In this document: positions 1 to 64,000 of the stretch, in pieces
Position numbering within the stretch: position 1 is the stretch's first letter
Layout: each line of letters opens with the position of its first letter
Assembly: GCF_024713945.1 (NCBI RefSeq)
Contig: NC_134678.1
Span: 7,998,001-8,062,000, forward strand
Length of the DNA stretch: 64,000 nucleotides
Direction of reading: 5' to 3'
Source of the DNA: Dermatophagoides farinae
Taxonomy: Eukaryota; Arthropoda; Arachnida; Sarcoptiformes; Pyroglyphidae
Position numbers and translations under genes: made by a program
Notes under the pieces: model-generated
What the model was told of the DNA's origin: nothing
The model's database searches: none
Seen by the model: only the letters and a program-made list of their open reading frames with translations

Positions 1-896
1 AATGTGTATCACACACACACACACATGGACACATCGATCAATCGACTGATCGAAAAAAAGGTAAAAAAGATCAATCTAAGAATCAGATTCAATTCAGAGG
101 CGGTTTTATAAAGAAAAACAAAAAAAACTGATTGATACAAAACAAGAAAAATAGAGTTATTTTCTGCAATTGAAATGAAATAGAAATAAAGTCATTTTCT
201 ATCATCATCGTCGAATTATTTTTTTTTTTGGTTTCAATTGCTTCAAATATCTATCAATTCGAGAAGGTAAATAGAATAAATTCGCGACACATACCTACTA
301 CTGAGGTTGAGGTTTTCTATTCATTTTTGCCTGTTTGTTTGTTTGTTCACAAAGTTGATCGCATTTTAATAGTACAATCAATAACAATGTAATTACTATC
401 CACAAACAGAAAAAGAAAAATCAACAAACAACGAAACACAGACACACATTCCACATTTGAATCATCATCATCATCATTGAATTGAATTGAATTGAATCAA
501 ATTGTATATAAATTATAACAACAAGGAAAATGATAATATTTTCAAGCCTCAATCATCAAGATTTTTTTTTCAAACTAACCAACAAACAAAACATAATATC
601 ATCATTAAACCATCGTTATCATCATCATTGGTTGACCCGAATTAATTTCGAAAAAATATCTCATGATCATCATCATCAACATGATTACAATGATGATGAT
701 GATGATTATAAGTCTATCTTTTTATTTACAGAGTAAAATAATTATAGATGAATAGAAAATGGAATTATAGACATTTTGGTTAATTAAATTGCCATTTTTT
801 TCGCAGAAATTTCGGGTTGTAAATAAAAAAAGAAAACTAAACTAACCTAAACTAACAAAAAGAAAGAAGAGAAAAAAATGAATATATGGCACCTAC
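1..896 (-). other. Start of unc-4 intron 2
   Basis: The sequence follows the donor CAG/GTAGGT at 897/896 and contains no homeodomain helix-3 coding sequence on the minus strand. It holds only AT-rich DNA, a short (CA)n at the very start and GAT/ATC runs. The small ORF near 530-736 is a low-complexity His/Asp product of ATC repeats. Confidence 0.7.
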
Positions 897-3800
897 CTGT
901 ACTCGTGATTCCACCAGATCTAAACGCATTGCTAATGCTTCACGCATAAAAACATCCGGATAATGACTTGCTTCAAATGCTTTTTCCAATTCTTCCAATT
1001 GCCAACCATTGAAATTTGTACGTGTCCGGCGACGTTTACTATCATGTGGATCATCATCATTTTCATCATCACTGCCACAATCTTCACTAGCTAAACTTGG
1101 TGATGAACAACTACGGCGTGATAATGAACTTGATGTACCACCACCACCACCATTACCATTACGATGATTATGATTATTATTAATCGAATAATTATTATGA
1201 TTACTATTGCCAATTAGGTTATCATTATCATTATTAGAAGACATGTTGTTCATATCATGATCATCAGATGAAAGTATATCCGGTGATGACATGCAAATAT
1301 CCAGATCACCATTATTAGCTATCGATGATGTTGAATCATTATTATGATTTTGATGATATTTATCCGCCATTAAATTATTATTATTATGACGATTATTAAT
1401 ACATATTGATGATGTATGATCGATAGACGATGTTTCAGACAATGATGTTGGACTAGCATTAGTTGATGATGTTGTTTTTGTTGTTCGTATAGACATTTCA
1501 GATAATGAAATTGATGATGGCTGTTGCTTTTGCTGTTTTTGTTGTTGACTATTACGACGTCCATTATTCATTATCAATGTATCGTGATGATTATTTTGAC
1601 CAGAATTTCGACCATTTTTCGTTGTATTCTCTTTATTATTAATATTGCTGCTACCTATTTACAAAAAAAAAATTAGACGAAAAAAATTTGATTAATTTTT
1701 CAAAAAATGAAAATGAGAAAAACGAAACATTTGACATCTTTATCGATTCATTCAATTTGTAATTTTTCTCATTGGCTCTTTATAATTGATTACTATCGAT
1801 CCACCGCTATATCTATAGATTCTAGACAAATCAATCGTTGCTTATTTTTTTTTTGTTCGTTTGTTTCAATTTGTTCTCTCCAGCACCACCACCACCGCCA
1901 ATCATACACCATGCTGACACTGTGAATGATTTTTAAGAGCGCCCCATCGTTTGTTCAATCGTGTTTTTAATTGAAAAATCGTGATCGAAACGAAGAAGAA
2001 ACAACAGCTAATCGGATCAATAGCATCTGCAGCAGTTTTTTTCTTTCTATATTCACATCAGAAACGTGAATATGGTGCTAAACGAACAAATTAATAGAAA
2101 AAAAATCATAGAAATAGATAATTGAGATGTTAACCAAAAAAAGGAGAGAATCAACAAAAAAAAATCTGGCCGCTTTTTTCTGGGTGATCATCATCAAGCT
2201 CATAAACTTAAATTTTTTCTACTAAAAAAATCCATGAAAAGATTCAATCTTCTCAACAACAACATCAACTACTCATTTACACTTTATCCATAATAATAAA
2301 TTAATTGTGAAAAAAACGATGACGATCAAAAAAGTTGTTGAACGACGACTGTTGTCGAAATAGTAGACTATATAGAGACTTTGCTCAGAACAAAAAAAGA
2401 AAATTCGAATCCCCCTGGTTCATTCACCGATTAATTAATTAAGATGATGATGATGATGATGATGATGATCTTCACCTAAACTACATTTTTTTATCGAAAG
2501 AAATATGAAAAATGAATGATGGACTGTTTTGTTGATTTTTTCAATACTTTCCACCAATAATAAATATTCGTATAGTTGGAAATATTGAATTGGCACAAAA
2601 GAGAAACAAAACAAAAAAGTCAATTATTCAATGAATCATTTCAATCGAATAACCGATGAACCGTGGTAGTGAAGCCACCATACCATACCAATATAGCCTA
2701 ACCAAAGTCATTTTTCTATTTATTAGAAGCTAATTAAATATTGAAACAGACAGATAAACAGACACAAAAAAATTGACATTATATCTATAGGGTACATATG
2801 AACTAACTTTCTATAATTAGCCAATATTACGATCGGTTCGGAATTGTTTCAATTGGAAAAAAATGATCAATGGAAAAAAGATTCAATGTTGACTAGTTTT
2901 TCTCTTTTCTCTCTTTACTTAATTGTCAAACAGAAAGAAGAAGAAAAAGAAAATCCAATTGAATCTGAATGAAAAATCATTATCATTATTTGATAATGAT
3001 GATGATTTTCAACACAATAAAATGACGATAAAATAAACAAAAGAAGAATTCAATTGTCGAATATGGGCGGAGGCAATGATGGGAGTGTTGTATGTTTATC
3101 GCCATCACATATATATAATAATCATTATTATCACAAGAAAATAATGGAAAAGAAAACAAAAGCCAATAATGATGATGATGATGATGATAATAAAATCAAT
3201 TAATTTTTTACAACACAATAATGATCGAAACGTAATCAAAATAATAAAGATTCCCAGCCCCATAGAATGAAATCATAGTGTTAACAATTTTTTTCAATTC
3301 AATTCGTAAAAAAAACAATAGTCTGGAGTGAGTTTGAATTCACCTTTCGAAATGTCCTCGATCACACATCTTTTATAGGCAACACCTTAAAGAAAGACAA
3401 AATGTTCTTTGTGAATAATTTGAAGAGTGTACATGTTATATGTTTTATTCAAGGTAAAATCATAAGAAATTTCAATATTTCACCAAAAAAAAATGGACAA
3501 AAGAAAACAGATTTTTTCAATCAATCGATTGCAATCAATTACAAATGGTGTTTATGTATTTTCCCCATACATTTGATGTGTGTGTGTGTGCGTGATAATC
3601 AAAATCAATTCAATCAAGAAAAAAAATGAGAAATAATCACAATTGGAATTTTTCCAATTCGGTCAAGAAATAATAAAATAAAATATAATAATTTGAACCG
3701 GATTTGACCCATCCTTTTTTCAAACAGAGGAAAAAAACAGTCATAAGAGGACAAACAAACATTGTGTGAATCATCACCAATAAATTCAGATGGTAAAAAT

Positions 3801-6800
3801 GAAAATTGGTGAGAATTTTCTGTTTCTATTTTTTTTCATTAATGAATTCAACTTATAGCTTAAAGGTTTTCCGAAAAAACGAACAAACAATCACGATATG
3901 ATGATGATGACAATTGTGGTTAGTTGACTGGTTGGTTGGTTGATTGGTTGGGTGACACACAACGTACACACACACACACCTTATTACACATCTGTCATCA
4001 CATATAGGTTTAAATTTTCATTCTGGCTACTGAGTTGTTGTTGTTGTTGTTCATTGGTTTTGTGTCTGTTTGTGTGATGTGAATGTGAAAATGGCTGATT
4101 GGTTGTCATAAAAAAAAATTCTCTAATTTGGTGACACATACACACACACATGTCTCTGGTCATCAAAGAAAAAAAAAATTTGCGTGTTCAGTGGTCTGTC
4201 ATTTTCAGGAGTGGCACACACAACCAAAAAATAAAAAATAAAAAAAAATCAAGCCAAGACAAACAAACAAAAAATTAAAACAATGGAAAAAAAATTAAAT
4301 TTCTTTCTTCTTCTTCTTCCAAGTTCAATTTGAATTAAAATTCGGTATAGTAAAATGAATGAATAAGAAAAAAAATCATTGAATTTGACAATTATTATTT
4401 GTCATTCATTCACATTCATTTATTCAGTTTCATTAATAGTTTTAGTATCTGCTTTTTTTCAATTCAATTCAGAGAGAGAGAATCTACAACAATTAATTTA
4501 ATTAGTGCCAAACAAGTTCGCATTCTCTCTCTCTCTCTTTATTTCTAGACAAGAACTCAATATTATTTTTCCGTTTTCTACATATCGTTACACAGGAAAC
4601 AAGAGACAAAGAGAAAGAAAGAAAGAAAAAAGTCAATTATTAGATAATTGTAATTAAAAAATTCTTCTTCGTCGTCATAATCATAATCATCATCATCAGG
4701 ACTGGAAACACAAAACAAAGAAAAAAAAATAACAACCCTCAAGTGATTGTATATTGTATTAAGTGAATGAATCACGAATCTAAAAGTTAACCGTTATTTT
4801 TTAATTATTATCAATGGAAAAAAATTCATTCAGATTTCTCCTTCTCTCTATATTTTTGTACAGATTTGTACAAAATTTTTTCCTATTATCGATTGGTGGC
4901 CAAAAAAAGAGAAGAAAAAAAAATGCTAAAGAACAAAAGAAAATCAAAAAAAGAATTCTGTCATCTGGTATTCATTCTCAGAAATTTTTTTTCCGTTTAA
5001 TTAACTGATATTCTTACAAGAAAATTTTACTAAAATGAAAAATAATTTTCAAAAATGAAATGAAAAAAAATTCAATAACAGACACAATGAATGTGGTGAA
5101 CTGAAATGAATTATTTTTTTTGGCAAAAGAAAAAACGGAAGACAGATGAAAAAAATGATAAATGATGAAAATGATGGTTGATGAACAGGACGACAAACCA
5201 TGACACATTGGGTTTCCGCACATGAAAAAATTTTCACCTTGAAAAACAGTTTCACATATGAAACTGACTTGACTGTGTCCATCTATGGCTATCAGTCTAA
5301 CAGACACCAAATGGTCACCATACAATACACAATGTAATCAATTAATCATGATCTCCACATTTCAACAACTATCAAGTCAGTCAGTTAGTCATTTTGAGAA
5401 AATTGTAAACGAACGAATGAAAAAAAACAGACAAAAATTTAATTCATCTTTCACACCTTTTAAACACAACATGAAGGAATAGAACATAACAAATTGTTGA
5501 CAACATCAGCTAACTTGAATGAATTGATCCCTGCACACACACACACACACATACTTTATGTTGGTATAAAGTGAATGTGTTAATAATTTGCCTGTCCACA
5601 CTATTCTTTGGAGAGTTTAGAAAATAAAAAACTATTAATCCAAAAAAAAAACATACAATTTCCAGCATGAACAAATCAAAGAAATGCTTAATCCCAAACG
5701 ATCAATGACACAGATAGATTATAGAAAAACTTTTTTCATTTCATTTCATAAATTAAAAATAAAAAATCCTGAATAAATATTCAGCACAAAAAAAACAAAA
5801 ACATTTTCACTCATAATTCGTCACAATCAACACTTCATCATCATAATATTGTTGTTGTTGACCATACAATCAACTGTCACTTTCAATGATCGAGAAAGAG
5901 AGAGAATCATGCATATGCATAAACAATAACAACAACGACAAAATGATTATGCTATAAACTGGTTGGCCTGAAAGTCAAAAATTTTTTTTGAAACAATCAT
6001 CAGCAAACTAGAATTATGATGAAAAAAATGACACTATAGCTTTGGAAAACAACGAAAAAACTCAGGAACGTAAAATAATGATAAAAAACTTGAATGATAT
6101 ATATACGCCATCACTAATGGTTAATCCAAACAACAACAATCGTGCAAATTCTATTTACAAAAAAAAAATGGCAAACAGTGCCAGGAATTGGGAGAAAATT
6201 GGTGGAACCAAGTATAAAATACAGACACAAGACAAAAAAAAGACCAAATAAATAATAACCAGTGAGAAGAACAAGCATAAAAAAAATAAAAATCGACGTA
6301 TGAAACGAGTATCGACTACTAAATAACCATCTATACCTACACAATTCACTCAAAATAATAATAAAAAAAGCGACGACCAACAAACTTGGGAAAGAAAGAA
6401 AAATTTGTGATTCGAATTCCAAATGAGACCAATTCATTCATTCATTCATCCAACCAGACATGCAGTCAGCCATGATGATGATGATGAACGCGAGTCTGAA
6501 TAGTTTTTTTGTTTGTTTTTGGCTCAAAAATTAAAATATATTCCACCTCTATATATCGTGTACGGATTCTCATTTTTCCATTATTCGTTTGATCCAGAAA
6601 CGCGTGTGGACATGTAGACTATATATCACTCAACTTTTTCTCATTCTTTCCTTTCTATATATTAGACATGAGATATGTGATGGGTGGTTTGGTTGGAAAT
6701 AATTTGCAAAAAGAATTTTCAATGATCCAAGTATTATAATAATAATAATAATGATCATCATCATCATAACGGTTCAATCCATATATCATTCGTTGTTTTC

Positions 6801-8901
6801 TGGATCCTAAAGAATGAACATAATAAAGGCAGAAAGAGAGGATGGACTGAAAAAATTATATTCTTCTTCCTTGTGATTATTATGAGATACACTATTATTA
6901 ATAATACAATTCTATTACGAATATCGCCACAATCACCACCATCATGGTCGAAAATAACAAACAAAAATAACCCGTTAACAGGGTGATAATAATGGTCCGA
7001 AAAAAACAAACAAATTGTTACATTTCATATATTAATGATCCAATGATTCGTAATGTGATGTGGTGGTCCATAGTTTGGCTTTTTGTTTGTTAAAACATAA
7101 AACAAAACAAGAATACATTACACACAAACACACATTATATATTATGAGCACGACATCTCAATCAAAAGTGCTAAAAAAATGTTACAAATGGAGAGGAATG
7201 AAAAACGAAAAAAAATTCGTTAGCCCAAATGGTAATTAAATGGATTTTCTTCTTTTTTTTCACCCATTAAAATGGATAGAAATAACACAAAAAGAGAACG
7301 CAAGAGAAAATCTTCTTAAAACCATAATTTACAAGAAAGACGAAGAGAAATAAACAATAAATAAAAGGTGATGACAACACACGAACGAGATTCGTTTTTT
7401 AATGCATAATAATAAAAAAATTGGTAAAGAAAAAAAACCGACTCATTCGACTTGAAAACAAATAAATCATCAAGTAATATGATGTGTTAAATAATAATAT
7501 CCGGATCAAACAAGGATGATCATTATCTGATGATGATGATGATGATGTAGTTTGAGTTTTTGAAAAAAAACAAACAAAAAACCACACATTACATTGACTA
7601 GTGATCATCATCATTATCCCAATAATGATGATGATTATGGTGGTCAATATGTTATGGTTATATAATGATACATTTCATCAGCCATCATCCGCATCATCAT
7701 AAGAATGTGATTTATAATTCAGACAAATATGATCATCATCATCGAGAAATATATTAATGACGATGCCTCATCTTTTATGTATTAACATCATCATCATTTT
7801 CTGAATTGAATAAATTTCAACAACAACATATGCCATTCATTATTAGGTCAAAAATCATTATCATCTTATAATTCAAAGAACCGTCTCAAGTACAAAAAAC
7901 TAGACTATTCAAAAATCAATTCAAAATCAATATTTGTCCATACCTTTACGATTGGTTCCTTTATTAGGCGTTGCTGTATTGATTTTATTATTATTAGTTT
8001 GTATCGATAATGTTGTCGTTGTGGGTGTTGTTAAAGTATTTGCTGCCGTGGAATTTGTATTATTGTTCATCACAGTGCTCATCATATTCAGATTTTCTTT
8101 TAAATTATTATTACCAATCAATAAATCATGACGATGATGACGAACATGATAACTTCCAGGCGATAATGGTGTCGGTGATGATGATGATGATATTGAATTT
8201 GGTGATGATGAATTGTGATTCTGATGATTATGGTGATGATGATGATTACTATTTAGATGATTTGAATTATTTGTCAACACTGGTGGTGGTGAATGGTGAT
8301 TTATTGTTGTTGATATCGGTGATGTTGTGAGTGCTGTTGTTGCTGATACTGATGCTGGTGATGATGATGGTGATGACTTTGATGCGGCAGCTGCAAATGC
8401 TGCACCAAGTAATGCTGATGGTGGCTGTAACCCTAAAGCCGCAGCGGCAGCCGCAGCAGCCGCTGCATTCTGGTGATGATGTTGCGCCATTGCTGGATTC
8501 ATCATCAAAAGATTAGCAAATTGATTGAAATTAGCATTCAATAATGAATCAAATGAATAGGCAGCCATTGATGCTAATGTTGATTGAAATGATGAATGAT
8601 CATTTGGAAACATTGCCTGATGAGCTGGATGATTGGCAGCCATTGCTGCTGCGGCTGCCGCTACGGCTGTTGCCGTTGGCTGTTGTTGTTGAGCACCTAA
8701 ACCAGTAGCCATAAAACTTGGCATTGTATATGGTGCAATAGGGGATGCAAAATGTGCAAATGATCCAGGTATTGGTCGGCCACCTAAACGTGCTAATGTA
8801 CCGGCGGCATTTGAAGTCGCAGATGAACCAGCACCACCACCACCAAATGCAGATGTTGTTGATGGTGATTGTAGTGGTAATAATGGATTAGATCCTTCCA
8901 T
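897..8901 (-). CDS. unc-4: Unc-4 family homeobox transcription factor (5' part, two exons)
   Basis: Exon 1 is 8901-7944 (ATG at 8901; donor GTATGG) and exon 2 is 1654-897 (acceptor AAATAG, donor CAG/GTAGGT). They join in phase (G+GT = Gly) to give 572 residues. Exon 2 ends inside a homeodomain: residues about 526-572 read [20 protein letters not shown] onward to LVESRVQ, nearly identical to Unc-4/UNCX up to helix 3. The expected VWFQNRRAKW exon lies beyond position 1, so the gene is partial. Exon 1 encodes Ala-rich and His/Ser/Asn-rich sequence and a YSFDSLL heptapeptide (residues 115-121) resembling the FSIDGLL N-terminal motif of UNCX and the Groucho-binding eh1 type. An acidic stretch precedes the homeodomain. 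The family acts as a paired-like DNA-binding repressor in neuronal and somite identity. The homeodomain call is direct; assigning exon 1 rests on phase, strand and the heptapeptide. Confidence 0.9.
1655..7943 (-). other. unc-4 intron 1 (about 6.3 kb)
   Basis: Bounded by donor GTATGG (7943) and an acceptor with a poly-pyrimidine tract and AAATAG (1655). The length is exceptional here, where most introns are 50-70 bp, and developmental regulators often keep cis-elements in such introns. I see AT-rich DNA, nine GAT units at 2443-2469, CA tracts and no coding sequence on either strand. Confidence 0.75.
2443..2469. repeat. (GAT)9 trinucleotide repeat
   Basis: A perfect run in unc-4 intron 1. GAT/ATC runs recur throughout the window and produce spurious poly-His, poly-Asp and poly-Met/Ile ORFs on both strands. 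Confidence 0.9.
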
Positions 8902-9222
8902 AGTCACACAATTGATATTTCACTAATTGAAAGTCAAATTATTCATTGATTGACACAGAATGAAAAAATTTATCAAAGTCACACATGATGATAACATCGA
9001 TTTACTAATAGAATTTCATTAGTGATTAGGGAAATTTTAATTAAATTTCAAAATGAAAATCAATCAACCAATCAATATGACGATGGTGGCACAACACATT
9101 AACAATTGGAAAAAAAATCTAAAAATTACAAACCAAAAAAAGCGGCAAAATACTCATTGTGTGAGCGATCCATACTTTGCCAGTCTAGATTTCGAATGAT
9201 AATAATCGAATCTCGAATGTTT

Positions 9223-9242
9223 CACACACACACACACACACA
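9223..9242. repeat. (CA)10 microsatellite
   Basis: A perfect CA dinucleotide run in the unc-4 upstream region. Similar CA/GT runs occur at 5534-5550, about 11519-11541 and about 13303-13326. Confidence 0.9.
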
Positions 9243-9487
9243 ACAGTGCTCGCCAATTTGTAGCGTGTGTATGAGCGAAGCAAAGTGAAGCGAGTCTAAT
9301 GACTCTTTCTTTCACGCTCTTTTTTTCCATTCAACTCACACACTTGTACAATACAGTTGTAGAATTCAATTCATAAGCCCGCCTTTTTATGTTTGGTGTA
9401 TGAATAATGTATCGTCGTTGTGTGCACACCGCAAACTGGACAAAATGTGTCTGTCTGTCCGCGTTTCGTTGATTGAATTGAATTGAA

Positions 9488-9512
9488 TTTTTTTTTTTTT
9501 TTTTTTTTTTTT
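9488..9512. repeat. Poly-T tract, 25 nt
   Basis: The longest homopolymer I noticed in the window, in the unc-4 upstream region. Its length should be treated as uncertain in any assembly. Confidence 0.9.
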
Positions 9513-9760
9513 GCAAAACTTTATATTTTTGCTACACATGTGTACACAACAATACAAGCGCATACTCACACGCCTTTTTTTCGGGGTAGTAACGGTACCG
9601 CCTTTTCTCTCTTGCTTACCCGCCAAAAAAATATAAATGAAAAAATCTATTTTCTACACTTTTCTCTCTCTCTCTCTTTTGTTCACACTTATTTATCAAA
9701 GTGTATGTGTGTGGTGGCTGGTGTTTGATCGCGTAGTGGTGCATCAATCAACCTATTTCT

Positions 9761-12700
9761 AGCCAAAACAAACTATTTCTTTTCTTTAATGGTCAAGAGT
9801 CTAGGAATTTTTATTATTATGAAAAAATGATCCAAAATATTAATCAACTACCAATTCTTGGATTGTTTCAATTTTTCTTTTCGCTTGGCTTGCAGCATTA
9901 GTTGATACCAAAAAAAATAAATAAATAAATGATACACAACAACAACAACAACAACAATAATAATCATCATCATATCATCATCATAAATAATAATCAAATG
10001 ACAACCAAAGCCTCAAGGGCGACTATTGTGTGTACACCACAACTGAATTTTCATCTATCCATTCGGAATAATAATAATGGAATCAGTGTCAATTGATAAT
10101 TGTTTCAAGAATCCAAAAAAATTGATTGCCATCGGCTATTTCATATTATTCAATATTGAAAAAGTAAAGAAAAAGCAATGAATCGATGGAATCAGAAAAA
10201 AAATTGAAATAATAAGCAAACAAACAAAATCATATCCAGAGGGCAATCCATATGTATGTGTGTGTGTGTTTGTAGAAAAAATGGCAATCTTTTTTTTCCA
10301 CGAAATGATTATTGACCACCACCATAAGCATCGTGAGGTCATAGGGTAATGTCATGTAATCGATTTTTTTTTCATCTGATGAACGAAAAAGAAAGAAAAA
10401 AAGCCAAATTCCACATCTGTCCATTTTTTGTTACATTATGGCTTGATCAAGAGTCCAATTCTTTCATTCATCAATTCATTATGGACAAAAAAAGTTGATA
10501 TAAAAAAAAGTCGCCGCCATTTTTTTCATGTCAAAACAACAAAATTATCTTTAACTCGTTAAAAATGATGTGTTGATGATTTCTAAACATCACACGAAGA
10601 ATATCCAATATTCTGTGGCGGCAGCTTTTTCAACCATTTTATGATCATTTTATTACATTTATGTAAATTAAGCTATATTATTATTATATAAACGTATTTT
10701 TTTTTTGCTGGATATGAAAATTTTTTCTGTTTATTTTTCAAGCAACAACAGAATTTCTAAATAATCACATCATTTTTTTTCGGCCAGATTCATATAATAG
10801 ATTCAAGGGTCATCAGTTTCATCGTTGATCAATGATCTAATCTTAGACTAATGGCAATGGATTCTTTTTTGATCAGACAAATGAAAAAATATTAGCTTGA
10901 ACTTTGTGATGATGAAACCCGAAACAAACACAGACATACACACACACACACACATTGCATGTTTGTTTGTTTATGGAATAGAAAAAAAAAATTCCAATTG
11001 CCAATATGTGTGAAATTTTGTTCACTAAATGATGTTTGACGTACAGATATAGAAAAAAAAGAGCAAAACAAATGAATTGTATAATTATGAATATGAAATT
11101 TCATAATAATTATGTTATGTGCCATAACAAACATGCACACACACACACACACACACAAACATATACAGACAAAACAAAACAAGATGTTCGTGCTTCTTTT
11201 GTTTTTTTTTTGTTTGGTTCATAGAAAACAAAACAGATTGATGTTTTGAAATGAAATGAAAAAAATTTTGTTTTTCAAATTGAAATCGATATTGACTGAT
11301 TGATTGATTGATTGGCGTGTTTTATTTTATTCAATGATGGATCACTTTTTAAGATGATGGCGATGATAACCAGTTGACAATGACAAACAATGACAACGGA
11401 TATGATACATACACACGTGTGTGTGCCATGCAGTAGAAAACACGTGCAACAATAACAAAAGAAGAAGAAAAATGAACGCGTGTTGGTGTATTATTTCGAT
11501 CTTGTTAATTATTTGATTACACACACACACACACACACACATATCATCATTACAAGAAAGGAAAAAAATGAATGAAGAAGAAAACATGTGTTTTGACATC
11601 ACAATCATCATCATCTGTCCATCAAATTACAGCAAAAAAAAGATCTCTGATTTCTGATCAAGAAAAAGAGACATACAGATTCAATTGAAATGTGAATACG
11701 TGAGAAATAATCACTGTGTGTGTCAAATGGAATAAGTGTGTATTACACACACACACAATAGTCATTGTTTTCTTTGTTAATTTCAAAAAGACAACTGATT
11801 TTATCATCAACAGAGAGTTACATTTAAAGGAAACTTCCACACACACACACATACAATTCACATGTAATCTATTTTCAAGTTTTTTATGTTTGTTTGTTTA
11901 TTAATTGTCATCATCACCATTATGACGAATATGAACAGCATAACGATGGAGATGGAGATGGAAAGAGAGGATAGTTTTCAGGAATTTAATCATCATCGGG
12001 AAAAATTCACATTGAAAATTGAATTTTTATGCAAATTTCTTCTCCTTCTTCATTGACATGATGATGATGATTGTATACCATCAATGAATTTTTCAGGAGA
12101 AAATAATTATAATCAAAATACAAGTGAATGATGGATGGCACATAACATAACCTCCCAAGTTGGAATGATAATCATGATGATTGACATTGAAACAAGGTGA
12201 TAGTGGTGTTGACATTTTCAAATAAACAACCAGAACAAATGTTCAGACATTGTTTCAAAGCATTGATTTTTGTTGATTGTCGTCGTTTTCTTATTATTAG
12301 TAGTCTGTCTGTTTAATCGCATAAACTTGAAAAAAATGGAAAAATTTTCTCATTTTCATCATTGGATCATTCAACAGAAAAACATAGATGAATGATGATT
12401 ATATGCATGCGTTATATAATGTGGCTCATTTCAAATTTTGAGATTTGTTTTCTTTTGTATTGTGCCTCCCATTCCATTCATCATCTTGGTAATCATCGTT
12501 TGACGAGAATCGTTTACTTAATTTTACATTTTACGAAACATTCACAATGAAGCACTTGATTGATGTTTACATTTAAATAATTAAAAATTCGTTTGTCTGG
12601 AATTAATTTTCAATTATTTTTGCATTTTTACAAAACAAAAAAGAAATAAATTGTCATATGTTTGTGTGTGTGTGTGTGTGAATGAATGAACCATGAAAAT

Positions 12701-15294
12701 AGCCATTCCATATTCATAGACACGAGACACATCTATTTGTGTGTATGTGTGTGTGTGTGACATGCCATGTACAACTTGAACGAAAAAATAACAAAAACAA
12801 CCACCATGTCCAGTTTTGTATTCAATTTTTCTTCTTTTTTAAATTATTCCAAGTTTTATAAATTGAGAGAGCAAAAAAAAACAAAAAAAATTCCAATTTG
12901 AATCCATATATCATCGATTCGTGATAACGCATAAACCACCACACCAACAGAAAAAAAAACATTAGCACTGAAAACCGAAAAACGAAACACATTCAATCTG
13001 TCAAATGTTTTCCCATTAATTCAGCGGCTTGTAATCGTTATTCGTAATACATTCGTTATTTGTGTGGCACGCATCACATGTATTCAATATGAATTGATCA
13101 GAAAATCGGGTGATAATTTTTGTTTGTTGTGCACGGTTTTCATTAATTCATTGTGAATATGTTCAGCTTGCTGGCTACTCTAAATCACTGGATGATGAGT
13201 AAATTATTATTTATATGAAGCCGACAGGAACTAAATAAATTGTGTATGTGTGTGTGTGTGGATCATCATCATCATTTGACATGTTGATTTGAATGATTCA
13301 ATCATGGTGTGTGTGTGTGTGTGTGTTATTTACATGCAAAACCAGGACCAATATTGTTTTTGTATTGCATGTAAAGTACTTGAACAAACAAAAGTCAATC
13401 AAAATATATATCACGTCATCATCATCATCATCATCAAATCGATCGAATCGATTGAATATTGAACAAACAAACACCGAAAAATGGAACCAACCAAACCAAA
13501 AATAAAGAAAATTCAGTTTAGAAATATAACCCAGAAAAAAAGTTTATTTGTTCCGGTCTTGTGGTGATCCATCCAAAAAAAACAAGAAAAATCTCGACAA
13601 ATAACTTGTGTGTGATTCAGGAACCGTGAAGCAAGAATGAAAAAGAAAAATTGACTTTTTTCTACAACGTCAACAAATAAAATTCATTTTAGATTATGTT
13701 TCAAGAGTTTTTTTTTTGCTTCATCAATAAGGATTTCAATAAGATAATTGAGTCTTTTGCGGTTGTTGGTTGGTTTGATCATCATCATCATCATCATTAT
13801 GAATAAAAATCATACGAAGTAAAAGAGCACCAACTGGCCATCAATAGCTTTTCATCATCGGCTTTCATTTTTTTCACTTGACTATCCTTTTAAATTGATC
13901 CAATAGATTGGAATCTATTCGGTGTTTAGAGGATGAAACGAAAATGAAAAGAAAAAAAAACAAAATTAATTCTTAAAAAAAAACCAAAAAACATTATCAT
14001 CACCATTAAATGAAAATGATGACGATGGACGAATTTAACAAAAGAAAATTATATCGATTAACGGAAAACTTGTTCAGTTTCAAAAAAAACATGACATGAA
14101 ATGAAATGAAAATTGAGATTGAAAATCAAGATTTAGTTGGTTGGTTAATTTTTCAAATTCAACATACACACATTGTCTATGTTGGAGATGTGTGCGTGGT
14201 ATTAATTAAATCTGACACACATGCAGAACATACATATTTTGAGTGGAAATCATTTTCTCTTATCACAATACCGGAGTATTTTTTTTCTCTCATTTCCTAT
14301 TTGATGTTTTCATTTTCATGCCCATCACCATCATTATTGCTCATTTTCACACTTTATTTATCTTGATCTTTTATATTTCGAATCGAATGCATTTTGTAAA
14401 TGGTTGTTTTGGCTGAACAAAACAAAAAAAAAAACGGAAAAAAAATTTGGACACTATACCATGTGGAATTTATTATTTATGTTGTTGCAGTTTATGTTTG
14501 TCCATGCATCATGTGTGTACGTTATCTATATCTTCATCATTCATTTATTCATTCAACACTTCTATTCGGCTAAAATCTGAATCTCTGAATGAATAAATGA
14601 AATTCTTATCTTTCAATCTTTTCATTCATTCATTCATTCAATCAACGAGAATTTGTTTGAGAGAGAAAGAGAATAATGGGAAAAATTTTTTTTTCACTTT
14701 GTCAAATCAAATTGTGATTGAATTGAATGACACACACACACACACGCACGGGAATATCTATTGATCCGTAATGATGATCTACTAAAAAGGAACAAATGGA
14801 AAAATATATAGAGAGACAAAAAAAAATAATTTCCATTTTGTTGGGCAAAAGTGGCTAAAAATCTCAATATTGAGATGAATGCGGGTGTGTATGTGTGTGT
14901 GTGTGTTCTTAAGGTGTATCGATATCTTAATTAACAAGTCTATTCAAAATGGCCATCATCATCAGAGAAAAGAAAAAGATAGGAAAGAAAGAAAGAAAGC
15001 CACCTAAAGATTAACTGGGGTGATAATGATGATGATCATCTTCGATAACAACGATGAAAAGGAAAAAGAAAATTAATTAGTTCGATGAAAGCTTGAGATT
15101 CGGCAACAGAGGCACGAATTGGATAATGTATGGATTATGCAGAGGGAGAGAGAGATTTATGGAAGGGAAGACGAGATTTTTTTCGATGTTTTTTTGATGG
15201 ATTAAAATAATGAAGATGATGATGAAAATTGTGATTATCATCAACAATAAAAAACGAATTTGATTTTGATGTTTTTTTGTATAAATTCAATCAA
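9761..15294. other. Intergenic region without a supported gene
   Basis: This stretch lies between the unc-4 5' region and the 3' end of the ADAP gene, both on the minus strand. It contains AT-rich DNA, CA/GT runs and ATC repeats. The short ORFs inside it are low-complexity or rich in Phe/Ile/Ser with no recognisable domain. Unseen noncoding exons cannot be excluded. Confidence 0.6.
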
Positions 15295-16814
15295 TCAAAC
15301 ACACATACTTCTTTTGATATAGGAATCACGAAGATCATTACGTGTTGATTCCTTCATTGCATCATTGGGTATTGATGATCGCCGATTTATAACTGATTCT
15401 AATGCCTGTATCCATTGTTGCATCTCATCCGCTGTTTCAACACCTAGACACCAATTTCTTCCTATTGTTAGTTGTGGCGTGAGATTACCATTCAATCCAA
15501 TCCATTCGACCCAAAAAGAGAGAAAATAATTGAAAAATTCAGAATTAATTAAAAAAGTCTCATAATGAATAGTGTATAATTATAAAATAATGACTACTGT
15601 ATCGTCACCTATCGGTTGTCAGCAATACTAACCTGGAGTTATCAATGTAAATGAATGTCCTTGTTCGAAATCTTTCATGCCATTAATGATACCAGTTTGT
15701 ACCGAATATCCTTCACTAGAATCACCGATAAAAATTTCGCCTTTAGGATATGGTTCTAATGGATGTTCTAGATACATCAGTTTTCGATTTTCATCCAAAA
15801 TAAACCATCGTTTTTTATATGAATCCGTCGATCGTGGACCAGTTTTCCATAGGAAACCTTCTTTAAGATAATCACGACTTAAACAAAGTATCAGTTCATC
15901 ATTCGGCACTTCAGGAAAGGCAATTTGTAGATGGCGAAGTTTTGTCGCTCGGATAGCCGTATACCAATCGATAATATCTTTACCAGAATCACTATAGACA
16001 AAGATACTTCGTGTGAAGCCATCTTTATTCCAGGATATTTGCAATGCATTTGGATTATTGATTTTGTTCGTACAAAATGTTACATTTGCCGATACAACTT
16101 TAATCACGGCTTTCGGTGTTTTGCTTGTCTATTTTTTGCGAATCAAAAAATTCAATGAATCAATCGCATCGAAAAAAAGAAAACGAATACAAACCTCTTT
16201 GATGAAATATTTAAGTGTTCCCTCGACGGATGATAAAACAAATTTCCGTGGCAAGAATTTTCCATCTTCTTTTCCTCGTTTATAAAGGAATCCTTCCAAA
16301 TAATCATCTGCATAGGAAGTCATTGGTTCAGAGACAAATTCTTTACGTTCATATTTAGCACGAATCCATTGTTCACGTAAAACACTAATGATGATAATCA
16401 ATTATTGGTTCATAAAAAAAATCATAATTTACATACTGCGGATCATGTGGATTCGGACGACGATAATATAATGGAACATTACGTTCATAATAAACATTCG
16501 AACGACAATTGCCATTATTTTCCATTGTTTGTACATGTGATATTTCCCAATTATCCAATTTAAGCGATTTAATACGACTAATATGAATGCCCATCTTACG
16601 ATGGATGCTGCATGATGAAGAAGAAAAAACAAATGAATGTTAAAAACAAAACAAAAATGAAAAATGAAAAATCAAACCTTGCACATTGAGTACAGAGAAA
16701 TACACCGAGTGTATATGATGCCCATTCAGGACCATCATCGCGACAATCAGCACAACGTTGATTGCCTTCAATTTTCAATAATTCAAATAAACGTCGACGA
16801 TTACTTTCACTCAT
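15295..16814 (-). CDS. ADAP1: ArfGAP with dual PH domains (ADAP/centaurin-alpha)
   Basis: Five exons, 16814-16678, 16607-16437, 16384-16195, 16128-15633 and 15461-15295, join in phase to give 386 residues (human ADAP1 has 374). Introns are 70, 52, 66 and 171 bp. The N-terminal ArfGAP zinc finger is C21-x2-C24-x16-C41-x2-C44, followed by SIHRKMG with the presumed arginine finger R49. PLYYRRPNP and LREQWIRAKYER are ADAP signatures. Two PH domains follow: LEGFLYKRGKEDGKFLPRKF (first) and LKEGFLWKTGP with KKRWFILDE (second), ending in WCLGVETADEMQQWIQALE. Family role: phosphoinositide/inositol-phosphate-binding Arf6 GAP at the plasma membrane. I took the in-frame TGA at 15295. An AAAAGAA/GTATGT donor just before it could lead to another 3' exon, so the C-terminus is slightly uncertain. 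Confidence 0.93.
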
Positions 16815-17763
16815 CTTGGATTGATTGATTGATAATCTGATGATAAGTTAATATTCAGAATCAACCAAAATAAACAAAGACGAAAAAAAAACCAAAATAT
16901 TCAGCGAATGATTCACTAAACAACACACACAAAAAACATTTGTCAACTCAAAGGTATATTTCCGTTGTCGTCGTCGTCGTCGAAATCATCGCTGCTCGAT
17001 GTGTGATGGCCAAACAGCAAAACGAAATCGAAAAAGATAAATTGAACTGCACATTACATTGAACATTTAGGTTACACACACGAAATCGAAAAAACATCAG
17101 GAAGGAAATCGAGTTTAGGGATTACATACGCACAAATAAAAAAAAAAGCAGCGGCACACACACTGTGAACACAATTGATTTATCAAAAACGGAAAAAAAA
17201 TGTTCAACGATCAAAGTTAATTCCAAAGAATCAAACAACAAGCCAAACAACAACAATAAAATTGTGACAAACGTCACAAGTTTTTTTTTCTATATTCAAA
17301 AATCACAGCCAATCATTTGATTGTTTGATGTTTTAATCTCATCATCATCATCAGTAGAACTTGACGGAAAAGTTTTTTTATTTAAAAATTCACAACAACA
17401 AAAAAAACTTGGAAAATTTCTCAAACACTAATTGATTATTATTATAATTTCGTTTCAATTCGATTCGATAACAATGAAAAAAACGAAAATTTTTTGAAAA
17501 ACATAAATAAATACAATAGATTCATCACCAAATTTGAAAAAAATCATAAAATCAATAAGATCGGAAGAATTCAAGGAAACCTAAGAAGAAAAAATTCAAG
17601 TTCAATAATTTTTGTCTAGCAAAAATTTTTCAGAAAAATTTCAGAAAATGTTTTCATCATTGTATTGGAACAACAACATTGTTTTTTTTTTTTTGGCCAA
17701 AATCATATCATCAATTTGACTCACATACACATGAGATTGAAAAAGTGTTTTGTTTGTCTCTCA
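16815..17763. other. Spacer between OSBP 3' end and ADAP 5' end
   Basis: About 950 bp that should hold the OSBP 3' UTR and the ADAP promoter and 5' UTR. It contains a short (GTC)n run near 16965-16982 and AT-rich DNA, with no coding sequence seen. Confidence 0.6.
17377..17382 (-). promoter_or_regulatory. Candidate poly(A) signal of OSBP
   Basis: AATAAA on the minus strand about 380 nt after the OSBP stop, followed by AT-rich sequence. This hexamer is frequent by chance in such DNA, so the assignment is tentative. Confidence 0.35.
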
Positions 17764-20622
17764 CTATTTAGTAAATTGTAGTTGTTGTGACCAATTTTTA
17801 TATTCATCAAGATAAATATCTGGACAAGCGGACCATTCTTGTTTTTCTTTACATTTCCAATATTTATCCGTAAACATATGTACCGGATTATCGGTAATTG
17901 GATCCTTTGTTCTTTTTGAACCATACCGGTTCATATGGAACATATGGCAAACCTTTCGCAGCTGCTTCCTCGGCTTCTTCTTCCCTTTTTCGACGTACGG
18001 CACGTTGTTTTTCTTCCAATTTACTTTTCACTTCATTCGCTTCATCCCAACGACATTCTTCCATCAATCGCTGATCTGGCCGTAAACGGCTATCGGTAGG
18101 TGCAACACCTTCTTCTGGTTCATTTAATTGCACAGCAAGTAATGTCATATTGTACATTTTTTCATATTCAGGTCTATTTGATGTGATGAGCAAAATGATT
18201 AATTAGCAAAAAAAAACAATCGAATAATAGAAACACATACGTAGGAAGAACGCGTCTCCAAATCAATTTTGGTGTTCCAGTCTCTATCACAGGTTTAGAA
18301 CTTTTGGACGTTAACTGTGTTGGATTTAGCACTTTACATGCTTCCATTTTATTGTCCCAAGTTCCATTCAATACCCATTTGATTTTCTCATCTTTACTGA
18401 GAACAACTCCAGTTACCTAGTGTCAAAAAATAAATTTATTGAAAAAATTAAACAAAAAGCACACTCTTTACACACACACCTTTTTGGGCGTTTCACGGCT
18501 AAAATAACTATAAGGATGAAATGTAAGATGGCAAGAATCACCGGTTTTATGATTAATGATATTCATTTCACCATGATTATCGATCCATAATTTTCCAACA
18601 ATAATGTTATTGACCGTTGTGTTGACTTTACGCCATGTATAATGATTCCCTGATGCTGGAAACTCCAGATGCGTTATATCCAATGGATTGATGAGCAAAT
18701 ATTTTCCACGAAATTTACTTGTCATACTAAATTCACGCCAACAATTCCAATCACGTGCTTGACAATGTTGTGCAAGCATTGGTGGATGATGGCTTACCTG
18801 AGAAAATAAAGATTTAAATTCATAAATGGTCAACTAAAAATATCTTACCTGTTCAGAGATACATTTCCAACCAAGATCATCGGTACGATCACATTCATAT
18901 GTTTCACCTAATAATGGATTGAATGGTTTATTCGTTCGATTCGCGGTTGTTGAATAACAGGTAACACTGAAAACGGCAACATAAACCATTTGTTCTAACG
19001 GATCATTCATTTTGGCAGCTTTGTGCAATAGATCAGCATATTCAAATTCTTCAGTCATACGTTGTAACATTGAAAGTGGTTCATTGAAATTCACAGGCAT
19101 AGGAATTTTCGTTAATTCTTTGCCGATACAATTTTTCATTATTGACCATAAATTCAAACTATGATTCGGTCGATGCGGTATTTTTTGTCGATGTGGACGT
19201 TTGATGATGGCTAGATCTTCATCATTCGACGCTTGACTATCGGATCGAAACGTATTTGAAACACGACCATCAAAATTATCATTCGAATTTTCATGTTTTT
19301 TACCACCACCACCACCACCGCAAACAGATGATGCGGAATTATTATTATTTGAAGTAAATGAAACAGATTTTCTTGTGACGACATCAATTTCAATTTCTTC
19401 ATTATCATCACTGGATGAATTGGCTTCTTCTTCATCATAGTTGTCATTGTCTTCTTCATCATTACTATTGCTACTATCATTCACGGAGTTTAATTTTTTA
19501 CGATTTTTTAATTTCTTATGGCGACGATGATGATTAAGTTTTTTATGTTCAGAATTTTCACTTGTTGGTCTATTGTCATCATCATTATTATTAATTGGTG
19601 ATGAAGTCGACGGTGTTGAATGGATACGATGAGCTTTTCCAGGGAATGTTACGGAAAATTCTGTTGCCGATGCATTCTCTTCTGCATCATAGAATTCTTC
19701 TTCTTCTGTGTTTTCATTTTCTGATTTATCACGACGACTAGAAGCACTATGATGATGTTCGGAAGTTGTATGTTGTTGATGATGTTGATGTTCAATAGCA
19801 CGTTGTTCAAGATGTGATTGTTGTTCAGCTAATGTTTTCACCAGATCTTCCAAGTCAGCACGTGTTTGTGATTCATGCTGCAGCATTACCTGTAGCTTTC
19901 GATTATGTGCCTGGGCACAATCATAAAAATCTATACTATCCTTTATAATGGCCGTACAGGTCAGATAGAAAACCGTGACTCGTTCTTTGATTGCACGTAT
20001 TTTTGGCAAAAATTCCATGGAACAATTCTGTTCACTTTGTTCACATTGATGTATTAATTGTTGGAAAGCACTGCTTTGTTTCGAAAGGAATTCTTTACGT
20101 TGTTGTAAATTATTCAACTTTGCTTGCATAGTTTTCAACATTGTTTGAATTTCACTAAAATTTTGGGTTATATCAAAATAATCATCATATTCGGCATCCA
20201 TCTGGCGGATAAGTCGTACTTTAGCCAACTCGATGGCCGATATCCAATTCTGTTTCTCGACTTCATTATGTGCACGTAGATGAAATGTTTTCGGACCACT
20301 CGATACATCAAATGAACAGCTATCATATGAATGAAGTATAGCTGATTCTAAATGGATTGAACCACGACATGATTGATTACATTCCATTGGATTTCTATTT
20401 TTAAGAAAAAAAATCACCATTAGATTCACAATTCAATTTACAATACACATACCGATAATAAGAAAGTTCTTTGTGGCTAAGAACAAAGTATCGTTTCTGG
20501 TAACCTTTTATATAATTGGTCCATTTAAAAAGCCAACCTTTTAAATCGGTATGTGCCGGTGATGAACGAGACGCCGCTGCCAATGATGATGATGATGCAA
20601 TCGATGCATTATCATTCGACAT
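17764..20622 (-). CDS. Osbp: Oxysterol-binding protein (OSBP), last exon with a 1-bp frame break
   Basis: Exons 20622-20453, 20394-18849, 18797-18480, 18416-18241 and 18173-17764 join in phase. The order is PH domain (residues about 26-120, KGWLFKWTNYIKGYQKRYF), coiled coil, FFAT motif EFYDAEE (residues 290-296, VAP/ER binding), long acidic Asn/Ser linker, then the sterol/PI4P-binding ORD from about residue 465. The ORD carries the fingerprint EQVSHHPP across the exon 2/3 junction (residues 571-578). Family role: sterol-PI4P exchange at ER-Golgi contacts. In the last exon the frame runs through RLRPDQRLMEECRWDEA to a premature stop after GSNYR. The conserved tail (KDPITDNPVHMF, YWKCKEKQEWSACPDIY) is in another frame, ending at 17764. 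The break is best placed in the A5 run at 17913-17917. About 872 residues if the frame is continuous. Confidence 0.93.
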
Positions 20623-22411
20623 TTTTAATTGTTATGTTTTGTTGGAAGCTTAGTAGCAAAAAAATGAAATGCCAAGTGTTGAAAAAAATTCAATTGGACT
20701 AGCAAAAAATAAAACGTCGTTTCGTGTGTTCCAATCAATCAATCATCATATGCAAGGTGTTGAAAGTTGTTGTTGTCAAAAATTTTGTCTGCAAAAGAAA
20801 GAAAGAATTTTTCTTAGAAAATCAAATAAATAAAAACAATTTGATTCAATTGTAACGAAATTTCAAATAGTCAAATATTTGCTGACCACTATTGATATGG
20901 GTTTGTGATTTAATTCAATTCAAAAAAATTTGATTTTACATTGAAAATAATGTGTCTATGTGTTTTGGTCACAATGAATGTCAATCAATGTTAGGCATCA
21001 GCAATCAATGATTGTTTTCATTTTTTTTTTCGTTTTCGTTCGTTCATTCAACACACAATTTATGCATCACACACATATAAATAGTATTCATTCGATTCAA
21101 GAATGAATGTATCATCATTGGTGGTGATAATTTTTTTTTCTTGCAAATCATCCAATTGCAGGTCAGGTCTAATCTAATCATCATTAATTGTAAAAATTGA
21201 AATTATCAAGAACAAAACTGATGATGATGGGAGTGAGTGGAAAAGTGAAAATGAAAACACTTACTTTGTGTTTTTTTTTTCGAAATGAAAAATATTCGTT
21301 TTTTTTGTGAGAATGAAAGATTTCGTTTTCTTTATTATTATTATCAAATTAAATCACAAATCAAATAATCAGCATCGTTTTTTTTGTTTGTGGGTGGTTT
21401 TTGAGTAGCAGTTTATCTCTGTGTCGCGACAGTAGCTATATTGCCAAAAATTATTGATTTTTTTTTTTTTTTTGATTGATTTGCATGTAATAAAAGAAAA
21501 GTAAATGTTAACCGAAATATTAGAAAAAAAAACAAATCCTTTACCTGTGTGTGTTTATGGATGAATCCACGACGATGACGACAACAACAACAAAGTTTAT
21601 CGACGCATAGATGATTGATTATTTGTTTCTATTTGGTGAAATTATTCAATTTATCAACAACAACAACACACACAGTCTCTGGATATAGGATAAAATTGCG
21701 AATGAAAGAGAAAAAGAAAAAACAGACGAACAATGAATCCAACAAAAAAAAATCCAATTTACCATTTGATGATGATGTCGATTATGATATACTCATCATC
21801 ATCGTCAATCCAAGTTATTCAGTTACATAAATAGAAAACAAACATACACACGCAAACATTTTGTATCATTTGTGGCCAGAAAAAAAAAATTACAATCCCC
21901 AGCGATATCTTTTGATGGATTTTTAAACTAAAAAAATTGACTTTATTGAATGACAGCATCGACATTGTGTAGCCATCCAGCAAAAGGAAATCATTATCAT
22001 CAACGATATTGAAAAAAAACTAAAAAAAAAAAAAATTTTTTTGTTTGCGCAAATGTCAAAATTGATTATCACATTCACTTTCTTTCTGTCTCCGTAACAT
22101 AAAACCGAAATCATTTAAATCAGAGAAAAATGTCTAATTTGATATATAACAAAGATTAACACATTGGATTGAATAAAAAACAGAAAAAAAATTAACACTA
22201 AAAATCCAAGGGATGTGTGTGTGAGAGAGAGAAAAAAGGGTTTTTTTCCACAATTAAATAATGGCACAAAAATTATTATACGAGATTGAAGGGTTATTAT
22301 TGCTTCTTCATCCACATTAACAGCTGCATTTGCCACGATTTGTTTTGTTTTTTGATTATTTAGGGCTATTCATGATGATGATCACAAAATATTTGATTTT
22401 GATGTTGAGAA
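20623..22411. other. Spacer between NDST 3' end and OSBP 5' end
   Basis: About 1.8 kb that should hold the NDST 3' UTR and the OSBP promoter and 5' UTR. It contains T-rich tracts (notably 21459-21473) and ATC repeats. Small ORFs are low-complexity and have no recognisable domain. Confidence 0.6.
21942..21947 (-). promoter_or_regulatory. Candidate poly(A) signal of NDST
   Basis: AATAAA on the minus strand about 465 nt downstream of the NDST stop. Tentative, because AT-rich DNA yields this hexamer by chance. Confidence 0.3.
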
Positions 22412-25400
22412 TTATGATTTTTTTGAAAGTTCTGTAACCAACCAATTTGGTAAATTAATTCGTAATCGATTCAATAATTTTGATAAGGCAAGGTTATGAT
22501 GCCAATAATAACGATGTAGATATTTCCATGCTAATCGATTCATTTTTGGATATTGTCGACCTTTACTTTTTCCTAAACATTTAGTACCATTTGTCGATGG
22601 ATTTATTGGACAAAAAAAACCTTTATGATGATCGTATCGTATTTTTTGGCGATAATCAATATGTGGTTCAAGCTTAAGAAATGTTTGTAAATGATCCATA
22701 ACGGAGATTGGATTACGTCGTAATTCTTCACCATCAATGATTGTAATCTAAATTAACATGGAATTAAATTAGATTAAGAAAAAAAAGAAAAACACGGACA
22801 TACCTGTTGTTGAGGAAAAAAAGATAACCATCGTTCAATATGAATGGCATACATGCCTGGATTAAGACATCGATTCCGGAGATCTCGTAATCGTTTCATG
22901 GTAATTTTATCCAATAAATGTTTGTCCGGTATATTGAGGCTAACCACTTCGTAGAATGAAAACTGCAATGCAACACTTAGATTATGAACACGCATATGTT
23001 GATACCAGGAATAAGCTCGAAATGTTGGACTAATCAATATCATCACTATTCGGGCATGTGGCAATAATGAATGAACCCGTACTGGTACTTGTTCACCATC
23101 GAAATAAGTACTACTTTTCTCATAATAATGCATCGATTCTTCCAAATAATTGGGTGGTGTTCGAGCGAAATAATTTCGTTGATTATGTACCAGTGTGCCA
23201 TTCATATTATTATTGTTAAGGGCAGGTGTAACATTCGAAATTGTTGTCGAAATATTAAATTTATCCATTAAATTGGATAATGGAAAAAATTCTAGATACC
23301 AATCGATACCTTTTTGATAATTGGGTCCATTGAAAAATTGAATTTCTTCAAATGTGCGATTACTTGGCAGGTTTGTAAGCAATGATGGATGTTGCTGCAA
23401 AAATGTATATAAAGCCGTTGAACCCGTTTTCTGTGGTCCAATGATTAAAAATCTTGGAAATTGGTAACAAGATTTCTTCGTCGACCATATGTTATAATGG
23501 CGTCGATCATCACAAGGATTCTATAAAATGAACGAAAAAAAAAAATTCTAGTCAATAATAAAAAACTTTATTGATTGCAACAATTTACCATCCAAATAGG
23601 ATCACGTTCTTCTGGATAGATTTGAAAATATTTTTTTGCCATCTGAATCGGTGACAATGAATGTAGCTCTAGATTAGTCCAACATTGAAGAAATTTTAAA
23701 ACAGATTCAAATGCATATGGTGCTAGACGATCATTGGCATAGTTGGATTGATGAGTCATGAATACATTCACCTGATTGAATATGAACGAGTAGAATAGAT
23801 CACCACCGAAAATGCTCTTTTCTAATTTATCACGGCCACCTGGATATCGATCAATGAAAATTGTATGCGTATATAGGCCACAAGTTTGTCGTGGCAAAAC
23901 CATGATGCCTTTATGGATAAAACCATGACGTAGATATGATGGTCTCAAGTGTGGATATTCTTCAGTGCTCGTAACTCGTACTTTCCAAACATTTTTCCAG
24001 GCATCATACAATGGTTCATGCACCGGATACACACCTGAATGATGTGGTGAAACAATATAATCATTATCGACTGGTAGATTATTATTGCGAGCAAATCCTT
24101 GGTTCGCTATCAATTCATTTTCAATGGCCGTTTGATTCGTTGTAATATGCGCCTGACTATGTGAATATGTGTGACAGAACCAACGAAAATGTCGAGCCAT
24201 ACGTATCATTTGATCATCACCTTGATTCTCCACATCGAATCCCCGATGAAAATATTTTCCAGAAAATCCAACATTGAAGCGAAATCCAGGCATGAAAAGT
24301 TGTAGACGTTGTTGAAATTCCACCAATGCATCAACATCGGCCTGTTTCATTCGAGTTCCACGTTCACCGACGAAAATGTCATCAATATCAATTTGAATGT
24401 AACGTTTCAGTGGTAGACTTAGTTTTCCATTGGAAAGATAATGTAATGAATCGATAAACAATAATTTATGAAGCCATGAACGATCAAAACCATTACCGAA
24501 GAGTATTCGTTGAATGCCATCGAATGAACCGTTATCCTGTGTTCATGGAAATTATAATTAAAAATTGAAAATTGAATCGAAATTATGAAAAACATACGAG
24601 TAATACTGTTGTCATTAGATGTTCTTTATAATTGTTATAATAATCAACATTGTTTCGTTCTTTCGATTGTAATGAATGAACATAACTACGATTAAATGTT
24701 GAATAACGATATCCACCGGGATATGTATCGACGAAAAAATCATTAATCAAAGCTTGAGCTATTGGAATGAATGAATTTGAATAATGGGCTGTGATATTCG
24801 ATATACCACGTGGTGGTGGTGGTGGTGGTGGTTCGAAAACGAACCAATCATCACCAATGATTGGACCAAGGCTTATTGAACTTGAACGTGTGATATGCAA
24901 AACATTTGTAGCAGCTGGATTGAGTTGATAGTCTTTTAGCTGATAGCCACTTTTAATCTTTACCGGATAATTCGTGTCTAAAGATTGTGTAATGATTGTC
25001 GAGGAATTGTTTGCAGTATGATTGTTATTAAGAAAACCGATGATACCGACATGAAATTCGCGACAATAATCATCCAATAATTGACGATTGTATTGATTCA
25101 ATTTGAAATATTTATGTAAATTTTCAAATATTATCACCGAAAATTTGCCTTTATCCTGATTGATGAATGGTGTTGCCGTGGACCATGGTCGATTCGATAA
25201 TTCTGCCTTATATTTGAAACGTAATGATTCGAATACTTCGATTAATTGTCGCCCAAGACGTGAATATTGTGTTTCAACAAATAACAAAATACGACTATCC
25301 GAACGTAATCGATGATTAGATGATGATGGTTTGAATTGTGTGGAAAACAATAATTGACCATAATCATCGACAGAAGTGGAGGGATTTCTTACACGAAAAC

Positions 25401-25732
25401 AATAGAAATTAACCTTTGGTGGTATTCGTATCCATCTGTGAAACAAATTATTAGATTAATAAATTATTATGCTGTGGATTCCTTAGCATTAAACAACAGA
25501 ATTACCCTCGAAATTGAGTTGGTATCAGTTCGTTGAAATAAAAGAATGAAATGATTGTCAACAAAAGCGAAATGATTAACCACCGACGTAATGAGATACG
25601 AGAAAATAATGAGATCAATGAAAATTTTTGCCGAACATTTAATGGATTATGATTGATAACGAAACCATTGATGGCAAATGACCCATCATGATCATTGCCA
25701 TTTTGATATTGTGGCAACAATTTATAGCGCAT
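22412..25732 (-). CDS. sfl: Heparan sulfate N-deacetylase/N-sulfotransferase (NDST; sulfateless)
   Basis: Exons 25732-25506, 25435-24598, 24536-23589, 23520-22804 and 22747-22412 join in phase to 1021 residues (human NDST1 has 882). Introns are 56-70 bp. A short cytoplasmic tail and one membrane segment (residues about 47-66, [18 protein letters not shown]) give a type II Golgi topology. The N-deacetylase half includes [18 protein letters not shown] and [18 protein letters not shown]. The sulfotransferase half has the PAPS 5' loop [14 protein letters not shown] (K702 corresponds to the catalytic lysine of NDST1), [11 protein letters not shown]-like sequence, the 3' site [15 protein letters not shown], and the cysteine pair in [20 protein letters not shown]. 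The enzyme deacetylates GlcNAc and N-sulfates it in heparan sulfate, the first modification step. A Pro7 insertion ([11 protein letters not shown]) lies in the N-deacetylase half. Confidence 0.96.
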
Positions 25733-26224
25733 AATTTAACTACTAAAAGCCACATGAATAACTTGAATTATTATTGGATAGGAAAAAAACAAACGTCTCT
25801 GAATCACATTTTTTGATTTCGATGTGAATGAAGAAATTAAATTTATAAACAATAAAAGTGAAAACATCGAAATTTTGGACCAGAGTAGTGAGCCTATTCT
25901 CACTCAATGGGTTCACCGATCGATTCAGTCAAAATGGACACTAATAGAAAGAAGCGCGAAAATTTAAATTAGAATTTTTATTTTCGAAATTTAAATTTCA
26001 AGTGATTGATTATAACAAAAAAAGAAAAAACGTTTGAATATGAAATTAAAGTTATTAAAGGAAGGACAATATAATATAATGATATATAATGTGTATAGAT
26101 TAATTGAAAAAATCGATGAGATAAGCCAGCAAGACAAACTAATTTTTGTACCAATAAACTATGATGAAAATGAATGGTAATATGGATATATTTTTGCTAT
26201 CGAAGATCATATCACTTGTAGAAA
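25733..26224. other. Spacer between barentsz 3' end and NDST 5' end
   Basis: About 490 bp on which the barentsz 3' UTR and the NDST promoter/5' UTR must fit. A minus-strand AATAAA lies at 25977-25982, about 245 nt after the barentsz stop, and is a reasonable but unproven poly(A) signal. Confidence 0.45.
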
Positions 26225-29200
26225 TCAATTATTGGCCGAAATTTCATTATTATTGGCGTTGGATGTTGAGGAAGATGTTGTTGTTTCAGCCACAGATTTT
26301 TCATTGGAATTTGTCTGATCTAAATCCTGAATTTTGTTTGTTGTTGATGACGATTCGTTGTTGTTAGTTGAAGACGAAATTTTACCACCACCACCACCGC
26401 CTATTCCACGACGATTACTCGTGGATGATGTTGTTGACTGTGGTTGAGTATTGTTATTGATCTTTGACTGTTGCTGTTGCTTAGCTTGTTGTTGACTGAG
26501 TAAATCATAATAAGTAATACCATCACGATATGATTCCGGATATCCAGATGGAGTCGATACGGCAGCTGCAATTGTTGAACCAGCACCAACAGTTACGGAC
26601 GAACCAACATTACCACCTAATTGAACATTTGGATAACCCGCAGGTAAAGTAGATAATTGTTGTCCAGTGGCTGCGGTTGGTGTTGGTGGAAATTGTGGAT
26701 AACCAGAAGGAAAAGCGGATGCAATAGCAGGATTCATCAGAATGGATGTTGAATTTTGGGCCGTTACCGGTGGTCTTGTCTGTAGGTAACGATCTGATTC
26801 AGCCGTACCGGTAGCCGATGCTGTAGTATTCATATATCGATTGGTCACATGAGATTGATGAGGATGGGCCGTAAGATGAGTGGCAGCCGCTGATAATGTT
26901 TGTGGATATGGTGCCGTCGGTGGTAGATAAGCAGCAGCAGCTGGATGATATCCAACTGCAGCAGCAGATAGATAAAAATTAGCCGCGGCAGCTTGAGATT
27001 GATCGGGTGCATAATAATGATTTTGGGATAAACTTAATGGACCAGTGGCAGTGGCCGTACCCGGTGGTCCTGTAGTTTGACCGGAATTTGGATCAGCATA
27101 AAATATTAAGGTATTTGAAGCTGCCGGCATGAATGCTGTTGCTGTTGCAGGAGCAGCAGCAACAGATGTTGAAACTACATTAGCACCACCAACAGTAACC
27201 ACCGGTGCAGCAGGTGATCCATTTATAGGTGATACATAATTATGATGTCCATGATGATGCGAATGATGATGATGGTGGTGATGATGTTGTTGTTGTTGAC
27301 TAAGTGGTGTTCCAGTTGCAGTCGATGTGATGGCAAAATTATTTGTTGCACTTTGTTCCACACCTACTGTAGCAACAGCAGCAGAAGCAGCTGATTCATA
27401 GTAAACAGCATCTTTCATCGATGTTGTATCGGTTTCAATATATTGTTGTTGTTGAGATGCATTATTCGAGATTTCTGATTGTGGAGGCGGCTGTGAAATA
27501 CCCGATGCAGAAGCACCAGACGCAGCTGAATTTGCATTTGAATATAAATTTCTTTGTTGTTGCTGCTGTACTTGTCGAAATAAAGAATAACGTTTTGTCA
27601 TTGAATCATCATTATTTTGGATGTTGTTTTTCGATGCAGTTGTCACTGTTTCATGATGCTGATGATGATGAGAATGTACCAATACATTTGATTCATCACT
27701 ATTATTATCCTTTCGGTTGTTGGCTGTATTATTTTGGCTGTATGAATGATGATGTGACTTTGATGATGATTGTTGCCTATGATGATGATTATTCCAGGAT
27801 TGTTGATTACTGTTACTATTATAATAATGTGCCTGAGAATTGACTTTATTATTATTATTACGTGATGAATGATGATAACGTAAATTTTCAAATTGTAAAC
27901 TTTCAATCGTCGTTGAATGTGATGGTTGCTGTTGCTGTTGACGATAATGGCTTGAAGAATGTTCTTGAACAGTTTGACGACCAACATTTGATTCTGAAAC
28001 GGTTGATGATGATGCTGCTTGAACAGTTGGTTCTGACGTTGATTCATCATTTGTTAGCTTGGTGGTTTCATTCGATTCAGATTTTGATGATGATGATGAA
28101 TTGGGTATTTGATAATAGATAACGTTATTACTATTACCATTACTAGTAGCAGTATTCTTGTTTAGAGACTTTTCAGGAATATTACGATCACTCGATTGAT
28201 TGGAAGCAGCAGAAGCATTATTTTTCAATGTTGACATTAATGCAGGAAAATCTTCATTCGTAAATATTGGATTATTATTACCACAACCACCACCACTTAT
28301 TTGTGTATTATTGTTATTATCTTTCGTATCTTTACCAATAACATTGACAAAATCAGTGGCTGCAAAATTTTTCTGTTGCTGAGCTATTAAATCATCTTTG
28401 TCATAAACATTTTCATCGCGCGATTTATTCGATTGTGATATTGATGTCGATGTTTTCGAAATTGTCTTTTCCATATTGTTAGAATTCGAATTATATGATC
28501 TATTACCAGCAGATTTATTTGTAAATATTCGATCATTCTCAAAGATTCTTGTTGCTGTTGTTGAAGAATTATCATTATGATGATGGTGATGGCTATTTAA
28601 ATTACTATTGACACCACTGTTATTACTATTTCGATATGATAATGATTTGGTATTTGTTGTTGCCATATCTTTGGATTTGGTTTGATGAGAATTTCGGGAA
28701 TTATTTAAATAATGATAATCATTATTATTATTATTATTAACTGTACGATCAAAAACTCGATCCCTTTTATTATTCATTATGGTGGTCGAATGATTGTTTT
28801 CCAAAGATTGTTTTTGGATTGAATTGTTGTTTGTTTGTCTATGATGATCATTATTGTTTGACGGTAATGTACTACTACTATTGGTGGTAGATGGTGATCG
28901 TGTTGATTTCATGATAACTTTACGTAGTGTTCTTTTTGCATAGGCATTTTCATCATCAGATCGTCGTGAATATCGTTGTGGTCCTTTACCATATTTACTA
29001 CGACGATTCAATCTTGGTGCATCTGTTTCCGTGCGTATATCGTAACCATAAATATTGATCAATTCTTCACGTGTTTTTGGTTTTTGATCATCAACAATGA
29101 ACTTATCATGTTGCCATTTTTCACTACTATCCCAAATGGATTTATTTTTATTATTTACTAATTTAGCTATCATTGTTGTTGTTGTCGCCGTTGTTGATGA

Positions 29201-30712
29201 TGATGACTCCAAAATGTTATTGTTAGTTTTTTCAAGCAAAGATTTTCCATCCTGTTGATAAACAGAATCAGAATTTTCTTTTGTCATCAATGATGCTTGC
29301 TGGGCATCTGAACATAATTTCATCGATGAAAGCATTGATTTTTTCTTTGTAACCGTACCACCACCGGTAGGAATAATTTTGACTTTTTGATCATCAGCGG
29401 CAGAATCCTGAATTTCATTCTCTTCACCAATCACATTTAATTGTTGATCATTTTCTTTATTCTTTTTCTTCTTTCCATCTTCATCATCGTCGTCGTCGTC
29501 ATCATCATTACCACGATCATCATGTTCAAAGTATGATCCTTTACGTGGTATATATTGTGGATTACGTTTTGCTTTTAATAATTCAGCTTTAGATAATTTT
29601 GCAGATTTTGGTAATAATTTCGGTACGGCAGTAGCCACCGTTGTTGTTGTCGTATTGTTGATCATCATACTGTCTTTATTATTGTCATCAAGATTTGAAT
29701 TTTCATTTTCATCACTAATCAATGGCTGTGAGGTTGTTTTGTTATGTTCCGGTAGTGTCGATTCTTCACCATCACCACATTCACGTAAATTCGTATGATC
29801 ATCATCAATACTATGCTCATTATCAACATCTGGAACAGATCCATCACATAGTTCATTCTCTTCATTATCATGGTCAATATTTTCAGTCAATTCTTCCTCT
29901 TCTTCGTCATCATCATATTCTTCTTGTGAAGCAGAATCATCTTCATTTTCATAATCATTTGACATTTCAAATTCGTTTGTATCTTTGTGATTTACATTAT
30001 ACTCATCATCATCATTATTCAATTGCTCATCAATATTGGAAGCATCATTATTATTCTGAAATACAAGCTCCTCTTCATTTGCACTTTCATATTCAGATTC
30101 ACCTGCATTTGATGTTGATGTATTACGTAATTCGGGTTCACTTTCCTGTATATTTATTTTAATCATCACATTACGAAGAAAAAAATGAAAACAAAAAAAT
30201 TGATCAATAAGTATTTCAAAAATTTTAAACAAGAAAAATTAAAAATTAGTCAATGAAAAAAAGAAATAAAAAAAAAATGAGATGAAAAAACGGGAAACTC
30301 TTACCAAAGGTTTCGAAAAAAAGAATTTCTTTAATTTATCCTATGTAAAAAAATAATCATCAACAATATATCACAGGCAAAAAAAAAGAAAAAAAAGAAA
30401 TCAGTAATTTTGGAAATAAATAAAAAATAAAAACAAAGAAAGCAAACAAAACACAAAGACAAAGGACAGGAAAATGAACGTTTTTTAAATAAAATTTAAA
30501 ATTACATTATCCGAATCATTCATATTCGAATGATCATGATCATCATTATTGATAATTGGTTTTGATGATTGCTGTATGACCAGTGATTGAATTTCTTCAC
30601 CTTCAATAACTTCAATTCGATTATTATCGAGCAACGATTGATTCGTTTTGATTGTTGCTGCTGATGTCATATCATCCATGATGACAGCTGATGATAATTT
30701 ATCGTTATTCAT
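26225..30712 (-). CDS. btz: Barentsz/CASC3 (MLN51), exon junction complex core subunit
   Basis: Exons 30712-30506, 30340-30305 (36 nt) and 30145-26225, all phase 0, give 1387 residues, roughly twice human CASC3 (703). Identification rests on the SELOR region that clamps eIF4A3 onto RNA. First half: NPQYIPRKGSYFEHDDRG, around residue 270. Second half: WQHDKFIVDDQKPKTREELI then NIYGYDIRTE, around residues 420-450. The halves are separated by about 131 residues of low-complexity sequence, far more than in human. The rest is highly acidic at the N-terminus, then rich in Asn/Ser/His/Gln, then Ala/Pro/Tyr/Gly-rich, and likely disordered. Family role: EJC assembly, mRNA localisation (oskar in Drosophila), NMD. 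It is divergently arranged with UBE2F. Confidence 0.9.
30305..30340 (-). other. Candidate 36-nt cassette microexon of barentsz
   Basis: On the minus strand TTTTTTACATAG precedes and GTAAGA follows this block. It reads DKLKKFFFSKPL and is phase 0 on both sides, so including or skipping it keeps the barentsz frame (NDSDN to ESEPELR). The splice sites are better than most here. Whether it is constitutive or alternative cannot be told from DNA. Confidence 0.6.
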
Positions 30713-31572
30713 TTTACATAAATTAATAAAAATTTGGTGATGATTTCATCAGAAAAATTGAACAAAAAGAATGAAATCTTTCAAAACACGACCAGAATTC
30801 TTCAATTGATGAGAGAATATGATTGTTTGATGTTGAAAAAAACTCGGTCATTAACTTATGATGATGATAAGAAATATTTTTCAACAAATAATATGATAAA
30901 CACGTCGCAATTTAAATGGATTAACAATCCAAATTACTTATTTTTTCGAGTAAAAAAAAAAGAAATTGAAGATTTTCAAAGTTTATAATAAGTGTATATG
31001 ATATGATATGAAATGATGTGTGTGTGTGTCTGTATGTGATGTGATGTAAAAAAATGCACATAAATAGCACACACACACAATACTCACAGACAAACAACAG
31101 ACTCACAGGAGAAAGAACGAGAGTGAGGTTGCCAATACCCAAAACACGCACTATTCTCGAAATACGCATGTGCATTAATGGGAAAAAGTTGAAAAAATTG
31201 TCTATATCAACAGCAATGGCATAACCTAATGGACAGACATTTGTTATTGTGTGTGTGTGTGTGTTTGTGTTTGTTAAGAGAATTGATGATTAGAAAAACT
31301 CAAAAATCTTATCGATCGATTAAATTATTTTTAGTGTGTGTTAAAAGCAATTTATTCTTCGTTTTTACTCATCGATTAGTAATAATTAATTAGTGGTCAA
31401 ATTTTTTGGATAAAATTTTTTTTTTCAAATCCAACAAAAAAAACGCGAACGTGAGGTAAGTGTCTCGTGAACTTTGAAATCAAGTTGGCTTTGACATGGA
31501 AACTTTTCTTTCTTTACAACTAGAATTTTTAAATTAATTTTTATAGAAAAAACATTGAACAATAAAGAAAAA
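30713..31572. promoter_or_regulatory. Bidirectional promoter region between barentsz and UBE2F
   Basis: The two start codons face away from each other across 860 bp, so both promoters must lie here. The interval contains (GT)n/(CA)n runs around 31017-31080 and 31248-31264 and a candidate UBE2F 5' UTR intron. The short ORFs inside show no domain. Confidence 0.5.
31456..31546 (+). other. Candidate 5' UTR intron of UBE2F
   Basis: Donor GTGAG/GTAAGTG and acceptor TTTTTATAG flank 91 bp ending 26 nt before the UBE2F ATG. Both sites match consensus well and the size fits local introns. Inferred only from splice signals. Confidence 0.5.
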
Positions 31573-32296
31573 ATGCTCGGAAGTTGGCGAAATAAAAAAG
31601 TACCTTCGAATAATGAAGCGGATTCATCATCTCAGGCAAAGAAAACACTTTCATCTAGAGATCTATTTCTTCCTCGAGGTAAAATCAATCCCATTATTGT
31701 ATCATTTTGATTAAAATTTTTTTCACTTAGATATACAAGAATTGAAAGATGATCTTCCATCCACTTGCAAATTTATTGTACCAAATCCAAATGAATTACA
31801 TAATCTAGAATTGTGGATTACGCCACCGCGTGAATCAATGTGGTATGGTGGTCGATTCAAATTCGTCATCGATATACCGTTGGAATATAAATATGCTGTA
31901 ATATTTGCAACTGTTTTTTCTTGTTTTTTAAATCTGATTGGTTTTTCTTTTGAATTTAGCCACCAAAAGTACGTTGTCTGACACGTTTATATCATCCAAA
32001 TATAAATGAATCGGGCGAAATTTGTTTGAGTATTTTACGTGTTAGTTTTGATGAAAATGGCTGGCTACCTACACGGTCGTTAAAAGATATTGTCTGCGGC
32101 CTTAACTCATTATTTACTGTAAGTTTAAAAAAAAATTATCAGACTTTGGTGATTTGTGAAATAATTTTGATTTTCCTAGGATCTATTGAATTTTGAAGAC
32201 CCACTCAATTCGGCAGCAGCAGAACATTATCTTCGTGATCCAAGAGGATTTGCACGTCAAGTAAAACAATATATCGAACGATATTGTTCGCATTGA
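31573..32296 (+). CDS. UBE2F: NEDD8-conjugating enzyme E2 (UBE2F type)
   Basis: Exons 31573-31678, 31731-31897, 31960-32118 and 32180-32296 join in phase to 182 residues (human UBE2F 185). Introns are 52, 62 and 61 bp. The UBC fold is seen in [31 protein letters not shown] and [20 protein letters not shown], then ICLSIL with catalytic C113 and [30 protein letters not shown] closes the domain. The GLNSLFTDLLNF-type region and the divergent N-terminus distinguish UBE2F from UBE2M. Family role: transfer of NEDD8 from UBA3-NAE1 to cullins, with preference for CUL5/RBX2 in vertebrates. Transcribed away from barentsz and towards the ZIP gene. Confidence 0.95.
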
Positions 32297-32586
32297 ATCT
32301 TTTCCTCAAATTTTCTTTCATCATTTCTCTCTCTCTCTCTCACACACACACCACACGCATAAGACGAATTCTAAACAACGAAAGCTACATTTCTAAATAA
32401 TTATGGTGAAAAACTCATGGTTTATTCTAATACTTTATCTGCTGCTGGTAATTTTTGTGATAGACCCACCTAAAAATAGAGTGATTGAGATAAATAATGA
32501 TATATCAGAGAAGGAAAATTTTGATTTAAACAAATAATCATAAAACGCATCATGATAATTTAATGAAATGATTCATTGTAAATATT

Positions 32587-32592
32587 AATAAA
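32587..32592 (+). promoter_or_regulatory. Poly(A) signal of UBE2F
   Basis: AATAAA about 290 nt after the UBE2F stop, in a run of related hexamers up to about 32610 and followed by a T-rich stretch. It lies only about 80 nt from the stop codon of the convergent ZIP gene. Confidence 0.55.
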
Positions 32593-32672
32593 ATATGAAA
32601 TAAATAAATGATTTTTTCATTAATCCTTTTTCGTCGGTTTTTTTCATTTCATTTGATTTGGTGTAATTATGT

Positions 32673-35077
32673 TTACACGAAAGAATTTTTACGTATTTCA
32701 TCCATTTCTTGTACTTCGAAATCCATCTCTTTTTCATAGAATGCCAATAATGCCAATGATATTGCTGAAATGACTATTCCAATATTCTGTAATGCTAATA
32801 TCCGCAATAATGAACGAAGATTTTTTCTAGATGCATTTTCCATTGTTCTGGTCATTGCTTTCATTACATCGACGAGGGCCATGTATAGAAAGAATCCACC
32901 TATTGAAATGTAGATGAATTCAATGAATGTCAATATTAAATCAATAAGTGGCCAGTGTAAAATATACCTGATAATGCAAAAATATAGGGACTAGCATCTT
33001 CAGCTTCATCGCCCAATACAATACCTAATGCTAATCCTGGATAGCAGCTACATGCCGATAGAAAAATATAGAAAAAACTTTGTTTCATCGACATTCCAGC
33101 ACGTATAAGTACGGCAAATGTACCAAGACGATGGGTTACCTCTTCCAACATTACGGCCACCGATATACTCATACCGGCCAGAATATTTCGATCAAATGCA
33201 GCACCAATAGAAAGGCCATCAATAAAATTCAATAATGCATCACCAAGTACAATCATCCAAGCTACAGTATCAATAACGATTGTTGATGTTTCATGATCTT
33301 GCCGTCGTAATGCAACACTACGTACCATACGTTCTTTAGATGAACGACGTATCGTTGGTGGTGTTTGTCTCGGGGTAATCAACAATGATGGTGGTGCTAT
33401 CACATTCACTGTCGATAAACATTGAACCAATTGATCACGTGTTGAATTTGTAAGGGCCATTTTATTCTGACTACCATTATTCGATGATGATGTTGTCGTC
33501 GATTCCATCACTATTTTTGGTTGATGATCATCAAAATTAAAATCCAATTCCTGTTCACTTTGATAATCTTCTGGATCACTGATTTCATCATCATCATCAT
33601 CATCATTATTATATGGATCTGGTGTTGGCAAACGAATTGGATTGTTGGTGGTGGCAGCAGCAGGTGAATAGCGTAGATTTTCAATGTTAACATCATCATC
33701 GCGAAATATAACGGACGGTACACGTTTCCTACGATTACGTCCATAATGAGTTTTAAGAATTTTAATCAGAATTTCAATACAATAAGAAAAATAGATGCCA
33801 CAAAATATACAGGTTGTATTCCAGAAATATGTACGATATTTTTCATCCACAATATCAAATGCTTCTGGAAATAGATGCAGAATGGCACTTCCCTAATGTG
33901 AAATTAAATGCGACTTAGTTTGGACTATATAAATCAATCAATCAATCACGATACTTACACAAAGACCACCAACAGCTAAACCTTCGAAAAATGTCAATAT
34001 TGTCATTCGGGATGATTTTTTTACCACTGGTAATAGGATCAAACCACCCATTGATACTAGAATCGAAATGGTGACAAACAGCACACCGAATATCCATACA
34101 CGTTCAATACTTGGTTCAACTAATTGTATTTTTTTATTGGAATTTGCAGCATCCAATAATTTTTTTACATCCGATACGCAAATTGGCCGAGATTGTCGAA
34201 ACAATAATAATGGACATAAACGTGTGATTGCTTGATGGAATGTCTTTGTGGATGATGGTAACATTTGTATCAATTCACTAGCGGAAAGACAATCAAATGT
34301 AGCGGCTCGACATAATTTTTTTATATGCAATTTTGTATCCGCTATATATTGACAAGCTAGATCACGATCTTCCATTGGCAAGATACGATATTTACCACGA
34401 CGTAATTGAATATCATGTAGATAGTCCATTAAACGATCGATACGTGATTCATTCTTGACTAGAACACGATGTGATGCATCCAGAACGATATGTCCACGTA
34501 ACAATACAAATCGAACCAATTTGACAATATCTGACATGTTATTGATCATACCGATTTGATAATGGGTACCATTTTTTACTTTTTTTCGAACCATTTCCAA
34601 AGTTTTGGGTCTCATCGTTGTTGTCGATGTCCAAGTAGAAGTGGTTGCCGCTAATGTTGACATTTCCAATTCAATATCTTTATAGTTTGAAGCTACCGGT
34701 TGATTCATGATTGTAGTAGCCGTTGATGATCCCAAATCACCATCATCCGATGTACATGATTCATCATTATCCGTTGAGATCATCATATAATCAATTTCAT
34801 GTCTGATTGTTGACGTTGACCAAAATGGATTCTTGTCATTAACACCATTATTGTTGGATAATGAATGTGAAAGGCCATTATCGGAAACATTTTCAGCCAA
34901 ACATGGTTTGATTACAGACAAAAATGGTGTTTGCATCCAAATGACAATGACGAGGATAGCAACAGGTATGGCATGAAATGATCGCCTGATCGGTGGCCAA
35001 TATTTTCTCATTGGCATCCTCATTACATTTGACACCATTTTCCATTTTAAAATTATTGGATTCAACAATATCGACAT
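32673..35077 (-). CDS. ZIP (SLC39) family transporter, LIV-1/ZIP8-14-like, atypical metal site
   Basis: Exons 35077-33959, 33892-32968 and 32899-32673 join in phase to 756 residues; introns are 66 and 69 bp. An N-terminal hydrophobic segment (IPVAILVIVIWM) and a Cys-containing ectodomain precede the ZIP membrane domain: VWIFGVLFVTISILVSMGGL, FFEGLAVGGLCGSAILHLFP, a His/Asp-rich cytoplasmic loop, then GDALLNFIDGLSIGAAF and VAVMLEEVTHRLGTFAVLIR. The LSACSCY and AGMS segments resemble ZIP8/ZIP14. The family moves Zn, Fe or Mn into the cytosol. Two usually invariant ligands are changed: His of HNxxDG is L594, and the last Glu of (H/E)ExPHE is R628. Transport activity is therefore doubtful. The start could also be an internal Met such as residue 14. 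Confidence 0.87.
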
Positions 35078-38000
35078 TCAAATGATAAGAAAAAACGAAT
35101 GAGTTGAAAAATAATTTCAATCAAATCAATGATCATAACTGATGATGGTGATGCCGATTTATGGTGCGTGTTTTGAGGAGAAACATTCAATCCGATCTAT
35201 TTGGTTTATGGTTTATTCATTGAAATTTTTTGGTGTGTGTGTGTGTTTATATGGTGTCTGGTCCATTGGATTCAATACAACAATATTATCAAGGCAAAAT
35301 TGATTGATAAATTTGATTTTTCTTATCAAATCATTGGCTTATTGTTACATCTCCATCACCAATTTTTTTTATGATAAACATGAAAGATGGATCGAATTTC
35401 ATTTTGTTTTTTTTTCGACGATTTTCAATAGATAAGAAGTGAATGTAATGAAATGAAAAGGAAAAATTTTTCGAAAATCGAAATCGTCATTCGTTTTACA
35501 CGGCCAAATTAGGTTCTTTTGACTTTTCTCTAAATCTAAATCTAGTTGATGATGGTGACAATGGATGGACTTTTTTTTCGCGACTAGCCATTGTTTATTG
35601 TCATGTCGTTGGAATTTTCCTTCATTTTTTCATTGCCATTTAAAGCAAATGCTTGCTGCTGTTGTTTGTTGAAAATGGTGCCGTTTAAATTTTACTTTAA
35701 ATACAAAAGTCCAATACTACTACTGTTTATGTGTGTGTGTTTAACGATGAATGGATAAATGAAACAAACACACACACACACACAAAACCAAGATGTGATT
35801 GAGATCTGCGTTCCAATTAATCAATATAGTTCATGAGATTCATGCAACAGATTTGTGATTCCATTTTGATTTAAATTTTTTCGCTGTTGTTGTTCGTTCA
35901 ACTTGTTTACATGTGATGCACGAATATTGTTGTTGTTGAAACAATGAATCAAAATATATAAAAAACGTAAATGTTTGCCAATCAAGCATTGTGATGGGAG
36001 AAAAAAGCATCAAGGTTTCTTCATGATTTGATTTGAATCGATTAATTTTTTCCATGTGTGTCTATCCACCCAATGACGACGACGACGAAGAAAATTTTAT
36101 GTGTGAAACCCTTCGATGTGCATTTGAACTCTCTAAAGAAATTGAGATTTTTTTAAAATTTTATTAGCAAGTGGATATTAAATAAATTTTACCTGTCTAC
36201 AAATGTGTACGTGTTCCAAATATGCTTGCTTGTTATTTTATTCACATCAATTTTTTACAACTTGGTGAACGCCCGTTTGTTCGTTGACTGAATTTGGATC
36301 CATCACCATTCATCAGTAATTTTGTAATTTGTGTGTTGTGACTTGACACCACGTAAAATGGCTGCAAATGAATGAATGAATAAGGAGAAAAAAAATTTGC
36401 ATGACAAACAAAGTTTCAAATATCTTTTTATATGGAACACACACACACACACACACAAACCATTAATCGGTCACCGAATATTAATTCTCAAAATGTGTTG
36501 AATGTAGCTGTTTTTCTTGTTTATGTTGCTGTTATTATATGCTTCTTTTTGTCGTATTTGGATAAATAAATAAATCTTGCACGATAATTCGAATGTTTTT
36601 GTTGGAAAAGATTTCACATCGAAAAATAAAATGAAAACTGAAAGTTTTGTTTTGCTTTCATTGTGGAATTTTTTTTTCTGTAAAAAGGGGGAATTATCAT
36701 CATCATCATCATTATCATTAGCGTTCCTTATGAAAAGAAGAAAATAATTCATTATTTATGTGTCATCATCATCATACATCATACAACATACTTTGTTTGT
36801 TGTTGAAATCGTTTTTTTTTCTTCTTCAAATCGACGTTGTTTTTTTTGTAGATTTACATTTGTTGTTAGCATATTCATCAGCATGCTAATTTGATGATGA
36901 TGAGATTTAATCTCTCTCTCTCTCTCTCGGTGTAAGGGATTAAATTGTTGGCAAAGCGATTTTGGAAGAATAAAAAATTCGACGAAATTTTTTTTTCGAT
37001 GACCAATCGGGCATTATTATGCAAGAGCAATAAATACAAGAACGTGCATTTATGTTTGAATGAAAAGAAACGAACACGAGTTTCAAATCGATTTCAAAAT
37101 TGATTGATTGTGCATCATTCATTCATTCATTCATTCAATTGGATGGATGTATCAATTAATTTCGAATTGTTAATTTTTATTTCGTCTGAAAAAAATGCAG
37201 TTCGTGATGATGATGGTCATGATGTTCGCTATAGCAATAAACGATTTGATAAAAATTGATTAATTTTGGATTTTCTTGTTTTTCACTACACACGATTGAT
37301 CGATTTATGATAGTCGAATCAATAATTGAGACACTAATAATATATTCAAATAAAGCGAGATTATAAAGTTGATCGATTTCACACACAAACATGACCCAAT
37401 CGACAACAGATCAAAACCCAATCGACAACAGATGGCGAAACAAGTCATCAAAATCAACCGGATTTGTTCAAAATAGACGTGACGTTTTCTTTGTTTGTCG
37501 TTCGAATATCCGATTCGAATCATCTTTTGTTGATGTCTTGATTTTTTCATGTGGTTTCATAAACATTTTATCATCATGATGATAATGATGGTAACAATTA
37601 TCCTGATTTTACAATGATTGTTGTTGTTCTTGATGATGATGATGAATGGCCTCGCCTCGGATTTATTCAAATGTCATGTATAGTTTTTTTTCGTTAATCG
37701 AATTCATTTCGATATAATGCCAAAGAAGAAAAAACGATTTGATCTAAATGTAATTATCATTTTTTTCTGTTTTTGCCAATAATTAATAATGATAATTTTC
37801 CTTTTGTTTCATTTGGTCAGTTGTCTATATCAATCAATACAATCTATGTGCATATCGTTACAATAATTTTAATTGACATGTTTCGTGATAAATATCGACA
37901 ATATAATTTTTTTTTGTTTCGATCTATCAAGTCATCATCATTCATTCATGGCTATTTTTTAGAATTCAATCCAATGCCACCCATATGAAATGAAATATAA

Positions 38001-38735
38001 TTGAGATGAAATGGAAATGAAATTCATTTTGATTTGTCAAAATTGTCGATAACAGCAACGAATAAAAGTAGGTGCAAAAAAAATTTTCTTTCCCTGTTTT
38101 TTTCTGTGTTCATGTTAGTCCCATTGCATATAACAACAACAACAACAAAGATAAAACTTTCCATCAACTAGATTCTAGAGTGTCAATCATAAATACAAAC
38201 ACAACACACACACACACACACACATTTCAAACTGATTTTCCTCACTTTGAATATCATTCAATGCTTGTTGTTGTTTGTATTTGAATCCAAATAATGGATA
38301 AAAAAAGAAAGAAAATCCTGATGACAATTGATGATGATTTGCTTTTTTTCCCTATTTTTCGCTCTTGTTTAAAGCCGAATAATATCACAGCCTGAAGGTC
38401 AAGATGATGATGATGCCTACTAGTCTTGTTTTGACCAACCAACAAAAAACTTGTTGTTGTTCACAATATTATATTAATCGAACAACAACTATCGATTTGA
38501 TTTGATTCGATCGATCGATCTATTTTTCCATTTAATTTATTATTATTATTATAAAGATCAAAACATAAAAATAGTCTTATGATTTATTCTAAGCCTTGTG
38601 GTATGTGTGTAATTTAACAAGAAAAAAATAATGATTTGCCAAATGATTGATTGATGATTGCTTTTGTTGATTCCACATCCATGAATGAAAAAAAATATGA
38701 CTGTCAGTTTTTCTTTCCCCTTCTAATACACAATA

Positions 38736-38758
38736 ATGATGATGATGATGATGATGAT
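38736..38758. repeat. (GAT)n trinucleotide repeat
   Basis: A near-perfect GAT run in the gene-poor region, one of several there. Confidence 0.85.
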
Positions 38759-41700
38759 GGTGAAATTCTTATTCAAAACACAACAACTAGGATGTTGATG
38801 TTTTTTCTCTACTTTGATCATGAATTAATTGAATCAATGATAGTACTGATGATGAGCAGCTCTCACTCTGATTTTATTTTTGATGAAAGAATTCTTGTTT
38901 GCCTTTTTGATTTGATTCCTGTTTTTTTCCTATGATTCGATATACCGAATAAAATCAATTTAATCATCAATCAGGCTGTTTTTTGTTGTTGTTGTTGTTG
39001 TTTGGTTGTTATATTTAGACCAAAAGATTGCTTTTATTTATTATTATTATTATTATAATGATAATAATGCTGATGATGAAAAAAGATCAATCGATCGATT
39101 GGTTTTTTCGTTCATATGTTTAGCTAAAATTTCTAAATGAATAGATTGGTAATAGGAATCTTCTATCAATAAGATGTTGATGTTGTCTATGATGATCGAT
39201 GGATTGACCATCTATTTATCTATCGATTCCGGGTTTTTCATTCTTTTTATTACAACAATAAACATCAAACTAATCATCATCATCATCATTGTGATAAAGA
39301 TTAAAGCAAATGAAAAAAAAATCAAAGTCCGTTGATATATGATTGGTGTTGATTGTTCAATCATCATCATCAACAAAATCTCAAGATTGATGTGATGATT
39401 GTGAGAAGAAACAATCATCATCCTCAACGAAAAAAAACGAAATCTTCCTCAGAATCATTTTTGTTCTCAATTTTTTCTTTGCCTTTTTTGCCCATCTCAT
39501 CTTGTCTCCCATATCTATGTTGCATTTGTTTTGTTGATGTTTTCACTGTTGTTGTTCTTGTTGTTGTTCGTTGCTGTTAATTGGATAATCACGAATCATT
39601 CATCTTTATGCTGTTTTTTTTCTGGATGATAATCGTTTCAATACTGATGATCTGATGTCAGGCACATAAATATTTTTCTTTCTTGATTTCATTATACAAA
39701 AATGCTTAATGAGACAGATAATCAATGAATGGAATGGAGCTTAAGCCATTATGGCACAAAATGATGGGCATCGTTTTCTTTCGTTTTTGCAAAAGAGAAT
39801 TAATAAAGAACGGATGTGCGAAGAAGAAAAAGAAGAAGAGAATGATTATATGATAAAGAAAAAAATCTCATTTTAAATGCTGCCGTTTCTTTAAAAAATT
39901 TTTATTTTATTTTTTTCCGTAATTTTTTTTGCATTTCTTCAATTTTCCTAATACGCTATATTACGACCACGATGATGAGGCTTGATTGATCGTTTATCTT
40001 CTCTCTCTCTCTCTCTCTCTTGTTATCCATTGTCATTATTTCAATTTTTATTTTGGTCATTTTTATTCAAATAGAAATTTTCATTTTCAGTTATTTGATT
40101 CCTTGATTTATGATTGAATAATAAAACAAAACAAGAAAGATGAAGAGAAAGGGACCATTCTCTTGACATAGTTTTCTTTCCAGATCGAAATGAAAAGTAT
40201 TTGAAAAATAAAATGAAATATTCGACAACTAAAAACAACGCGAAAAATACAAGGTTAACGGCATTCCATTCTCATATTTTGCCATTTTGTTGTTTTGTTT
40301 AAATGTATGAAACGTTTTTTTTTCTGTTGTTGTTGTTGCTCTAGTTTACCTTGTCATGATCAATCCATTCATTCATTTGATGCAATTTTTTTGTTTGAAT
40401 TTTCACTGGTGGATAATCTAAAAAAGAAAAGATGTAATGATCATCATCATGACTATAAAAATGGCTCAATGTAAATGGAATTTTGAAAAATATTCGATGA
40501 ATGCCATAGGGACAAATATAACGTGTTTTTGACAGCACAAACACACTGCACGTTTAGTTTTATGGATCTTGTTTTTTTTCATGTGAAAAAAATTGTTTTT
40601 TTTGATTTTCGATTAAATGAATTATCAATTATGATTACTTATTGCTCGAAGGTTTTAAAAAGAGAAAAAAAATGTTCTTTCCAATCGATTAGATTTTGTT
40701 TTGTTTACCTGGCCCCTAAATTGAATTAAATGTAAAGTGTAATGTAATCTAATAACATTTTTGTTGTATTATGAAAATTTTGTATTACAATGGTTACAAT
40801 TACAATTATCATTAGCTTACATTGTGAATGGTGAAAAAATAAGAAATGATGATTATGATTTAACAAATGTTTGCTCATCGTCATCATCTTCTTTTTGTTT
40901 GGTTGTAATCGTACTTCATAATGATCATCATGGATTACAATAGAAAGAAAAATGTGGTCATAATAATATCCCCTTTTGATTGTAATTAGCCTAATTACAT
41001 ATAACATATATAGGTAGATATTAATCAGAGAAAAAAAACCAACCAAGAAAAATCACTATCATAATAATAATCATGTTTTCATTTCAGAAATGATACGATT
41101 ATACTATTTTTTTTGTTGTTGTTGTTGTTGAAACGTAAAAAACCAAACGTTTTGTTTTTTCGGCCAATTTCGATTGAAAAAATATAGAATTCCAATTTGT
41201 TTTCGAAAATTGATTTCTTGTCTTGTGTTTTCGAAAATTGGGTTAATAATTTAATTGTCTGTGTATCTTTGATTTTTTCATGCTGAGAAAAAACTAAGAC
41301 AAATTCAATCATAATCAGATCACAAACACACACAGTAACAATATTGAGGAAGTGAATTTTCTATTCTTGCTATTTGATAACAAGACCAATGTCCCTTGTA
41401 TATTTATTTGCTTGTAAAAAGATTTTACAATCGATGATTTTTTTCATCTACTACTCCCAAATTCATGCCTGAATGAACATTTGAATGAATATTTTCCTTT
41501 TCCAAACGATGAAACGCGATATATAAGAAAAAAAGTCAAACCTTATTAATGGAAAGGAACTTATTATTTTGACAATAAACCACCACCATCATATTATGGG
41601 AAGAAGAGATAAGAGCTCATCATCATCATCATGGATGAGATTTGGTTACGGATTGAATTTTCTATTTTTTCTTGATAGAAAATTGAAATTATAAATTACC

Positions 41701-44700
41701 ATTTCATTTCATTTCATCCCAATGCCGGTTATTTTTATTCTTGTTGTTGATCTCAATCTTGTTATATTTTTAGGAATGTTGTGTATGTATATAAAATGTC
41801 ACAAGAAAAGTCAAATATCCTATCGAAATTTTTTTTTTCTTAATTTTTTGACTTGTTCAACCAGTTGTTGTTGTTTGTTCAAAAGAAAATGTTGATTCAT
41901 TTGCGATATTTATATTTATATATGGTATGTGTGTGTGTGTGTGTATTTATTGACATTGCTCCCACCGTCAAGTTGAATTTTTTTTCTTTTGCATTTATTT
42001 TAAATTATTCACAAGTACCTGTATTTTTGGTTGTTGTTTGAATAAATCACACCTTTTCTTTCTTTTGATGTCATTTCAAAGATGTGTGCATCATATATGA
42101 GTTTGGGATGAAAAAAGAAAATATTTAAATAGAAGAATGTAAGTAAGTAACCATGAAGTTCGGACAAATGAATGAAAAAAAACGGTCATCTGCATTTAGC
42201 ATTTGATATGGAGTTCATTGCCGGATACACACTGACATCAGTCATCTTGATGTTTACAGATTTTTTTTTGTAATGTGAATCCTGATTGTTGATCATGATG
42301 ATGATACTATTAAAAAGCCTACCAGAGTTTTATAATTCTACAAATGACCGAACTTATATTGCATCTACGATTACCTACCACTGGTAATAAGTCCATTGAT
42401 GTTCAAGGTTATTAAATTTTTTTTCTTTTTGGTATCATATCCAAAATATCAATCAACAATTTTTTTTGTTGATATAATGATAATGATCATGATGATGATG
42501 GAAATTTCTACTTTTTTAAACAAAAAAATCAATGTCTAACTTTGTTGAAACGTATAATAATTGATACATAGAGCTGACGATCAAATTTTTTTTGATTTAA
42601 TAACTATGATCTGATTTTTTTTTGATTTTATTAACCACTGTGAAAAAAATCCAGTGCTACCTGTTTAAAGTGGTGAACTGGAAGGAAAAAAAATCACATT
42701 ATTATTAGGTAAAAGAATTTTTTTTTATCCCATTTTATACCTTTAAAAAGGTCTAAATGACTTGTAAATTAGAATAGTGATGACCATTAATCTATAGCTG
42801 CTGCCTATGCTGCCACATCAATATGATTGGTTTTTTGATATGATCCCCTGTGGCGGCTTAAAATATAAAATATATTTTGTGTGTGTGTATTGTGAATGAT
42901 GATGGTGATAGTTTTTCGCCAATTTTTGTAACTTGAAAATGTTTATAATTGAGAACCAGTAGTGAGCAATGTGTCAATCCTTTTAAAAACATTTTTCTTT
43001 GTCTAGTGTAACCACAATTGTATTATGTAGTCATTTTTTCATAATAATCAAATCTGTAAATGTACAAAGTGATGATGTTTTATTTTTTCTAGGTGATTTA
43101 TCTCTTTTTTATGGCTTGGTTTTTTTCAGCCATAAGGTTATGCCAAATTCTTTATTTTCAAAAATAGAAAAAAAATAGTCATCATTAGCACTATGTTTTA
43201 AATGTAAAGTAGTGAAGCAAAGAAAAAAAATAACAAAATAAAGATACAAGCCGGAACAACACAATCAACAACAACAACAATAAAAATAGCTAAACAACAA
43301 TCTATCTATCTAACACAATGATTTTATCATCATCGTCAAACCTTCAGTAAGAAACACAACTGTATAGTCTTGGTAGGTGTTTGTTGTTGTTGATTATTGT
43401 TTGGTTGCAATGCATCCATTCACAACTGGTGATGATTATTATCCATCCATTACATATATAGCCATACCGGATGATGAAGATAACATTTTTCTGTAGTAGA
43501 TTATCATGTAATCATGTTGATGATAACCATCACCTGATTTACATCGTCGGATATTAAGTTATAAAATTCTCCAAAAAATTTTTTTTTGTAAAAAAAAATC
43601 CTTCCGATTAATTGATTTGACTATTTTTCCATATTGTTTTGTCGTTTCCGGTTAGTCTTGATTGATTTTTTTGGAAAAAAATGATTTATTCATCATGATG
43701 ATACAATTTTTTTTTGTTTTCACATTCAAGAAAAGAATGATTGATCACTTTTTTTATCTTGAAGAGAAATTGAATAAAATTTGTAATATGAAAATTTCAA
43801 TCACTTCGTATATTTTATATTGAAAAATGAAAGCAAATTGTCTTTGTGTGTTTGCATTATTGTTTTCATGAGACAAAAAAACATAAATCGATTGTGACAA
43901 CAACAGGAAAATGAGTAGTTTATTCTCATATGATTTTAAATCGAATTTCTGTGTAATTTCCGATTATCGATCATTTACATTATACTTTTTTTATTCGGTT
44001 TTTTTTCTGGTCATCATGATGGCATTGTATGATAACCTGAATAATTTTTTTTTTTTTTGATGTCAATCACAACAATACTGGTTGACACCGATATACCAAG
44101 CAATAACGAAAAAATGAGAACGACCACCCGGATACATAATAATAATAATAATGTTTGGGTGGATAATAGCCACAATTAACCGACACATTCGATAACCCTA
44201 TCATCTCATTGGTTTCATTCAACCATGAAAAATTACAATATCTATTATCGTGTGTTTTGAAACCCAACAACTAATAAGTCTTTTCTCATATAAACAACAG
44301 TAAGAAAAAAATTAATTAGTCGATTAGTGATGGTTCAATGGCAATATTGATGGGAGAAATGACTTGAAAAAACGTAGCCATTTTGAAACATTTTTGAAAT
44401 TTTTTTCATCATTTGAATTTGAATGTATTTATAAATCTAAATGTATGATAATGATGATGATTCAAATTCAATCTTTTTTATTTCATAAAATGACAAGAAA
44501 TATATTTTGTTTTCATTCCATCCAATACAATAACATGATTGGTATGCAAAAAAAAGTATCTCATCAAAAATAAAATCTTTTCTTTTTTTACCTTTTCATT
44601 CATTAAAATTTTTATTTCAGCCTCATCATGGTCATTGAATTGAAAATGCTGATGAATAATACGATTAGGAATGGGAAAGATTAATTTTGGTATAGATTTA

Positions 44701-46545
44701 ATTTTTGATTAAAGATTAAAGATGAAATTTAAGTTGGTCAGTCGGTTGTGTTTGATAAAATAAATTGCAAGCGCGCAGGTCAATGTATCAATCCAAAAAA
44801 AAATTTCTGATGATTTTTTTCGCATCATAAGATCGATAAATTTTTTTTTTTTGTTTTTCTCTCTCTCTATTTCACTCAATCAATTCATCTATAGATGATG
44901 ATTATGATGCTAAATATAAAACGTAAAAAAGAAAAAAAATAACCATGATTAATATGGTGAAAAACGAAAAACTAGAAAAATTTTTATACGACAAAATGTT
45001 GTTGTTGTTGTTGTGTTGTTTATACATTTAATCAATATTGTGGATATTGTGGATAATATTGATAAGATAGTTTTGCCTGTTTGATGTGTATTTAGATTTG
45101 TGCTGGTCATATATAAATCTATAGCGAGAAGAAAAAAAAATTTCAAATCCAAAGCTTGTGATAAGCCATTGAGGCCAAGTTTTTTTTCTATTTCTACGAT
45201 AAATAACGTTTTTATCCCTCCTCTCAAAAAAAAGAAAGATATTCGATTGGTTTAGGTAAGGATAGGTTCAGCAATGATGGCTGGTTGGTCGGTTGGTTTC
45301 TAATTTATATTCCGGTCGATGATGATGATCAGTATGAAATTAAATTACGAATAATGATAAAAAAACGCAAGAGAGAGAGAGAGATGTTTAAGGTCAAGTA
45401 ATCAAGTAAAATAAACCGAAAAAACCGGCCAAATCATAGATAGCTTTTTTCCATATAGTAGTCATCATGTCCTCTTATCATCATTGCCAATCACTGCAAA
45501 TCAGCAGCATAGATTTATTTTCAAGGTGTTATATAAGTGTTCTGGATGTTTTTCCAATTTTTTTCGTTCCATCTTAACTTGTTCATTCAATTATAATCTG
45601 ATGTTGATGATGATAAACCTGAATTCGAAAAAAAACCGTTCAATCATATTTATCTATATTTAAAAACTATAAAAACATTAAAAAAAACGAAAAAAATTAA
45701 CATAAAATTGTCGAATCAGGAGCTTGATTTAAATTATTTTAAGTTTATAAAAATGACCAATTTGATGAAATAATCCATTGGTTTATGTGATTTTTTGATA
45801 TATAGAAAGAGAGAGAGAGAGAAACATAAATAATTTGCAATTCAATTGATTAAATTTTGTTTTTGAAAAAAGATTGTGTGCAAAAACCACCACCAGTTAT
45901 ATGCCGGTTACATAGCCGTTAGAGAGTGGGTCATATTTTACCAACTTTCATGTGTATTTATTAATGTTGTTGTTCATAATATTCAATTCATCCATTATCA
46001 TCATCATGTAATTGTGATTCGACCTATTTGACTTTTGTGAAAAAAAATGAAAAAAAAATTTCAAATTCAATTGACTAACCATCATAGTTTTTTTTTCTGT
46101 TGTAAAATAATCCTTAGTTTGTAATGAATGAATAAATGAATGGTTCGTTCGAATGAATGGATGCTTAAATCATCATTGGTGGATTTTTTCGACAAACTGG
46201 AAATTCATGTATGCGTGTGTGTGGAATATTTTTTTTCCATAGTTGGTAGTAGTAGTAGTAGTAGTAGTCGTTCATCATCATTTTATTATCGTATTTCTTT
46301 CTTCTTGACACCAAATGATGATGATCGATACGAAATGTCCAATTTGATTGGGTCAGATATATTTTTTTAATCAACCATTTTATCCTTAGCATTTTCTTGT
46401 TTTTTTTCTTTCCCTTTTCATTCATAACATGATTATCTTTTAAATCGATCTTTTTTTCTGGATTTTCAAATTTTTTTAGCATAATCGAAATCCGATTTTT
46501 TCTTCTTCTGTTGCATCCAAATCCAAACACTTTTACGCGACTGAT

Positions 46546-46570
46546 AATGATGATGATGATGATGATGATG
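46546..46570. repeat. (ATG)n trinucleotide repeat
   Basis: An uninterrupted run of the same trinucleotide family in the gene-poor region upstream of the first PTB gene. Confidence 0.85.
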
Positions 46571-49561
46571 AACTATAGCTTAGCATGTCAATAATTTGAT
46601 AAGTGCGTGTCCAAATAAATGTTTCGTATCCAAGTAATAATGTTTTATTTTTTTGAATTTGTTGAATTTAATGAATAATAATGAAGAATATTGTAGCTTA
46701 ACAAGAACAAGTGATTAGCTATCTATAGCTAGCAATTTTTTCTATTTTTTTTTGTTCGTTTGGCCAACTAGCCTAAACAACAAGATAATATATCGCGTTT
46801 GTTTGTTGGCTATCTAGTTCATTATAGCGGCTTTCTAATCTAAAATGGTGGAATTTTCTGTTTTTTTTTTCTATGGAAAAACTATATTTTTGTTTGTCTC
46901 ATAGCCTACAGGCTACAATCTCTCTGGGGCTTCTTGTCATTAATTTTTTCAGTTTGTTATATTAGTCCATATATTTTATGCGTTTCTTGTGTGTATGGTA
47001 CCCTCAAGTTTGACTTAAAAATTCCTCATCGAATGATCGATTCGTTTTGGATGAAAAGCAAGTAAGCAAAAGAGAGAGAGAGAAAGAGAACCATCATCGT
47101 CGAAAATTCAAACGAGGTTGGCCAGCTTTTATTCTTCTATTCTAGATTGATAGACCGACCTCTAACGTATGGCTATTCGAAACATCATTGGAATCCGGTC
47201 GGTCGTTTAACTTTCATACATGTCGATATTTGCTCATCTTTTAATAATAATCATCATAGACAGAACAAGGACAGGTGAACTAATCATTGGTAGTGGCAGA
47301 ATTTTTTGACAGATCAACTTTGATGATGATAATGATGGTGGTAGTAGTTGTGATTCGAGGGTTCTCAAAATGAAGCCACCATCAAATTATAATGATGATG
47401 ATATATAAGTCGAAAGAAAGAGATGTGTGTTTAGTAAGATGATGATGATGATCATCACCTGGATCATCAGGATTTCTATCTTCCTATCTATTTTTGAAGC
47501 GAGAAAACCGGCTTTCTTTTGGGAAAACAAGAGACCAGAAGATTCGGCTTTTTTCTACTTGTCATGTTGCTGCCAGTTTTTCTTTCTTACCTTGTCTTTA
47601 AAGTTTAAGGTTTTTATTTTTTCCTTGAAAATTCATTGATTGGCAACCGCGACGACGACGACGTCGACCAAGACCACCACCAATACCGATGGTTGGTTGG
47701 TTTAAATCGTTGAATTCTTTTCTTTGACTGTATCTCAGGTAACCAAATTTTTCTCATTCGCCTATTGAATATAGTTTAAAAACTAAGCTAGCTTGTCATT
47801 CATAATATTTTTCTCTTTCTATTGTGTGTGTTTGGACCAATGGTTTCCATTCCCTATCTGTGTTCTGAATTTTTTTTTGTGTATGAAATTCGTAGCTTTT
47901 ATGATGATGATTATGATACAGGTGGCCATGTTGATGTTGATGATGATGGTGGTGGTAGTGGTAGTAGTTTTGATCATTGTAGATTCATTAAATTGTCTAT
48001 AACTTGTTGCTGTTGTTGTGGAGAAGACGAATAAAACTTTGAACACAGGTAGATTCAGAGAAAAAAAATAACAACGACGAAGCCTATGTTGTGCAACTTA
48101 TTATTGGTTAAAATAATAATAATAATCGAGGCGAAAAAACTTGAAAATTTTTTTCTCTTCTTCCTATATATCATATGCTGCTATGAATTTTTCGTGAATT
48201 TCTTCTCCGTCTTGTTTGTTTGTTTGATATTTTTTTTTCATTTCATTTCCCCATATAAAGTTTTGACTTTAGTTTTGATTTTTGTTGTTGTTGTTGTTGA
48301 TACGTTTCATCATAATTTTTTTCATCTTTGAAAAAAAATGTCAAAAGAGTAACTGGACTCGTCATTATAATAAATGAATGGCGGCCATCATCATCATCAT
48401 CATATAAAAATCTGACTTGGGTTTTTCTTTTCTTCTGTCTGTCTGTGTGTGTGTATATATATATTGTGTCCATCATTTTCAAACTTATCATTTTTTTCTA
48501 ATCATTCTCTTTTTCATCAAGCAGCCTAAGCATCATTCTTAAGTTTTTTTTTGTTTCTCTCTGTTGAATTTTTGAAAGTTTTGCTCTTTCTCTAGTTTTA
48601 TTTTCTTGTGTTCCAGAAAATAAAAATCGTAAACATCTCTTTCTTTGAACTGATTCGTACATATTTTCAGCATCATCATCATTTTTTTCGTAGCTTTGTT
48701 TTTGTTTTTGTTTCTATGTTTTGTTGAATCCTGCCTGTTATTGTGGAAGTGTGTGTGCGTGTAGGCAAGCTAAATTTTAGTTTATTAAACACACACACAC
48801 ACGAATACATTCTTAAGTACAAACATCATCATGAGAAACACTTGTTGAATCTGATCTTGTTTTTTCTTGTTGAATTTCTTTTTTGAGCTCTTTGATCTGC
48901 AAATACAAGACTACGACGACGACAAAAACAAAATGATGAAATACATTTAATGTCACATCCAATTCCATTCATTTGGCTTTTGATTTTTCGATCATTCGAT
49001 TGATTGTATATCCTGTAAAAAAATTCATTCCATAGACGAAATGATGGCCTTATGATAATGTTAATAACAATGATGATGAGGATGATTACCATCATATACT
49101 TTGTAAATCTTCTCATCGAAAAAGAAAAAATTTTTTATTCCGAATAAGTCATCCTGATAATCATCATCATCATATGACATCAAATTGTGTGTGTATGTGT
49201 CTATGTTTCGTGTCTAAAATAATGTGTGCATTATCTATGGACAATCATCATCATCATCATAGTAGTGATTGAATTCAACCCATTCAATTGATGATATTGT
49301 CGTCATATTGTGACGGCTGGGAAATTTTTCAGTTTTGTTTTGCCATTCCAAGCATCTGTTTATTAATTTTTTTCTTCAATTCATCGTGCCTTTATATTTG
49401 GTTGTTGTTTTTTATCGGCACGAAATAAAATCTTGCATCTGGTTTGACATCCTTCATCTGTCTCTCCCTTTCTCTCTCATTGTGTGTGTATGGTGTACCT
49501 GTTTTTTATGTTTATTGGCGTCCATATTTAGAATCATCATCAGCATCATTATCCTTTTCAG

Positions 49562-49603
49562 GAGAATCAACATAAATCACCGAAACAACAACAATAGACA
49601 ATA
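49562..49603 (+). other. 5' UTR exon part preceding the first PTB gene
   Basis: A strong acceptor, TATCCTTTTCAG, ends at 49561. The 42 nt up to the ATG contain an in-frame TAG at 49595, so they are untranslated. This implies at least one noncoding exon further upstream. Confidence 0.6.
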
Positions 49604-52117
49604 ATGGCTAAATCGGTTAATGGTGGTGGTGATGATACTGATAATGAAACAACACCCATTTGTCGTTGTCGTGTACTATATCTTGGTTCTGCTGTACCAC
49701 ATATTACTAAAGATGGATTACAAGGAATCCAGGAACCTTTGAGAGATCTTTATCCTGAACAAGGTGTATTTTGGAATACAGATCGAGATCATATTGCCAC
49801 TGGTATCGATTCATGGCTTTCAGTTTGGTCAAATGGTATATTAGTGGAAAATGTTGATGATAAAGGCAATACGATACGACGTTTTCATCCAATTGAATCA
49901 TTGCATTATTGTGCTGCTGTACGTTATGTATCAGTACCAGCGAATGATACAACATCAACAAAAAATGGTTCATCACATGATTCGAATAAAATAGCCAAAT
50001 TTTTGCCATTAGATAGTCCATTTTCAAAAAATTCTGCAATCGATCCAATGAAAATGGGACATCCGCCATTATTCGCTTGTATTTTGAGACGTACATCCGG
50101 TATTAAAGTACTGGAATGTCATGCATTTATATGTAAAAAAGAAGCAGCAGCTAATGCATTAGTACGTTGTTGTTTCCATGCTTATGCTGATACAATGCAT
50201 GCTAAACAGATTGAATTGGAAAGTCCATATGAACAATTGGATAGACGACGCTCAAGATCAATCGGATCAGCATTAGATTCACAATCATTGATTGATGATA
50301 AAATTAATACGTGGCAAAAAAATTCTGCTGGATCATCAACAGGTTCGCCCGATGAAACAAATGGTTTTGGTGAAACAAGATCCATATCACGACAAAAACA
50401 ACAACAACGTACACCATCGGTAGCTTCGTTAGTTAGTCATTCGATGGCTGCCGAACATCATCATCATCATCATCATCCACAATTACCGCCACCACCACTA
50501 CCACCTCATCTTCATCATGGTCTACCAATGATGGGTCTTCCAGAGCCAATCTACGGTATACCACCGACCGGAACATTACGTAGCGTTCGTTCATTCATTT
50601 CATTAGCTGCATTAAAAAGTCATAAAAAATCGCGTTCACGACAAATACCGTTACCATTTGCTCATGGCCTACCACCACCACCTCTACCGCCACAACCACA
50701 ACCTGTGATGTTTGCAACATTATCAAAAAAAGAATTGAAAAAAGTACTAAAGAAAGAAAGTACACTTAAACGTAAACATAAATATAAGGATTTCCCACTT
50801 CCATTCGTTACGGCTAACGGTTATCCGGCACCACCACCACCACCTCCACAATTTATCTATGGTCCCCCACCACCACTTCCACCACATGGTATTCATCCTG
50901 GTCCAATGCCAATCTATGCTCCACCTATGGGACCATCATATTACGGAACAATCGATAGTCGTAAAAGTCGAATACCATCACTACCTCCCCCACCACCACC
51001 ACCACCAACATCTAATATGATAAATGAAAATGGACATATGTTGCCCCCACCACCACCTCCACCCCCATCAAGTCATTTTGATGAACCAATCTATATGCCT
51101 GCTGTACCATCACCAAATGGAACACTTCGACCTGTAACACCACATGGAGAACCAATTTATTTTGAAGGACGTACTGTTAATGGGTTACCGCCAATGCCTA
51201 TGCCAATTCATCATCACCCAGGACCACCACCAGGACCGATGTTTATGGGTCCAACACATCCACAAATGGTTCCATGTACCTTGATACCAACATTGAGTCG
51301 TAAAGAATTGAAAGAATTGGAAAAACAAAAAGCATTGATGAAAAAAGCAGCAAAAAAAGAGAAAAAGAATGCTAAAAAGAATAAAAACCAACAACCACCA
51401 CATCCACAACAGCAACAGATCATGACGAATGGTAATGGTCAGCTTTATATTGAAGAACCACCACCAGGTGATTATTATCAGCCTCGACCATATGGATATC
51501 CACCTGAAGAAATCGGTGATCCTGATGAATCAATCATATCACCATCGGAAATGCAATTATCATCCGGAAATTATAGTAATGCATCTACCGGAGGTGGTGG
51601 TGGTGGCGGCGGAATATACAAAAAGAAAGGTCACCTTAATGAAAGAGCATTTTCTTATTCAATACGACAAGAACATCGTTCACGATCAAATAGTCTTTCG
51701 AATCTGGCATTTGAAAATGGACCAAATAATGGCAGTGGACGAAATGGTGAGAATGAATCACATAATAATAGTTCAGTTAGTCTAAAAAGTCAAACGGATG
51801 CTATGGCTGCTGGTCAACCAGTTCCAAATGGTCCAAAAATGATGAATGGTAATGGATCAATACCGTATGAACAACATCCACATACAAATGGTAATGGAAG
51901 AATTCCATTGAATAATGGCCATAGTCATCATAATGGTGGTCCAATGATGATGATGGATGCAAATGGTCCAATCGATCCGAATACATTAGCAACACGTATG
52001 TCAAATTTAAGCCTAAAAAATGGTTATGGACCAAATAATCCACCACCACCACCGCCACCCCTACCAACAAATGGTTATCATTATCAACAACGAACAGCTA
52101 CAATTAAACGTCTATGA
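49604..52117 (+). CDS. PTB/PID-domain proline-rich adaptor-like protein (PTB gene 1)
   Basis: A single coding exon of 837 residues; an in-frame TAG just upstream supports the ATG. The N-terminal PTB/PID-like domain (residues about 20-205) starts CRCRVLYLGSAVPHITKDGL, continues with EPLRDLYPEQGVFW, LHYCAAVRYVSVP and FLPLDSPF, and ends HPPLFACILRR..KVLECHAFICKKEAAANAL. The remaining 630 residues look disordered: several poly-Pro blocks, a His8 run, three EPIY motifs (EPIYG, EPIYM, EPIYF), two basic helices beginning TLSKKELKK and TLSRKELKE, and a Ser/Arg patch HRSRSNSLSNLAFEN. PTB domains bind NPxY-type peptides or phosphoinositides; EPIY could be SH2 docking sites and poly-Pro SH3/EVH1/profilin sites. 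This is inference. I do not recognise a named gene. Confidence 0.88.
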   Translation: MAKSVNGGGDDTDNETTPICRCRVLYLGSAVPHITKDGLQGIQEPLRDLYPEQGVFWNTDRDHIATGIDSWLSVWSNGILVENVDDKGNTIRRFHPIESLHYCAAVRYVSVPANDTTSTKNGSSHDSNKIAKFLPLDSPFSKNSAIDPMKMGHPPLFACILRRTSGIKVLECHAFICKKEAAANALVRCCFHAYADTMHAKQIELESPYEQLDRRRSRSIGSALDSQSLIDDKINTWQKNSAGSSTGSPDETNGFGETRSISRQKQQQRTPSVASLVSHSMAAEHHHHHHHPQLPPPPLPPHLHHGLPMMGLPEPIYGIPPTGTLRSVRSFISLAALKSHKKSRSRQIPLPFAHGLPPPPLPPQPQPVMFATLSKKELKKVLKKESTLKRKHKYKDFPLPFVTANGYPAPPPPPPQFIYGPPPPLPPHGIHPGPMPIYAPPMGPSYYGTIDSRKSRIPSLPPPPPPPPTSNMINENGHMLPPPPPPPPSSHFDEPIYMPAVPSPNGTLRPVTPHGEPIYFEGRTVNGLPPMPMPIHHHPGPPPGPMFMGPTHPQMVPCTLIPTLSRKELKELEKQKALMKKAAKKEKKNAKKNKNQQPPHPQQQQIMTNGNGQLYIEEPPPGDYYQPRPYGYPPEEIGDPDESIISPSEMQLSSGNYSNASTGGGGGGGGIYKKKGHLNERAFSYSIRQEHRSRSNSLSNLAFENGPNNGSGRNGENESHNNSSVSLKSQTDAMAAGQPVPNGPKMMNGNGSIPYEQHPHTNGNGRIPLNNGHSHHNGGPMMMMDANGPIDPNTLATRMSNLSLKNGYGPNNPPPPPPPLPTNGYHYQQRTATIKRL

Positions 52118-52202
52118 AAAATTTTTTTATAATTGAAAAACCAGAAATTTTGTGATTAATTCGACAATATAATTGTTCCTATTTATTATTCAAATTTTAT
52201 TT

Positions 52203-52208
52203 AATAAA
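52203..52208 (+). promoter_or_regulatory. Poly(A) signal of PTB gene 1
   Basis: AATAAA 86 nt after the stop, followed by T-rich DNA. The position is typical for a compact 3' UTR. Confidence 0.55.
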
Positions 52209-55200
52209 TTTTAACCCACTCGTTTTTTTACACAAAAAAGCCGAAATGTTTCTAGTTCGGATTAAACATGATTTTTTTTGTTTCTTTTTCGATGAATTAC
52301 AATAATAATGTCAATGATGATGATGGAATCATTTTTCTTTTTCATTTAATTTTTTCTGATTGTTTGTTTCTGTTCTTTTTTTTCGCATTTTTTAAAATTT
52401 TCATATTTTTAATTGAAAAATAACCAAACACAAACACTACACATTGATATTTATGATGAAGTTTTTTTTTTGCTTGTAACCAAGATGAAAACAAGACAAC
52501 AATTTTTAATTGATTGATGATGCATTTTTTTTGTTTTTCATTTGTGTTTTTTTTTTCTATTCGCTGTACATCCTTTTTTTTGGAAAATTTTTTTTTTTTT
52601 GTTTCACAATAATTCAAATTAAATTCATCGGCTTTTTTCCATTGATTTTTTTTTGTTTCGTATATAGATTGATATAATTTGATTTATAATTCTCATTTTA
52701 AATTTTGAAAATTTGTCCAATTTTTATTTCATTATCATCATCATCATCAATCATTATAATGACGATACGTTAGTGTCGCTCTCTATCGGCTGATATTCTA
52801 ACAACTTGAACGAAATATTTCAATTCTCAATCGTCAGATGGCAGCGCAATAGAATTTGTTTGATTTTCAAAAAAGTCAATAGTCTCTTCGTATTTTCATT
52901 ATTATTAATTATTATTATTCACTTTGCCATTGAAGATCAACGATGAACAAAACAAAAAATCGATCAAAAAACAAGTTTCGAGTATTTTTAGAGCCATTAT
53001 TTTTTCGAGGTAAATTTATTAATGATAATCATCATATAATGTGAAGCGAACAAAAAAAAAAAACAGACATAAATTTTGGCGTTGGCTTTTGTTTGTTGTT
53101 TGATACAGATAAATAAATAAAATGCCATTAATAACCTCTGTGTGTGGCTTGTCAATTGTAATGATAATGACGATAATTTGTCCTTATAAAAAAGTGAATT
53201 ATCTCCATGTTGTTCGATATTATAAACAAAATGCAAATAAGTTTTTTGTTTTTCTTCTTCTGAATTTTTATCAATATTAACATAACCCTTTTTTCCCGCG
53301 CACACACACACACACACATTGCTAATCCAAATACTTGATTCACATGTAGTGAAGATAGTTCGAATGATTTAGCCTTGTAATTGATGATTTTTCAAATAGA
53401 CTTTTTTATATTCACTTTGGAACATCATCATTATCAGCCTTTATTTTTTCTGTTGATTAAAATTACCATTTGAAATTGGTTTTTTTGTTTGGAAAATCAT
53501 TCTAGACAATTTATGTATTTGAATTTTAAAATTCAACGAAAACGAAAACAAAAAAAAATTTAATACATGTCTAGGGATAGTGATGGTAAATGCCGAACTA
53601 TCTAGTTAATCATCTGATCAAATTTCAACGTGTTGGTGGTTGTGGTTGTTTTTTTCTGTGTTTTATTTCCACTTCCTTCCCTATACTTTGCCAACATCCA
53701 CAAACATATGTGGAAGGAAATTATTTTTGTGTTAAAAAACGCAATATTTAGGCGTGTCTCTATGACACGTGTTTTTTTTTTGTCTACCAAAGTCTTTATT
53801 ATTATTTCACATTTGGAACAAAATTCAAATTAAACACATTGTATAATTATTGAATAATTTTTCTGTTGCTGATTAATTTTGAATTTAAATCGATTTATAA
53901 ATTCTTATTTTTCAGTGAAAAAAAAACAAAATCAAATCGTTTTGATTTTGTTTCTGCTCTGCTGTCTTGGTCTCAAAACAAAACAAGAAATTTAAATGAT
54001 CCAAAAGTCATTATTTGTGTGTCTCGAAAAAGTTTCAATTGCAAAAAAAAAATTTGATCGATATTTAATGTCCTTATCATCGTCATCGTCATTATTTGTA
54101 GATTTTGTAATTTTTTGTTTTTGCAAGACTAAAAAAACAATTCATTGATCAACGAGAGAGGTAAACAATCTATTTAGAACTTGAAAAATATAATGATTAT
54201 GACTCAAATCGAGAGAGTGAGAGGTCGAATGATTATTTGATTTTTTTTCTTTTCATTTCAATCTCCTCGGTTATTGGTATTGGTTATTTCAATTGAATCA
54301 TTTTATTTTTTTATTCTCTCAGTAAATGTGTGTGTGTTTGTGTGTCAATGACCAAATGCCGTTAAATGAGTCATTAGTTTTCTATTCAAATCATCATCAT
54401 CAACATCGGGTCAATCGATTCGATTGGAAATCGGAATTGTTTTTCTTTTGTTCCTCGTTTATTTTGAAGCAAAGATTTGTGTCTGTAAATTGTTTCATTG
54501 CATGATGTTGAAATTGTAACTTTTCAATTTCCCAAAAAAACCTAATTAAATGTGAATGTATATTCGATTAATTATGGAATGCATCAGTCACACACACACA
54601 CAAATATATCACATTGTAGCGTATTCAACATACTTATTATTACAATATGGCCTAGATGCATAAATAATCCATTTTTATATTTTGCAAAACACATAAATGA
54701 CCAACAGTGGTGGTCATTTTGTGATTTATTATTGATAAATTAGAAAAAAAGAAACGAAAAATTCCTATTCAACGATATAAACAACAAACTCATTCATTCA
54801 TTCATTCATTCAGGTAGATTCATTATAATCGTAAATTTCATTTATATTTCACAAACACTTTTGGGAACAGCAGCAACAACCTATAGGTAAAAAGAGAAAA
54901 AGAGAGAGAGTTTATTTGTTTCAAGTTTGTTTTAATAATAGAAATGTATGAAATAAAAATCAAAATTAACTTTAATAAAACTTGATATGAGAAAAATCCC
55001 AATAGGGAATACATTATGATGTTTTGTTTTGTCTACTTTTTTTATGAAGTTAGTTTTTTTCTTTGTTGCTAATAATCTAGCCTGGCCCATATTGCACACC
55101 ATCATCATCATTACCGATGTTGCCGCATCTTGTTTCGCATAATAATGTTGTTGTTGTTGTTGAGATTTTGTTACTATTGAATTATCAACAACATCACCAT

Positions 55201-58200
55201 CATTAATCGTTGAGCAACACCACTATTTTGGATTTTTCGCTTCGATAAATTGTAACAATCAAAAAAAAAATGATGACGAAAAAAAATTAAGCAAATTGTA
55301 ATTGTAATTTATTCCATTGATTTTTCGATCAGAAAAAAATGAATTTGTTGTTTTGTTCTGTTCTTTTTTTGTTTGGAACCATTTTTTGGATCCCTACATC
55401 ATCATCGTCATCATTTTATGGATGTTTCACTTTTTTTCTTGTATTTTCGATCAATTTTTTCCTCTCTTTCTCTGTGTTTGTTGTTTATACATTATTACAC
55501 AACATGAACACACATTTGAAACATATGTCAAACATCATCAGAGAAAAATAATCATGATCTCTGTATGTTTGTTTGTGTATACGACAAGTTATAAAAACGT
55601 ACAATTGATTCGTGATTCATATAGAAAATGAAATGAAATTTTCATTCATTGTGAAGAATAATTCAGTTATGATCTAGTTTTTTATTATTTTTTTTTTTCG
55701 TTTGTTCGTTAGTTTGCGCTTTCTATTTCTTGTTTATGTTTGTGTGTAGGTAGGTGGTCATGAACAAGAGATTAGTTTGTTTGTGGTCTTGTCCACTGTG
55801 GTTGTGTATCACTGATTGATCAATGTATAGTTCAAAGAAAATGAAAAAACTTTTAATTTTGATTTTTTTTTTTCGTTATTTATTTATCAGGTAAAATTTA
55901 TTTATTATCATCATTTTTTTTCATTTTCAATTCAATTTATATTATATGAATAGTAGCAGTAGATAATGGCTGAAATGAAAAATGATATTGATCAATGTTT
56001 GTGTACGCTGTGTTTGTTTTCCAATTTGATTCGATAAAATTAAGTTTTTTTTGTTTTCTTTTACATTTTCAATCGATTTCTTTATATTCATTATATTTGT
56101 TTGTTTGTTTGTTAGGATGTCAAAAGAAAGAAATTTTTTTTTGTAGGATGCTTATTCAATTCGATCGTTGTTGTTGTAATTGAATTTCCTTCACATTTAC
56201 AAACGAGTAATTTAAAAAAAATTGCCAAGCGATTTCCATGTAGGCTATATTTCGATGATGATGATGTTGCGTTGTGTTGAATATCACTAGTCTTAGAGTA
56301 TCAGCCGTGAATAATTTAGTTTTTTTTGTTTTGATTTTGACTGCTGTTGTTGTTCCATTTGGATCAACAGCCAATTTGAAAAAGAACAAAAATTAGTTCA
56401 GAATGGACATAATTCTGTTTGATTTTTTTTATTTTGTTGTTGTTGTTGATAGTCTATCGCTTTTTTGGTGTTTATTATGTTTTTTTTTCTTCCAAAAGTT
56501 TTTTATTGTTGTTCTTATGATGATGAAAAAATCGTTTACGTAAACGACAGATTCAAGCCAATCATTGTCAAGTGTGTGTGGAGAATGAAAAATTCAAAAC
56601 AGTCAACTTTTCACAGACAATTAATGTTCATATGTGTGTGTGTGTGTGTGTAGCGAATTGTCCACAATCTCCATCATTTTTTTCTTTTTTCTTGAAGAAA
56701 ATTATGTTTTAAATTTAGATCAAAAAAGACACTGAAAGTTTTTTTCTTTGTTTTACAGGTGAATATCATCAAGCATCACACTTGATCAGACACATTATCA
56801 TAATCATCTTTTATCATGATAATACCTGATGAATAGAAAAAATGAAATGAAAAAAACCTTCATGGACACATCTAATCTTTTTGTTTTTAATCATGAGATG
56901 TGCGTTTAAAATCCATATGAATATGTTGTTGTTGATTGAATCTGAAAATGATGATGTGATATGGATAATTTACTGTTACAGAAAATGAAACCATTTTTCT
57001 CCCAATCTATTTTTTCGCTTTCTTCGTAAATAATTGACTTTTTTTTCTCTGAAAACAGAAACACCACTGAATGACTTAATTCATTTGTATTTTTTTTTAT
57101 CTATTCTATTTCATCATCTTTGCATTCACATTTGGAATACTAAATTTTTTTCCTTGTAATCTAATCGACCATTTTTTCATATTTCATCATTCGCACAGTG
57201 TTGATGTTCATCATCATCAAGAAAAGATTTTCATGGCTAAATTCTTTTATCTTCTTCATCATCATCATTGACATTTTTTCCTCATTGATTGCTGATTTTA
57301 AATATCGAAATCTAAAAAATTGTATATATGGGTCACTAGGCAATAACAATGATGATGATGATGATGAAAATAGTTCATCAAGTTGTTATTGTTAAAGATG
57401 AAACTTGGTATACAAACAAAACCATTTTTAAGGAATCATCATCATCAAGTTGAATGAATGATGATGATGATAATTATTATAATTAATAAATGGTGGCAAA
57501 CGAAAGAAAAAAATGGTCTGCTGTAAAAATTTATTTATTTTTTTTCTCAGAAGTTAAACAATAAAAAAAAACATTTGCGTGGGACTTTTCTGGGTCTCAT
57601 CATCATCATCATCATCATTTAATACTTTCTAATCAAAATTAAAGAAAAACCAAAATTCTTATGAAGATGTTGGCAACAATGAAAAAAGTCATCACATTTT
57701 CATTACTGAATTGTTGATGATGATTACTGACATCATATTTTTCTGTTTGTCTGTGTTTCAATTTTTCTTTTTCTTTTTCAGATTGCAAAATAATAATGAT
57801 GATGATGATAATAAAGAATAAACTTTTTGATGAACAATATCTCATCATATTGAATTGAATTGAATTGAATGAATTTTAGGGAAATGATAATAAAACAGGA
57901 TTTAGATCAATTGAAAAATAATTCAACAGAGAACAAATACACATGATGGACATTCGCCTACAACATCATCATCACATGAACACATAATTAGTCCACATAG
58001 TAATATTTCTGTTTTTTTTCAAATTGATTGTTTGTTCATTACAGGAAATTACGACGTTCTCTTCACTTTGACCACATGGTTATGGGAAATTTTCCTAGAA
58101 AGAAATTGAATTATAGAGAAAGGGAAAAATTTTTGAATCTCGGTCCAGAAAACCAAAAGAATCATCTATCTTAGGTACATGAGTACCTCATTATACTTTG

Positions 58201-58861
58201 TTGAAGATGGTTATCAGTCATCATCATTATCTATGAAAATCTTGCTTTTCATCATTCTGGAAAAAAATAAACACACAATGAACACACCTCATTTGTTGCA
58301 GCATCTTTCTCTTTCCTTTCTTTTTCATTCTCTTTTTCTCCAATTGATGGAGAAATAAAAAAAAACAATCTGGCAAACAAACAAGCTGTCTGTAATGATG
58401 AAAAAATAATGTCCAATCAAGATGCAGATGATGATGATGATGATGGAGAGAGGGATACATAGACATTGCAATTAGCTACAAAGAGAAAAAGAGAAAAACG
58501 AAATGTAAAAAATGAAAAAAATCATCGTTTTTTTTCTCCAGGATACAAGGAGATCCATACAACAGTAACATTCATTAGGCCATTATATGATGAACGCACA
58601 CACACACGACAATGAACATTTTGCCGATTGAATTTTTTTTTTTGTTTAAATCATTGGCCATCAAATGATGATGATGATTTTCATCATTATCTTTTAAAGT
58701 TTTTATCATCTCTTGTCCTTGTTGTTTTGTATTTTTTTGTCCGCTGAAAAGTTGTTCCATTTTTTTTCGTTTATTTCTTTGGCCCATAATGAACAGGAGA
58801 AATTCAATTTGTTGTAGTTGATAATTTTTTTTTCTTTTGACAAAAAATTTAACACCTGTAC
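52209..58861. other. Region between the two PTB genes
   Basis: About 6.6 kb of AT-rich DNA with T tracts, GAT/ATC and CA repeats and no supported coding sequence. It should contain the promoter and possibly noncoding or short coding first exon(s) of PTB gene 2. Confidence 0.55.
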
Positions 58862-61800
58862 ATGTGTTTTTCTACTGCAATCATGTTATCCACATCGATC
58901 CTGTACTGTAACAATATTGAACAGGAAAATTCTCTTCCACCACCACCAACACAACAACCACCGCAATCGTCTTCATTACAATCAAATGATTTGATCCAAA
59001 ATCTTCATCATCATCATCGTCGTCGTAATCATCATCATAATCGACAACATCATGATTCATTATCCAACAATAGTAATGTTAATCCATCACGATATTTACG
59101 AACAACATCAAATCGAACACAAACAACAACAAATCGTTCGATTGATGGACGATCATTATTATCGGGTGGATTTAGTAGTAAAAATAGTTTCATTTCATCA
59201 TCATCATCTTCATCATTATTTTCGAGGAATAAAAGTAACATCGACAACGATCATAATCATCGTTATCGTGTACAATATCTTGGTTGTAATAACTGTGATA
59301 TACGTTCACATAAACCAGATAATGGTATTGGTGCATATCAAAAACCATTACTGGATCTTTATTGTGCAATATTTCGTCGTTCATTAATTAATCGTTCATT
59401 GTTGACATTGAATCAAGTAGCCGATCTATCTACACATGGTATATTTATTGCCGAAAAAGATCGTTTTACATCGCCACCACCACCATCATCAGCAACAAAA
59501 GCAACTTCTTCACATCATCATGACATGATTCATTCACGTGCCGGCTCATCATCGGCTAATAATGTTGATGATTGTAATAATGATACTACCTCAAATCTAT
59601 CGGAACCATCATCGACCATTGTGACCAAAGTGATAACACCATTGAGTAATGTTTTATTATGGGCAGCTGTTCGTCTTCAGCATCGTACACAATTACGCAG
59701 TGGTAATAATAGTAAAAACACTAAACGGCGACATATTGGTGTTGCATTTGTACCATTATCATGTTCTGAAGCTGTACTTGATAAGAATGCATTTGTAACA
59801 TTAAATTCTAAACAAAGATTCCTATTAGGTATGTAGTAATAATCGATTGATATTAATCAATAACAAACCAATAGCTTTCAAAAATAATCATTGAAATTGA
59901 AAAATGTTTAGTGAGCAAAAAATAAGAGAGAAATGGAAAGAAAGTTGTAAAGTGAAATTGAAAACAAATTGTAATTCACACTAAATAAGAAAGAGAAAAA
60001 AAACGATATAATGATCAATATCGATATATCCTTTTGACCTAAGATGATGATCACATGTATGTATGATCAATGAATTGTGAATCCTGAATATGAAAATGTT
60101 TATTTTATTTGAAATCTTCTTTTTTTCTTTGCGTAATTTTCACTTGAAACAAGACAACAAAATATGTAATGAAAAAAGTGCTAATAAAAAAAACTTGACG
60201 AAATATGAATTTTGTTGTAAGGTCGAATCATTCGATTTTTTCGTCTTTTCATTTCATTTTTCGTATATATTGAGCCCAAGAAAAAAGGTCAAATATTCAT
60301 ATATGCTTTTTTCTTTGCTGAAAATTATGAAAAGTTTTTTCATTACACATTGACTAGGACTAATTATTATTTACCACAATTGAATGACGATGATGATGAT
60401 AATGTCGCATCATCATCACCATCAGGTGAATCATTTTTGTTTCGACTAATATTTAGATGATGATGATGATAGTGATGACTTTTAATTATTTCATTGTTTT
60501 CTTGAGGGAAAAATTTTTAAAAATTTTTTTTTTTGCATATAAATATTTGAAATATAATAGATCTGTTGTGTTGTGGTTATTTTCGATTTGTTTGTCTTGT
60601 TACAAGTGCCAAACACTGTTAGTATTTTTCATCTCCCGAAGATTCGATGATGATAATAATAATTGTATGACATATGGCTAGCACCATTTTTTTGATATAT
60701 ATGATGATTGTTCAATGTGTATCCTGTGACGGAAAAAAAGCTGTTTGAATACAATCGAGAAATTAATTGATTGATGAATCGATTTCATCGTTGTCATTGT
60801 TGTTGCTGTTGGGATACGATCAGTTTTTTAGGCTACAGGTTTTTTTTTGTTTATCGATGCAAATCAAACATTAATATTTTCTTTTCATTTTGAATAAATA
60901 ATTGATTGATAACTAATCGATTTTCTAAATTTATCATTGCACCAACCTCGTTGATTAATGTTCATTTATTTATCTGTAGGCCATAATTATTGATTAAAGA
61001 TTAATAATTTTTTCCATTTCATAAGACTAATCAATCCATCTATGTGTTTTTTTTTGTGAGAGAGAAAAATTATTATTTCTCATTGAGAATGCATGGGAGA
61101 GAAAAAAATTTGAATTTCAATCAACCAATTTACATTTTGAACATTTTATTTTTATATTGATGATGACAATCATTGGTTCGGGTAAATATTTATTTTTAAG
61201 ACACTGAAACAATTATAGCATAATATAATCATAATAACAAAAAAAGAAATGCAAGAAAATTAGACAATGGACAAAAAGTGAGAAAAAACAAAGAGATTAT
61301 ATCGATGTATGTATGTGAATATGATCTGGTATTGTGAATTAGATAATAAGTTAATCATTTTTTTTTGTAAGTTCACACAATTTTTATATACCATTGAAAT
61401 ATGATATATATCCATTTAGATAATCAAGATTCTATATTATCATCATCATTATAAATTTGTTTATTTATTTGTTTCTTGTTTAGCAAATTAAATGCTGATG
61501 ATGATTATCTGTTTGACTTGAGAGAAAATTCACATATGATTTTAGAATTGTATCATTTCGAAAAGTTAATCTCTCTCTTTCTTTCTATTTTATGGGATCG
61601 TTGTTGTTTCATCAGTTGACCATAAAACCATAAATGATCATTATCATTTTTTCCATGTAGAATACGCCCGGATAATTTTTAAAAGCCATCTACGCCACAT
61701 TCAGGTTAATGATGAAAAAAAAGAGTGATATTCTCATGATAAATATTCGGTTTTTTCATATTGAAAACCAGGGCTGTATTTCTAGATTCAACAATGTTAT

Positions 61801-64000
61801 TCATTAATTTTTTCTATATCATTGAAATTGCCGGTATTGCCAGAAAACAGAAAAAGATGACCTGTTTTTATGTTTTTAAAGGACAAATGTTTTTCAGTTT
61901 TTGATACAGCAATACAGACAAATAAACATTTTGTTGAAACGAAAAGTCCATTTATAGTCGACGATGATGGTCATTCAATTCATTCAATTTTCAGACTTAT
62001 CGATGTCCATCAAATCTTAGTTTTCCAATTTGGATTTTTTTTTGTTTTTCTCTGTTGTGAATAAAATAACAACAACAGCTACGGCAGGAAAAATTTCAAT
62101 TACAATTTTAAATCAAGTTTTTTTTTCATTATATGTTTGTGTGTGTGGGACAATGATTCGAATCGATTTTAATTTTTTTTTTTTATTTTGTACAATTAAC
62201 ACACAGGTATACCACATCCACCATTATTTGTATGTATCCTTCAAAAAATCAATTCCAATCAACGATTAGAATGTCATTTATTTGTTTGTGGTACAACCAA
62301 TGATGCTATTCATATGTGTAATCGCATGGATGAATTAAGACAATGTTCATCGACTATTGGACGTTTACAGATTCCAGCCGCTGGACAAATGGGTAAATAT
62401 TCTTATAATAATAATAATAATAGTCGTCATCATCGTATACCATCATCATCGACAACAACAACATCAGCATCATCAATTATAACACGTTCATATACACCAA
62501 GTCAAACTGAATCCGAATTATCAATATTATCATCAACATCGATCAGTCGTCCTAAATTTTCTGATATTGAAGAAGAAGGTGATGATGAAGTAGTACGTGA
62601 AGATGATTTTGTTGATAATAATCATCATCTTATTGTACACAATGGTCATATTCATCGAGAAAATGACGTAAAAAAATTAATTGACAACTATCAATCAAAA
62701 ATAGCTGATAACAATAATCCTCGACAAGCAACAACAATGGGTTTCAAGATTATTCAACAAAATTTCGACCACAACAGCAACAAGGAACAATGATAACGAC
62801 AATGGCCAATCAAAGATCAAGTGTAGTGGTGATTCAAGGTATATTATTAATATTTTTTCCATTCGTCGTCCATTCATTCAATTATTTGTATGAAATATGT
62901 TTTCATTTGTTTGTTTGTTGTCATATAGAGAGAATAATGACAAATGATTTAAAGAAAACACAACACACACACAGCATATTTTCAATTCAGATGTAATAGA
63001 TTTTTGACGTCATTCTTATAATAATCATAATGATGATAATAATAAGCACATAGGAAATACTCAGCAATCGAATTTCCATTTTTTTTGTCAGGCCTTATAT
63101 AATCATGTATAGATGTGAAGTGAAAAATTGAACAACCACAATTTGAATTCTCATTGGGCGTAATTCAAGTAGTAGTGATTTTTTAGAGAGGAAAATCAGT
63201 TAACAAAGATATATTTTAGTCACAAAAAAAATGAATTGATACAATCGCAAAATCTTTGTATGTGTTAATAGCCACCTATTAATACATTTTTTGCCATTCA
63301 AATGTTTGATTCAAATCAAAATTTGTGTATCACTGAATTTAATTTTTTCCCTTGTAGAACGATATCGTTTTTTTGACCTTAAGAAGAAATATTTTTGTTG
63401 TCGATTGATATTAATCAAATATATCATTAATCAAAAATGTTCCATTTTGTTTCATTTTTTTTTTCATAGATTGTATGATCAAACAACAAGAATGATTGTT
63501 GTTGACAACAAGGTCGCCACCAACAACAATCAAAATGATTATAACATTGGCTGCCCATCTGAATTATCATCAATTATGAGTAGTAGTGGTAATACATCGA
63601 AATCAATTTTATTAAATAATAATTTGAAAAAATTACAACAAAACGGCCATAATGAACAAAATGATGCTGGTTTGATTGCTCAACGTGATTATCGTTTTGA
63701 ATCATACAAGCCTACAGCAATTATTAATGATGATGAATCAATGGTTATCAATGATAGCCGTACATCTACACCGAATTCTGGCAATAAATCCAGGAAAAAT
63801 GTAACCAAATTAAGTAATCATCAACTGCAGCGACCAAAATCCGAACATAACCTTGTCAGTCATCATCATCAACATCATTATCAACAGCATCAACAACAAA
63901 ATCTTAATCAAATTAATCAGCCATTGAAAAGGTCAAACAAATGGGCAACAACAAATGATTTGACTAGTAGTACAACAAATGAGTTGCTAAAAAATCGATT
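58862..64000 (+). CDS. Second PTB/PID-domain protein (PTB gene 2), multi-exon, 3' truncated by the window
   Basis: Proposed exons: 58862-59828, 62207-62667, 62729-62838 and 63470-64000 (open to the end). Joins are G+GT, phase 0, and AG+A (Arg), all in frame. The PTB domain starts near residue 135 (YRVQYLGCNNCDIR), continues with KPLLDLYCAIFRRS, NVLLWAAVRLQ and FVPLSCSE, crosses the 2.4-kb intron, and ends IPHPPLFVCILQ..QRLECHLFVCGTTNDAIHMC. It is the same family as PTB gene 1 but divergent. Exon 3 encodes QQQWVSRLFNKIS; exon 4 encodes an Asn/His/Gln-rich tail including RPKSEHNL. The start is uncertain: ATG at 58862 or 58883, or an upstream exon spliced near 58922. Likely an adaptor; partner unknown. 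Confidence 0.75.
59829..62206 (+). other. Intron inside the PTB domain of PTB gene 2
   Basis: Donor TTAG/GTATGT and an acceptor with a long T-rich tract ending ACACACAG, 2378 bp. It splits the domain just before the HPPLF strand. No coding sequence was seen inside; short ORFs are AT-rich noise. Confidence 0.75.
62668..62728 (+). other. Proposed 61-bp intron of PTB gene 2
   Basis: Without splicing, the reading frame stops at 62791. Removing GTAAAA...GACAAG (61 bp, phase 0, with CTGATAAC as a plausible branch site) switches to a frame that reads WVSRLFNKIS and reaches a donor whose phase matches the next exon. An alternative acceptor AAATAG at 62704 would give a 37-bp intron and the same frame. 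Confidence 0.6.
62839..63469 (+). other. Intron of PTB gene 2 before the last visible exon
   Basis: Donor TCAAG/GTATAT and acceptor TTTTTTTTTTCATAG, 631 bp. The leftover AG plus A forms an Arg codon and opens a frame of 176 further codons without a stop to the window end. Confidence 0.7.

Follow-up and report, generated by a model that had tools for sequence, protein, structure and literature searches.

PTB domains dock on NPxY-type peptides or phosphoinositides, and the family that the two genes described here most resemble is presumably the Drosophila CG12581 PTB family (CDD cd01217), an arthropod protein for which we know of no named vertebrate orthologue. Neither gene is assigned to this family. 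A CG12581 homologue of Nasonia, listed as "pleckstrin homology domain-containing", shows dorsal expression and is described, in the sections of the source consulted, as potentially employed in serosal movement (PMC4968023). The corresponding sections of PMC4968023, PMC10468312 and PMC8616060 give no molecular function for CG12581. A literature search for FI19613p1 returned no match, searches for cd01217, PTB_CG12581, PTHR21219 and LOC417372 yielded nothing related among the matches listed, and the combination of "PID domain-containing protein" with "mite" was likewise without a match.

Two other groups of PTB proteins are relevant to the comparison. In the genome under study, that of Dermatophagoides farinae, the top-scoring other PTB sequences for a joint profile of the two genes (27.9 and 31.6) come from two places that we take to be FAM43-like, partly on the strength of a PF14719 (PID_2) match. 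These places (C1:5210133-5210669 and C1:6892131-6892661, each within one open frame) match PF14719 strongly and lack the insert that is present in genes 1 and 2, whereas gene 1 falls below the PF14719 cut-off and gene 2 has no match. With adaptors of the Dab/Numb/CED-6/LDLRAP1 type (PF00640), genes 1 and 2 share the strand order in the profile alignment and the CHxF strand, and the joint profile retrieves LDLRAP1 (3so6) and APBB2 from the PDB; in contrast to these adaptors, both genes lack a PF00640 match and carry an insert of 45-54 aa ahead of the HPPLF strand.

For gene 1, p140Cap and Pragmin provide a further comparison, in terms of how the protein might work. All three have EPIY-type tyrosine motifs, which are potential SH2 docking sites, but the residue that follows EPIY in gene 1 is G, M or F, not A. 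In the sections of the sources consulted, the EPIYA motif of Pragmin is reported to be phosphorylated by Src-family kinases and then bound by Csk (PMC3593179), and the EPLYA/EGLYA motifs of p140Cap to be phosphorylated preferentially by Abl and to bind Csk (PMC3561454); a PTB domain is not mentioned in those sections of either article.

Gene models and surroundings

The window, that is, the whole stretch of 64,000 nucleotides that was analysed, covers gene 1 and the first part of gene 2, which continues past its end. Both genes lie on the + strand, and about 6.7 kb separate the stop of gene 1 (52117) from the earliest possible ATG of gene 2 (58862), an arrangement that agrees with the original prediction. 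Gene 1 (49604..52117) is a single open frame of 837 aa plus stop, with the ATG at 49604, a stop codon that ends at 52117 and zero in-frame stops; its coding part has no intron. The PTB-like domain of gene 1 (49655..50203, about aa 18-200), recognised by homology to the gene 2 domain and by hhalign comparison with PTB domains of the same genome, contains in order RCRVLYLG, PLRDLY, AAVR, FLPLD and HPPLFACIL..LECHAFIC. Between the AAVR and HPPLF strands lies the insert (49925..50059, 45 aa), which is missing from the PTB domains aligned. The tail (50204..52114) contains 17.9% proline, with runs such as LPPPPPPPP, and three EPIY motifs (Tyr 317, 497 and 519). In 20000 shuffles of the tail, EPIY occurs 0.009 times on average and in no case more than once. 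Several internal repeats are also apparent in this tail, namely the three EPIY motifs, two GTLR and two lysine-rich TLS(K/R)KELK stretches, along with two PLPF stretches, each ahead of proline runs. No homologues of gene 1 were found in collections of viral contigs and of genome contigs, neither of which is intended to cover animals.

Gene 2 is predicted to be split. Exon 1 (58862..59828, + strand), for which translation probably starts at the ATG at 58862 or 58883, encodes a low-complexity N-terminus followed by the PTB-like region, which runs from 59261 (RYRVQYLG) into the insert within this exon. The predicted GT..AG intron (59829..62206) is located inside the PTB-like domain, directly ahead of HPPLF, with the predicted splice sites TTAG/GTATGT after 59828 and ACACAG/GTATACCA before 62207, and the reading frame is preserved over the 59828/62207 junction. 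Exon 2 (62207..62790), whose 3' end is uncertain, encodes HPPLFVCIL..LECHLFVC and the start of an Asn/His/Gln-rich tail. The motif order across the two exons is thus RYRVQYLG, PLLDLY, AAVR, FVPLS, the intron and HPPLFVCIL..LECHLFVC. A long low-complexity stretch interrupts the domain, and the C-terminal helix expected of a PTB domain cannot be made out with confidence.

Downstream, a probable further exon of gene 2 is provisionally placed at 63470..64000 (+ strand), where a frame that encodes a low-complexity tail is open after a CATAG acceptor and extends past the window; coding-like frames continue up to about 67103 in window numbering. None of the GT donors tried at 62401-62900 joins exon 2 to the downstream frames stop-free, and the exon chain is not closed. 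By eye, more than one frame looks coding at 62667-62838, at the end of exon 2, possibly because of a tiny intron or an indel in the assembly. The last probable frame (65661-67103 in window numbering; L009 7661-9103) encodes clustered cysteines (ECCDLCQMELENCDKCCSFC) as well as a basic stretch and shows no Pfam match above the cut-off.

Upstream of the pair, the neighbours identified with Pfam at 855-33892 are all on the minus strand and include a homeodomain, a PH domain together with an oxysterol-binding protein, a ZIP transporter, a heparan sulfate N-deacetylase and sulfotransferase, and Btz/CASC3 (an open frame of 1337 aa). The approximately 14.5 kb ahead of gene 1 (35078-49597) contain zero open frames of at least 150 aa. 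Between gene 1 and gene 2, none of the six open frames of at least 80 aa has a Pfam match above the cut-off.

Homology of the two domains and their PTB class

All the motifs that the original prediction attributed to both proteins are found, in the claimed order, in the translated genes 1 and 2. Comparison of the spliced domains yields a Smith-Waterman score of 98, against 32.1 +/- 5.2 for shuffled sequences, with 0 of 2000 shuffles as high. Similarity extends to both halves of the domain. Up to AAVR, and without the low-complexity stretch of gene 2, the alignment scores 54, which 1 of 5000 shuffles attains; from HPPLF onward it scores 91, which none of 5000 attains. Identity amounts to 33% over 115 columns, and HPPLF, CIL and LECH are identical in the two genes. 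When gene 1 is used as a protein query against the 62.4 Mb genome at E<=1, the only matches are gene 1 itself and gene 2 (E 0.0016 over 29 residues); conversely, gene 2 retrieves only itself and gene 1 (E 5e-5, query residues 3-166 of 195). Further weak members of the family may exist because these searches score the best candidates only. In each of five MAFFT trials that entered pieces of gene 2 as rows of their own, one or more pieces were misplaced, and these alignments are excluded as evidence; two further alignments supplied the first fold prediction and the profiles, respectively. At the level of sequence, homology of the two domains can be considered established.

The assignment to the PTB/PID family, also part of the original prediction, is borne out by profile comparison. 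Over 112 columns, the pair profile aligns with one built from seven further PTB domains encoded in this genome (hhalign score 40.9, E 3.6e-6, probability 87), compared to a mean of 12.1 and a maximum of 18.6 for 200 column shuffles, which lacked the gene 2 insert letters present in the real query. Tested singly against the seven-domain profile after removal of the inserts, gene 1 reaches 50.7 and gene 2 32.4; a set of 12 pieces of the window that are unrelated or of PH type stays at or below 19.3. A PDB search with the joint profile at E<=10 retrieves five distinct sequences; all are LDLRAP1 or APBB2 constructs, which we take to be PTB domains; at E 0.04-0.25, each of these matches is weak taken alone.

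Some results with single sequences and Pfam models count against the assignment. PF00640 (PID) has no match in gene 1 or gene 2, and neither gene is among the 11 places that this model finds in the genome; for PF14719, gene 1 scores 15.9 bits against a cut-off of 25.4 and gene 2 is without a match. Against the pair profile, the CED-6-, Dab-, Shc- and Mint-like sequences score 11.1-15.9, with unrelated pieces scoring up to 15.0; the sequences that stand above the unrelated pieces are the FAM43-like ones (27.9 and 31.6), L004 (22.2) and the Numb-like one (21.2). By sequence comparison, the PTB signal is carried by the profiles together with the FAM43-like, L004 and Numb-like rows. In this set, the Numb, Dab, Shc and Mint labels are our assumption, and the CED-6/GULP label was checked through a match to 6itu (E 1.3e-49). 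The Mint-like row (L003/L008), which MAFFT misaligned, was used neither for the PTB profile nor for the tree but is one of the eight single sequences; the partial PTB places L005, L016 and C3:3505964 were left out throughout; and L015 and L001 are one place. The AlphaFold models are of low confidence (pLDDT 35.1, pTM 0.29; for gene 1, pLDDT 35.9, pTM 0.35), and fold searches with them produced no PTB chain among the matches listed. In the gene 1 model, whose confidence is too low for this to carry weight, the predicted strands and helices follow the order of a PTB domain, with a long gap before HPPLF. Taken together, the sequence profiles show the domain of genes 1 and 2 to be of a known kind, the PTB type.

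The remaining parts of the original prediction concern the insert and the tails, and did not fare equally well. The spacing between AAVR and HPPLF is long, as predicted (gene 1, 45 aa; gene 2, 54 aa), and the profile of the other PTB domains aligns to gene 1 by skipping most of this stretch. The further proposal that the insert has a conserved F-x-PL core of its own does not hold up: the local alignment of the two inserts scores 20 against a shuffle mean of 19.8, with 45% of 5000 shuffles as good (29% in global alignment). Since the insert alignment equals that of shuffles, F-x-PL is a three-residue match that, coming from two sequences, carries no weight. Divergence of the tails is in agreement with the tail comparison under a crude low-complexity mask, which finds nothing above shuffles (best masked segment 35; shuffle mean 33.9, maximum 41, n=40). 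The candidate pair of kindred motifs LATRMSNLSLKNG in gene 1 and LETKMAGLGLNG in the gene 2 tail was rejected, being absent from the segments listed, with the masked tails indistinguishable from shuffles.

Probable duplication history and alternative explanations

Genes 1 and 2 are each other's best matches in the genome, among the best candidates scored, and are adjacent on the same strand. In single-sequence hhalign comparison with the inserts cut, they match each other with a score of 76.6 (probability 97.9), whereas neither gene exceeds 31.84 against any of the eight further PTB sequences taken from this genome; after its partner, gene 1 scores best with the two FAM43-like sequences and the Numb-like row, and gene 2 with one FAM43-like row. 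The sister placement expected for the two genes in a tree of PID proteins is recovered with moderate support (88/90) among nine rows of this genome, where a 97/96 branch sets the gene pair and the FAM43-like pair apart from the other rows. Alternative topologies that group gene 1 or gene 2 with the FAM43-like pair alone are not significantly worse (p 0.108 each), and the gene 2 branch is long (1.69). By rough arithmetic, the chance that two such members would be adjacent in 62.4 Mb is roughly a few times 10^-4. An old tandem duplication, as originally proposed, is the simplest history because the two PTB domains are mutually nearest among those compared and the genes are the only pair found, 6.7 kb apart on one strand. 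We infer such a duplication event from these sequence comparisons and consider it probable that genes 1 and 2 are sister genes of one divergent PTB family that arose in this manner, each encoding a cytoplasmic adaptor.

Other histories of the pair deserve consideration. The pair could go back to two PTB genes that were already distinct, with one perhaps belonging to the CG12581 type, and that became linked long before this lineage; it would then be an inherited ancient cluster and no product of duplication within the lineage. We regard this as a real, if clearly lesser, possibility, which would fit the identity of only 33% over 115 columns, the long gene 2 branch and the tails without detectable similarity, whereas the mutual proximity of the two genes among the PTB domains compared speaks against it. 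Such a cluster is a matter of age and is compatible with tandem duplication as such. The intron pattern, with gene 1 intronless in its coding part and gene 2 interrupted within the domain, does not back a plain segmental duplication and might instead suggest that gene 1 originated as a reverse-transcribed copy inserted close to gene 2, hence its uninterrupted frame. We consider this very unlikely because a retrocopy would hardly be expected to land 6.7 kb away on the same strand, and simple intron loss accounts for the intronless gene 1 equally well.

The nature of the domains can be questioned as well. In the case of gene 2, the long low-complexity stretch within the domain, the long branch, the C-terminal helix that does not align clearly and the gene model that does not close downstream could all indicate a protein that no longer binds peptides and is either a scaffold only or decaying. 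This seems unlikely to us, given that HPPLF, CIL and LECH are the same as in gene 1, which is unexpected for an unconstrained gene at 33% identity. For both genes, the shared motifs could belong to another fold that resembles PTB in short stretches; the Pfam PID cut-offs are not reached, the low-confidence models and the fold searches provide no structural confirmation, and several single PTB sequences score no higher than unrelated ones. Against this explanation stand the profile match over 112 ordered columns, far above the 200 shuffles and the 12 unrelated or PH pieces, and the retrieval of PTB constructs only from the PDB, so that we give it hardly any credence.

Possible mode of action and implications

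If genes 1 and 2 are sister PTB adaptors derived from a tandem duplication, as we favour, the N-terminal PTB-type domain would be expected to dock on a short NPxY-like peptide or on a phospholipid at a membrane receptor, and the long, putatively disordered tail might recruit other partners. In gene 1, the proline runs are candidate ligands of SH3, EVH1 or profilin domains, and the EPIY tyrosines, if phosphorylated by Src- or Abl-type kinases, could take up SH2 proteins such as Csk. The excess of EPIY motifs, the proline-rich tail and the precedent of Pragmin and p140Cap make an adaptor role of gene 1 that includes SH2 docking plausible by analogy. For gene 2, in whose Asn/His/Gln-rich tail no ligand motif is recognised, docking alone is proposed.

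A more elaborate scheme, which we rate as quite unlikely, would have gene 1 act as a membrane-recruited Csk/SH2 platform, its PTB domain bringing the multi-EPIY, poly-proline tail to receptors, and gene 2, which would have kept the docking domain without the signalling tail, compete with it. Under the same scheme, and with similarly little confidence, gene 1 would unite roles that are split between Pragmin or p140Cap and the Dab-type adaptors.

Because both genes score below the PID cut-offs, they may go unnamed in annotation that is based on the Pfam PID models. PTB adaptors are a well-studied kind of protein, and two linked genes that share a recognisable domain but whose tails are unrelated would be a good case for the replacement of adaptor tails after duplication. 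The presence of three EPIY motifs in a PTB protein, in turn, would offer a direct biochemical route to Src/Abl and Csk signalling in this animal.
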